Source of the DNA: Quercus robur | Taxonomy: Eukaryota; Streptophyta; Magnoliopsida; Fagales; Fagaceae | Reading direction: 5' to 3' | DNA length: 64,000 nucleotides | Assembly: GCF_932294415.1 (NCBI RefSeq) | Contig: NC_065536.1 | Location: forward strand, 52,092,354-52,156,353 | Part shown: positions 1-64,000 of the stretch, one piece after another | How positions within the stretch are numbered: the stretch's first letter is position 1 | How the letters are laid out: the number at the start of each line of letters is the position of its first letter | Notes under the pieces: model-generated | Told to the model about the DNA's origin: nothing | The model's input: the letters and a program-made list of their open reading frames with translations, nothing else | The model's database searches: none | Program-made: the position numbers and the translations under genes

Positions 1-2894
1 GTGAAAGTTGCATCTTAGGAAAGCAGAAAAAAGTGAGCTTCTTGAAAACTGGCAAAACACCAAAGGCTGAAAAATTGGAATTAGTACACACTGATTTGTG
101 GGGGCCTTCTCCAGTTGCATCCCTTGGAGGTTCAAGGTACTACATCACTTTTATTGATGACTCAAGCAAAAAGGTATGGGTTCATTTTCTGAAAAATAAA
201 TTGATGTATTTGAAACTTTTTAGAAGTGGAAGGCCATGGTTGAGACAGAAACAGGTTTGAAAGTAAAATGTTTGAGGTGAGATAATGGAGAAGAGTATAT
301 AGATGGAGGGTTCAGTGAGTATTGTGCTGCACAGGGAATTAGGATGGAGAAGACCATTCCTAGGACACCACAACAGAATGGTGTGGCTGAGCGCATGAAC
401 AGAACCCTCAATGAGCATGCTAGGAGTATGAGGTTGCATGCTGGACTACCAAAAACTTTATGGGCTAATGCTATTAGCACTGCAACTTACCTGATAAACC
501 AAGGACCATCAGTTCCCATGGAGTTCAGACTTCCTGAGGAGGTTTGAGCGGTAAAGAGGTAAAGTTTTCACATTTAAAAGTTTTTGGTTGTGTTTCTTAT
601 GTTCATATTGATTCTGATGCTCGTAGTAAACTTGATGCAAAGTCTAAAATATGTTTTTTCATTGGCTATGGTGATGAGAAATTTGGCTATAGGTTTTGAG
701 ATGAACAAAATAGGAAAATCATCAGAAGTAGAAATGTGATCTTTAATGAACAGGTTATGTATAAGGACAGGTCAACTGTAGTGTCAGATGTTATAGACAT
801 AGATCAAAAGAAATTTGAGTTTGTCAACTTAGATGAATTGACTGAAAGTACTGTCCAGAAAAGGGGTGAAGAAGATAAGGAAAATGTAAATTCACAGGTA
901 GATCTGAGAACACCTGTAGCTGAAGTTCACAGATCTTCCAGGAACATTAGACCTCCACAACGTTATTCGCCTATTTTAAATTATCTCATGTTGACTGATG
1001 GTGGTGAGCCTGATTGTTATGATGAAGCCTTGCAAGATGAGAATTCAAGTAAGTGGGAGTTAGCCATGAAGGATGAGATGGATTCCTTGTTAGGGAATCA
1101 AATATGAGAACTAACTGAATTGCCAGTAGGAAAGAAGGCTTTGCACAACAAGTGGGTATACAAAATAAAGGATGAGCATGATGGTAGCAAACGTTACAAG
1201 GCCAGATTAGTTGTTAAAGGGTTCCAGCAGAAGGAATGCATTGACTACACAGAGATATTTTCTCCAGTTGTGAAGATGTCAACAATCAGACTGGTACTGG
1301 GAATGGTGGCTGCAGAAAATTTACATCTTGAGCAATTAGATGTAAAGACGACATTCATTCATGGTGACTTGGAGGAAGACCTTTACATGATTCAACCAGA
1401 AAGGTTCATTGTTTAGGGACAAGAGAATCTAGTCTACAAACTGAGAAAGAGCTTGTATGGCCTAAAACAAGCTCCTAGACAGTGGTAAAAGAAATTTGAC
1501 AGTTTTATGCATAGAATTGGGTTTAAGAGATGTGAAGCTGATCATTGTTGCTATGTTAAGTCTTTTGACAATTCTTACATCATATTATTGTTGTGTGTGG
1601 ATGATATGCTTATTGTAGGGTCTAGCATTGAGGAGATTAATAATCTGAAGAAGCAGTTGTCCAAACAGTTTGCAATGAAGGATTTGGGAGCTGCAAAGCA
1701 AATCCTTGGTATGAGAATCATTAGTGACAAGGCTAATGGTACATTGAAACTTTCACAGTCAGAGTATATGAAGAAAGATCTCAGCAGATTCAACATGAAT
1801 GAAACTAAACCAGTGAGCACACCCTTGGGTAGTCATTTCAAACTAAGCACAGAACAGTCACCGAAGATAGAAGAAGAAAGGGATCATATGAGCAAGGTGC
1901 CCTATGCCTCAACTATTGGCAGCTTGATGTATGCTATGGTGTGTACAAGGCCAGACATTGCACATGCAGTGGGAGTTGTGAGCAGATTCATGAGTAGGCT
2001 TGGAAAGCAGCATTGGGAGGCAATCAAGTGGATTCTAAGATATCTGAAGAGTTCATCAGATACATGTCTTTGATTCACAGGTGCAAGTTTGAAACTGCAG
2101 GGTTATGTAGATGCTGATTTTGCTGGTGATATTGATAGTAGAAAGAGTACTACTAGATTGTTTTTACTCTGGGTGGTACAGCTATATCATGGGTTTCAAA
2201 TTTACAAAAGATTGTCACTTTGTCTACTACAGAAGCTGAGTATGTTACAGCAACTGAAACTGGAAAGGAGATGATTTGGCTACATAGTTTCTTAGATGAA
2301 TTGGGTAAAAAGCAAGATATGGGCATTCTACATAGTGACAGTCAGAGTACAATCTTTCTTGCCAAAAATTCGGCTTTTCATTCAAAGTCGAAGCATATAC
2401 AAACAAAATACCACTTTATCTGTTACCTTGTTGAAGATAAGCTGGAAATACTTGAGAAGATTTGTGGATCTAAGAACCCGGCAAACATGTTGACTAAGGG
2501 TGTCACTATTGAAAAGCTGAAGTTATGTGCAGCTTCAGTTGGTCTTCTAGCTTGAGGATAGGAGGATGAGTTGCATGGATGAGGGATTGTTTTTGGAGGA
2601 TTGCGGTTTAACGTTGGTGATTGAACTAGTCTCCAAGTAGGAGATTTGTTGGGCTTTGTGGAGCCCAATTTTGTTTGATCCAGTTCGACGACCTGACCTG
2701 AATAATGTTGCGTGGTTTTTAATAGGAGATTTTCTGAGGCTTAGCCCAAGCCGGAGCACTTTGTACTTTTCCCTGATAATAATGAAATCCCTGCAACTCC
2801 GTGAATGTAGGTAAATTGCTAAACCACGTAAAATATTGTCTTATACATGTGATTGTTTTCTTTGGCGTGTGTTTTTCTCTATTTTTGTTTCTCA
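1..2894 (+). mobile_element. Ty1/Copia LTR retrotransposon, 3' part, broken
   Basis: This is a fossil Copia element that enters the window already inside pol. Parts in order are: integrase (about 33-545, with the HTDLWGP core start and the QQNGVAERMNRT signature), the integrase C-terminal linker (about 550-1100), reverse transcriptase (about 1110-1760, with KARLVVKGF and the catalytic LCVDDML stretch), RNase H (about 2090-2550, with VDADFAGD and STTEAEY), then a 3' LTR. The order integrase before reverse transcriptase defines Copia. The gag, protease and 5' LTR lie outside the window. The reading frame is interrupted roughly six to eight times, so it is dead. A Tork/TNT1-like lineage is my best guess from overall resemblance, without a search. 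Confidence 0.9.
2647..2894 (+). repeat. Probable 3' LTR of the Copia element
   Basis: The LTR start is set by the TG of TGTTGGGC directly after a purine-rich stretch (CCAAGTAGGAGATT) that would be the polypurine tract, about 90 bases past the end of RNase H. The end is set at the CA of TTTGTTTCTCA. The partner LTR is outside the window, so the right border is an estimate, and a CA some 40 bases further on is possible. Confidence 0.55.
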
Positions 2895-4203
2895 TAGGTT
2901 GGGAATTCGGGTTAAATTCCCTCCAACCACTGCACCTTTGGGCAAGTACCTTCCAAAGTTCTAAATGCTTGGGAGAGCAAAAGGAGGGCTTGAGTTCGAG
3001 CGGAGCTATAAAGGAAACATATTTAGCATATAAGTATTTATAATCATCATCAAAATGTGATTTAATGGTAGGTAAAATGCAATAAATGCGAAGGTAAGTG
3101 GGTCGTTAGTACTATAGTGCAAATTTTGGTGGCATGAGCTTTATTGGATGAATGCTGAACTTACGGTTGGTCCAAGGTGCAACACGTGTCGATTAGTTCC
3201 GCACTCAAGGCATTCCCAATGGGGCTTACCTAAACAACTTGTTTAATTGGGCTAGTGTTGTTTCTCCTAATTTACCTTGTGCGGAGAGTGTCTGACTCAA
3301 TAATTACAGTAGACCTTTTAGGCAAGTATTTCCTATGTCAGGGTTATTTGGACGACTGTAAGTACACTCACCTCCTACTCACCTCCCTACATCTTAACAC
3401 AGTTTAAATCAACTAACTGAAATTGATACATTTACATTTTTACCCTCCCTTTTCCAATTGAAATTCCTATTTTACACTCACTTAAAAATTATAAAATTTC
3501 TATTTTGCCCTCCACTCAAACCTTGTTTCTAATTTCTATGTCCAAGATTTTTTTCTCTTTTTTTTTTTTTTTTTTTTGGATAGGTGTTCTATTTTATTTT
3601 TTGTTCTCTTTAGCTTTATTTTGCTGTTCACTTCTCTCTTTTTTGTTGGATCTATTTTTCCGCTGCTGCCTCTTTGGGTCTCTTCATTTTTCCTTTTTTG
3701 CTGTTCCTTTATACTTCCTTCATCTATTATGTGCGCCTCTTATTTTGGCTGTTGCATTGTGCAGGCTTAATTATTACGTTGCTTGCAAATAGAATTCTTC
3801 CTATCATGGCATAACAGTTATTGTGAGAGTGGAAGAGATGGTGTTTTTTGTTTGTTTTTTTTCACTTTTAATTGTGAGAGTGGTAGAGAGTTCGGTGGGT
3901 TAAAGTTAGAGATTTAATTAGGGTTTGAGATTTTGCTGAAGTGTGATTGGCTTAGGTTTCATCCAAGGAGGGTAAAATGGGTATTTACTTTGGTCTAAAA
4001 TTACTTTTTTGAATTAATTTTTCAATTTTGAAAAGTAAGAAAGAGATGTATATGTACAATCGGAATTTTCTCCCAGATAGCAACTTTGTCCAATTCCCAT
4101 CACACATTTATGGAACCTCATAGTTAAGTGAATAAGCTCTTTAAGTCAACGATATAAATATGGTGCCAATAAGGACATGCGAAACTCTAGCTCTAGGGCA
4201 TCA
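2895..4203. other. Intergenic stretch, no gene seen
   Basis: I see no gene here. The centre (about 3540-3760) is strongly pyrimidine-rich with a long T run. Open frames across it are made almost wholly of Phe, Leu and Ser and look like composition artefacts. The right edge holds the 9-bp target duplication ATTATAAAT (4204-4212) of the Mutator element that follows. Confidence 0.6.
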
Positions 4204-4212
4204 ATTATAAAT

Positions 4213-4441
4213 GGGATAATTACAGTAAACCCACTTGTAATTTGATCCGTTTTCACTTTGCCTACCCATGGTTTAAAACTTTACACTTTATCCACCTGAA
4301 CTTTAATCCATTACCCACCTCACCCTCAGATGTTTAAAAAACACCCTTTTATTAAAAATTAGAACATAACACGGATTAAAAACACGAACCATTGAATCTT
4401 TTCCTCACGAGCCTTAGAAACACAAAAATTCCTTGTATTGA
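4213..4441 (+). repeat. Left terminal inverted repeat of the MULE
   Basis: About 229 bases match the reverse complement of 9800-10032 with scattered changes and small indels. Shared words include TTTTCACTTTGCCTACCC, GGTTTAAAACTTTACACTTT, CACCCTTTTATTAAAAAT and GAACCATTGAATCTTTTCC. Long repeats of this size are usual for MULEs. The match fades near the ATTCCTTGTA/ATCCCTGTAG point. Confidence 0.9.
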
Positions 4442-4619
4442 GTTGGGGTTTTGATTTTTCTGATCGTGTTTTCATGTGAGGGTGAGGTTCTGACTTTGGG
4501 TTGTCTTGAGGCAATGAATATTCGAAGATAGATCATCACCAGGAACTACATTTTTGCTTTATGTGGGTTGGGGCTTCAAGTTTTGATGGTAGCTTTGATT
4601 CACAGGAAGTTGATAAGCA

Positions 4620-5197
4620 ATGTCTTCTTCAAGTGGAAATTACTTAGGTTCAAGTGGGTATTTGTGTACATATGAGACTCGTGTGCTAAGAACAAGTCTA
4701 ACAGTGGATAATTTTGGGAGAAGGTTTCTGGGTTGTAGCCAATATAAGGTAAGTATACTTTTTACTTAATCTAGTTGATTTACGTGAGATTGGAATGTGA
4801 TGTGTTCAATTCAATTTATGAACAGGTTGGTCCCAAGTGCCCTTTCTTTAAATGAATTGATAATCCCACTTGTATGCATGGGAATGAAGTTGTCCATTTG
4901 GTGCAACAAAAGCTGGATTTATTGCGAAGTGAGCTGCAACTTGCACATGAAAGGGAAAGAGCAGCTACCCAGGCAGTAGCAGAAGCTACCCAAATGGCAA
5001 AAATTGCTCAAGACAGGGCAGCAAAAGCCACTAAGAGGGAGAGAAAGTTTCAAGCTTCCTCTGTTCAAGCCAGGGAGATAGCAGTGAGAGATTTAGAGCA
5101 CGAGAGAAAGTGCAGAATTGCACTAATTCTTTCATTTTTTTTTTTTTTTTGGTTATGTTGTTTTCATGTTTTGGCTCAAGTGAGAATGTTGGAATGA
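4620..5197 (+). pseudogene. GRF-type zinc-finger protein carried by the MULE, broken
   Basis: Exon 1 (4620-4748, 43 codons) runs from an ATG to a good GTAAGT donor. Exon 2 starts after TTATGAACAG at 4826. Together they show the GRF zinc-finger pattern: a Cys near residue 16 (GYLCTYET), RVLRTSLTVDNFGRRFLGC, then KCPFFK. The codon after CPFFK, normally Trp in this domain, is TGA (4853-4855), so the product would stop there. The same frame continues with IDNPTCMHGNEV and an Ala/Arg/Glu-rich coiled-coil region (about 4870-5115), then a T run. GRF proteins bind nucleic acid and are often found beside MuDR transposases. A role in transposition is inference. If the TGA is read as the end, only about 52 residues would be made. 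Confidence 0.72.
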
Positions 5198-5926
5198 TGA
5201 GATTGAGTCTACCTAGTGGGTTGTAATATAAGCTGGTCCTCAATTGTAGTGTAATAGAACTATGTAAGATGATAGATGTTGTTGGCTTGAAGCCACTTAA
5301 TAATATAAGCCTTTTAAGATAAAGTGTTATTTATGTTAAATGTTGTTGGTATTTTTGTTTAAAATGAATTGGCTACTTGTGAGCTGTGAGCTATTGGTGT
5401 TTTGTTGGATGTTGTGAGCTGTGTTGGTTTGTGCATAAAGTGCATTGTGTGAAGATAATTATGTTGAAAATGAATTGTTTAAAGTTTAAAGTGCATGACA
5501 ACTATCTGTCAACTTGCAAGAAAAGACAACAAATGCACACACAAACCTACTATTCAACAAATACACCTGCTATATTCAAAAGTGATTGCTATATTCAATA
5601 CATACACACATAAATAAACTCATATATGGTCAACTGCAATAATCAAAATAATAATTTTGAACACCTACTATTAAGTTGGGAAATTGTATACATATTTAAG
5701 ATGGCATTGAATAGTCTTTCATCAACTACCAATAAATATAGGGCCTTTGGTACAACAACCAAAACAATTGCACCTGCCCTTGTTTACAAAAATACAAAAA
5801 GTGTTTGAACAGCATATATAAAAAAGTGTCTTGCCATTGTCTGCCCTGCCATTGTCTACAAATTACATATAACCCTAACACTACATAACCCTAATACATA
5901 GCGACAAAAGTTTCTTGACATAGTCT

Positions 5927-8900
5927 TCATTTATTGCCCCTACCCTTGCCATTCCCACCATAGCTGGCCTTTCTACCTCTTGTTTTACATTTTTGAGTCC
6001 TAGCTGCATTACCCCTTCCTCTCAAAGCAGCTCCTTTGGTAGCAGGTGATCTTGTAGGCTACAAAGTACAAGAATTCACATGTTAACTACTAGTATCACA
6101 GTTTTATGAATAAAACATCAAACCTAAAACTACAGTACTTGTGATGATGGTGCTCTAGTGTCCCATGTTTTTGCAGGGGTGTGTGGTGTTGGCTGGCTTG
6201 AAGCGAACCAAGGAGCTCCTTTACCTGTGTACCTGAAGTTTGAAGAGTACCACTAACTTGGTTGTTGTGACCATGGAGTCTAAGCCAGTGGCTGTGGAGT
6301 TGGTGGCTATGACCTTAATGCCTGATTGGATGAGGATGAGGACATAGTGTAAGGCTGATATGCTAGTGGGGGCTAAGATGATGCTAAGGGTTCAAATAAG
6401 AATAGGGCTTGGGAAGTAGATTAAGCCTAAGATGAGGATAGGGCTTGCAGATTAGGCCTGAGATGAGGATAGGGCCTGGGAAGCAGATTGGGCCTATGAT
6501 GAAGATGGGGCCTAGGATCCTTGTCTACATATAGAAGGCCTTCCACTTCCTTGCAACAAAATATAAGCATGTTTACAGTGTCAGTTATTGGCATTTTGCA
6601 TTGAATTAAAAAAATTTATAAAAACTTACAAATTTTTCTTTCTACAATCTCTTCCTCCTCTCCCATGGTGTCTCACCAATGACATTGGCCTTGTATCCCC
6701 TTGCATTGTGCCCTTCCTTTTGACACCTTCCACACCTTACTAGCTTGTTTGCTCTAGAAACCTTATAAGGGTTCCTTGGCTCATCAGCGTCTCTCTTCCT
6801 CTTCATGGGTGGCCTACCTAGGGGCTTATAAATAGCAGGTGCAATAGGCTTGGGTTGGCCACTTGACATCCACTCAGACTGGCCAGGCACGAGAGATATA
6901 GGTGTCTTGTATGTCTCCACAAAAACATCCTTTTAGTAGCATGGATGGGTGTAGTCTTTTGGTTTCTCACGATTCACAAAAATGGTTGCAACTCCATGCT
7001 TGCAGGGGATTTCTGTCAAGTCCCATGCTCTACAGCTACATGTCCTCCCTACCAAGTCCACCACATGCCTTTCCCTCTCATTGTCAACCTCATACACAAA
7101 CCTCCCGGATGGCATTGCATAGAAGCTCCTCGACTCTAATTTTAACTTCTCCAACTTGTCCTGTATGCTTGGACACAACTTGCCACCGTACTTTTCTATG
7201 CCAACCTTCTTTATGTACAGCTTGCTCATAAGCCTAACTCTGATCCACTCCAGCATTGATAATATTGGCTTGTCTCTAGTCTTCACAATCATAGAGTTAA
7301 AACTCTCACTCAGATTGTTTACCAGACAATCTGTCAAAGCTCTTGGAGAAAAATGGGATCTGGTCCACTATGCAGGCTCTATATCAGTGAGGTACTTCCA
7401 AGCTTCTTCATCCAAACTTTTAAGATGTTCCATCCCCCTCTCAAATTCCCTAACTAATGTTGTGCCAGCACACCTCCACAGTACACTCTTCAACTCCAAG
7501 CCCTTGTGGTTAACCTTGAAGTTGTTGTATATGTACTTCACACAATACATGTGCTCCACAGTTGGGAATAGAGTCTCCATTATGATAGAAGGCCCTGCAA
7601 TCAAGTAAGCAAGTAAGCATTCAATGTCAGTAAGTAATCATGTAAGCATTCAAGTAAGCAACTATGCCAGTAAGCAAGGAATGAAGTCATGAACATGAGC
7701 TAGATGATAATACATTCTGCCTGTCACTGATGAATACCAGATTAAGCTCCTCTGGACTGCCAATGTCATCTGCAAATTGCTCCAAGAATTAGAACCAGTT
7801 GTCCTTGTTGTCTTTCTCAACCACAACCATTGCCACTAGGAATATATTGTCATTTCCATCCTTGGTAGTGGCAGACAATAATTGCCCACCAAACCTACCC
7901 TTCAAATGGAATCCATCCAGCCCAACAAAAGGTCTACAACCACCTAGAAAGTCAACTTTCTGAGCATTATACCTAATGTACATCCTTTTAAACATGGGTT
8001 CTGCATTCTCATTTTCCATCTCTGTTTGTAGAATCACCTTGCTTCATACATCTGTTCTCCTTTTCATTTCTGCATAATCTCTAAGTAGGCCATACTGAGC
8101 CTTTTCATTCCCAGTAATCAAACCCCTAGCTGCCTTCCTTGATCTATACACCTGACTAATACTTAAATCAACTGAAATCTGCTACATCACATGGTGCTTA
8201 ACACCTGAGACCTCCCAATTAGGATTCTTACCAAAATTCTTCAAATACTTGTTTGCCGCATAGCCTGATGTAACTTGCCCATTTTGAAATGTTAGGAGGC
8301 AGGTACACTCAGGATTAAGTGTCTTGATCTCAAATGTGCACTCTCCAGTCACCATTGAGGCATAACACCTCTATCCACAATTCTTCTTCTTCTCATCCAA
8401 CTTCCACTTGATATCAATGTGATGCTAAATCACATACACCATCAAAGCCTTCCTAAACACCTTGGAGTTTGGAAACTTCATCCTTACCACCAACCTAACA
8501 TTTGTCATATCAGTCCTCTCATTGAATTTTGGGTTACCAGGCCTCTGCTCATCATTAAAACCATCCACACTTGCAATATCATCCTCTAAAGCTAGTTCAG
8601 CCCACTCTTCATCTAAATCTATGTTTAGAGGAGGAACATTGCTTGGGCCAGGTGTATCTGTGTTTGGTTGAGGTGTATTACTGTTTGGATGAGGTGTATC
8701 AGTGGTTGGTTGAGGTGTATCAATGGTTGGAATAGTGTTAGGGTCAAATGGAACTGTGTGAGGTGGAGAAGACTCACCAAAAATGTCATCAGCAAAGTCT
8801 TCTCCTTCCAAACCTTTAGTCAACTAATCAAACTCCTTCTCTACCCCACTAGCATTACCCCTTGTAGCAACTCCTACACCACCCCTTACACTAGCCCCTA

Positions 8901-9287
8901 CACCAACCCTTACACCTTCTACACCAGCCCTTGCACCACCCCCTGCACCATCAGGAACTTCAACTGCAAGTGGAGCATGACCACTCTTCACATATAGTAT
9001 GATGGTGTCTCTTCGCCCTCCCTCATTAAGCTTGCACATGGGCAACACATCTTTATCATCTTGTATGAGCCTCAAGTCTTGCTCCAAGTTGCCCCCAAGA
9101 CCTAAATAATGAACCTTACACGGTTCATCAATCCCCAAGTCCTCACATATACCTTATATTTCAAAATAACTAAGCCTATCAGGATCCTATATACTATTTC
9201 AACTTTCCCACCAAAGTATTCTAAACTAGGGTTCCACTAAAAAGTACCCCCATAATGTACCTCGAATTTCACTTCCTCATCATCCAT
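5927..9287 (-). pseudogene. MuDR-type transposase, decayed
   Basis: Read from 9287 downward: a start MDDEEVKFEVHYGG followed by a premature TAG; a Gly/Val/Ala-rich and then Asp/Pro/Thr-rich linker (about 8450-8980); a block typical of the MuDR N-terminal domain (KFPNSKVFRKAL); the DDE catalytic domain beginning FLGGCRPFVGLDGFHLKG, whose Asp in GLDG is the first catalytic residue (about 7930); more of the MULE domain (about 7370-7600, then LSESFNSMIVKTRDKPIL at about 7300); a SWIM zinc finger with CSCRAWDLTEIPCKHG (about 7000); a zinc-knuckle-like CGRCQKEGHNARGYK in which the last Cys is Tyr (about 6710); and a basic Gly/Arg tail ending RGRGNK at 5927-5929. Several stops and frame changes, some perhaps introns, break it. 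The enzyme would cut and paste the element using its terminal repeats. Confidence 0.85.
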
Positions 9288-9799
9288 CTACAATAACAAA
9301 TTACCATTTGACACATACACAATTAACAATTAAAGAATTGTAAACAATAGACACAAAAAAGTAAACACTTGCATGTTTCTGTTTTGCTTTTAGGACGCAA
9401 CACACACATCAGAGGGACCACATTTTTTGCTTTGCTTTTGTTTCTGTTTTACTAATAAGCACATGCAAACGCTAAAATTTAAACCCAACAGAAACTTGGG
9501 TCCACTATGAGACACAATGACCACGACAGACAAAATGCCCATAAACAAAACACAAATCCAAACAACAAGTGGTCACATTTTTCATAAATATCAACAAACA
9601 CAACCAATATTCTCATTACACATGTAACATCGACCATTGACTGATTACTCAAAAAAATATAAAACAACCACAAGCCCAAATAAAAAACCCAAATAGTGAT
9701 TGATTTCTTACCAGGATTTTAGTCCCTCGATCAACCCGTTACTTGTCTAGGTTTATACTTGCAGCACTATTTCAATATCAAATGCAGAATGGGCTTCTA

Positions 9800-10032
9800 C
9801 AGGGATTTTCGTGTTTCTAGGGTTCGTGTGGAAAAGATTCAATGGTTCATGTTTTTGATCCGGGTTATGTTTTGATTTTTAATAAAAGGGTGTTTTTTTA
9901 ACGTCTAAGGGTGAGGTGGGTAAAGGATGGGTAACAAATTGAAGTTCAAGTAGGCAAAGTGTAAAGTTTTAAACCACGGGTAGGCAAAGTGAAAACAGGC
10001 CATACCACAGGTTGGTTTATTGTAATTATCCC
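9800..10032 (-). repeat. Right terminal inverted repeat of the MULE
   Basis: This is the inverted partner of 4213-4441. The outermost bases TGTAATTATCCC abut the target duplication ATTATAAAT at 10033-10041. It differs from the left repeat by scattered substitutions and one short insertion around 9915, so the insertion is not recent. Confidence 0.9.
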
Positions 10033-10064
10033 ATTATAAATTTATAAGTGTAATAAATCGATTT

Positions 10065-10574
10065 TGATGATGCCGAGATCATTAGTTGATTAGGTTTATC
10101 TAGATAGGTTAGCACGGGCTCGTCTTCATACCTGCAAGGTTAAGAACAAAGTCCTCTATGAGTGGTCACCAGTGTGGTGCCAGCCACAAAGTCTCCGATG
10201 ATAAAGTCAATGAATGAAATTGGTAGAGAAGGCTTGCGAGAGCTAGAATGAATAGTAAAAGTATCAGTATTTTTTTGTGCATGTACCTTGTTTAGTTCTG
10301 AAATGCATATATATATATATATATATATATATACCTCTTTTTCTTCTAGCCATTGTACCTTATTAATGGTGGCATAAGTGCCTCTTTTGTAACGCCTTTA
10401 GGCTCATTCAATGTGGCCTTTGATGGGTCTCCCAATGGTCTTCTAGCTGATTCGTAACCATCAGAGATATTGAATGCTCTCTTTATGGCTTCTCTTCCAT
10501 CGTCCATGCTGGGTCTGGGTGGAAGATGGTACCTGATGGGTTCGTCTGGACAATGGCATTTATTGGGCCTATCA
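10065..10574 (-). repeat. 3' LTR of the older Tat element
   Basis: The plus-strand copy starts TGATGATGCC and ends GGGCCTATCA. It matches 19454-19955 along its whole length. It is longer mainly because a (TA)n run (about 10307-10334) has grown. The polypurine tract of the element lies just inside it, as a G-rich run on the minus strand at about 10579-10602. Confidence 0.9.
10307..10334. repeat. (TA)n microsatellite in the LTR
   Basis: About fourteen TA units follow ATGCATATA. The partner LTR has a much shorter run at the same place (about 19698-19712), so the run expanded after insertion. Confidence 0.9.
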
Positions 10575-11179
10575 GTTGCCTTCCCCCCCCCCTCCCCCCC
10601 AATTCTATGGTCGTCTGGACAATGGCATTTTTTGTTCAGACATGACCCTTGGGATTCCGTTTCAGCAGCATTTAATACGTAATGGCGATGCCATACGTGT
10701 CGTAGCCACATGGCACATTCTGACTGGTGGAATTCAATGTTCCACTCATGTGTCCTTTGGGTTTCCCACCGTCTTTTAGTTTTTCGTGCCCAGCTTTTTA
10801 AACTGTTATGCTTTTCTCTTTCTTTCTTACTTTTCTCCCCTTGTGCCATTGTTACTCTATGTTTTCCTTCTCCAAGCTCTCTAATTTCCATCATGTTTTT
10901 CCTTTTTGGGACTGTTCTTTTGAGGTAGGTTTCTTTCCCTTGCTTTACTCTTTGTAGCGAAAATTATTGGTTTTTCCTTTTTTTTGTTTTATGATTAGAG
11001 TTTTATCCCTTTTTTTTCCTTTTTTTAGGTTCCATGGTTGAGAGCTCTAAGGTTAGGAAACTTTGTCCTTTCGTTTCATTTTTCTTTGCACGCTTAAGGG
11101 CTTCTCTAGGTTCTTCCCATTCCTTTTGCCCTTTAATTGAAAGTTTTGTGTTTAGGGGTAGTGGCTTAGGTTTAATGTT

Positions 11180-13226
11180 GGCCAATCTGCTTCCCTAGCT
11201 TGGTCAATCAATGAATTGGTTCGAGGAACTAGTGGGTGACTGGAGGGCTATGTCGGAAGTATGATCTAGTGAGTTGGAAACCGGGTTATCATCTAGCGAC
11301 GACCCTGTTGAGGCAGAGGTTAATATCGCTGTCTCTGGTTGAAGGGAGGTCAGGGCTTTTCATGCCCTTAGTGAAGAGTGTGCGTTGGACGTTGACACTC
11401 TTTTCAGGTTTAAGGATAGGTTCCAATTTCCAGAGGAGGTAAGGATTCATCTTCCTCATGAAGGAGAGAGAGCTTGCCACTTCTCACCTAGGGAAGTGTG
11501 CTTCTATGAGGCATCTTTCCAATGAGACCTTAGGTTTCCTGTCCACCCTTTCATCATAGAGCTCCTAAACCATTTCAACATCGCTCCCAAGCAACTTATG
11601 CCGAACTCGTGGAGAATAGTAATAAGCTGTATGGAAATATGGATGATTGTCACTGAAGGTGACATGATTAGGGTGGACGAGTTCGTTTACTTGTATCGTT
11701 TGAAGGAGTTAAAGGAGTACGGGTACTGTGAACTTATGCCCTAGGTCAAGAAGGCTAGGATCATTACTAATCTACCATCGTCCTTTCAATACTGGAAATC
11801 AAGGTTCTATTTTGAGTTTGGGGACAAATGGGAGACCCTCTCTAACAATTTTGGGGGTGACGTCCCTAGGTTGCTTCATCGTTGGAGAGCCCTGAGTCTA
11901 GGTGTACTGTCTTTCTGCCAGTCCTTTCTTTTTCTTCTTTTTCCTTGATTTGTTACTAACCTTTTATTTGTCGAGTCTAGGCAGTTAAGAAGCATCCAAA
12001 GCTTAAGAGCAAGTACAAGGAGAGTGTCAAAGTTGCTATTGAATACGCTAAGACGATTGATAACTTCGACGACCTGGCCGATCTGAGAACTTTGGCTCGT
12101 CATTACCTTGGTCCAGAGCCTTCCTCTTTTGTTCTGTGCACTATTGAAATTGAAGAAAAGAGTAAGCGTTCGTTTGGTTCGTCTAAAGAAAATTCTTCTT
12201 CTTTCTTTCCTTTTTTTTTTAACGACAAATGTTTCTCTTTTGCAGAGATGACGACGAAGTTCAACTAAAAGATGTACGCCAAGGTGAGGGCAGAAAGAAC
12301 AAGCCTCTCTCGAACCTTGGGAAGAGGGTGGTACAGGTGGTTGAGAAGGGAACTCCTGTCACCCCCATTATTTCTGTCCCTAAGGCCACGAAGGTTGCAT
12401 CTCCTACTACCTCGATGGAAGAAATCACACCTCGTCCTAAGAGGTAACGTATGGCAAACAAGGGCAAGGAGAAGGCTGACTCATGGTCGTCAAGTGTTTG
12501 GGACGACGCCGACCTAGCTCTGACGAGGGCGCAAGATGCTTTTATTGTCGAGGATCTCAAGGTGCTCTTAGGTATACCCTCCAATGAGATTGTGGGTCGT
12601 CATATCCATAAGCTCATCTAGGTGATGTACTTGTATCACTCATTTTTCCTTTTCTGACTTTACGGATGGATCTGAAGGTTTGGTGTTTTACATAATCTCC
12701 TTTTCAGGTGCAGGGAGAGACAATTAACATCACGTCGGAGTACTTGAGCCATGAGGCGTAGGCAGTGTCAGTAGGGTCCAAAGTGGAGGCTCTGGAGGTG
12801 GAGAATGCTAAGTTGAAGAGGGAACTCATTTTCGCCATGGATGAAGCTAACACTACCAAGGAGAAGGTTAAGGCTTTGGCCGACGACCTGAGGGCTGAGA
12901 AGCAGCTAACTGTGGAGAAGGACGAGCAACTCCAAGCTGCGAATCAGAAGGTCAAGATCATTGTTGCTAAGGCCGTTGAAGTCTTTCAACAAACTGAGGA
13001 GTACAACACTGTTCTCTTCGGTTGGTATTACAAAGGTTTTGAACTCCTCCGGTGGTATCTCGTCAAGCACCCTACTGGCATGGACTTGGGGGGTATGGAC
13101 CTTAAGGAGGTGGACAAAGAGATGGAGACAGACGAGGCTTCTCAATCTGCGGCTGCTGCTCTTAAAGGGAATGCCCTAGAAAACACTCCCACTGACATGG
13201 CTGGTGGTGACGAGGCTACTGCTTAG
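11180..13226 (+). pseudogene. Opposite-strand accessory coding region of the older Tat element
   Basis: This region lies between integrase and the 3' LTR and reads against the element. Coding-like blocks occur at about 11250-11900 (with FKDRFQFPE, VCFYEASF, LMPNSWRIV, FVYLYRLKE), about 11985-12160 (YAKTIDNFDDL, LARHYLGPEPS), about 12245-12640 (KNKPLSNLG, VGRHIHKLI) and about 12765-13226 (a coiled-coil block with KVEALEVENAKLKRE and YYKGFELLRWYL). The same blocks in the same order occur on the opposite strand of the younger element (32206-34292). The gaps between blocks look intron-like. Extra opposite-strand reading frames are known in Tat elements. Its function is unknown to me, and the first block resembles a plant transposon-associated domain only in general feel. 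This copy is broken. Confidence 0.75.
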
Positions 13227-13669
13227 TTAAAAAACCTGTCTAATATATTATATTTTTTTTCTGGTGCCCAATGTGTTTTTGGGCTTTATATTCTGCTTCC
13301 ATGACAATGCCTTTTGCCTAGTGTTTTTTGGGCTTTACATTCTGCTTTTAAAGACAATGCTTTTTCGCTCGGTGTTTTTTAGGCTTTACAATCTGCTTTT
13401 AAAGACAATGCTTTTCGCCCAGTGTTATTTTGGACTTTAATCACTGATCATGGGAAAACTTATATATTTATACTACGGTTTGTTCTCATGCCTTCAATGG
13501 ATTCTCTTCTGTTCATGGTCGTCATGTTGACATTCCTAGTGATTTGCGTGTGACTTGCGTTTTTGCGAGGATTCTCTTATGCTTTTCATTAATGACTTGT
13601 ATCCATCCGTGATGAATCTCGTCACTTGATCTCCTTTAGATGACTTGCATCCTTTTAGGGAATTTTCAC

Positions 13670-14110
13670 TTTGCCTTCGTCAGTGATTTATATTCGTCTA
13701 AGGGACTTTATGACTTTGTTTTTTTTTTTTTTTTTTTTTTTAGGTGATATAAATCCATTTAAGGAATTTTATCACTTTGGCTTCGTCAGTGATTTACATC
13801 CGTTTAATGTATTTTATCACTTAGCCATTTTTGGTGATTTACATCCATTTAAGGAATTTTATCACTTTGGCTTCGTCAGTGATTCACATCCATTTAAAGA
13901 ATTTTATCATTTAGCCATTTTAGGTGATTTACATCCATTTAAGGAATTTTATCACTTTTGGCTTCGTCAGTGATTTACATCCATTTAAAGAATTTTATCA
14001 CTTAGCCATTTTAGGTGATGTACATCCATTTAAGGAATTTTATCATTTTTGGCTTTGTCAGTGATTTACATCCATTTAAGGAATTTTATCACTTGGCCAT
14101 TTTATTTTTT
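13670..14110 (-). repeat. Tandem-repeat array in the 3' region of the older Tat element
   Basis: Around ten copies of a short core, ACATCCATTTAAGGAATTTT and close variants, are followed alternately by ATCACTTTGGCTTCGTCAGTG and ATCACTTAGCCATTTTAGGTG. This gives a higher-order unit of about 100 bases. A long T run sits at about 13720-13740. The same core, inverted, forms the array at 31500-31790 in the younger element. Arrays at this position in Tat elements are known sources of satellite DNA. Confidence 0.85.
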
Positions 14111-14356
14111 TTATTTTTTTTGTACACAATCTGTTGGAACATTTGCTAAATAGTGCTTTTATTGCTTTATTTCAAATGAAGATATCACTTTCGTGAATAC
14201 AATGGTACTTTACATTTATTGATGATATTTTTTCAGATGCTCAATGTTCCATGGCCGTGGTAACTTCTTCCCGTCCATTGTCTCTAGGTGGTAGTTGCCT
14301 TGTCTTGAGTAATGGATGACCTTGTAGGGACCTTCCCAGGTTGGTCCAAGCTTCCC

Positions 14357-17300
14357 TTAGGTTGGATCCTTTGTTGCTAGCGTGACTCTGCATAGAACGA
14401 GGTCTCCTATGTTAAGTCTTCTGAGCTTCACCCTCTTGTTATAATACTCAGCCATCTTCTGTTGATATGTCGTCATCTTCTGGGATGCTTCATCTCTTAC
14501 TTCATCCAGGCAATCCAAGTTGACTCTCAATAGATCGCCATTACTGTCTTCATTAAAGGCCTCTCTTCTGATATTGGTGACTACTACTTTGATTGGAATT
14601 AATGCATCGGTGCCATAGGTAAGCCTGAAGGGCGTCTCTCCTGTTGGGGTCCTCGCTTTAGTTCTATATGCCCACAAGACATTAGGAAATTCTTCTGGCC
14701 ATGCTCCCTTTCCTTCTCCACCCCAACTTTGATGATCTTCAGTAGCGTTTGGTTCATCACTTCCATCTGTCCATTGGCTCGCGGATGCCCCAGGCATGAA
14801 AACTGGTTCTTGATCCCCAATCTCAAGCAAAAGTTCCTGAAGTCTTGGCTGTCGAACTGTTGTCCGTTGTCTGATATTATCGTCTGTGGTATCCCAAATC
14901 TACAAACTATATTTTTCCACACAAAGTTCTAGATCTTTGCCTCTGTGATAGTTGGTAGTGCTTCTGCTTCAACCCATTTCGTAAAGTAGTCAATTGCAAC
15001 CAATAGGAATTTTACTTGTCTCTTACCTTGGGGTAGGGGGCCTACAATATCAATCCCCCACTGGGTGAATGGCCATGGGAAGGTTATGGGCATCAACTTC
15101 TCTCCTAGGATGCACTAAACATTCCTAAACCTCTGACACTTGTCACATCGTTCAATTCAACAAACTCCGTTGCGCCTCTCTGCATAGTAGGCTAGAAATA
15201 ACCTGTTATGACGATCTTACTTACCAGGGATCTTAGGCTTGTGTGTTCTCTATATACTCCTTTGTGAACCTCCTCTAGGATGTTCTTAGTTTCACTTTCT
15301 TCGATACACTTTAAGTAGGGCATAGAGAACCCCCTTTTGTAAAGGATGTCGTTCAGGATGGTGAACCTGGCTACTCTCTTCCTGACTTTCCTAGCCTCCT
15401 CGACGTTTGCCGGAAGTCATTCGTCTCGGAGGAAAGACAAGATTGGGGTCATCCAACTGTTTTCATTTTGAACTGTGAAAGTGTGAAATTCTTCAATGCT
15501 GGGATGCTTATGGACATCCATCTTTAAGTCTGTGATCGTCAACCCCACTTCTAATGACACCTGCTTCGCTATCTCATCTGCTTCTATATTCTGACTCCTG
15601 GGAACTTGTATGAACTCTACCCGATCAAATTCTTGGGCCAAATGTTTCGTCAGCCTAAGGTATTTCTGTATCATGTCCTTCTTTGCCTCTTCTTCTTTTA
15701 TCTGCCCTACAACTAGCTTAGAATCACTCTAGAGGAGCAAGTTTTTGGCGCCTAATGCCTTTCCGACCCTTAATCCCGTCAGTATTGCCTCATATTCCGC
15801 CTCATTGTTGGTGGCGGGGAACTAAAGTTGAACTCCATATTTGAGCGTATCTCCTTCAGGAGTAATGATGATAACCCTTACTCCACCTCTTTTTCGGGCT
15901 GACGACCCATTAGCGTGGATCGTCCATCTCTCCGCCTCATCCTGTGCTTCTTCTTCATCAGGGGTTGTGAACTCGACGATAAAGTTGGCTAATTCTTATG
16001 CCTTAATCGCTTTTTTAAGGCGGTACTCGATGTGAAACTAGCTAAATTTGATTACCCATAACACCATTCTTCATGCAGCTTCAAGCTTGTACATCGACTT
16101 CCTTATAGGCTGATCTGTCATTACCAGAATAGGATTTGCCTGGAAGTAAGGGCACATCTTACGAAAGGCTATGATCAGAGCAAATGCAATCTTTTCGATC
16201 CACAGGTATTTTGCCTCAACTCCTTGGAAGGCTTGACTGACGTAGTAGACCGGGAGTTGTGTTCTATTTTCTTCTCGAACCAAGGCCGCACTCACGGCTA
16301 TGGCTGATAATGCTAAATACAAATACAGGTTCTCTCCCTCCTTAGACTGGCTCAGGAGTGGTGGGTTGCTCAAGTAGTGTTTTAGGTCCTGGGAAGGCCT
16401 TCTCATACTCCTCCGTCCAGGTGAAAGCTAGCTTCAAAGTCTTGAAGAAGGGTAGGTACTTGTCCGTTGCTTTAGAGACGAACTTCTTGAGGGCTGCAAT
16501 CCTTCCTGTTAATTTCTGAACATCCTTCACCGTTCTTGGCGATGTCATCTCCAATATAGCTCATACCTTTTTCGGGTTAGCTTCTATTTCCCTCTAGAAG
16601 ACCATGAATCCTAGGAACTTCCCAGAAGCAACCTCGAAGGTGCATTTGCTGGGATTCAGCTTCATCTGGTATTGTCTGAGGGTAGTGAAGGTCTCCTCAA
16701 GATCATCCAAGTGTGCGGATTCCTCCTTGCTCTTGACGAGCATGTCATCCATGTATACCTCTATATTTCTTTTGATCTACTTACTGAACATTTTGTTGAC
16801 TAACCTCTAGTAGGTCGCTCCTGCATTTTTCAGTCTGAAGGGAATTACCTTGTAGCAGTAGAGCACCTGGCTGGTGATGAAGGTAGTCTTCTCCTGACAT
16901 CTTTATCTGGTTGTATCCCAAGAATGTGTCCATGAATGTGAGGAGCTTGTGTCCTGCTGTGGAATCCATAAGTTAATATATTCTTGGCAAGGGGGGAAAC
17001 TGTCTTTCGGGCAAGCCTTATTTAGGTCTGTGAAGTCTACACACATCCTCCATTTCCCATTTTCTTTCTTTATAAGGACGACATTGGCTAGCTAGTCTGG
17101 ATAGTAGACCTCACGAATAAAATCTGCTTCTAGCAATTTGTTTACCTCGTCCATGATTGCTTTATTTCGTTCAGGGGCAAAGACTCGTCGTCTTTGCTGG
17201 ACAGGCTTCCTCTCCAGGTCTACATTCAAGTGGTGTTGAATGACCTCAGTCGCTATGCCTGGCATATCCTTGTGACTCCATGCAAAAATGTCCAAATTGC

Positions 17301-18200
17301 CTTTAAGGAATTAGACTAGCCTTCTCTTTAGCTAATCGCTCAAAGTTGTCCCTATCCTTATGGTCTTCGTTGGTTCTCCGTCTACTAGTTTCACAGTTTC
17401 CAGGGCTTCCACTTTCTCTTCCTCCTTCTCCTCAATCATCCATGTATGGTTCTCCTTTGCAGCTAACACCACTTAGTAGCATTCCCTAGCCAGCACTTGA
17501 TCTCCCTTTACTTCACTCATGCCATTCTCTAATGGGAATTTTACCATCAGGCAATAGGTGGATGTTGCTACCTTTCAACGGTTGAGTGTGGGCCTTCCAA
17601 TTATCACGTTGTACGAGGGGGGGGGGGGGTAATCTACTACCAGGAAGTCAAGCTGATGAGTTACCTATTAGGGGTAAGTCCCTACCATAACCGTCAATGC
17701 CACTATACTTTTGGGGTACACCCGATCTCTACTGAAGCTGACAAGGGGGGACTCAAAAGGCTGTAACATTTCAAGGTCTACCTTCAGCTGCTGAAAAGCG
17801 GAGAGGTAGATAATGTCTACAGAGCTGCCAATGTCTATAAGGACTCTCCTGGTGTTAAATCCTTCTATCATGAGCATGATAACCAAGGGGTCGTCATGCG
17901 GCTGCTTCACACCTTTGGCATTTTCTTTTGAAAACAGGATGTCCTTATTCATCCTTCTTTGCTTAAGGGATGGTTTCTTGTGGACACTGTTTACCTGCCT
18001 CTGTTGTGACTTCTTAAGGGATTTAAAAGATCCACCTGTGGACGGTCCTCCTGTGATCATTTTTATTTCTCCTATCGTGCTTTGTGGATGACTGAACGTG
18101 TTGTCCTTGTCCCTGGGAACAACTTCGTGCTTCTCCTTGATATCACTTCTAGATCTGCTGGATTCCCCCTTCTTCACAAACTTCTGTAGCTTCCCCTTCC
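14357..18200 (-). pseudogene. pol region of the older Tat element
   Basis: Recognisable parts from right to left are: an aspartic protease block around 17870-17780 ([21 protein letters not shown]); reverse transcriptase around 17290-16600 ([19 protein letters not shown], a KLLTFMDTF stretch); the first RNase H around 16400-16070 (LPVYYVSQAFQGVEAKYLW); the second RNase H around 15800-15540 (QKYLRLTKHLAQEF, VEFIQVPRSQNIEADE); and integrase around 15180-14360 (FGIPQTIISDNGQQFDSQ, HPRANGQMEV, ARTPTGETPFRLTYGTDA). All are broken by many lesions. Confidence 0.88.
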
Positions 18201-18349
18201 AATGAGTTCTTCTATCTGCTCCTTCAGGTCTCTACAATCTTCAGTGTAATAGTCATGGTCTTTGTGGAAACGGCAGTATTTCTTCTTGTCACGTACATTA
18301 GGTGATGAATGCAATGGCCTTGGCCACTTAAGGTAATGTTCGTCCTTAA

Positions 18350-19380
18350 TCTACATTAAAATTTTGTCAATAGGCATAACTAAAGGGGTAAATTTTACCG
18401 TACGAGGGGTTTTATCGTCTCTCCACTTATTTCCGTTAGTACCCTAACGGTCTCCCCTTTCTCTTTTACGTCCCCTCTGGTCTTCTCCCTTTCCTTCTCT
18501 TTCTCTGGGATTCTCCTCGACCCCTATTGCTATTAGGGCGTCTTCTGCATTCATGTACTTCAAAGCTTTCAACAACATTTCCACCATTTTCTGAGGAGGG
18601 CTTTTCACGAGTGCGACCACTAATTCTCTAGACTTCAATCTAGCTTTGAAGGTCATTAGCTGCACTTTGTCTTCTGCTTCATTTATCTTCAGGATTTCTC
18701 TGGTGAAACGCTTCACATATGATCTTAGGGTCTCCTTCTCCCCTTGTCTGATGGTGAGCGAATGGTCTGCTAGCCTTTTTGGGCGTTGTCCACCAATGAA
18801 ATGGTGTACAAAAGAATTGCCCAATTGCTCGAAGCTGTCAATGGACAATGTTGGTAGCTGACTAAACCACACTCGCATTGCTCCCTTAAGAGTGGTGGGG
18901 AAAGAATGGCACAGTATCTCGTCAGGGGGCTATTGAAGTCCCAGAGTTGTCTTGAAGGTGGTGATGTGATCCAACAGATCTTTCAAATGATCGAATGATT
19001 CGAGCTGTGGGAGACGAAACTTTGAAGGCATAGGGCATTCTAGGACCCTCGTTGTGAAAGGCAAGTCCGTCCTCCTGACCATTCCATCTAAGTTTCGATC
19101 TGCTTTATCCCTTATCACACTTTTTAGCTTGTCCATCTCTCTTCTCATTTCCCTGAGGAGGTCTGAATTCGCTTCCTCAAGGGTATTTGGTAGTTAGTGG
19201 TCGTTCCTTCTATGGCTGTCTTTATCGTCATTCCAATTAGTCCTGGAGCGATTATCTTCCTATTGAATCTACAATCTCATCTCTTGGTTCTGTCTTGTGA
19301 GCTCCTCTATGCTGGCTGTGAGTGTTTCGATCTGTAGGGCTAGTGCTACAGAATCTTAAGGCATACTAGACTCCATTTGG
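18350..19380 (-). pseudogene. gag region of the older Tat element
   Basis: This is retrotransposon gag sequence: [56 protein letters not shown] and a charged Arg/Glu-rich tail. It matches the gag of the younger element block by block. It is broken. Confidence 0.88.
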
Positions 19381-19435
19381 ACTTTAGAGCTTGAACGGAA
19401 CTACACTTCCAGATTTGAGTACAAAATTGTTGTCC

Positions 19436-19453
19436 CCACAGACGGTGCCAAAC
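19436..19453 (-). other. Primer binding site of the older Tat element
   Basis: On the minus strand the bases just inside the 5' LTR read TTTGGCACCGTCTGTGGGG. The younger element has TTTGGCGCCGTCTGTGGGG at the same place, the usual form for this lineage. It primes minus-strand synthesis from a host tRNA; I did not assign which one. Confidence 0.75.
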
Positions 19454-19955
19454 TGATGATGTCAAGATCGTTAGTTGATTAGGTTTGTCTAGATAGGTCA
19501 GCACGAGCTCATCTTCATACCTGCAAGGTTAAGAATAGAGTCCTCTTTAAGTGGTCATCGGTATGATGCCAGCCATGGAGTCTCCAATGATAAAATCAGT
19601 GAATGAAATTGGCAGAAAGGGCTTGCGAGAACTAGAATGAATAGTAAAAGTATCAGTACTTTTGTGTGTATGTACCTTGTTTAGTTCTAAAATGCATATA
19701 CATATATATATATACCTCTTTTTCTTCTAGCCATTGTACCCTATTTATGGTGGCATAAGTGCCACTTTTGTAACGCCTTTGGGCTCATTCAATATGGGCA
19801 TTGATGGGTCTCCCAACGGTCTTCTGACTGATTCGTAACCATTCAAGATATTGAATGCTCTCTTTATGGCTTCTCTTCCATCGTCCATGCTAGGTCTGGG
19901 TGGACGATGGTACCTGATAGGTTCGTTTGGACAATGAAATTTATTGGGCCTATCA
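19454..19955 (-). repeat. 5' LTR of the older Tat element
   Basis: The plus-strand copy starts TGATGATGTC and ends GGGCCTATCA, giving TG...CA ends on the element's own strand. The bases outside it (TCCAC) do not match the bases outside the other LTR (GATTT), so no target duplication is preserved. Confidence 0.9.
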
Positions 19956-20036
19956 TCCACTAATTTTATTGTTGGGAAGAGAACAGATTCATGGGCACTT
20001 CATGACATGTAGTGGGAATTGTACTTGAAGTTGGCC

Positions 20037-20250
20037 ATTTTTTTTTTTTGAGTAGAAGGTTAGAATTTTATTAAAATAAAAACTAATGTTTACAAGTATG
20101 GCCAAACAAAAAGAATGGCATTTAGGGGGTGCAACTACATCTTAGTTAAACCCCTAATGGACTGAGTTACAAAGACTGTCCAATACTAATCAGATACAAA
20201 TACTATCTCTATCCTCATGTTCAAAGCCATTTTAATATGTTCAAAGCTAG
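20037..20250 (-). repeat. Probable 3' tail remnant of a LINE
   Basis: A T run followed by GAGTAGAAGGTTAGAATTT on the plus strand reads, on the minus strand, as a 3' end of TAATAAAATTCTAACC...CTCAAAAAA. This resembles the tail of the LINE at 44080-49769 (TAATAAAATCAC...CTCAACCGAAAA). The length is uncertain and no coding sequence is recognisable. Confidence 0.4.
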
Positions 20251-20260
20251 TTACTCTAAT

Positions 20261-21083
20261 ACAACCATCAGCATCAATGGCGTTTAAGCAATTAATTAGC
20301 ATCAAATTTGAAGCCTAAAGTCTAGAGAAAGATAAGAGAATAGACAAATTCTAGTTGCACTAATACAACCATCAGCATCAATATTGGAGTTTAAGCAATT
20401 AATTAGCATCAAATTTGAAGCCTAAAGTCAAGAGAAAGATAAGAGAATGGACAAAATCTTCAAACCTGGGCCAAGGATGATAAGGCAACAAGTAATGTAC
20501 CAGAGATTTTTTTTTTTTTTTTTTTTCTTCGCGAGGGAAAACAAAAAATGTGATATATTTTTAAGATGAGTTTAGCTTACCTCCAATACTTTTTTAATTG
20601 AATGTCTCATTTTGTTTTAAATACACAATAGCAAGTGGTACAGTAGTAGGTTTTAATCTTCATATTTTAATTAGCTAGTGGATGATGTGGCAGTTTTTCA
20701 TTTAAAATAAAGAAGATACCAGTTACAACCATCAGCATCAATATTGGAGTTTAAGCAATTAATTAGCATCAAATTTGAAGCCTAAAGTCAAGAGAAAGAT
20801 AAGAGAATGGACAAAATCTTCAAACCTAGGCCAAGGATGATAAGGCAACAAGTAATGTACCAGAGATTTTTTTTTTTTTTTTTTTCTTCGCGAGGGAAAA
20901 CGAAAAATGTGATATATTTTTAAGATGGGTTTAGCTTACCTCAAATACTTTTTTAATTGAATGTCTCATTTTGTTTTAAATACACAATAGCAAGTGATAC
21001 AGTAGTAGGTTTTAATCTTCATATTTTAATTAGCTAGTGGATGATGTGGCAGCTTTTCATTTAAAATAAATAAGATCCCAGTT
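20261..21083. repeat. 360-bp tandem duplication plus a partial third copy
   Basis: Copy 1 (20365-20724) and copy 2 (20725 to about 21083) both begin ACAACCATCAGCATCAATAT and stay nearly identical, including a long T run followed by CTTCGCGAGGGAAAAC. A 104-base partial copy (20261-20364) begins ACAACCATCAGCATCAATGG. No gene is seen in it. High identity suggests a recent duplication. Confidence 0.92.
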
Positions 21084-22331
21084 AAAAGAATTACTTAAAA
21101 TAAGTCAAACTCTTTTAAGATTGACATGCTCAAAGTTTTTTTTTTTTTTTTTTTCCTATATAATAAACACTCATCACTACAGTAACATTCTCTTTAATAA
21201 AGGAGAAAGAAGTGAAGAATTTTTCCCCCTTCTTCATTTTTGGTGCGCTATTCATGCATATATCCTATTTTCCAAAAATACTATTTTTTTTTTCTATTAA
21301 CCAATCCAAAAACACTAGTTAAATTATTATACTATTTTTTTCCTTGTAATTGCTAATTGTATTGCTCAAATCAATCTAATAAATACTCATATATATGATT
21401 ACACACGTTCTGAGTCCTCTGACGTTCATGTAATCCATTTCAAACAAAATTAAACGGATAATATAAGTAATCTAGTCATCATCTAGATTTACGTTCATAC
21501 GCATCTAAGCTAACAAGCACTTAAAAAATGGTAAAAATTTTACAAGACGATCCTGCCCTTAATTAAATGAAGCCAACTATCAAACTAATGTTACCATCGC
21601 ACACCTTTAGCGTGTATGATGATCACTCCACAAGTACTAAATTCTTGTGAGGTGAGAGGAGAATGGTCGAAATTCAAGTTTTTAAGAGAGAATTTCATAC
21701 AAATATACACAAATTAGACTAACTAGAATTTCTATATTGTATAAAAAATAAAACTATTAAACTGAAGTTCACCCAAATTACAACGCAAACCAAAAGGCAA
21801 TTTGGCTACCACAATTAACAAAGTACAAAATTCCTTGCATGCAAAATATAGTAAAAGCCACAAAAAGCAAAACACGTTTAATTTAATAAGATAATCTAGA
21901 ATTCATAAAGGTTTCTTGAATTCACAAAGAAAGATATATAGTCTGGGAATCCACCAAAAACTTGAGAGAAATTTCTTATAAATTCTTAAACTAAAATCTA
22001 AAATGCCTTAAAGGCTACAATACATTTTAAATAAATAAATAAACCAAAGGCAACTAAAGAAAGCCCTTAAAATCCTAATTTGCACTAATTACAAAATTAA
22101 ATAGCAAAATAGTAAATTTTACTAAAAAATGCAAAACTAACTTTAAGATACATTCTTTCAATAAAATATTACTAAAAACAGGAAAACCGATGATTTCAAG
22201 ACCTAAATAAAAAGGAAATTGCTCGAAAAGTGACATCATTCATCACCAAAGGTCATGAATTTATTTCCAAAGTTGTTCTCTTCAGGTCACCAAATTTCAT
22301 GCAATTCCATTGCTGGAAGAAACAAAATTCT
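21084..22331. other. AT-rich 3' flank of the BAHD gene
   Basis: I see no gene. The stretch has T and A runs and should include the 3' untranslated region of the BAHD gene, whose stop is at 22332-22334. No clear poly(A) signal could be singled out. Confidence 0.5.
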
Positions 22332-23600
22332 TTAACGTAAGTAGGCAAAGAGCTCCTCATCTGTTTCTAATTTAGCCATGTCTTCCTCTTTCAAAAAAAT
22401 CCATGCCTCTATTCCATCCCCTGACTTGGTGTCAAAGAAGGAAACAAGATTCTTGAACGTCATGTTAGCCGTGGTTACCCACGCAGGCTTCCCCCACCCA
22501 AAATCAGCTTCATATAGAGGAAACCTGCACAAGCTAGTGATGGCAAACGAAAACACCTCTCCTTTCTTGACTCTTGCGGCGCGCTCTTTAATATAATTCA
22601 AGTGCGCATCATCCTGTTGGAGATTTTTCACAAACTCCGCGTCCACTTTCTTTATAGCATCTCTCATTGGTTTGATAATGCCATAAAATCCATCATCAGT
22701 GTCCCTGGATGGTACCGAAAAAGCAATTCGACTAAAATTTCCGAAGTAATAGTCGGGAATAGGTGGATCCATCCTCGTTCTTAGGTTCACAGCATGAACC
22801 ATAGTGTAAATCTTATCTGGGTCTTCTTTTGGCTGAGTTGCAGCCATGAACCGGCTCCATATGAAAGCCGATAAGGCCTCAACACGACTAGGGCGTGGGT
22901 ATTCAATGTTCTTGTCTTCAGTACTGTATTTTTCTCTAATGGAAGCTATAGCAGACGCCTCGAAGACAAACCTCTTTGTCACGATTTTTTCCTTTACCAT
23001 CCCAGTAGTTGGATCAAAGCCAGATAAAGCTTTTGGTGGGAAAAGCTTGGCGGAATGGAATTGAGGGCTCACTATGTTGCTATCACCACGAGCAATAGCA
23101 GTCCAACTTTTGAGAAACATAACGACTGATAAGGCATCTGAAACCTTATGAGACATTACCACACCTATCACAAGGCCACCACAGTCAAAGAAGGTTACTT
23201 GGACTGCTATAGGTAATTCATTGGGATGGTCCAATTCATAAGGGAGGAATTTGTTGAGCTCAGCAGGGTTTGGATTCTCAAGAAATTCAGAGAGCATGCA
23301 CTTAGCCTCAGCCTCCATGTAGTGAACACCCTCATCGTTGCAATCGATATAAAGATTGCCTTTAACCCGTCCTGCTAGAGGGTAGAATAGTGTTAAAGCT
23401 TCGGATAATGATTTCTTAATCTTGTCACATTGCTGTACCTTGCTAAAATTGACACCTTCAACTTTTGGGTAGAAGAGAACTAGAGGCATGTAAACTGGAG
23501 GTTGAATTTGATCGAGGAAGGAGAGTTGTTGGTGGCGGAGATTTTCAGGGGTTGGAGATGAGGGTTTGATGGTCTCCTTGGAGATAACTTCAACCTCCAT
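22332..23600 (-). CDS. BAHD acyltransferase (vinorine synthase-like)
   Basis: An intact single-exon frame of 422 residues, close to the usual 420-460 of the family. BAHD enzymes move an acyl group from acyl-CoA to an alcohol or amine in specialised metabolism, in the cytosol. The active-site HxxxD motif is HKVSD (residues 151-155), at the usual place, with catalytic His151. The structural motif DFGWG is at 366-370, near the C-terminus as expected. Other family landmarks are YPLAGR (73-78) and YFGNF (285-289). The lack of introns and overall sequence suggest the clade that holds vinorine synthase and related alkaloid acetyltransferases, but the acceptor cannot be told from sequence. The start ATG at 23600 has a TATA box about 95 bases upstream. 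The neighbours are transposon remnants, so there is no gene cluster in view. Confidence 0.93.
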   Translation of the reverse strand: MEVEVISKETIKPSSPTPENLRHQQLSFLDQIQPPVYMPLVLFYPKVEGVNFSKVQQCDKIKKSLSEALTLFYPLAGRVKGNLYIDCNDEGVHYMEAEAKCMLSEFLENPNPAELNKFLPYELDHPNELPIAVQVTFFDCGGLVIGVVMSHKVSDALSVVMFLKSWTAIARGDSNIVSPQFHSAKLFPPKALSGFDPTTGMVKEKIVTKRFVFEASAIASIREKYSTEDKNIEYPRPSRVEALSAFIWSRFMAATQPKEDPDKIYTMVHAVNLRTRMDPPIPDYYFGNFSRIAFSVPSRDTDDGFYGIIKPMRDAIKKVDAEFVKNLQQDDAHLNYIKERAARVKKGEVFSFAITSLCRFPLYEADFGWGKPAWVTTANMTFKNLVSFFDTKSGDGIEAWIFLKEEDMAKLETDEELFAYLR

Positions 23601-23693
23601 TGTTACGTAGAACTAATGGTCCAGGCAACCTAACGAGGTTTGCGTGTTTGACTAATAGGCAGTGATGAAAATGGTTGCCACAATGCCAGTAGG

Positions 23694-23702
23694 GTTATAT
23701 AG
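23694..23702 (-). promoter_or_regulatory. TATA box of the BAHD gene
   Basis: On the minus strand CTATATAAC lies 94-102 bases before the ATG, in a CACCTCTATATAACCC context. The spacing is normal for a plant promoter with a short 5' leader. Assigned from position and sequence only. Confidence 0.6.
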
Positions 23703-23823
23703 AGGTGCCGATAAGACGTAGACTAAAAGAATTCAAGAATCTTATGGTGAATAAGATAATTGTTGACAAGATGTAATGGTGGATAATGGTGTCAAGGTTA
23801 TACATAAAGTGAGTTCATACTAT

Positions 23824-24029
23824 GTGTGCGTTTGACTTCAAATTAAAAAACCAGCTTATTTTACTATTCAGTTTATTTTTGTTATTATTCATAAGTTCCA
23901 TTGTACTTTTTGATACTATTTATAGGTCTCATTTTTTAATACTATTTCAACCAACTTTTATTTTTATTTACAGTACTTTCAACAAAAACTTTTCAGTTTC
24001 AACAAAATAAGTGGATCTCAAACAGACTC
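23824..24029 (+). repeat. Dispersed 0.2-kb repeat, copy 1
   Basis: Starts GTGTGCGTTTG and ends TCTCAAACAGAC, so the ends are weakly inverted. It matches the reverse complement of 62510-62706 over its length, with shared words such as ACTATTCAG, TTATTTTTGTTATTATTCAT and TTTTCAGTTTCA. It is a short non-coding element, MITE-like or SINE-like. No clear target duplication was seen. Confidence 0.6.
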
Positions 24030-25467
24030 TATTTATAAGTTATCATTTTAACAATGAATTCAAATTAGCTTCACTGATTAAATCTTTTCTTAAATAAAAA
24101 ACTTAGATTTAAATATTGCTTATACATCAAATTATTGATGTATAAAACCGATGTCATACGGTTAAAATCTTATCCCATCTAAAAGATTAACACTTTAACC
24201 ATTTATGAAAAGAACTGGGAGAAGAAATATATCCTTAGCGTGGCTCTTCTAGAATAGAGTCGGTTTATTCATTAATTGGAAGGGATTTAATGCAGACGTG
24301 GCCTACTTTATGGTTCTTTGACATTGTTAATGAATTGATTGGCTGTCTATTATATGTATATCTGTTGTATTTCGGTTAATTTAATGTTTTAGGTTTGATG
24401 CACTATCATGTATGGTATCGATCTGTTGGATTTTGTTTTTGAGATTCTGGTCAGAATTTTAAATTCTGTTTTGATGACAATTTCATTTTATCTATTAGTA
24501 CGTAGAAATATTTTGATTGTTTAATTTTCAGATTTATGTCAATGTTTTAAATTCTATTTTGATGACAGTTTAATTTTATATATTGAAACTAAATTCATAA
24601 AAAAATATTACAATATTTCCACAAATATATAAATTAATATTTTGATTGTTTAATTTATATAAAACAAAAAAAAAAATGGTATGTGGTCAAGTCAAATTGT
24701 AAGAATTATAGAATAAAATTTGTAATAGGTAAGACACAACAAATTTACATGGATTATAAGATTTATGAATTTGGTTCCACTATATTCATAAACAAAATTC
24801 TTACAAAATGCTTACAATATAACCTGACCATCAACGACATAATATATATATAAATTTATAAATTTTTTTTTTTTTTTAAAGTAGACACAAGATTTGTATA
24901 ATAGAATTTATAACAACTATAACTTTACTCTTAGTTGACAATTCGTCAACCAACAATGCACGAACATGCATTTGCAACATCATCTAGAATTTTTTTTCTT
25001 TTCTTTTCTTTTCTCTCTCTCTCTTATTTAATTCGCTATAGTCATGCAATTTGTTGCAAAGAAAATTCAAAGAGTCTAGATAATTCTTTTGGCCAAATAC
25101 TTAATTGCTTTTGCTAACATCCCTATCCATGTGTGAGACAGATAACATTCATTTTCATCACACCCTCTTTACACGCAAACCAGTCTTAATTTTGAAAGTA
25201 TTTAATTTCTAAAAATATTTCTTTCATTCTTAATTTTCTTACATAGCAAAAGACAATTGGAATTGGAGATTAATTGTATCCATAAGGTTTTACACGAAAT
25301 CCACATCCATTTTGAAACGTCTCCATGTTGCTCCTATGTCGAAGAAACGATGTCCACATGCACGATTCGACATTATACGACAGCACTGACGACATGGTGC
25401 TTGGAAAGCTAAGAAGAGTACTTTTTTTTTCGATGTTTAGAGTTGGTAGGTGTATTAAACCAACAAC
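24030..25467. other. AT-rich intergenic stretch with a possible MITE
   Basis: No gene is seen. At about 24672-24835 a stretch beginning TGTGGTCAAGTCAAATTGTAA is answered by its imperfect inverse near ATGCTTACAATATAACCTGA, as in a small inverted-repeat element. The right end (25468-25472, ATGGG) is the target duplication of the Tat element that follows. Confidence 0.45.
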
Positions 25468-25472
25468 ATGGG

Positions 25473-25972
25473 TGATGATGCTCAGATCGTCAGTCAAGTA
25501 TGATCGTCCAGATGGAAGTCGTCCTCAACCAACCCAATCCTCAAGAACGAGTGAAGGGAAGAACGGATGTAGTTCGCCGGCGTGGTGCCTGCCAAAAAGT
25601 CTCCGATGCCAAAGTCAGAAAGATTGACAAAAGAGAACTGTGAAAATAATGTGCTAGAGTTTTTGCCTTACCTCCACCCCTTTTGGGGTTATGTATTTAT
25701 ATGCATGCACTCATAGGTGGTTTCTTCTAGCTGTTGGTGGAGTCTTGATGGAGACTTTATTCTTGCCTGGTAACGCCCCTGCGGGGTGTTAATGGTGAGC
25801 TGCCCCTCCCAACGGTCTGAAGGTTGATTAATGTTTTATAACGGTTCCTCGAGGGGTGGAGGTGGGTTTACTCGTCCTTGAGCGACGGCCATTTCTTCCA
25901 AGACGATCTTGGTTAGGCCATCCATCACTAGTCGTGAACGTATGGACGATGATGATTTGATCGAGCCTATCA
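25473..25972 (-). repeat. Full LTR in inverted orientation at the left end
   Basis: This 500-base copy begins TGATGATGCTCAGATCG and ends GATCGAGCCTATCA on the plus strand, the exact reverse complement layout of the 3' LTR at 35089-35588. It abuts the target duplication ATGGG on its left and the partial LTR on its right without spare bases. Confidence 0.93.
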
Positions 25973-26231
25973 GCTAGAAGAAACCACCTGTGAGTGCATG
26001 CATATAAATACATAACCCCAAAAGGGGTGGAGGTAAGGCAAAAACTCTAGCACATTATTTTCACAGTTCTCTTTTGTCAATCTTTCTAACTTTGGCATCG
26101 AAGACTTTTTGGCAGGCACCACGCCAGCGAAATACATCCGTTCTTCCCTTCACTCGTTCTTGAGGATTGGGTTGGTTGAGGATGACTTCCATCTGGACAA
26201 TCATACTTGACTAACGATCTGAGCATCATCA
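25973..26231 (+). repeat. Partial 5' LTR in normal orientation
   Basis: It starts at GCTAGAAGAAACC, which is position 242 of the 500-base LTR, and runs to the normal LTR end GAGCATCATCA. It is followed at once by the primer site. The first 241 bases of the LTR are missing in this copy. The upstream inverted LTR supplies that stretch only in the opposite orientation. Confidence 0.93.
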
Positions 26232-27450
26232 GTTTGGCGCCGTCTGTGGGGAACGATTCAACACGTGATCTGTCCCCGGTCCGGATGGAATCTAGTACAA
26301 ACCCAGATCCCGCTGCATTGGCCCTACAAATTCAGTCACTATCAGCCACTGTGGAAGAACTCACCAGACAGAACCAAGAGATGAAGCAACAGTTGCTACA
26401 GGAAAGTAATCGTGCAGACAGGGGCGACAACGAAGACAGCAACAGAAGGCGAACCAGCACTCTGAAAGAGGCAAGTTCGGATCTCTTAAGAGAGATGAGG
26501 AAAGAGATGGACGAACTGAGGAACACCATCAAAGGAAAAACGGACCAAAGCTTGGAGAGGATCGTCCGGAAGACGGGCTCACCTTTTACCATGGCCGTCC
26601 AGGAGTGCCCAGTACCCTCCAAGTTCCCTCTACCCCAGCTAGAACCCTTCGACGGGCCGAAAGATCCCTTGGATCACCTGAATACCTTCAAGACGACCCT
26701 AGGCCTTCAACAGCCACCTAATGAGATTTTGTGTCGCTCCTTCCCTACAACTCTCAAAGGAGCAGCTAGGGAGTGGTTCAACAAGTTGCCAACATCGTCC
26801 ATTGATAACTTCGAACAGTTAAGTAGTTCCTTTGTTCGTCATTTCATAGGCGGGCAGCGTCCAAAAAAGACTGTCGACCATCTGCTTACCATCAGACAAA
26901 GAGAGAAGGAACCATTGAGGTCTTATGTGACACGTTTCACCCAAGGAATGCTAGAAGTAGACGAGGCGGATGACAAGGTACATCTCACGACCTTCAAAGT
27001 AGGGTTGAAGTCCAGAGATTTTGTGGCATCTTTAGCAAAGAACCCCCCAAAGACAATGGCCGAAGCATTGTTGAAAGCACAGAAGTACATGAACACGGAA
27101 GAAGCCCTAACAGCCATTGATGGAGCAGAAAAGAAGAAGGAAAATGAGGACGATCGACGAGGGCAAAAGAGGGATCGGGCTGATCGACGGAATGACGATG
27201 GAAATAGGCGGAAGGAGGACAAGAACCCTCGTCCAGCGAAATTCACACCGCTGATGATGCCCGTTGACCAGATTCTAACGGAGATAAGGGACGAACCGTC
27301 TCTCAAGTGGCCAAGACCACTCCATTCAGCGCCTGGTTTGCGCGACAAGAGGAAATACTGCCGCTTCCACAAAGATCATGGGCATTACACGAAGGATTGC
27401 AGGGACCTGAAAGAGCAGATTGAAGAGCTCATCCGTAATGGGAAACTACA
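26207..27450 (+). pseudogene. gag region of the young Tat element
   Basis: A long open stretch. The gag core holds [47 protein letters not shown] and [19 protein letters not shown]. Next come a basic Arg/Asp/Glu-rich stretch (about 27120-27230) and a zinc-knuckle-like [16 protein letters not shown] (about 27350-27405). The protein would package element RNA. The frame runs on into the protease region, where the [10 protein letters not shown] and VIIGRPML blocks mark the far end. As part of a fossil element it is not expected to serve the host. Confidence 0.88.
26232..26251 (+). other. Primer binding site of the young Tat element
   Basis: GTTTGGCGCCGTCTGTGGGG directly follows the LTR end. It is the same site as in the older element (one base apart) and the usual form for this lineage. 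Confidence 0.8.
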
Positions 27451-27719
27451 ACAGTATATAAAAATGGGAGATTCCAGCAGGTACGGACAGAAAAGCCAGC
27501 AAGTTAGGAGAGACGAAGACCGCCCCCAACCTCGTCCACAAATCGCACTAGGGGAGATAAAAACTATCGTCGGAGGACCAACCACTGGGGGATCATTCAA
27601 ATCCCTCAGGAAATCATACCAAAGGCAGGTAAACAGTGTCCACAGTATACCCCCGTTGAAGCAAAGACGAACCAATGGAGACTTGTATTTCTCCGAAGAA
27701 GATGCCGGAAGTGTAAAGC

Positions 27720-30700
27720 AACCTCATGATGACCCACTCGTCATTATGATCATGATCGAAGGGTTCAATACGCGAAGAGTCCTGGTCGACAATGGAAGCT
27801 CAGCCGATATAATCTATCTTCCTGCCTTCCAGCAACTAAAACTAGACCCAAAAAGGCTCCGTCCTTTTGAGTCTCCCCTCGTCAGTTTCAGCTGAAACAA
27901 GGTATACCCCAGGAAAATAGTGACGTTGACAGTGACAGTCGGATCATACCCCCTCCAAGTAATCAACCGGCACAATTTCCTGTTAGTGGACTCACCCTTG
28001 TCCTACAATGTGATCATAGGACGACCAATGCTCAATCGCTGGAAGGCTGCTATTTCAACCTACTGCTTAAAGGTGAAGTTCCCAACAGAACAGGGGATCA
28101 GAGAAATTAAAGGAGACCAAGTGTTGGCAAGAGAATGCTACCAGGCCGTCCTGGCCTCAAAAGAGAACCATACGTGGACGATCGAGGAGAAATCGCCAGA
28201 GATTGTGGAAAATCTTGAAACGGTAGAGCTGGCTGAAGGGAGTCCACCAAAGACGACCCAAATAGGGACGAACCTGAGTCCCAGGACGAAGGAAGAGATC
28301 GTCAGCTTCTTGAAAAGTAACCTCGATATATTCGCATGGAGTCACGAAGATATGTCGGGAATCCCAGCAAGCCTCATCCAGCATCACCTAAATGTTGACC
28401 AAGGAAAGAAGCCAATCCAGTAGAAAATGAGAGTCTTTGGCCCCGAGTGAAACAAGGCAGTGATGGACGAAGTAAATAAGTTACTTGCATCCAAATTTAT
28501 TCGGGAAGTCCACTACCCCAAGTGGTTGGCCAACATAGTCATGGTCAAAAAAGCAAATGGGAAGTGGAGAATGTGTGTCGACTTTACAGACCTAAATCAA
28601 GCCTGCCCAAAAGACAGTTTCCCACTACCCAGAATCGACCAGCTAGTGAACTCCACAACAGGGCACAAACTTCTCACATTTATGGACGCGTTCTCCGGAT
28701 ACAACCAGATACAAATGGCTGAAGAAGACCAAGAAAAGACTGCTTTTATCACCAACCAGGGACTATACTGTTACCAGGTCATGCCTTTTGGACTCAAGAA
28801 TGCAGGTGCCACCTATCAAAGGTTGGTGAACCAGATGTTCGAGAAGCAAATCGAGAGAAACGTGGAGGTTTACGTTGACGATATGCTCGTCAAGAGCAAA
28901 GAGGAAGAAGATCATCTGGACGACCTCAGGGAGACGTTCAATATGCTCAGGCATACAGCATGAAGCTGAACCCGTCCAAGTGTGCTTTTGGGGTTTCCTC
29001 GAGAAGGTCAAAGCCATCCTTGAAATGTCCTCACCCAGGACGGTTAAAGAAGTGCAATCCCTCACAGGAAGAATAGCAGCCCTCAACAGGTTCATCTCGA
29101 AGGCTACAGACAAATGCCTTCCATTCTTTAAGACTTTGAAGAAAGTGTTTTCCTGGACGGAGGAATGCGAAACGGCGTTCCAAGAGTTGAAGCGCTATCT
29201 TAGCAACCCCCCGCTCTTAAGCCCGTCGAAAGAGGGCGAAGACTTATTCCTGTACTTAGTTGTGTCTATTACGGCCGTCAGCGCGGCGTTGATCAAAGAA
29301 GAAGACAGGTTGCAACTTCCTGTGTATTACGTCAGCCAGGCTTTCCAGGGTGCCGAGGCGCGGTATCCTCGCATAGAGAAGATCACCTTCGCCCTGATTA
29401 TGGCTTCGAGAAAACTTCGTCCATACTTTCAAGCCAATCCCATCATTGTAATGACGAACCAACCCATCAAAAAAGCAATGAACAAGCCCAAAGCGGCAAG
29501 ACGAATGGTATAGTGGGCAATCGAGCTCAGCCAATTTGACATAAAATACCGTCCACGAACAGTAATAAAAGTACAGGCATTGGCTGATTTCATAGCAGAA
29601 TTCATCACCCCCAGGAGCGTAGAGAGTCTCTGGATGGTAAACACTGATGGGTCGTCCACTTAGAAAGGAGGCGGAGCAGGCATCGTCATCACTTCCCCTG
29701 AAAAATATGTTCTCAAGTATGGGGTCTAGCTCAAATTCCCTGTAACCAATAACGAGGCAAAATACGAGGCCTTATTGACGGGATTGAGAATAGCTCGGGC
29801 ACTCGGAGGTGAGAATATTGTGCTCAAGAGCGACTCCCAGCTTTTCATAGGGCAACTGAGAAGGGAATATGAAGCAAAGGAGGCAAGGATGCAGAAGTAT
29901 CTCAAACTGACGAACCAGCTGGTAAGCGCATTTAATTACGTAGAGTTCATCCAGATCCCCAGGGATCAGAACGCTGAAGCTGACGAGGTTGCACGAAGTG
30001 CCTCAACGGACAACCAAAATAAAAGGTTCAATTGGAAGATGGAAGAACAAAACTCTCCTAGCATCCAGGGACTTCAAACTCTCTCGGTGCACACCGACCC
30101 TGGATGGACAAGCTCGATTTTGTCATTCCTTCGAGAAGGACGACTACCGTCAGATCCAGAAGAAGCTAAAAAGGTCCAGAAACAAGCAGCCAGATTTACG
30201 ATACTTAATGACGAACTCTACAAAAGGGGTTACTCCCAACCGTATTTGAGATGTGTAGAAGGGGAGGAAGCCAAATACATCCTGGAGGAAGTGCACGGAG
30301 GAATCTACGGAGACCACATGGGGGCAAAGTCCCTCGTCAGGAAGATCATGAGAACAGGCTACTTTTGGCCAACAATGCAGCAAGACGCAGCTGATTTCGT
30401 GAAGAAGTGTGATAGTTGCCAAAGGTATAGGAATGTTCAAAGAATCCCTGGGAAAAGATGACCACAATCTCCTCGCCCTGGCCATTCGCACAGTGGGGGG
30501 TCGACATCATGGGTCCCTTACCTCAAGGGAAGAGACAAGTAAAGTTCTTGCTCGTCGCTATCAACTACTTCACAAAATGGGTTGAGGCAGAAGCTTTGGC
30601 GACAATCACCGAAGCAAAGGTACAAAATTTTGTATGGAAAAATATTGTTTGCAGGTTCGGGATACCAAGGACGATCATATCAGATAATAGTCGTCAATTT

Positions 30701-31348
30701 GACAGCCAAAAGTTCAGATCATTTTGCTTAGGCTTGGGCATCAAAAACAGGTACTCATCGCCAGGTCATCCTCAGGCCAATGGACAGACGGAAGTAACCA
30801 ACCGGACCCTGCTCAAGATTATCAAGTCCCGGTTAGTGGGGGCAAAGGGAACGTGGCCTGAAGAACTACCAAGTGTCTTGTGGGAATATAGGATGACAGC
30901 ACGGACACCAACAGGAGAAACACCATTCAGTCTGACATACGGCACAGAAGCGGTCATCCTGGTTGAAGTAGGGCTCACTAGCCTTAAGAGAGAATTCTTT
31001 GACAAACAAACCAATGACGACCAATTGAAACAGAACCTAGACAACCTGGACGAAATTAGAGACCAGGCATCCCAAAGAATGACCAAATACCAACAGAAGA
31101 TAGCTGAATATTATAATCGAAGAGTGAAGCTGAGAAGATTCAACGTTGGAGACCTCGTCCTTAGAAAAGTCACCCCTACAACAAAAGATCCAGTACAAGG
31201 AAAACTAGGACCGTCCTGGGAAGGGCCCTACAGAGTCGTCCATTGTTCACGTCAGGGAAGTTACCATCTAGAAGACTCAGAAGGAAAGAGACTACCTCGT
31301 TCATGGAATGTCGAACATCTAAAGAGGTATTACGAAAAGGAACCATAG
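27720..31348 (+). pseudogene. pol region of the young Tat element
   Basis: Parts in order are: aspartic protease ([13 protein letters not shown], about 27780); reverse transcriptase (WRMCVDFTDLNQACPKD, FMDAFSGYNQI, the catalytic VYVDDML near 28875); first RNase H (LPVYYVSQAFQGAEARYPR, about 29310); second RNase H (TNNEAKYEALLTGL, about 29750, and VEFIQIPRDQNAEADE, about 29945); integrase (a zinc-binding HGGIYGDHMG...CDSCQRY block about 30290-30425, the core WGVDIMGPLPQGKRQVKFLL, DSQKFRSFCLGLGIKN, HPQANGQTEVTNRTLL, and a C-terminal KLGPSWEGPYRVV block about 31205). Integrase last and two RNase H domains define Ty3/Tat. A few breaks are present. Confidence 0.92.
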
Positions 31349-31499
31349 CCTAATTGTAAAACCCAATTTAATACTTCCTGTCTTATGTAAGCGATTATTC
31401 AAAACCCGTTACTTATTATTCAATTCATAAGTATTATCCAGTATTTCTTAAGTATTATTCAACAAGTCGTGCACCACAATTTTTCCCAAAAACACAAAT

Positions 31500-31790
31500 G
31501 ATCATCCTAAAACAAAGAAAGACGATAAGATCCCCTAAAGTGGCGAACGATCGTCCTAAACAAAGAAAGACGATAAGATTCCTTAAATGGATGTACATCG
31601 TCTCAAAGAGAAAGACGATAAGATTCCTTAAATGGATGTACATCGTCCCAAAAAGAAAAATGACGATAAGATTCCTTAAATGGATGTACATCGTCCAACA
31701 AAGAAAGACGACTAGATTCCTTAAATGGATGCGCATCGTCCAACAAAGCAAGACGATTAAATTCCTCGAATAGACGCACCTCGTCCATGG
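31500..31790 (+). repeat. Tandem-repeat array in the 3' region of the young Tat element
   Basis: About six units of roughly 45 bases follow the pattern AAAGACGATAAGATTCCTTAA then ATGGATGTACATCGTCC. The core CTTAAATGGATGTA is the inverse of the core of the array in the older element (13670-14110). The array lies between the end of integrase and the opposite-strand coding region in both elements. Confidence 0.88.
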
Positions 31791-32205
31791 TCCAAAAAAA
31801 AAAATGATAATGAACGTCGGCCAGAGACAAAAAGATTGGCGTCGTCTAAAACGAGGAAGCAAAATCCCCAAAAAAGGTGCACGGAACAAAAGTCCCCCAA
31901 GAGGCACAGGATGACAAGGATAAATTCAGTGTGCCAGCAAACTTTTTCAAAGTCCCCAAACAAGGAAGAGATGAACATCCAAAAGAAAATCTTGACACAA
32001 CACATACAATTATGAAAGGCAAAGGTAAACACACAAACGTTTATATAAAGCCAAATTGTTAAATAGACCTACTATATAAAGCTAAATTGTTCAAAGGCAA
32101 AAATGGGGCCCCAAAAAACAAGTGGGGCATCCAAACATCAGCTGTTTATGAAACTTAATACATACAAACAAAACAGAAAATAAAAACTATTTCAATAAGA
32201 CAAAA

Positions 32206-34292
32206 TCAAGCTGGAGGGGCAACATCGTCGTCCTTTTTCGCCTGGGAAGGTTCCGCACCGATAGATGCCGCTGTCTGAGCTGCTTCATCCTCCTCGATCT
32301 CCTTGTCAACGGCCTCAAAATCTAAGCCTTCAAGGTCCATACCAGGTCCATGCTTGATCAAATATCTCCGAAGCAACTCAAACCCCTTAAAGTACCACTG
32401 GAACAGGATGGTGTTATATTCGTCCGTGGTCTGGAAAGCAGTGACGGCCTTGGCCACAGCGACTTTCATCTTCTGGGCAGCTACTGCCAGGAGTTCGTCC
32501 TTCTGCTTCACTGACTGCTTTTCAGCGTCCAGCTGCTCCGTCAAGACTTGAACTTGCTCCTTGGAAGTGTTGAGGGAGTCCATGGCTGCGATCAAGTCCT
32601 TCCGCAAGCCCGAAGCTTCGGCCTCCAATGCTTCCACCTTCGAGTTGGCCACGACGGCCTTCTCCTTATTTGCCAGATACTGCGTGGTAATGTGCATGGT
32701 CTCCCCCAACACCTGAGGACAAAAAGTTCAATCAAAATCAACAAAAATGGTCAAGCAGTTAAAGACGAAGAGAAAAACAAAAATGTGGTGGATTACCTGC
32801 ACGAGCTTGTGAATGTGACGGCTCACCATCTCGTGGGAAGGAACGCTCGTAATTTCCTCCATCTCCCCGGGGGTAAGGAGCTCGTTGGCACGGTCCATGG
32901 CCGTCTCGACGTCCGACCAAACACTGGCACCAACTTTCTCCTTCCCCTTGCTCGCCACTTTCTACTTCTTGAAAGGACAGGCCACCTCCTCAACCGAAAT
33001 GCCAAGAGAGGCAGCCAAACCCTCATCCAGGTCAAGGGCAGGTGTGGACGAGCCCCTCTCCACCACCTCCTTTTCTTTCTCCCTCTCCTTATCTGTAATT
33101 CTCAGCCTCCTCTGACCTATGTTGGAAAGAGGCTCATTCTTCTTGTCCTTAATTTTCTTGTACATCTCTTTGCTAAACTTGGACGTCATTTCTGCACAAA
33201 AGAGAGAAAGAATTTAAGGATGAAGAAAAAGAGAATAAAAGGTTAAGGACGAATAAAAAGAAAGTAAGAAGTTAAGAACGAAGAAAAAGAAGACAAATCT
33301 ATTGGAAAGTACAACTTACGTTTTTTCTCTTCTCGATCGAGGGTACTAAGGACGTAGAGGGAAGGCTCCGGCCCCAAACAATGACGAGCTAAAGTGCGCG
33401 GATCGATCAAGTCACCAAAATCTTCGATCGTCCTTGCGTACCTGATTGACGCCTGAACCCGCTCTTCGAATTTGCTCTCGAGCTCTAGACGATCTTTCAC
33501 TGCAAAGACAACAGCAAAGGGAAAAAAAAAAAAAAAAAAAAAAAAAAGAGAGAGAATGAGAGAAAAGGGGTAAGGGGGCATCTCATAAGGAGCAAACGCA
33601 CCAATCAAAGGGGTCTCCCACCGGCCCAACAGCCTAGGAACGTTCCCCCATAAGTCATCAGGCAATTTTTCCCAACCGTCACCCGATACAAAGAAGTATC
33701 TAAACTTCCAGTAGCAAAAGGATGACGAGAGATCAACTACCAGACGCGACCTCCTATTCCAGGGTACAAACTCATAATATCCAAATTCCTTGGACTCTTT
33801 CAGACGGTACAGATGGACGAACTCATTGACCGTGATCATGTCTCCGTCGGCGATGGTCGTCCAAATCACCATACAGCTAACAACTATTCTCCAAGAATTG
33901 GGCATAAGTTGCCTCGGTTCAAGGTTAAAATGATGAAGAAACTCCATGATGAACGGATGGACAGGGAACCTGAGGCCACACGAAAAAGCAGCCTCATAAA
34001 AGCAAACTTCCCCGTGGGCAAAGGCGCAAGCCTTTTCACCCTTCCTGGGAAGACGAGCTCTAGTCCCCTCAGGAAACTGGAATCTATCTTTAAATTTGCT
34101 AAAAACCTCTATTTTCAAGGAACAATTTTCCTTAAGGGCATGGAAAGGACGGACGACGGCCGGAGCGGGAGAATGGGAGGACGAGGGAGCACGAGAAGGC
34201 ACGGTGGTCGCTGTATCAACCCCGGCCCCTTCCTCACCTACGCTAGAGGACGAGCCCTTCTCTAAGTCACCTGACCCTTCCTCAAAACCCAT
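32206..34292 (-). pseudogene. Opposite-strand accessory coding region of the young Tat element
   Basis: Coding-like blocks read against the element. The first (about 34292-33600) opens with an ATG and an acidic/Ser-rich stretch, then FKDRFQFPE, VCFYEAAF, LMPNSWRIV, FVHLYRLKESKEFGYYEF. The next (about 33500-33320) holds YARTIEDFGDL and LARHCLGPEPS. The third (about 33190-32800) holds NEPLSNIGQRR and SRHIHKLVQ. The last (about 32712-32206) is a coiled coil with KVEALEAEASGLRKD, QWYFKGFELLRRYL and an acidic end. T/A-rich gaps with splice-like edges separate them. All blocks match the older element's opposite-strand region in order. Such extra frames are known for Tat elements. What it does is unknown. 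Confidence 0.8.
33522..33547. repeat. A run and GA-rich stretch in the accessory region
   Basis: About 26 A residues are followed by GAGAGAGAATGAGAG, in a gap between two coding-like blocks. On the accessory strand it is a polypyrimidine stretch, as found near splice acceptors. Confidence 0.7.
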
Positions 34293-35088
34293 GTTTTCCC
34301 CTCTTAGGATCCCTCAAACGGACCGAAACTAGACATGAGATTTTAACAGTAAAGGGTATAAGAGACCCAACGCCAATCCTAACCCACTACCCCTATAGAC
34401 AAATTCCTCAACTTGTGGGTATGAACCGTTAGGCGAAAGCGCACCCAATGGGTCGCCGGAAAGTTCCACTAAGGCTCCTAAACAGGCAAAGAGAAAGGCT
34501 ACAAAGGGAGAGTTACGCCTAACTTTGAAGTTATCCACCATTAAAGAGGAACAACACCACTCAGTAAGAAGAAGGGATAGTGCAGAGAGGAGAAAGAACT
34601 TAAAAGACACAAATACAAGCAAAATTCAGAAAGGAAAGAAAGCATAAATGGGGGGCGTACCTGGAAATTAGGGAGAAAACTGAGAAGACTAGGAGCAAAA
34701 CACGCAAGTAAGGGAGAAACCAACCGCGCAGAAGATGGGGAAATGAGAAAAGGAAAGGCCAAAGAAATCAAAAGGTTCTGCCTTGGAAAGTGCGAGAAAA
34801 CTAAAAAGGTTTTCACCAAAAACGAGATCCCCCAGCCAATGAGAATCAACCACGTGGCCGCGAAGTGAGCCACAGCCGCCATTAAACAATCAATGCAGAG
34901 CAGAACCCCAAACGCCATAACTGAAAAAAATAAAAATAAAAATAAAAAAATAAAAAAAAAATAGAGAGAGAGAGAGAGAGAATATATAAAATAAATATGT
35001 ATATATATTTACTCAAATGAACCTGTAAAACCCTTTCATATTCCTACGACAGTCCGAGATATGGACGATCAAGGAATAGGGGGGCAGC

Positions 35089-35588
35089 TGATAGGCTCGA
35101 TCAAATCATCATCGTCCATACGTTCACGACTAGTGACGGACGGCCTAACCAAGATCGTCATGGAAGAAATGGCCGTCGCTCAAGGACGAGTAAACCCACC
35201 TCCACCCCTCGAGAAACCGTTATAAAACATTAATCAACCTTCAGACCGTTGGGAGGGGCAGCTCACCATTAACACCCCGCAAGGGCGTTACCAGGCAAGA
35301 ATAAAGTCTCCATCAAGACTCCACCAACGGCTAGAAGAAACCACCTGTGAGTGCATGCATATAAATACATAACCCCAAAAGGGGTGGAGGTAAGGCAAAA
35401 ACTCTAGCACATTATTTTCACAGTTCTCTTTTGTCAATCTTTCTGACTTTGGCATCGGAGACTTTTTGGCAGGCACCACGCCGGCGAACTACATCCGTTC
35501 TTCCCTTCACTCGTTCTTGAGGATTGGGTTGGTTGAGGACGACTTCCATCTGGACGATCATACTTGACTGACGATCTGAGCATCATCA
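35089..35588 (+). repeat. 3' LTR of the young Tat element
   Basis: 500 bases from TGATAGGCTCGATCAAAT to GAGCATCATCA, preceded by a purine tract (CAAGGAATAGGGGGGCAGC) and followed by the target duplication ATGGG. A TATA-like ATATAAATA lies in the middle (about 35360). Confidence 0.95.
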
Positions 35589-35593
35589 ATGGG

Positions 35594-36042
35594 GACAAGG
35601 CTTTGGGACGAGGAAAGCCCAATTTAAAAAAACACAAATAATTTAGTTCTAACTAACTCAATTTGTAAAATTTCAATGAATAAAAAACTTGGGTTCGAAC
35701 TCCATATATATTTAGGATTCTAAAAATAAAATAATAAGAAAGAGCCCAAATAAAATATAAGCAAAGAGGGACAAATAGAAAAGAACAAAGAGATAGAAGG
35801 AACAAAGAAACCGGTTTGCATAGCCCTTCTTACTTAGGTCATCCCTGATGAGGCTCAAAATACAAATAGGGGCCTCAAAGACAAAATTGGCAACATTCTC
35901 TACCAACAATTTAGCCCGCCTAGCTAGATAATGGGCGATTCCATTCTATTCTCCTTTGATCCAACAGAACTTAAAATAGAGAGCTCGATCATATGAGGAC
36001 AACAACTTAATTCATGTATCAAGGACTAGATGTTGTTAGCAT
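35594..36042. other. Intergenic stretch, no gene seen
   Basis: AT-rich flank of the Tat insertion with no convincing frame. Before the insertion it was joined to the sequence left of 25468 through the single target site ATGGG. Confidence 0.5.
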
Positions 36043-37044
36043 GGTTTTCAAACCCGGACCGGACCGTACGGTCCGACCGGAAAAACCTCGAACCGTTCCT
36101 TTTTGCGGTTCTTTAAGCTTCAAAAACCGTTCAATGGGAAAAAAATAGGGACCCGTGTGAACCGCGGTCAGACCTCACGATTTTGAGAACCGTGATCAGA
36201 CCGCTTCTCACGGTTCTCTACTTCCCTTTGATCTGAACCTTTAAAAAAAAAACACACAGAAAAACGGATCCTCATCGACCAAACCATACCGAGCTTTGGG
36301 CCGACTGAACGAGCCGATGCCAACGAACGGAACTTGATGACCTTTCCGACGCCGGTGCGGTGACACAGTCGGAACTGATTTTCAAAACCGACCCATATAT
36401 AGAAATAAAATTAAGGGAAAAAAGAGAAAAACATTCTTAATAAATTACTAGAAAGAAATCCTACTTATGCCCCCCAACACAGAAGGTAATATTTTCTTGG
36501 TAGATTACATCTTAGCGTCGCCGTTGATGCTTCTTCCGTATCTGCAGAAGAGAGAGCAAAGTTAAGCTTAGAAACTGACGAAGAGAAAAGAAAAGACTAA
36601 AAATTGAAAAGTAGAGAAGAATGAAGTAATCAGATAAGATTAAAAGAAAGTGGAGGTAGGTGGGCATTAAAAGAAAGTGGGGATAGGTGGAGGTAATCAG
36701 ATGGCAATGCCACGTTTTGATTTCTTAGTCATTCAACTTTTTTTTTTTTTTTTTTTTAGTTTTATAAAAATTAGAGTGCCACGTTGATCTAAAAAATATA
36801 AAAATAGAAAATCAATACACTTTTTTTGATAATAAGTCCACAGTTCACCAAAAATAAAAAATATATATATATATATATTAAGAATACTCATCTTCTAAGT
36901 TTAATTAATTTATTTATATTTTAAATAATTATTAAATTAATTATGACGTCGTCACGGTTCGACCTCGGTTCAACCTCGGTTTGACCTTAAAAACCTTGAA
37001 CCTCTTCCTTTTACGGTTCAATGAACAGTCCGGGTCTGAAAACC
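36043..37044. mobile_element. Non-autonomous DNA transposon with GGTTTTCA ends, 1.0 kb
   Basis: Left end GGTTTTCAAACCCGGACCGG and right end CAGTCCGGGTCTGAAAACC are inverted partners. Near both ends the sequence repeats GGTTC/ACCG words (for example GACCTCGGTTCAACCTCGG on the right and CGGTTCT on the left). There is no coding sequence. Superfamily unassigned: a target duplication could not be fixed, although TTGTTA at the left and TTGGTTATTA at the right are loosely alike. Confidence 0.65.
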
Positions 37045-38686
37045 TTGGTTATTAGGCACTTAAGTCCGACCGGCCCATAGGGAAGCCTTCACTTTCATGT
37101 TCCACGGCCTAATTCTACCAATGAACCCGCTAATGACCTATGCTAATTATGCAAATAATCAAAAATAAACACACAAGCACAAACACAACAAAATCAAATT
37201 ATCTCAACATTAATTTTCATAATTCATGTTCTTCATCTCATGCATCATGCCATCACACATCATGTTATTTTCACATTCATCTTCACAGAATTCATCACAG
37301 AATGTTAACATCGGTTTATCATATCATCTCATCATACCCATAATCGAATCCTATGCACTTTCCTAATTCAACATCTTAATCATGTTACTAATCAATTAAA
37401 ATACACTAATTATGTTTCCAATCAACCAAGGCACCCTTATAATGTTTTTGGACAAGCTTGTGTACACGACTCAAGCTATGTACACGGCTCCTCAAGCTAT
37501 ATGCATGCAAGGTGCGCTGAAATTCAAAACTAAAGAAATTTACCATAATTTAAGCATGTTTCTAACCTATTTTATAAAGCAAATAAACTAAACTAAGCTA
37601 AATTAAATTACAAACTAATAAAAAAAAACATAAAAACGAAATAATAAAATTAGAACTAAAAAAATCAAGAAAATAAATTAAGGAAAAAGATAAATAAATA
37701 AAAACTTGCCTCGAATGCAAGAAGCCAAAGCTTAATTTTACCATTTCCCTCAGTCGATCTATCACACAAACCAAAAAGAGGTTTGTAAACCTTTAAAGTA
37801 AAGGCCAAAAACCAAGGGTGGTCTTAGCCAACAAAGAGAAGAGAACTTGATGGAATTTAGTGAAAAACTCCCTTTGGAGTTTCGAATGCATAGACTCTTT
37901 CTATGTGTCTCAACCCAATGGTTTAAATTCCTTTTTATAGGAGTATTTTGGAGTTGAAAATTCATTTCTGAGTAATATGCGATAAGTTTTTTAGAGCTAT
38001 TTTTTTTGTTGTGCAAAGTGCACCCAAATCAAGTGGCTCTATGTGTCTCAACCCAATGGTTTAAAATCCTTTTTATAGGAGTATTTTGGAGTTGAAAATT
38101 CATTTCTGAGTAATATGCGATAAGTTTTTTAGAGCTCTTTTTTTTGTTGTGCAAAGTGCACCCAAATCAAGTGGCACATGTTTAGGCATCAAACTTTCCT
38201 TCTAAAACTTATTTTAAGGTTTTTTTTTTTTTTTTGGGAGGGGGGGGGGGGGTTTCTGTTGCTGGCTACATATGCAACTACACAATTGTGACAACTCAAC
38301 TATGTCAACTTCAAACGATCATATCTTACTCATTTTAAATTTAAATTGGATCAAATTTGTGACAATTTTAAAGTAATAGATGTCTACTTTCAAATGGAAC
38401 AAATTTCACTCAAAGTTTTCTTATTGTTGAAGAGATATTGAAATAATAGTGAGCAAGATTCAACTCCTAGCAGTGGATTTAGCATGGTTTCTAAACAATT
38501 TTGTCATTCTCTTGCATCTTGCTTGAATAGGTTCTTGTGAGAATTGAGACCTTGAGTGTCAATATTGGAGACAGCGTCTCAAGTCATAAAGGGTACAAAA
38601 TTATGTGACTATAATAACACTAGCTAAAATGAGCGATTAAATCATAGTGTTTTAATCATGTCTATCATGCCAAATATTGTCTAGTG
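37045..38686. other. Intergenic stretch with a 138-bp tandem duplication
   Basis: No gene is seen. Two nearly identical 138-base copies (37901-38038 and 38039-38176) begin CTATGTGTCTCAACCCAATG. Each includes TTTTTATAGGAGTATTTTGG, a TATA-like word, so this may be remnant promoter or LTR material. A G run lies at about 38239-38251. Confidence 0.6.
37901..38176. repeat. 138-bp tandem duplication
   Basis: Two head-to-tail copies with only a few differences (an extra A in GGTTTAAAATCC and C for A in GAGCTCTTT). Likely a recent replication-type duplication. Confidence 0.9.
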
Positions 38687-39736
38687 TGAAAGCTCGAATT
38701 TGTTTGAAAACACAAGAGCTTGTTTAGACCCCCAATTAAAAGTTACAGCTCGGTTGTTTTTACTCTAACTTAAACTAAGTGCAGAATAAGAGTAAATGCG
38801 AGCGAACAAACAATAAAACTACTCTAAGCCATATTCATCAAATAACAACAATAAAATGAAAGCTAAAAGTGTAGGGAAGAAGGATGCAAATACAAGATAA
38901 CACTGAGACGTGTTATCGAAAAGGAAACTCAAGAACTCGGTAAAAACCTCTCCGTCGCCCTCCAAGCGATAAATTAATCCACTAGAGAATAAGTTGGAGT
39001 ACACGAATAACAAATGGCCCTCCAAGCCTAGTCTACCCCATGTACTTGAACCCTCTAATCAACTAACTTGACGAAGCCTTGTCTTTTCTAACTTTCTGGA
39101 TCACGCAATTTAGCCCAATTACATCCGCCAAACGATTGGCTTTTTCCAATACTTCCCAGCAACATCAAAACCTTACTTTACACTTAGATTGGGTGTGATA
39201 AGTGTTTGGGCTATCAACCTCTCAAGGATATGGAAATGAAGAGGTAGGAGTAAAGGAAAACCACAAAGGATTGTGTAGATGATTATGGGTATGACAATCT
39301 CTTACTCTCAAGTGTGTATGCTAGGGTTTTCTCTTTGAAAGCACTTTTCACAATATGTGGCTAATGAGGGTATAAATAGTGTGGGTGAAGACATGGTAGA
39401 GTAGATATGCCAAAATAACAAAACAGAATGTTTCACAGGTATTTCACGGGAAGGCCTTACCTGCGAATTACTCACTAAAACCAACTGTTATGACTCTTCG
39501 CATTTTAGTCATGTGCTCTACATGTGGCTCACTTCACGGGATAGCTTCTCGCAAATCTTCTCACGAAATCCACTTGGTCCTCAATGAGATCTTGAGTCTT
39601 CACACTCTCTCTCACACACAACCCTTACAATAAAATCTCACATAAAATACAGGGTAAACATGATTGAACATAATTACAATCAAATTTGGCAAGGAATTAA
39701 AGCCAACACACAATAGTTGTAAATAACAACTTTACA
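38687..39736 (-). repeat. Solo LTR, minus orientation
   Basis: On its own strand it starts TGTAAAGTTGTTATTTAC and ends CGAGCTTTCA, the canonical TG...CA. It is flanked by the perfect 5-bp repeat TAGTG (38682-38686 and 39737-39741). Length 1050 bases. It is homologous along its length to 40699-42579. No internal retrotransposon sequence is attached on either side, so it is a solo LTR left by LTR-LTR recombination. Copia or Ty3 origin cannot be decided without the interior. Confidence 0.88.
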
Positions 39737-39741
39737 TAGTG

Positions 39742-39996
39742 TAACGAGTGTATATATACAATGTGAGTAGGAGGTATCTCATTCATTGAATATATATGCA
39801 TCATCTCTCTTACAGCATGCAAATCCCACACAATTGTGAGACTCATACACTATGTGAGGTCATTATTGCTATGGGTTGTATACATTATCGCTATGGGTTG
39901 TATACCTTCGTTATACTAGAGACCATCACATATTATGCAGCACCTTAAAATAACAAAGATAATTATAATAATAATTAGGATGCAAGAAAATATATA
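39742..39996. other. Short intergenic stretch
   Basis: No gene. It contains a small tandem repeat, CGCTATGGGTTGTATAC twice around 39868-39905, and leads into the 101-base tandem pair described next. Confidence 0.5.
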
Positions 39997-40218
39997 GGTT
40001 TTAACTTGCAATGAGCATATTCTAGCTATTCCATGAATTTGTATTCACCAACTTACCGAGGTTATAATAATAATCATGAGAGGTAAGAAAATATTTAGGT
40101 TTTAACTTGCAATGAGCATAGCCTAGCTATTCCATGAGTTTATATTCACCAACTTACTAAGGTTTAGTTAAACGACTACATATATAATAATACTTTTTAA
40201 AAGCCACAAGAAAAATGG
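39997..40218 (+). repeat. Left copy of the long direct repeat flanking the plastid insert
   Basis: 222 bases made of two 101-base tandem units (starting at 39997 and 40098, each opening GGTTTTAACTTGCAATGAGC) plus a tail ending GCCACAAGAAAAATGG. The same sequence follows the plastid insert at 43935-44079 and, after the LINE, at 49770-49833. The inferred original state is one copy of this stretch, broken when plastid DNA was captured. Confidence 0.85.
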
Positions 40219-40280
40219 ATTATGAGATTCCATTGATACAGAGCCAATTCCAATAGGCTTATTGGAGGGTCCCATTGGCA

Positions 40281-40354
40281 TGCATCCAGTAAGAATTGAA
40301 CCTACGAATTCGCGAATTATGAGTTGGGCACTTTAACCATTCAGCCATGGATGC
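40281..40354 (-). pseudogene. trnI-CAU: trnI-CAU copy in the plastid insert
   Basis: On the minus strand it begins GCATCCATGGCTGAATGG, has the CAT anticodon in CAACTCATAATTC and ends TACTGGATGCA, 74 bases. One T-stem position (AATTCTTAC in place of the plastid AATTCCTAC) is weakened to a G-U pair. In the plastid this tRNA is modified to read AUA. A nuclear copy lacks that context and is not expected to work. Confidence 0.88.
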
Positions 40355-40916
40355 TTAGCGGGGATCCTCGTACATGGTGAATAACCAAATTCCAACTTAA
40401 ATGAAATCCTTAGAATAAATCAATGCAATTTAGGAGAACTCAATGAAAGGACATCAATTCAAATCCTGGATTTTCGAATTTAGAGAGATATTGAGAGAGA
40501 TCAAGAATTCTCACTATTTCTTAGATTCATGGACCCAATTCAATTTAGTGGGATCTTTCATTCACATTTTTTTTTCCATCAAGAACGTTTTATAAAACTC
40601 TTGGACTCCCGAATTTGGAGTATCTTACTTTCACGCAATTCACAAGGTTCAACAAGTAATAGATATTTTACGATCAAGGGTGTAGTACTATTTGTAGTTG
40701 TAAAGTTGTGATTTACAAATATGTACTTTGTTGGCTTTTATTCCGTGCCAAATTTGATTGTAATTATATTCAATCTTTTGTACCTTGTATTTATTGTGGG
40801 ATTTGATTGTAAAGGTTGTGTGTTAGAGAGAGAGTGTGTGAAGACTCAAGCAATTGAAGCCAGAAGAGTTCTCGTGGGTAGCTCGCGACTAAGCATCTCA
40901 CGAAGTGAAGCATGTG

Positions 40917-41719
40917 CAGTGGCGGAGCCACATTGGGACCCAAGGGGGCCTTAGCCCCCCCAAAATATTTGAAAAAATTAGTGTATATATATATATATAG
41001 TAGAGTTATTTTAATAAAGAAATGCTATATTCACAATATTTTTACAATAAATCTTAAGTGGTAAGTTATTATTGGCTGTTACGTGTGCACAAAAAAGTTA
41101 TTTAGTTGTGGATTAAAATTAGAACTAATAACAACTTACCACTTAGGATTTATTGTGAAATTGTTGTAAAAATATTGTAGAGGTAGCACTTAAATAATTT
41201 TCCTCCACTAAATAACCATGTGTGTGGTTAAAATACTTCCTACAAAAACAGGTGTGTAGCTGTGTAGGCTATTCTCACTTTCTCATATTTTTATTTGTAC
41301 TTAAAATATGAAAATAATCAATATATCATAACATCATAAATGTATATAATTAAAATATATTATTTTTATCATTTTATTTATATATAAAATAATATAACTT
41401 GTATTTGGTTGTAGTTATAGCTATTTTTTTATATATTGAAATTTGAATGATTGTTTGTCTTTTATTTAAAAATCTTTAAATTATTAGTATTTTCTAATAT
41501 TTTAGTCATTATATTTAATGGGTGATAATTTAATTTGAAAAATCTAGGTTCATGAACAAGTTTAGGAGTTGGTAATTCAGAAATAATACAATTTTGGGTT
41601 TTGATTATTAAATTGTATGTACATTAATATGGATTTAATTAATATATACACAGAAATAATTAATTGTCTAATTTTATGTTCCCCCCCCCCCCAAATATAA
41701 ATTCCTAGCTCCGCCACTG
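40917..41719. mobile_element. Non-autonomous hAT element inside the solo LTR
   Basis: Ends CAGTGGCGGAGCCAC and TAGCTCCGCCACTG are inverted partners of the hAT type. A perfect 8-bp direct repeat AGCATGTG flanks it (40909-40916 and 41720-41727), the duplication size of hAT. 803 bases, no transposase, AT-rich interior, with a C run near the right end. A second inverted-repeat unit sits inside (41021-41190). Confidence 0.93.
41021..41190. mobile_element. Small inverted-repeat element (MITE) inside the hAT element
   Basis: About 170 bases. The left arm AATGCTATATTCACAATATT is answered on the right by the inverse of AATATTGTAGAGGTAGCACT. The arms then continue with AAATCTTAAGTGGTAAGTT against AACTTACCACTTAGGATTT. 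It would fold into a long hairpin. The target duplication is not clear, so it could also be a native palindrome of the hAT element. Confidence 0.6.
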
Positions 41720-42824
41720 AGCATGTGCCTTGCACATGACTGGAATGCGAAGAGTCAGTACAGATGGAGACAGTTGTGTTTTACGAGTAGCTCGCAAGTA
41801 AGGCCTTCCCGCGAGACACCCGCAAAACATTTTGTTTTGCCATACTGTGCTATCTGAAATACACTTTCTGTATCCACACTATATATACCCACATTACCCA
41901 CAAATGTTAAGGAGTACTTTTGAGAGAAAACCCTAACCTCAAACCTTGAGAGATAGAGATTATTATACCCATATATCTCTACACATATGCTTGTGGATTT
42001 CCTTAACTCCTACTTCTCCATTTTCATACCATTGAGAGGTTGATAGCTCAAACACTTACCACACCCTTTCAGAGTCTCAAGTGAGCTTTTGGTGCTGCTA
42101 GGAAGCATTGGAAGAAGCCAAGGATGGCAGATGCAACATAGAGCTTATTGCGGGATTCGAAGAGCTAGACAAGACACGGTTCCGAGAAGCCTTGTTAGAG
42201 TAGGAGTTTGGAGGGCTTAAGTACAGTGGGTAGATTAGGCTTGGAGGGTCTCTTGCTAACTCATGTATCCCAACTGATTTTCTAATGGATCAATTACACT
42301 TGGAGGGCGGCGGAGAGGTTTTTTGCCGAGTTCTTCAGTTTCCTCTTCGATAACACATCGGCGTGTTATCTTGTGTTTGCATCTTTCTTTCCTACTCTTT
42401 TACATTTCAGTTTACTGCTATGTTGACTTAATTATGGATTAGAGTAGCTTGTTTATTTATCCGCTCGCACTTACACTATTCCGCACTTAGAATTAAGTTA
42501 GTGTAAAATCTATCGAGCCGTAACTTTAATTTGGAGGACTAAACAACTCTTGTGTTTTTAACACATTTTCGAGCTTTTAGTAGTAATGGTCCTTATATAT
42601 CATGTTAACAATCGAAAGATGGTAGTAAAAAAAAATATCTATTTGACAAGACTTCTTCCTATACCTATGAATTTCATTGGACCTAGAAATGATACATTAG
42701 AAGACTCTTTTGGCTCTTCCAATATCAATAGGTTGATTGTTTCGCTCCTGTATCTTTCAAAAGGAAAAATGATCTCTGAAAGCCTTTTCCTGAATCCGAA
42801 AGAGAGTACTTGGGCTCTCCCAAT

Positions 42825-43934
42825 TAGGAGTTTTCTGCAAGGTATTTGACCAAATAGGATTGCCCAGTTCCTATAGAACCTATCACTAAAATACCCCTAG
42901 AGGGGGATAGGGCTAAGCGAAGCGAAAAGGGTTTTCCATGAGATGGGAAATGAACACTATTAGCCTCACACGAGGTTTGTGAAAATGAGCAAGAAATATC
43001 CGTCTTTCTGCTAAACAGGATGTATTGAACTCATAATTCATTAGATACTTTTTATGAATGTTAACTAAGTATCGTAAGAAAATGTCTCCCAATTGTTCAA
43101 TCATTTGATAACCAGAGTCATTCTTTGATAAATGATCACTATGAGTCAGACTCAATAGAATTTGATCAATCCTTTTTTCTGTTGTTAAGGTGGAGAACTG
43201 AACCAAGAATTCTCTTTCTTTATCATCAATCGAATCACTGTTCGAGACCCAGGATTCTATTTGATCATCAATCCAATCACCATTCACGTTTTTTCTTTTT
43301 CTTATCAATGAATAGATCTCTTTACTTGTATGACTTAGTGTCTCGTATATTCGAAAAAGTGATTCGATTGATGGGATTTGGTATGATACTCATGAGATCA
43401 ATGAGATTGATATTCAAATATTTCTTCTTAGAACGTATTGATTTGACCCCATAAGCGGGCCCACCGCCCCACAGCATGTTGTCGCTGGAAGCATAACCCC
43501 GTATTTCTTCTATATAATCTCCTAATTGTTCCAGAGCAACTAGAAAGAGATTCTTTAACCAAAAAGAATTCAGCTCAGATATAGGATACCTATCCAGAAG
43601 TTTTCGCAACTCAATCATGTATTGATGGAATCATCAAAGATTTGATCTTTTCAAATTCTGTCTATAACTCACTATAGGCTCGAGACACAAAGAGAAGATG
43701 TGTATGAACAAGATATCCAGCAACAAGAAGAAGGAAAAGGATTGAATAGAGGAACTCTTGAACATTTTTCAATCTCAGATGTGTCGATATCAATGGTAAC
43801 TCATTATTTCGATGAATCATTTCTTTGAACAGAAAGAAGATTACGTAAACACTTACTCGAAATCTCACTTATCAGATTCCATTGTGGAAGACACAAATTT
43901 TTCTGAAGAATTCGCCATGATATATCTGATCCAT
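42825..43934 (-). pseudogene. ycf2: Internal fragment of plastid ycf2, inverted
   Basis: Minus-strand blocks are [114 protein letters not shown] and [15 protein letters not shown], running to the nucleotide-binding region near the junction at 42825 (ILVIGSIG in plastids). The blocks follow plastid order. Several frame changes separate them. This is a NUPT piece with no expected function. Confidence 0.92.
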
Positions 43935-44079
43935 GGTTTTAACCTGCAATGAGCATATTCTAGCTATTCCATGAATTTGTATTCACCAACTTACCGAGGT
44001 TATAATAATAATCATGAGATGCAAGAAAATATTTAGGTTTTAACTTGCAATGAGCATATTCTAGCTATTCCATGAGTTT
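43935..44079 (+). repeat. Right copy of the long direct repeat, first part
   Basis: Matches 39997-40143 with a few changes (units start at 43935 and 44036). The copy is cut at GAGTTT (44079) by the LINE and resumes at 49770-49833 with CTTACTGAGGTTTAGTTAAA to AAAAATGG. Confidence 0.85.
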
Positions 44080-44145
44080 TTGTGGGTTTTCCTTTTGAGG
44101 GTTTAGGGAAACACTAAATAGGCTGTCTTCTCTCAAAACGGTATC

Positions 44146-45640
44146 GTGGAGGATTTGGCTGCAAAGTGGAGCACTTTCTCCTTGTCTGAGAGGGAGACAA
44201 CAGGTTTTGTTCTTCAACGTGACCAACGATCGGGGAAATTTCTTTTAGCAGCACATTTCTTAACCCCTCGATTTTTGAATATGGAAGCAATGGCGAGGAC
44301 TTTCAAATAGCTTTGGAGGTCTACCAATGGCTTCAAAATTCAAAACCATAAGGAGAAGAGAGTTTTATTTGTTTTTGACAATCTGGGTGATGTGGATAGA
44401 ATTTTGCAGAATCAACCATGGAGCTTTGACAAGCACTTAGTCATGCTACAAAGATACAATTTTGATGTTCCTGTTCGTGACTTGATTTTCAAAACGACCC
44501 TATTATGGGTCCAAGTTCACGATATTCCTGTTCGTTACATGAATAGATGAGTGGCTGAAGATATTTGTGAAGTAATTGGTGAGGTGCAAAAATCAGTAGG
44601 GGCAGTGGATGATGATGGTGGTCTTTTCATATGAATCCAAGTACTCATAGATATCTCCCTCCCCCTATGCCATGGAAGGTTAATTACAATGGAGAATGGA
44701 GAAAAAGTGTGGGTGAAGTTCAAGTATGAGCGGCTACCCAACATTTGCTTTTGGTGTGGACGGCTGAATCGCAATGATAAGAACTGTGAATTATGGATTG
44801 ATAGTAAGGGTACACTTACACCGGAGTAACAACAATTTGATTCTTCATTGAAGGCGGCCCTGTATACGTCAATAGGTAAGGACGTTATTTACATCCCTAG
44901 TTACTATGAACAAAGTAAGACCAGAGCTCAATCCACGGCTCAGGTCTCTAATTCAACTCCAGGTGTGGCGGAGGGGCAGACGGGTAATAGTGGTCTGATA
45001 GAGGCGAATCAAGCATACTTGGCAACGAGTAGAGGCAGTGATGAGGGTGTTAATGGCATAACGCATGGTGAATTTAATAAGGCTGAGGTGTTACACATTG
45101 ATTCAGAGGGTGAGCCAGATTTGGAGTCTTTCCCAATCAGTTCTAACCCTATTAAAGCTCCTATAATTAAGGAAGGGAATAGTGCTATGATGTCTTTCCC
45201 AAATCAAATGCCAACATCTAAACTTTTTGAAATTCCAATCAAGGGGTTTAATGAGGGTGTAACGGGAATTAACTATACTTATTCTGATTTAAGCAAATTA
45301 AGGAGACGGCATTGAATGAGGATATTCCTTTCCCTGGTTAGCATGCCACCTCAGCCGAGAAGCAAGCAACACGGCAAGCTGGAATTAGGGAAACACGGAA
45401 AATAACTCCTTCCTCCAATTTGAGGGCTGCTACCAGTAGCAACCTAAGAACAAAAAAGCTAATCCCTGGGGTGAATTACTCAAAATCCATGGGCCATACA
45501 GAAGGGGGGGGAAAGATTTGTGGGAAGAGGAGTGGGGATGTTAATCTGGAGTTACCTTGCAAGCACAGGTGGGTTTCAAAAGATGAGAGTGACAAGCTTT
45601 TTTCAATGGTGGAGGTTATTAATCAGCCCCGCCAAACACA
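44146..45640 (+). pseudogene. LINE ORF1 (DUF4283 and zinc knuckle)
   Basis: The likely start is now GTG (GTGGAGGATTTGGCTG at 44146) where related elements have ATG. The DUF4283-like domain reads VLFVFDNLGDVDRIL, QPWSFDKHLVMLQRY, TLLWVQVHDIPVRYMN, followed by the CCHC knuckle CFWCGRLNRNDKNC (about 44748-44790). In-frame stops occur (for example TAG near 44308, TGA at 44548-44550 and TAA at 44827-44829). Downstream is a Ser/Asn/Glu-rich region (44848-45315), then a short basic stretch up to ORF2. ORF1 proteins bind the element RNA. Confidence 0.85.
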
Positions 45641-48600
45641 ATGAGTTGCTTAGTTTGGAACTATCATAGGCTTGGGAACCCAAGTACAGTTAACGAGATT
45701 GCAGAGATGGTGCGGGCAAAAGATCCTTCTGTCGTGTTTTTAGTCGAAACATGGGCAAATGAAACAAGGCTAAAAGTTGTGAAAAGGAAAATTCAGTTTG
45801 GAAACATGTTTGTATCACCAAGAACAAGTAGAGATAGAGGTTTAGTTCTGTTTTAGAGATCAACAATAGATGTTTCAGTGAAGGGGTCGGATAAGAACCA
45901 TATTGATGCGATCATAGATAAGAGCAAAGACTCCGAATGGCATTTCACAAGGTTCTATGGTGAACCGGATACTCAAAAGCGATATGAGTCTTGGGATTTG
46001 CTACGTACTTTAAAAATGAAATTTCAGAGTTCGTGGCTATGTGCGGGGGATTTCAACGAGTTGGTAAGAGGAGATGAAAAATTGGGGGACAATAGAAGAA
46101 GTCACAATCAAATGCAATTGTTTTGTGAGGCAATTGATGCGTGTGGTTTTGTTGATCTAGGGTATACGAGCTCAAGGTTTACTTGGAGTAAGCATTACAA
46201 TTCAGGTCATTCAATTCGGGAGAGATTAGATAGAGCCATATGCACAACAGATTGGCTCAACCACTTTGCTGGCACCAAGGCTGTTCATCTCACATGCAAT
46301 ACCTCGGATCACTCTCCTTTATGGATTGCTACTTGTGGTATAGATCCTCCGCCAAGTTCTAAGCCATTTCGCTTTGAAGATATGTGGATGTCCGACAAGG
46401 GGTGTGGAAGGGTTATTGAAGCAGTGTGGAGAGGCTCCTTTCCTTGTGAAGCCAAAAGACAAGTGATAAAAAAAAATAGAAAAATGTGGGGCGGAGTTAA
46501 CACAGTGGAGCCATAAGAACTTTGGCCATGTGAGGAGACAATTGATTGACAAAAGGAAAAGCTTGCTTCAGGCTGAACAACAAGCAATGCTTGGAAGGAG
46601 TAATGATCGAGTGAAGGGATTGATCAATGAATTGTTGGTGAAGGAAAATTTGATATGGAGGCAACGAGCAAAAGCGTTTTGGCTGGTTGATGGTGACAAA
46701 AACTCTAGGTATTTCCATACTAGGGCTACTTAAAGGCACCACAAGAATAAGATTTTGGGGGTCAAAGATTCTTCTGGTGCATGGATTGCTCAACCCGAGG
46801 GAATTGCTAAAACTTTTACTACCCACTATCAACACCTTTTTGAATCCTCCAATCTGACCTTGGGTCTCAATTCAGTGGTGAAGGTGGTAACTGATGATTT
46901 AGATGCTCAACTATCACAAGAGTTCATGGTGTGGGAGGTAGAAGTTGCACTGAAACAGATGGCTTCGTTAAAAGCCCTTGGTCCCGATGGTATGCCTCCT
47001 CTTTTCTACCAAAATTATTGGAATCTTGTTGGTAATGATGTCACTAAAACCATATTGTCATACCTAAATTCAACCACAATCCCCCATCCCTTAAACCATA
47101 CTTTCATAACCTTAATACCAAAAATAAAAAATCCTATGGCTGTCACTGATTACCACCCCATTAGCCTTTGTAATGTCCTTTATAAAATCTTTTCAAAGGT
47201 CCTTGCTAATAGGTTAAAAAAATTCCTACCCTCAATCATAACCGAACACCAAAGTGCCTTTACAAAAAACCGTTTGATCTCAGATAACATTCTTGTGGCT
47301 TTTGAAACATTGCATAGCATGAGTAATCATAATTCCAAAAAATCTGGTTACATGGCATTGAAATTAGACATAAGCAAGGCGTATGATAGGGTGGAGTGGT
47401 GTTTTTTGGAGGATGTGATGAGAAAATTGGGGTTTAATGAAAGGTGGATAGGCCTTATGATGGAGTGTGTAAAAACAGTCTCATATTCAGTGTTGGTAAA
47501 TGGTGAACCGAAGGGATTGATTAAACCAACAAGGGGAATTCGCCAAGGCTATCTTCTATCCCTCTTCCTACTTTTGTTGTGTACGGAAGGCCTTAATAAT
47601 TTAATAGTGAAGGCGGAAAGTGAGGGTTCCATACATGGATTTGCTTTGAGTAGGCGAAGTCCAAAACTAACGCATCTGCTTTTTGCGAATGATAACTTAT
47701 TGTTTTGCAGGTCTAATATAAATGAATGTCAAAAGGCACTCGATCTTCTTGCCTCCTATGAAAGCATGTCCAGGCAGCAAATTAAGAGAGGCAAAACATC
47801 AATCCTCTTTAGCAAATCCACCACTCTAGACATGAGGAATGAAATCAAAGAAGTTTTAGGGGTTCCGGAAATTAGGCAATATGAGAAGTACTTGGGGTTG
47901 CCGTCATTTGTAGGGAAGAGTAAAAGGGCAAGCTTTGATTACATTAAGGAGAAGGTTTGGAGGAAGCTTCAAGGATGGGAAGAAAGTCTACTATCACAAG
48001 TGGGGCGAGAGGTTTTGATTAAGGCCGTGGTCCAAGCTATCCCAACATATTCCATGTGTTGTTTCAAGCTCCCACTAGGTCATTGTAATGAAATTGAAAA
48101 ACTTATTCGTGGCTTTTGGTGGGGACAAAGGGGAGATCATAGGAAAATACATTGGGTAAAGTGGGAAAAAATGTGTGAGCCAAAATTTGAAGGTGGCATG
48201 GGATTCAAGGAGTTGTCTTTATTTAACGATGCTTTTTTGGCCAAACAGACATGGAGGTTGCTGCACAACACAAATTCCTTGTTTTACAAAGTGTTTAAAT
48301 CCAAGTTCTTTCCAAACTGTTCTATTATGGACGCTAAGGAGGTCTATGGAGGGTCGTATGCTTGGAGGAGTATTTTGAAAGGTAGGGAGGTTATAAGGCA
48401 AGGAGCGAAGTGGAGAGTGGGCAATGGAGAATCTATTAAGCTTTGGGGGGATAAATGGCTGCCTTCTTTGCAAAGCCCAAGCCTCCAATGCCCCCGCACA
48501 GGTTTGGGGGGATAATGGTGAGTTTTCTAATTAATCCCTCAACTCGCCAATGGAATACTCAGCTGCTACCTACTCTCTTTAGCCAGATGGAGTCAGACCA

Positions 48601-49720
48601 GATTGCAAAAATCCCTCTAACCCACACCGTCTCTGAGGACTCTTATCTTTTGGCCGTATGTGCAGTCCGGTCAATACACCACAAAGTCCGGTTATTACTT
48701 CCTCAAGACAGAAGCTCAGTTGGTGAACTCGCAGTCCCCTTCCCAAGCTGAACTGATGAAACCAGTTTGGAAGAGAATATGGAGCTTATCAATGCCGTGT
48801 AAGGTCAGAAATTTTCTTTGGAGGGCCTGCAAAAACGCTATTCCAACTTTGAATAATCTGAAGCGCCGCTGCGTGGTGGTAGATTCAAAGTGTTCTCTCT
48901 GTTCCCAACACGATGAGGATGTTATCCATGCCTTATGGTCATGCCCGGCCCTTGCACAGGTGTGGAACGAAGACCCTTAATGGAGTTTTAGAGGCCAAAA
49001 CGTCTTCCCAGATTTTAGCCATCTGATCAGCCATGTTTTTGAGTCGGGATGTAGTGCCGAGCTGTTTGCTATGCAGATTTGGACAATTTGGTTCTGAAGA
49101 AACAAAGTCAGATCAACTCCACCAGGTTTCCCCTTAAATCTGATAGCGCAGAGAGCTTATGAGGCGTTAGTAGAATACCGAGCTCACAACCATGCCATTC
49201 TTTGGTAGCGCTGACAACCAGACAGCGGGCGAGATGGATTACTCCTCCAAACTGGTATAAGGCTAACTTTGATGCAGCAATCTTTGATGAGGGTGGCAGG
49301 GCTGGTCTTGGAGTGATAATCTGTGACAGCCAAGGTCTTGCAATGGCTACTCTAACTCAGAATGTTCAGTTGGCTAGCTCGGTGGTGGAGATGGAAGCAT
49401 TGGCAGCCACACAGGCAGTGGAACTTGCTGCAGAAATTGGTCTTGATAGAGTTATTTTTGAAGGCGACTCCAGCATTGTCATTAGAGGCTCAACAGATCC
49501 GGTTCCAAGCTTTGCTCCATTCGGCTTTCTCATAAAAGAGGCAATTGACTTGGCTAATCAGCTTACTAATGTAAAATTCCAGCATGTTGGTAGGGAAGGA
49601 AATAGCGTAGCTCATAACCTTACTAGGCATGCACGACATGTCACAGATTTTTCTATTTTGATGGAGGATGTTCCATCCTTTTGTTTTGAAATGTATCAGG
49701 CAGATTTGCCTTCAGCTTAA
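45641..49720 (+). pseudogene. LINE ORF2: endonuclease, reverse transcriptase, RNase H
   Basis: The start ATG is at 45641 (MSCLVWNYHRLGNP). Parts are: AP-type endonuclease (45641-46500; VVFLVETWA, WLCAGDFNELV, RFTWSKH, SDHSPL); reverse transcriptase (46755-48515; LGPDGMPPLFYQ, ISLCNVLYKI, LDISKAYDRVEW, GIRQGYLLS, and HLLFANDNLLFC, where the usual catalytic FADD is FAND); a zinc-binding C-terminal domain (about 48660-48978; NFLWRACKNAIPTL, CSLCSQHDEDVIHALWSCP); and RNase H (49202-49720; NFDAAIFDEGGRAGLG, MEALAA, EGDSSIV, VGREGNSVAHNL). Stops or frame changes lie near 45854, 46514, 46731, 48513 and 48978. The changed active-site Asp alone would disable reverse transcription. Confidence 0.92.
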
Positions 49721-49769
49721 TAAAATCACAGTGTTGTTTCTCAACCGAAAAAAAAAAAAAAAAAAAAAA

Positions 49770-49833
49770 CTTACTGAGGTTTAGTTAAACGACTACATAT
49801 TAATAATACTTTCTAAAAGCCACAAGAAAAATG
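49770..49833 (+). repeat. Right copy of the long direct repeat, second part
   Basis: CTTACTGAGGTTTAGTTAAA onward matches 40155-40218 and ends at the same GCCACAAGAAAAATGG where the left copy passes into plastid DNA. To the right is unique sequence leading to the GRAS gene. Confidence 0.85.
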
Positions 49834-50118
49834 GGTAAAATATGTATGTATAAACATGGCAGTCGTATGAGCATAAACCTCATGGCGGTCAGAGCATTGA
49901 AGGACAAGAGAGAAAAACATTATGACTCCTAACCTCTAGGAATTTCATGAAAATGATGGAAGCTATACTCTGATTGCTCTATGTTCACATAGCTCTATGC
50001 CTGATAGGAGCAAGGCAACTTTCAAATTTATTTTTTAGAGCATTATTCCTTAACAGTTCTTTTTCTATATTGTATAACCTTGTAAAGCTCGAGTAACAAT
50101 GAAAGTTGAAGCCACCTC

Positions 50119-50127
50119 TTATAAATA
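50119..50127 (+). promoter_or_regulatory. Possible TATA box of the GRAS gene
   Basis: TTATAAATA lies about 60 bases before the likely ATG at 50187. The spacing leaves a leader of only about 30 bases, which is short but possible. The region upstream (49834-50118) holds no gene and no other site I can name. Confidence 0.4.
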
Positions 50128-50186
50128 GATGGGTCTTTCTTTAAAGCTTCATTACATAAATTTTTTATACATTGCAAGGCAACAGT

Positions 50187-51485
50187 ATGACATTTATTGT
50201 CTATCCTCGAACTCAATTCATAAGTGATGAGAAAAGTAATGAGGTTAATGTTCTTGATCTCAACCAGTCGACCATATCATGCTATCATTTTCCGTCTCTT
50301 GCCAAATTTGCAAAAAATCATTCTCCCAGTCCAATGCCCTTAGGTGAAACAAGAAACTATAAGAGGCTGAAGCAGGTACCAAGTGGAGATGAATCAATCG
50401 GAACTGAAGGCAATTTTCATGGTAGCGAAGGAAGCACGAGTACTAAAACCTTGAGTAGCTTGCCAGGACTCCAATTTCGTGATCATATATGGTCTTATAA
50501 TCAGAGATACTTAGCAATTGAGGCCATGGAAGAAGCAGCTGCAATGATGATGGGAGGTGAAGAACACAAGGTTCAGGAAGAAGGGAGTGGAGACGAGGTC
50601 AAACCAGTCCAACAACTCATTGCTTGTGCTGAGGCTGTGGCTTGTCGTGACAAAGCACATGCTTCAACATTACCATCTCTGCTAAGAGCTAATGCCCCGG
50701 TCTTTGGAATTGCATTTCAGCGAGTTGCTTCCTGCTTTGTCCAGGGGCTCTCTGACCGCCTAGCTATGGTTCAACCACTTGGGGCAGTGGGATTCATAGG
50801 CCCGGCAGTGAAAACATTGGCTTTTACTTCAGAGAAGGATGAGGCCTTACACCTTGTTTATGAGATTTGCCCACAAATCCAATTCAGTCATTTTATAGCC
50901 AATGCATCAATTCTGGAAGCCTTTGAGGGGAAAAGTTCTGTTCATGTGGTGGACTTAGGCATGACTTTAGGCCTGCCACATAGGCACCAATGGCGCAAGT
51001 TGATTCAAAGCCTTGCCAACCGTAAAGGCAAACCAGTTAGCTGCCTTCGAATTACTGGTGTTGGTAACTCTTCTGAGCGCCTCCAAGCAACTGGGTTTGA
51101 GTTAGAGCTCTATGCCAAAAGCTTAGGATTGAATTTTGAATTTTTAGTGGTGGAAAGCAACTTGGAAAACCTGAAACCTCAAGATTTCAAAATTCTTGAT
51201 GGAGAGGTTCTAGTCATCAATAGCATCCTTCAGTTTCACTGTGTGGTAAAAGAAAGCCGAGGAGCTTTAAATTCTGTGTTACAGAAATTACATGAGCTAT
51301 CACCAAAGGTTTTTGTTCTAGTTGAGCAATTGTTTGACTCCTTAGATACAATGCTGACCAGGTATGACACAAGGCGAGCTAAAATGGAGCAGTTATTTTT
51401 TGCAGAGGAGATTAAAAATATAGTAAGCTGTGAGGGTCCAGCGAGGGTGGATCGGATTAAATTGGCCATCTTTTACAAGTTGTAG
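50187..51485 (+). pseudogene. GRAS-domain protein, RAD1-like, truncated
   Basis: A single open frame of 432 residues from the first ATG (50187). GRAS landmarks are: the first Leu-rich region (QQLIACAEAVACRDKAHA, from about residue 142), the VHIID motif as VHVVDLGMTLGLPHRHQW (from about 252), LRITGVG (about 287), FEFLVVESNLENL (about 317), EVLVINSILQFHCVV (about 340). Overall it recalls RAD1 (required for arbuscule development), a GRAS regulator of arbuscular mycorrhiza. After VLVEQ (about 381) the frame jumps straight to LFDSLDTML, so the roughly 22 residues that normally hold the PFYRE-type segment are gone. After PARVDR (about 423) similarity ends and the frame stops nine residues later, so the C-terminal SAW region is absent. 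Either a decayed paralogue or a shortened protein. The 5' flank is full of insertions. Confidence 0.75.
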
Positions 51486-52589
51486 ATCTGTTTGGTATTT
51501 CCTCAAATCAAATGATAGTTTTGTGTAATTTACCCTATTAATTAAAAGTGTGGGGCTTTCTTCTATTTAGGGGCCTTAAGAACTAACTTAATCGTCTATA
51601 TGCTAGAATCGGTCTTAAATATTATATAAACTAGTCGCGGACCCGCGCTTTGCGCGTGGTTATTTTTTTTTATGATCGTGTTATTATTTGAAATATTTTT
51701 GAATGTATTACTACTTAAGTTGTATTATATATGTATAAACAATATATTGTAGGATTCATGATGATAGAAGGTATTGTCTTGGAATTAGATGTGGAAATGA
51801 TACAACTATAGTTGGCCTTGTAGTCAGTGAAGAGTTGATCATCCGTCTTTCCAAGTTAGTAAAATTTAATTAATTTAAAATTAGATAGAAAGAATTTTAT
51901 AAATTTGAAGTTAGTGTCATGTTAGGTGAAAACTTTAGAGGACTGTAATTAAGTTGTTTCAAGTGTTTTTAAATAAATATTAATAATAAAAAAAGATCTA
52001 TTCCTTTAAAGATAGAGATTAGTATTATAAATAGGATGAGGAATTTTTATTGTATTATGCTTTTTGGAAACATAATTTCTACCAAACTTGGTTGGCTAAT
52101 TTGTACATTTCCAAGTCAATTGAGCACATTTTGCATGTTACATGTAATCATCCTTCTTCTCAATTGTGCATAATAAGAAGACTCCATAGTACCTACAAAC
52201 CATCAGTTACTAACTGTCAATATAGTAAATAAAAGATTGTCGGCAGCAAGTAACAATTGGTTCAACCGTCAAAGGTGTTAGATTGTGAAAGTTTTCAACA
52301 ATAAATTTCTAAAAAAGAAATGCAGTCATATTTGCAATTTACATATGCATTCAGATTTACATAAATAATTGCACTCTCACTCAAATAACCAACCCCTTGT
52401 TCTTCTTCAAAAAATTCATGCAGAAATAGTGCTTCAAAGGAAATTAATGACCAAAGCCTTAATCATATTTTAGCAGCAAATTTGGATATAAAATTTAAAA
52501 CTTTAACAATAATGTGTGCCATTATCTAAAATTCAGTGTTTCTTCCAATGACAATGCTATGCATTAAAAAAAAATAGACAATTCGAAGA

Positions 52590-52935
52590 TCCTCTAGAAG
52601 TTGAGCTGGTGGTTGTTTGTGTTGCTGGAATTTTGCTCATGAAGAATAGAAAAATGCTTATATTTTAGAAGGTGATTCAGCTACATATCCATATGGATAT
52701 TGATCAACATGGTTAGAAACATCATTGAGGAGGTAAGACCATTACTGAACAACTTTGAGCACTTTGAAGTTTTTGTTGTAAAAAGAGAAGTTAACATGGA
52801 AAATCTACAGTGGCTAGGCATGCCCAATTTGGGACGAATTTGATAGTGTGGATGGATGAAGCTTTGTCCAACAACAATTTATCCTTGATGCAATTGCAAT
52901 AAAATATATGTTTCCTTCAAGAAAAAAAATAGGAA
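52590..52935 (+). pseudogene. LINE RNase H remnant with tail
   Basis: Degraded RNase H end: a YILEGDSAT-like stretch (about 52660), the ACPIWDEFD and DAIAIKYMFPSR-like stretches near the end, then CAAGAAAAAAAATAGG resembling a decayed tail. It is similar in layout to the RNase H of the LINE at 44-50 kb, but a different copy and many times broken. Confidence 0.5.
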
Positions 52936-53472
52936 AGATAAGTTATTTAATTATTTGTGAAGCATTTGGATTGGCATTTTAGAGCTTCAACAATTATGAG
53001 GGAAGCAAGTGGAGAATTATTAGTTAAACTTTCTGCTACTTCTATTTTTTGATTGTTGATGGAGTTGGCAGCCTTTGGTTTTCCTACAACAATTTTTTTT
53101 TTTTTTTTTGTTTCTTACAATGTTTGACATTTAAGGAAAACGATTCATCAAAATGTGTAAAACATATCCATATTACATACTTTAAGCTTAATTTTCTTAT
53201 GCAATTGAAGATTAATCAAATAAAGATGTGGACACATTTATACTAAATTATATTCATAGTGAGCGGAAAACCATTAAAAGCGCAACTATATTTTTTCCCC
53301 AAACCGATACATGTCATGATCATCAACATGAAAATTAAAACAGTAAACATACATAACCTGCCTCAACTTGATATACAAACCTTGTAGATATCAATAGCTC
53401 AGCATCTAACAACTCCTCACCATTAAAGTTGACGGTGGCCTTGAACCTAAAAAATAAATTGAACAAAATTTG

Positions 53473-53855
53473 ACATGGACCTTAAAAATATTATAAAAAA
53501 AAAATGTAATTCAATAAGATATTGATTCAAAATATATAACAATAATAACATTAAGTGGCCATGAAGGTCCAGTCAAATGCTTGCAGGAATGACCAAGTAA
53601 TATTGGTGGTGGGTTCTTGCTCTATAGTGGAAGCCTTGACAAAAGCATAAGAGTTTGGTGGGTTCCCAAGAATACAGCTAATAGAGATGATCACGATACC
53701 TCTTCAATGGAAAGTGCAGTGAAAAATATCAATAAGAACCATTTAAAAATTGAAGGAAAAATATAATATAAATTATGACATGGACCTTAAAAATATAAAA
53801 AAAATTGTAATTCAATAATATACTAATTCAAAATATATAACAATAATAACATTTT
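53473..53855 (+). repeat. Pair of ~80-bp direct repeats around a WD40 fragment
   Basis: GACATGGACCTTAAAAATAT to AAAATATATAACAATAATAA appears at about 53473-53552 and again at about 53776-53855, with small differences. The segment between them carries the WD40 fragment. Confidence 0.75.
53555..53735 (+). pseudogene. WD40-repeat gene fragment
   Basis: On the plus strand one frame reads GHEGPVKCLQE, a stop, then PSNIGGGFLLYSGSLDKSIR and VWWVPKNTANRDDHDTSSM. This is one WD40 blade: the GH start, the SGSLDKSIRVW core and the closing W are all in place. No other blades are found nearby, so this is an exon-sized fragment of a host WD40 gene, probably carried here by a transposon or a duplication. 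The parent gene is not identified. Confidence 0.6.
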
Positions 53856-54652
53856 AGTGTTGTAATATGTTTATTTACTTTTGCTGCCATGGAGTGAAAT
53901 CCGCTAGATTCTTCCTCAGCACTCAGCAGGATCGTTTGTTAAGAAAAGTTTGTAGTAGTAGGTAGACCTTGTACGTTCTATAGAAGAATAACTCGGTGGA
54001 GTAGTAATTTTGACTTCCTTCGCAAAACAAAGCACCACATGTCCAATAGGTGTGACACTGACACCATTCCCAGCAGCCACAAATGAACTGCTGATAAGCC
54101 TGTCTATTTCCAAATAAACCAAGGTAAAATAAAATACATTTTTGGGCAGTAAAATTATAGCACTATTGAAACGACATTCAAGCAATCTCACAAACACATC
54201 AATGGCATGCCAAGGATGCTCAAATAATATAAACACAAACACAAACAAACAAAAAATAAAATAAAATAAAATAAAAGCGTCTCATATTAATATAAATAGA
54301 GCATAAAAGTTTTGCACCCCCAAAAAAATAATTGAACAGAGAATAAAAGTTTTGCACCCAAAAAAAGAATTGAGATGTAGAGATACCTCAACCAAAGCAA
54401 GGAGGTTCTGTCAGCATTTATAAACCACGTGGAAAGGAATAAAGGGAGGAAGGAAATTAGATAGGTAGTCGTTACTGAGAAACGATAGAGCAGAAAGGTG
54501 GGTAGCTTTCAAACTCTCTGTTTTCTCAAACAATACCGGAAGGCTTCAACGTTTTCTTTTTCTTTTTCTTTTTCCCTTTAAGCTTCCCTTTACGTTACAT
54601 ATTTCAAAACCCTGAACACAATATTTCAAAACCCTGAATGCAAAACTCTGAA

Positions 54653-54918
54653 CGCTTCCCTTTTTTTTTATTTTTTTTTTTTTCTTTCTTCCAAACCGGC
54701 TTGAATGTACGTTTCTTTTTTTGTTTTTTTGTTTTCCTTTTTGCTCCCTTTAATCTCCCCTCTACATTACATATTTAAAACCCACGCTTCCCTTTTCTTT
54801 TATTTATTTATTTATTTTTTTCTTTCTTCCAAACCGGCTTGAATGTACGTTTCTTTTTTTGTTTTTTTGTTTTCCTTTTTGCTCCCTTTAATCTCCCCTC
54901 TACGTTACATATTTAAAA
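54653..54918. repeat. Pyrimidine-rich tandem duplication, ~132-bp unit
   Basis: Two copies (54653-54784 and from 54785) begin CGCTTCCCTTTT and share CCAAACCGGCTTGAATGTAC and CTTTAATCTCCCCTCTAC. A decayed third copy follows (about 54935-55000, with AAACCGGCATGAATG). No gene. Confidence 0.85.
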
Positions 54919-55579
54919 CCCAATCCTCCCTTTAAGCTTCCCTTTTTTTTTTTTTCTTTTCTTTTTTTCAAACCGGCATGAATGTTAGATATCTTCAAAA
55001 CCCTGAACGTAATATTATCCTCTCTTTAAGCCTCCTTTTTTTTTTTTTTTTTTTTCCTTTAAGGTGAACTGAAAAGGCTTTGGGTTAGGCTTCATAGTAG
55101 AACTAAATAAATAAAAGATGGGCTGGATTAATTATACAAATTTATTAGAGGGTGATAGTGGGAGTAAATAAAGAAGTAGTGGGCTGGGATTTATATTGAT
55201 GAGATTTATAGGGCTGTAAATTATAAGAACCATTTAAAAATTGAAGGGAAATTTTTTTTTTTTTTTAAAAATGACGTGGCAATTGATGTGACGCAACGTG
55301 AAAGCAGCAGAATTAAACTCTATACTTCAGCTTTTAGTAATATATTGATTGCATGGAAAAGATTTTGGTTAGTGTTATTAAAATTAATATAGGCAAAGTA
55401 ATTCTAATATAGAAAAAATATATATATCTTATGAGTCCATTTGATGAAAATAAATAAAAATTTGTGAGAGAGATCGTGACCATGAGACCATAACATTATA
55501 GATCATACATTCAACTCCTATGAGAATGAGGCAGGGCACCAATGACATGGTCCCTAATGGGACTGTATAATAGTTGAGG

Positions 55580-55665
55580 CCTTATCATATGCCACGTGAA
55601 TGAATGATAATGCTCCGTGTGTCACACCCCATTCCCTGAGACATCTCTGAGCGCGTGTGGATAAG
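55580..55665 (+). promoter_or_regulatory. Light-type promoter sites of HHL1 (G-box and I-boxes)
   Basis: A perfect G-box CACGTG (55593-55598, in GCCACGTGAA) lies 175 bases before the HHL1 ATG. It is flanked by an inverted I-box core (CCTTATC, 55580-55586) and a direct one (GATAAG, 55660-55665). G-box plus I-box close together is the classic layout of light-regulated nuclear genes for plastid proteins, which fits the gene. No clear TATA box was seen nearer the ATG. Confidence 0.55.
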
Positions 55666-55772
55666 AGTCCTCGGACACTGTTGATGAGTTGTCCCCCTAT
55701 CCACCGCGCAATACAAAAAGAACCCCATTGAACAAAGACACACAGAGAAACTGTGAGTAAAGTGAACAAAAA

Positions 55773-58649
55773 ATGGAAGTGAGCATGTCTCTGAACGCGC
55801 TGGTTCGGCTTCCCTTATCGAATTCTAGGACACACGAAGATGTGTTAATGAAGCATTCACTGTTGCTCTCTTCTAGGACTATGACCCAGAAGCCTCAGCA
55901 GAGGCAGAGGCACATATTGGTGGTTGAAGCAAAAGGCAAGAGAGGAATGCAAGCTCGTCAGTTTCAGAAAACTCCACCACCTTCCTTGCCTAAGATTGAA
56001 GATGATGGCAACCCCAGATTTGTCATCTTCATCCGTATAGCTAATGTGTGTTCTCTTTATCTTTATCTTTCCTTCTTCTTCTTTTTGATGTTGGATAGAG
56101 AAAGTTATAAGCTTGGTTTTGTTTGATGATGCCTGACATGCTCAATTGAGTGGAAGTTATTGTTTTTGAAGTCCCATTTTGAATATAATTCTGGGTTTCA
56201 AGTTTACTGGCTTTTCCTTTTTCTGAGTAACCAAACAAAGCATGCCTGCATGATTCTATTGTTATTGTATGTTCATCAGATTTTCCATTACTCTAATGGA
56301 TTCATTGAAGGTTCTTTAAATTTTAAATCCACCAGCTGGGTTCTTAACTTGCTGAGGCCTGCAGTTGGAGTTAATTTCATAACGGTTGCATTTGGATTTG
56401 AGAATATAAAATCAAGGAATTTGAAAGAAAAAAAAAATACTAGTATAAATTGCTTGATATAAATTTAACAACACATGTTGATGTGAACTTTGAAAATTTT
56501 AGTTAGACAAAAACACTTGTGATATACTGATGTTATGGATTTGAAATGACATCTTATGCCTAGTTATTTCAAATGTACATATTGATAAAGCTCAAATTCC
56601 TCTGTAAACTTCATCAATAGAAAACAATTTGACATTTCATACCGTTTTTCAAACTAAAAATTGAAATCCATTTCTTTCTCTTTATGTACTTCTATCCAAA
56701 CGAACTATGAATTTGATATATTTTTTGCTGCTAAGATCTTATTCTTGGTTTCTTACACTCTGGTGGATTGTGCGTTTGCCAATTTGTTTGTTTTGTTGAC
56801 AGTAGTCTTCTGTATAATTTATTTTTCTCTGTAAACAAACAATACTAATTTCCTTACTCTATCTTCCTTCCGATACTTCATTATAGTACTTTTCTCCATG
56901 TAACATGATTTTGACCTTAAAATTATCCATATGTAATCAAGGTTGTACTAGTGGGTTTTGGTAATTTAGTTATGTTCCCCCTCTGCCCATCCTCTGGTCA
57001 TTGGCCATGGATTTTTGGTCATTGTTTTGATATTATTTACATTTTGAATAAATTTTCGTCTGTCTCTATTATAATATTTTACCAATTGGAATTATAGGAC
57101 ATATCCAGTGAGCATATATCAAAATTCAGAATCTTGCTATTTTGTACAGGTTTATCTTTGGTATCCGCTTAGTCTTATAACAGGAGGAACCACTGCCAAA
57201 ATCATGGTTGCAGCTAAGGATAACTTTCTAGGGAAATACATCTACAAAGATACACTAGATAGAAATCTCGCAGCAGTTATTTACCGTGTAAGTTCTGTTT
57301 TCACTGAGATCTTATCTCTAAATTGCTACTAGCCATTGGATTCAAAAGTTAACTGTTCAGGAAAACATAATGGGGTTTTTTTCTTTCTTTTTTTTCTTTT
57401 TTCTTTTTGTGTATGTGAGTGGAAAGAGAAGGGAAAGAGGGGGTATGCATATCATATACTTTCTTATCTTTTCTCTTGTTATTCCTGATTATTAACCATT
57501 GATATAAGCATTTTAATCAAGAGAAGAATTCAAATGCCTCTGTAGTTTGTACATGGTGAAGCTTGCAAAAATTGTGTCATGTCTAATTTATTGTCAATTG
57601 CAACAGTCTGCAGTGATGCACCCAAAAACAACCCACACACACCAATGTTACACACTTTGGAATGTTTTTTGTGTTTGGAAATTTGGAATTCTGAGTTGAG
57701 ATCTTTGCTACCGCTGCTGCCAAAATTGACTCTGATAAAAAATTTTATTCAGCTAACCAAATATGAATTTTAGTTTGACAACTGTATCTCGTAATTGATA
57801 TTGTTAGGCAAACAATTTCATGGAGTGCGCACCACATTTTCTTCTATAGTAACTCTCAAGTCAATTTCCTTCTAATTTTCTCCCTGCTGACCACTGATGT
57901 ATGATTGAAATAGGATGAGAAGGAGATACAGAAGACAGCATTTAAGCAGTATCGTGTATTGCGAACAGCTACTGAGTTCAGATATGGCTACAAACTAGTG
58001 GTAAATATGCCTATACCTTTACGCTATATTATATGGTCTCTACTACTTATGACATACATATGTAACTACATAATTTATAATTACATACATGTGTTTTGCA
58101 CAAGTTTGTCAAAAACGATTCTGCCATCCTTTGTCTCAAGTTGTAGGAGTGCTGAATATGCAGGAAAATGGCAATTTGAGAGCTGCTCTTTCTACCACAG
58201 ATGTTATTGAGGTGAGGATGCTAGTGGACTACAATCTACAATGAGTTCAGTTAGAATCTAAATACAGTGATGATCTACAATACCATTTGCAAAGTTCTTT
58301 TTTCAAGTCAGATCTGACCTTTTGTGGATTCTGAAGTATCTTTTATAATTCTGGATCAAATTTTCAGCTGCCAACAGAAGATCAGCTCAAAACAGTTCTT
58401 GATAAAGTGAAAGACTTTTTTGGGGACGCAAAAGAATCCTTTGGGAAGCTGACAGCTCTGAATTCAACCACAACAGAGAAGTCAGAGGAAAAGCCAAAAG
58501 AGGCGGCCAAGTGAGTTTAATTAAAAGTAACGTTTTTATTATGGTCATGCATAGGTTTAATTAGCTGAAGCTTTTGGTTCTTCTCTCAGACATGAGTCCT
58601 TTCAGCACTTTACGACTATAATAATTTTGTTCCCAGGGTAAAAGGCTGA
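55773..58649 (+). CDS. HHL1: HHL1 (HYPERSENSITIVE TO HIGH LIGHT 1), chloroplastic
   Basis: The exons are 55773-56045, 57150-57287, 57914-58000, 58164-58211, 58368-58510 and 58637-58649, all with GT/AG borders. The first four introns fall between codons. The product is about 233 residues: a Ser/Arg/Leu-rich transit region (about 1-50), a basic KGKRGMQARQFQKTPPP stretch, FVIFIRIANV, a membrane segment (about residues 92-112, LWYPLSLITGGTT), KIMVAAKDNFLGKYIYKD, TATEFRYGYKLV and an acidic/Lys tail. HHL1 is a thylakoid membrane protein that works with LQY1 in protecting and repairing photosystem II under strong light. If the last intron is kept, the frame ends at a TGA at 58512-58514, giving 230 residues. 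No lesions are seen. It faces the P450 exon, about 460 bases away. Confidence 0.93.
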
Positions 58650-59109
58650 AGGAGAATGCACCACTTGCTTTCATTACCAGGCTTAAAGGCTGAAGGTGAA
58701 GACGCCATTTGCATGACATATCACATTGGTTATTGGTTCTGTGAGTTCCACAATCCTGCAGTTTTCGCAGACTTGTGCACTACAAGGTGGTGTAACAAAA
58801 ATTTAAAGCCCGGTATTGTTTATAGTATTGTTTAAATGCAAATTAGGCTGTTTTGAATCATATATGACATACCTCATAATGTTTTCAACTTTTTGGAGTT
58901 CGGTTGAACTACCTTGTGGGAAACTGGCAGCTTGGTGAAAATGCTGCTTTCCATTTTTTTTTTTTTTAATAGTTTGATAAAAGAGTGAGGATTATTGGGT
59001 GTATTTTAGTACAAGGAACTTAAATAAAACACTCGGCTGAGTCTAGGAACCACAAGAAAATTACAAAATAGACATTCTTGGGAGTACAGTAATATACTGC
59101 GAAGTATCA

Positions 59110-59736
59110 TTAGCCCTTGAACTCATACTGCTTATTGGCTGTGGGGACAAGAACAATGGCAGTCTTTTTTCTTGTGGCAAGCCCAAAAATCTCACCAAGG
59201 TCCATATCATCTGGACCAACCCCCTGAGGTAATGCCCAATCAAAATGATACAAGAGGCGAGCCAATGCAATCTCCACAGTGGCTAATCCAAAAGAATAAC
59301 CCGGACAGCCTCTCCTGCCTCCACCAAATGGTAGAAACCTGAAATCTTGATCCTTAACCTCAATGTTTTTGTCCATGAACCTCTCAGGATTGTATTCCAA
59401 AGGATTTTCCCATGACGTTGGATCCCTTCCAATTGCGTAGGTGTTGATTAGAACCCTAGTTTTTGCAGGTATTTCATACCCATCCAGATTGCATTTCACC
59501 ATGGATTCTCGGGGAACCAGGAGAGGGACTGGTGGGTGCAATCGCATTGTCTCTTTTATCACAGCTTTCAGATAATGAAGGTGTTGAAGATGGCTTTCTA
59601 CAACTTTTCCTAGGCTGGATGCTACATTCCGAACTTCATCCTGCGCTTTTTTCATTACCATGGGATGTCGAGCTAGTTCTGTCATTGTCCATTCTAGTGT
59701 TGCTGATGATGTATCAGTACCGGCAACAAACATGTC
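59110..59736 (-). CDS. Cytochrome P450, CYP71 clan, last exon only
   Basis: 208 residues, the C-terminal exon of a plant A-type P450. It begins DMFVAGTDTSS directly after a CAG-type acceptor (TTTTTAG before 59736), the usual single intron site of CYP71-like genes. Motifs in exon numbering: I-helix AGTDTS (5-10), K-helix ETMR (62-65), PERF (117-120), haem loop FGGGRRGCPG with ligand Cys144. Ends YEFKG and TAA (59110-59112). These membrane-bound ER enzymes oxidise small molecules in specialised metabolism, and the substrate cannot be inferred. The first exon (about 290 residues, with the membrane anchor) is not found in the remaining 4.26 kb, so the intron is long or the gene has lost its front. 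The exon itself is undamaged. Confidence 0.9.
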   Translation of the reverse strand, partial: DMFVAGTDTSSATLEWTMTELARHPMVMKKAQDEVRNVASSLGKVVESHLQHLHYLKAVIKETMRLHPPVPLLVPRESMVKCNLDGYEIPAKTRVLINTYAIGRDPTSWENPLEYNPERFMDKNIEVKDQDFRFLPFGGGRRGCPGYSFGLATVEIALARLLYHFDWALPQGVGPDDMDLGEIFGLATRKKTAIVLVPTANKQYEFKG

Positions 59737-60002
59737 CTAAAAACAAAAGAAGTTTGCATTGGATGAGGCGTCTACTACGATCTTATTGCTACAGAAACAT
59801 AAACAAACAAGCTTAGAACAACTCGGAGGAAGAATATACTTTTGCAGGATTCCTTGAAAAGCATGTAGAGTGTATGCTCATCCATTTTTCAAAAATTTCA
59901 CCCGAGGGTTTTTTTTTTTTTTTTTTTTTGGGTTAGGGAGGGGGGGGGAGGGGGGGGGGGTGGTGTGGGAGAATGGCACTAAGCTTCACTTGTTTCAACA
60001 CA

Positions 60003-60128
60003 TTTGGTACGTGTGTTTAAACAACATCTTTTAGTTTTTTTTTAAATACGTGTTGGTAAAAAAGTATATGAAAATACATATAATGTTGTTTAAAAACTGA
60101 AAATATGTATTTGAACTAATGTACCAAA
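60003..60128. repeat. Small inverted-repeat element (MITE-like)
   Basis: Left TTTGGTACGTGTGTTTAAAC is answered by right GTTTAAAAACTG...GTACCAAA. An inner pair, AACAACAT against ATGTTGTT, extends the fold. About 126 bases with no coding sequence. Confidence 0.5.
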
Positions 60129-60284
60129 CAGGCCGTTTTCCAAAAAATAAGCTATTTTTCATAAAGTATTATTTGGAAAAATGTCTCATTTTCCTATGTT
60201 TAGTAGCAACTTCAAAATGAAAGACAGTTGTTTTCAATAATTTCTATATTGCCTCTTAACTTCCTTTATTTAACATGGTATAAT

Positions 60285-60356
60285 ATAAAGTTGTTTTTTT
60301 GGAAAATTTTAGCAAATAAGATAAAGTTGTTTTTTTGGAAAATTTTAGCAAAAAAT
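60285..60356. repeat. 36-bp tandem duplication
   Basis: ATAAAGTTGTTTTTTTGGAA and the following bases up to GCAAATAAG occur twice head to tail (60285-60320 and 60321-60356), almost identical. Confidence 0.85.
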
Positions 60357-61437
60357 AATCTCCGTAAAATAAGTCATATTTTTGATAGATTTTCCAGTAA
60401 CCAAAGATAGTATTCTTTGGACTTATTTTTTTTTATGTTACCAAACGTAGTAAAATATGAAAAACTATCTTTACTTTTTTTTCAACAAAAAAACTTTTTT
60501 TTTTTGGACAAATGACTTATTTTATGAAAAAGGAACTAATTTTTTTTTTCTAGAAAACTAATTCTTTTTCATATAAAATAGCAAAAAGTGATTGTTTGGC
60601 TAGCATGAAAAATCAATATTTCTTATAATTCTATAAGCAGAAAATTTTATTCACGAGAATAAACACCAAATAAAATAAAATTATATGGACAATTTGGGAG
60701 CTACAAATTAAGAACAAACTTTGAATTTAGAATCTTCGCAAAATTAAATGGGAAAACAATTTATTTGATCAAAAAAGAAAATTTAAGTCAATGGTGGTTT
60801 AACATTAAATTGATGGTAAACGACAGTCAACAATCGATTCGTGGGAGAGAGAAGTTATCATTGGGAGAATTGTTTGTGGCAATTTTATTTATAGTTGTCT
60901 GTTGCCATAGTAACTTTTAAAAATTATAAATAAATAAATAAAAATTTCTCACTTTGAAATTGAAAAATGTTTTTTTGCTTTATTGGACTTATTTTCCATT
61001 GATGTGCATTTTGAAGAAGAAAAAGGTTTTCCACCGAAATAAAATTGGGAAATTAAGGATATTATTTTCAATTCTATAAAAAATTGTTAACTTTTTTTCC
61101 CCAGCATGTTTGTTCATAATTAGTAAAATAGTAGTGTTACTTACAACTACTATAAGTTTTACTACATTAAAAACTGATGTGTCACCAATCATGTAAAAGC
61201 AATTCTAATATTCCTTTATGAGGTTGTTGACATTCATTAATCACATTCATTGTTACATTAATTTGTAAGTTTTAACTTTAATGTAATAAAACTTGTAATA
61301 TTTTTAGCATTTTTCTTAATAAACTACATTTTTACTACATTATTTCCTTTTTGATGGTGTTCTCTTATCACTTTCGAAGGATAACTATAGAAAGTATTAG
61401 AAAAACAATAAGTCTAGAGACACAACATTTTTTTTAA

Positions 61438-62028
61438 GGGGAATGACATTTTATCCCCCCTAAACTATGATCCATTTTACACTTACCCCCTTAAACTATA
61501 AGAATGCACACTTTATCCTCCCCCCTCCCCCCCCCCCTTCCCCCCTCCTAATCTATACATCATTCTACACTTACCTCCCTAAACTATGAAAATACACACT
61601 TTACACCCCCTAAGCTATAATTCTTTTTACAATTACCTCCCCAAACTATGACTCATTTTACACTTACCTTATTAAATTATGAGAATGCACACTTATTTTC
61701 CTAAACTATTACCCATGAGATGTGGTATAAAGTGATACACAAATAATAGTTTAGAGAGGTAAGTGTATAGTTTAGGTAGGTAAGTGTGCACTCTCATTCA
61801 CTTACCTCTTTAAATTATGAGAATGAATGCTTTTTTCGCTAAATTATTACCCATAGGATGTGGTGTGCCACACAAGTAACAGTTTAAGGAAGTAAATGTG
61901 CACTCTCATAGTTTAGTGGTTAGGTGTTACACGGGTAATAGTTTGGGGGATAAAATGTGCATTCTCATAGTTTGAGAGGTAAGTATAAAATGGGGTATAA
62001 TTTAGGAGAGTAAAATGTAATTTCTCCC
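61438..62028. mobile_element. Fold-back / long inverted-repeat element
   Basis: 591 bases. The left end GGGGAATGACATTTTATCC is answered by the inverse of the right end (GTAAAATGTAATTTCTCCC). The left half repeats CCTAAACTATGAGAATGCACAC-like words several times. The right half repeats the inverse (CATTCTCATAGTTT-like words). The word pattern resembles the ends of the MULE at 4213-10032 in style, so it may be a non-autonomous Mutator relative. A target duplication is only approximate (ATTTTTTTTAA against ATTTTTTACAA). Confidence 0.65.
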
Positions 62029-62509
62029 ATTTTTTACAATGTTTACATAATTATTGATATAATGTGTAATAAAAGTTGTGTTAATGGTAGACTCATGTAA
62101 AATTGATGTCACTTCAATCATAATAGATCATGTCAATAGTTTCAAAATGTGTCATGTACCTTGTATCACTCTTAGAAAGATTTTACTGCTTCCATCTTTA
62201 ATAGTTGTCTCAGAGCATTTGCATCAAATAATGCAAAATAGAAAACTAGCTTTATTTTACACATTTAAACCTCAAAATCACCGATATTAATCAAGTTAAA
62301 AATGTGTAAATTTACAAAGTTGTTACAGTAACTATGTAAATTTACATTGACATTATTGATTTCTTTTTTCTTTTTTCTTTTTCTTTATGTATCCCATGAA
62401 GGGAGAGAGTGGATAGTGGTTATTGTGTGTGAAGAAATTGAAAAAATTTTAAAAATAAAGAAAATTTGATATTTTAATAAAATTGAGTGTAGAATAGATG
62501 ATTTATAAT

Positions 62510-62706
62510 CCGTTTGGAATCCGTTTATTTTGCTGAAACTGAAAACTTTTTTCTAAAAATACAGTAGATAAAGGTAAAAATTAGCTGAAATAGTACAGTG
62601 TGACCCATAAATAGTATTAAAAAGTGCAGTGAAACTCATGAATAGTAGTAAAAATAAGCTGAATAGTAAAATAAGTTGGCAAAAATCATTTTTGCCAAAC
62701 GCACAC
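62510..62706 (-). repeat. Dispersed 0.2-kb repeat, copy 2
   Basis: Reverse complement of the repeat at 23824-24029. Its outer ends CCGTTTGG and GCCAAACGCAC give a short inverted pair. No coding sequence. Confidence 0.6.
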
Positions 62707-63650
62707 TTGATGTGGGATTTTTGAAAAGTTTGTAAAATAGAAAAAGTAGGTTCTTATACTAAAATAAATACAAATTTTTGCACGAGCTAATGTAAATACT
62801 CTTATATTGTAGGTTTGTTTGGTCCCTTAAACATATGCATCTTAAATTTAAATGGTACCCCTTACTAATAAAAAGTACAAGTCTAATAACTATGAAGGCT
62901 TTTCCTTCTTTGGGTTGTTCTTTAAGTGGGTTTTTTTAGTTTGTTTTGCTTCCAATTGTCTAAGCTGTTCTTTCTGCTCTTTAATTTTCTAGGGAAACAA
63001 ACAAAGTTGGAAGGGTATTTTTATCTTTTAACTATAAGTGGTAGGCTTCACCTTAGTTAGTGGGTCTAAAAGTCACATGTGGTATTAGTGCATCTCTTTT
63101 TCATCAACGTTTACAAAACAAAACAAAACAAAAAAGACAGCAAGGGGTACATTGAAAATGAATTTAAAATTTGAAAAGTCCATCATGTGTTTGAGTAGTT
63201 CAAAAGGTTGAGCGTAATATTTTTTGAGAGAGATAATTACAATATGCTACTAATCCTGCAATTCAACCCCTTTCTCCTCATACTCCCAAGCACTTTGTGC
63301 AAAATAGTGAAATAGTGTAATTTGCCAAAGCCGAATAAGTAACCAAATTTTTCCTTTAAAAAAAATAATAATTTTGATAATTTTTAATAAATAAAACTCA
63401 GTTTATTCCATGGGAAATTACTATCAATAATTTTGTTTATTATATGGTACCATAGCACAAATAGACTAACATTTCTTTACTCAAATAGCTACTCATTTCA
63501 AAACCATCGCATTCACACAAAATTCAAATATTAATATATTATATCTTCAAGCATTCAACCACCATCACCACTACACTATATAACCATTACAAACTGAGAA
63601 ATAAATGTAATTGATTGATTTTTAAAAACATAATAAATGAATCTTTACTT

Positions 63651-63758
63651 ACTTTTAATGATCAGTGACAAATTAGTTTGTAAAGACCATATTGGAAAAT
63701 TTGTACTTTTAATGATCAATGACAAATTAGTTTGTAAAGACTAAATTGGAAAATTTGT
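63651..63758. repeat. 54-bp tandem duplication
   Basis: ACTTTTAATGATCAGTGACA through GGAAAATTTGT occurs twice (63651-63704 and 63705-63758) with three or so differences. Confidence 0.85.
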
Positions 63759-64000
63759 AATAAGATTCAGTTAACGAGTACCCTTAGAGCATTTATTAAT
63801 TAACTATTTTTAAAAAGTTTTGATACCACTTTAATAAAAAAATATATAAAAAACTGTCAAAATAATCATTTTTTTTTCCTTTTTCTCATAAAAAGTTTCT
63901 ATAAAAACATTTTCTTAATTAATACCCTTTGTATACCCCCTAGACATAGGTTAAGGTATATTTAATGCTCCCAAGACATGGGTACGTCTTTATACAATTT

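Follow-up and report, generated by a model that had tools for sequence, protein, structure and literature searches.

Structure and classification of the element

The window analyzed in this study, a 64,000-nucleotide stretch of the Quercus robur genome (contig NC_065536.1), harbors a long terminal repeat (LTR) retrotransposon enclosed by two copies of a 5-bp target-site duplication (TSD), ATGGG, at positions 25468 to 25472 on the left and 35589 to 35593 on the right (no strand assigned to either). A Pfam search of eight translated segments gave a match in six of them and revealed the domain order gag, reverse transcriptase, RNase H, RVT_3 plus integrase zinc-binding domain, and integrase core, all on the plus strand. 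The gag open reading frame (ORF) (Retrotrans_gag) spans positions 26207 to 27895, with a program-made start at a TTG inside the LTR that is not necessarily the true start. It is followed by a reverse transcriptase fragment (RVT_1; positions 28460 to 28963), RNase H (RT_RNaseH_2/RT_RNaseH; 29004 to 29513), a segment with an additional RNase H (RVT_3, aRH) and then the zinc-binding domain of the integrase (Integrase_H2C2; 29775 to 30461), and the integrase core (rve; 30458 to 31348). Furthermore, an extra ORF (eORF) in antisense orientation was identified at positions 33243 to 34292 of the minus strand, which matches Transposase_28 (putative gypsy-type transposon; PF04195; E value of 3.7e-11). 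The pol region is spread over more than one frame and contains in-frame stops, and the copy therefore looks defective today.

According to a passage of PMC6317226, the Ogre and Retand groups of the flowering-plant Tat elements have an additional RNase H that lies between RNase H and integrase. The RVT_3 domain of the Quercus element sits at exactly this place, and Transposase_28 is one of the eORF domains named in the same source; the passage on eORF domains does not show which lineage carries Transposase_28. Judged by these predicted domains, the element is a Tat (Ogre/Retand-type) Ty3/gypsy retrotransposon, and the position of the aRH domain supports the Tat membership already proposed in a first-pass annotation of this DNA. 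The 5-bp TSD and the TG...CA ends of the LTRs are present as well, both being general to plant LTR elements and not specific to Tat. A search with an exact 36-base LTR pattern gave no matches in viral and prokaryote contig collections, which is expected for a plant element and says nothing about the host.

The minus strand carries another, older Tat-like element at positions 10065 to 19955. Its LTRs (10065 to 10574, 510 nt; 19454 to 19955, 502 nt) are identical at 453 of 502 aligned bases. The two Tat elements are about 67% identical over a match of 5190 columns, and just downstream of pol both contain related arrays of 45-bp repeats with the same unit length (31511 to 31787 in the younger and 13738 to 14104 in the older element). 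The outer flanks of the older element, GTGGA and AAATC in element orientation, form no TSD, and it may therefore be recombinant.

A complete inverted LTR is fused to a partial LTR

At the right end of the young element, a polypurine tract named by eye, AAGGAATAGGGGGG, is followed by CAGC (together positions 35071 to 35088, plus strand) and directly abuts the U3 end of a complete 3' LTR of 500 nt (35089 to 35588, plus strand). At the left end, the TSD is followed by a complete 500-nt LTR in inverted orientation (25473 to 25972, minus strand), whose U5 end points toward the host flank and whose U3 end points toward the element. Fused to it is a partial LTR in normal orientation, which consists of LTR positions 242 to 500 (25973 to 26231, plus strand; 259 nt) and retains the TATAAATA motif (LTR position 272, window position 26003) together with all sequence downstream of it. 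A 3-nt GTT spacer and a sequence that, by eye, resembles a primer-binding site (PBS), TGGCGCCGTCTGTGGGGA, complete the left end (26232 to 26252, plus strand).

The LTR ends are exact: the inverted LTR and the 3' LTR are both 500 nt long, and both read TGATA...CATCA. A repeat finder returned one pair of inverted arms at 25473 to 25975 and 35086 to 35588 (503 nt, comprising the 500-nt LTR and 3 nt more; 99% complementary), a second pair at 25473 to 25733 and 25971 to 26231 (261 nt, 97%), and a direct copy at 25973 to 26250 and 35330 to 35607. Compared with the 3' LTR, the inverted LTR shows 7 differences in 500 positions (1.4%; 493/500 identical) and the partial LTR 7 in 259 (2.7%; 252/259 identical). 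The first-pass annotation had described a full inverted LTR fused to a partial one; according to the repeat finder and the exact ends, this description is correct to the base, and the counts match the divergences of about 1.4% and 2.7% that it gave for the two copies.

A single target-site duplication surrounds the whole unit

On both sides of the whole unit, ATGGG lies directly outside a U5 end, and in both cases this is the exact terminus of U5. Identity of all five bases would arise by chance with a probability of 1/1024. In contrast, no duplication borders the inverted LTR itself, since the bases on its right are GCTAG versus ATGGG on its left. With one shared TSD, exact U5 termini, and an inverted LTR that lacks a separate duplication, it is well supported that the palindrome existed before integration. 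The same observations bear out three further statements of the first-pass annotation, namely, that no separate duplication surrounds the inverted LTR, that the palindrome formed before integration, and that it was inserted as a unit with two U5 ends.

A later insertion of a solo LTR was considered and rejected, because a second TSD is missing and the left flank is joined to U5 precisely at its terminus. When the two flanks were joined and compared with the window, they matched only themselves and one 16-nt stretch (E value of 0.05), and six-frame translation revealed no long open frame across the joined flanks.

The U3 and U5 ends of the LTR are similar to each other. When the U5 end was shuffled except for its first 6 nt, 22 of 5000 shuffles reached the alignment score of the two ends. 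Because the ends are alike, a pair of U5 ends would be a plausible substrate for the integrase.

The fusion point contains a 3-nt overlap

The inverted LTR ends with ...CCTATCA, and the next bases, GCTAGAAG, correspond to the LTR from position 242 onward. The reverse complement across the left edge of the 3' LTR reads ...CCTATCAGCTGCCCCCC. Thus, GCT is common to both sources: the 3 nt at positions 25973 to 25975 (plus strand) equal LTR positions 242 to 244 and are also the reverse complement of the AGC directly upstream of the 3' LTR (35086 to 35088). This overlap, which on the latter side lies outside the LTR, is absent from the first-pass annotation. It becomes 5 nt (CAGCT) if the A at position 241 of the inverted copy is counted; 3 nt is the safer figure because the 3' LTR and both LTRs of the neighboring Tat element have a G at this position. 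For a random junction, an overlap of at least 3 nt has a P value of 0.05 and one of at least 5 nt a P value of 0.005.

The stretch before U3 and the GTT spacer on the U5 side both comprise 3 nt. The neighboring Tat element is built in the same way, with AAC directly before the TG of U3 and GTT directly after the CA of U5. From these equal lengths, found likewise in the neighbor, we infer that unintegrated cDNA of this family would carry 3-nt tails and that the fusion probably kept an unprocessed U3 tail. The 3-nt tails would also give a hint on the true ends of Tat cDNA.

The three LTR copies diverge unevenly

Changes are distributed unevenly among the three LTR copies, a point on which the first-pass annotation had not remarked. 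Within LTR positions 242 to 500, private changes number zero in the 3' LTR, one in the inverted copy, and seven in the partial copy, a split with a P value of about 0.008 under equal rates. When all positions are taken together, 7 of the 14 changes involve the partial copy, which contributes 259 of 1259 sites (P = 0.014). Copies synthesized in the same round would be expected to diverge to a similar extent, and the uneven decay therefore counts against a simple model with one cDNA.

All six transitions of the partial copy are located at CG or CHG sites (P = 0.0009; background, 36 of 116 sites), which points to methylation-linked decay of this copy. Five of the six are G-to-A changes, an excess that is not significant (two-sided P = 0.22).

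A second RNA is a possible source of the partial LTR. At two of the six transition sites (468 and 482), the partial copy is identical to both LTRs of the neighboring element. The neighbor-type state is found at 7 of 35 comparable CG/CHG sites, and at least two of six would be reached by chance with a P value of 0.34; given this comparison, a second-RNA origin was rejected as a firm conclusion. Used as an outgroup, the neighboring Tat element polarized few of the 14 differing sites: sites 49, 53, 126, 259, and 401 were judged to be unreliably aligned, and the two neighbor LTRs differ from each other at 452. Among the remaining eight sites, the inverted copy deviates from the others at 72, 194, and 241 and the partial copy at 357, 370, and 395, while at 468 and 482 the partial copy sides with the neighbor against the inverted copy and the 3' LTR.

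A template switch during reverse transcription as the proposed origin

With moderate confidence, we favor a single Tat insertion from an aberrant cDNA with two U5 ends, the minus strand of which switched templates at GCT. Reverse transcription would have proceeded normally up to and through second-strand transfer. With plus-strand strong-stop DNA as its template, the minus strand would then have passed R and reached U3 at LTR position 242, where its 3' end, ...AGC, would have re-paired with the GCT at the boundary of U3 and polypurine tract of a minus-strand LTR, which may have belonged to this cDNA or to one packaged with it. This GCT would probably have been the unprocessed 3-nt U3 tail, exposed by removal of the plus-strand primer. 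Copying of the LTR back to its U5 end would have added the complete inverted LTR and left a cDNA with U5 at both sides, and the integrase would have processed and inserted both ends, creating one 5-bp duplication. This order of events and the enzyme responsible are what we infer from the anatomy, the shared duplication, the LTR ends, and the overlap.

The stage of the error is suggested by the start of the partial LTR. A TATA motif lies 30 nt downstream of this start, and the 5' end of the RNA would be expected downstream of TATA, yet the partial LTR starts upstream, which argues for an error after second-strand transfer. Two further points count against the model. The switch itself does not make the strand complementary to the inverted LTR, which the template strand or repair would need to supply, and an overlap of 3 nt is weak on its own at P = 0.05. 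Taken together, the exact ends, the shared TSD, and the GCT overlap support fold-back or template switching as the cause; the first-pass annotation had named a fold-back during reverse transcription as one example.

Processes of this kind have been reported for other elements. Repeated strong-stop strands formed by strand displacement are described for Ty3 (PMC5371799, section 2.2), PMC1950507 documents template switches of plant LTR elements, and a passage of PMC2923131 gives evidence for switching between templates by Tnt1 in tobacco. Intermolecular second-strand transfer is argued for HIV-1 in a passage of PMC5651808, and a review cites, in one of its passages, studies that found second-strand transfer to be intramolecular only (PMC12789967). 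These latter reports would count against a second RNA if it were invoked here.

Alternative origins of the palindrome

It is possible, although we consider it unlikely, that the palindrome was assembled by joining of fragments before integration. In this case, a duplex consisting of the LTR alone, with its U3 end unprocessed (e.g., dead-end strong-stop DNA made double-stranded), would have undergone microhomology end joining with a cDNA that had a break at LTR position 242, followed by integration via the two U5 ends. Such a route predicts the same anatomy and the same 3-nt overlap as a template switch. Its ingredients have precedents, as dead-end plus-strand strong-stop DNA accumulates in Ty3 particles according to a passage of PMC5371799, and a section of PMC4751563 gives end joining of linear cDNA as one origin of 2-LTR circles. 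However, this route needs U3 to be broken, an LTR duplex to be free, and the two to be joined ahead of integration, which are more steps than one switch, and no break is demanded by the sequence.

A rearrangement after insertion appears improbable. Here, an inverted solo LTR or a neighboring element would have recombined into a normal 5' LTR, with loss of positions 1 to 241. In its favor, recombinant complexes outnumber template-switching complexes by 20 to 2 in about 7 Mb of Triticeae sequence (PMC1950507, Table 1). What disfavors a post-insertion origin at the present locus is that the original left flank with its ATGGG would have to be joined precisely to the U5 terminus of the inverted LTR. 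In addition, the inverted LTR lacks a TSD of its own, and agreement of the five outermost bases with the right-hand TSD would be a 1/1024 coincidence.

An artifact, either a fold-back read or a wrong join of two LTR copies during assembly, is quite improbable as well. Inverted LTRs are likely sites of assembly errors, and this counts in favor of such an artifact. Unlike in a fold-back read, however, the arms differ at 8 of 259 sites, and the palindrome is asymmetric, its arms being separated by 237 nt; a random join would be unlikely to yield both an exact U5 terminus and a matching 5-bp TSD. On this internal evidence, misassembly is unlikely.

Simple self-integration (autointegration), in which a processed U3 end would have attacked LTR position 242, either of the cDNA it belonged to or of a second one, is highly improbable and was rejected: the nominal fusion of ...TATCA to GCTAG does place the exact CA end of U3 at an internal site, as in strand transfer, but the products described in a section of PMC4751563 are inverted or truncated circles, the free U3 end would belong to a 5' LTR whose U5 side is tied to PBS/gag and here is chromosomal, identity of the three bases after CA with the non-LTR tail would be a 1/64 coincidence, and no single self-attack that fits was seen. 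The first-pass annotation had listed self-integration as an equal alternative, a rank that neither this topology nor the circular products in that section support.

Comparison with known systems

The nearest published case that we found is that of the template-switching complexes of Angela, Squiq, and Opie (Sabot and Schulman 2007, PMC1950507), in which one TSD surrounds three LTRs and the outer LTRs are near-identical. In the Quercus element, too, one TSD surrounds the whole unit, and the outermost LTRs are nearly identical (inverted LTR versus 3' LTR, 493/500). The published complexes are arranged head to tail, their two complete core sequences sharing the LTR that lies between them, and have ordinary outer ends, whereas the Quercus element has an inverted extra LTR, a single internal region, and U5 at both outer ends. 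It may work like these complexes while falling outside their definition. Tandem template-switch insertions are known, and the palindromic left end appears to be an accident of a familiar type.

The products of autointegration that a section of PMC4751563 describes for retroviruses and Ty1 likewise contain inverted LTRs and form before chromosomal integration, but they are (truncated) circles that arise from insertion of finished cDNA into itself. In contrast, the Quercus element is a linear insertion with a TSD, and the U5 end of its inverted LTR is chromosomal. HIV-1 proviruses with asymmetric LTRs (PMC9278108) likewise combine one intact and one shortened LTR per provirus, and the mechanism proposed in a passage of that study includes template switching between co-packaged templates. 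According to the same passage, the deletion lies in the 3' LTR in 24 of 26 proviruses, and it is a deletion and not an added inverted LTR.

Terminal repeats are also inverted in DIRS-1-type elements, as they are in the Quercus element. In the DIRS-1 type, inverted LTRs are the normal, heritable architecture of elements with a tyrosine recombinase, whereas the Quercus element is an apparent one-off with an rve-type integrase. Among the matches listed in a search of titles and abstract starts of open-licence papers, none was a published insertion with an inverted LTR and two U5 ends, and this absence is weak evidence. Older retrovirus work on rearranged unintegrated DNA exists.

Consequences of the palindromic left end

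If the template-switch origin is right, the element is a natural record of an error of reverse transcription at a defined stage, after second-strand transfer, and it indicates that the integrase of a plant Ty3/gypsy element can insert cDNA with two U5 ends. The palindrome itself should not pass to daughter copies, since the RNA would start in the partial LTR, downstream of the inverted LTR, and daughter copies would regain two normal LTRs. As genomic RNA would start inside the partial LTR, a search for the same junction in sister copies, as suggested in the first-pass annotation, might be negative even if that annotation is right. Annotation software that looks for a pair of direct LTRs could list such a copy as having a truncated 5' LTR and overlook the inverted one.

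Folded alone, positions 25473 to 26231 form a long LTR hairpin with a free energy of -570.6 kcal/mol, versus a mean of -223.4 kcal/mol for 20 shuffles. If transcribed by read-through, this hairpin could feed small-RNA silencing. We regard as doubtful a broader reading in which the AGC/GCT of the Tat-family U3 tail matches an internal U3 site, so that the minus strand would snap back recurrently and give rise to two-U5 cDNAs, silencing hairpin alleles, and a partial LTR from a second RNA. If this were true, each such insertion would be a dead-end palindromic allele, a read-through LTR hairpin could silence the family in trans, and the excess changes of the partial LTR would stem from a second, co-packaged RNA.

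Other features of the window

Two tandem duplications were observed outside the Tat elements. A 359-bp unit located about 400 bp from the older Tat element is present twice in tandem at positions 20364 to 21084 (97% matches), and a 138-bp unit is present twice in tandem at positions 37900 to 38175 (98% matches). Inspection of the translations by eye pointed to four further ORFs. We take the ORF at positions 22332 to 23600 to resemble an acyltransferase and that at 46755 to 48515 a LINE reverse transcriptase; the ORF at 50172 to 51485 presumably resembles a GRAS-type protein, and that at 59110 to 59733 presumably the C-terminal part of a P450.
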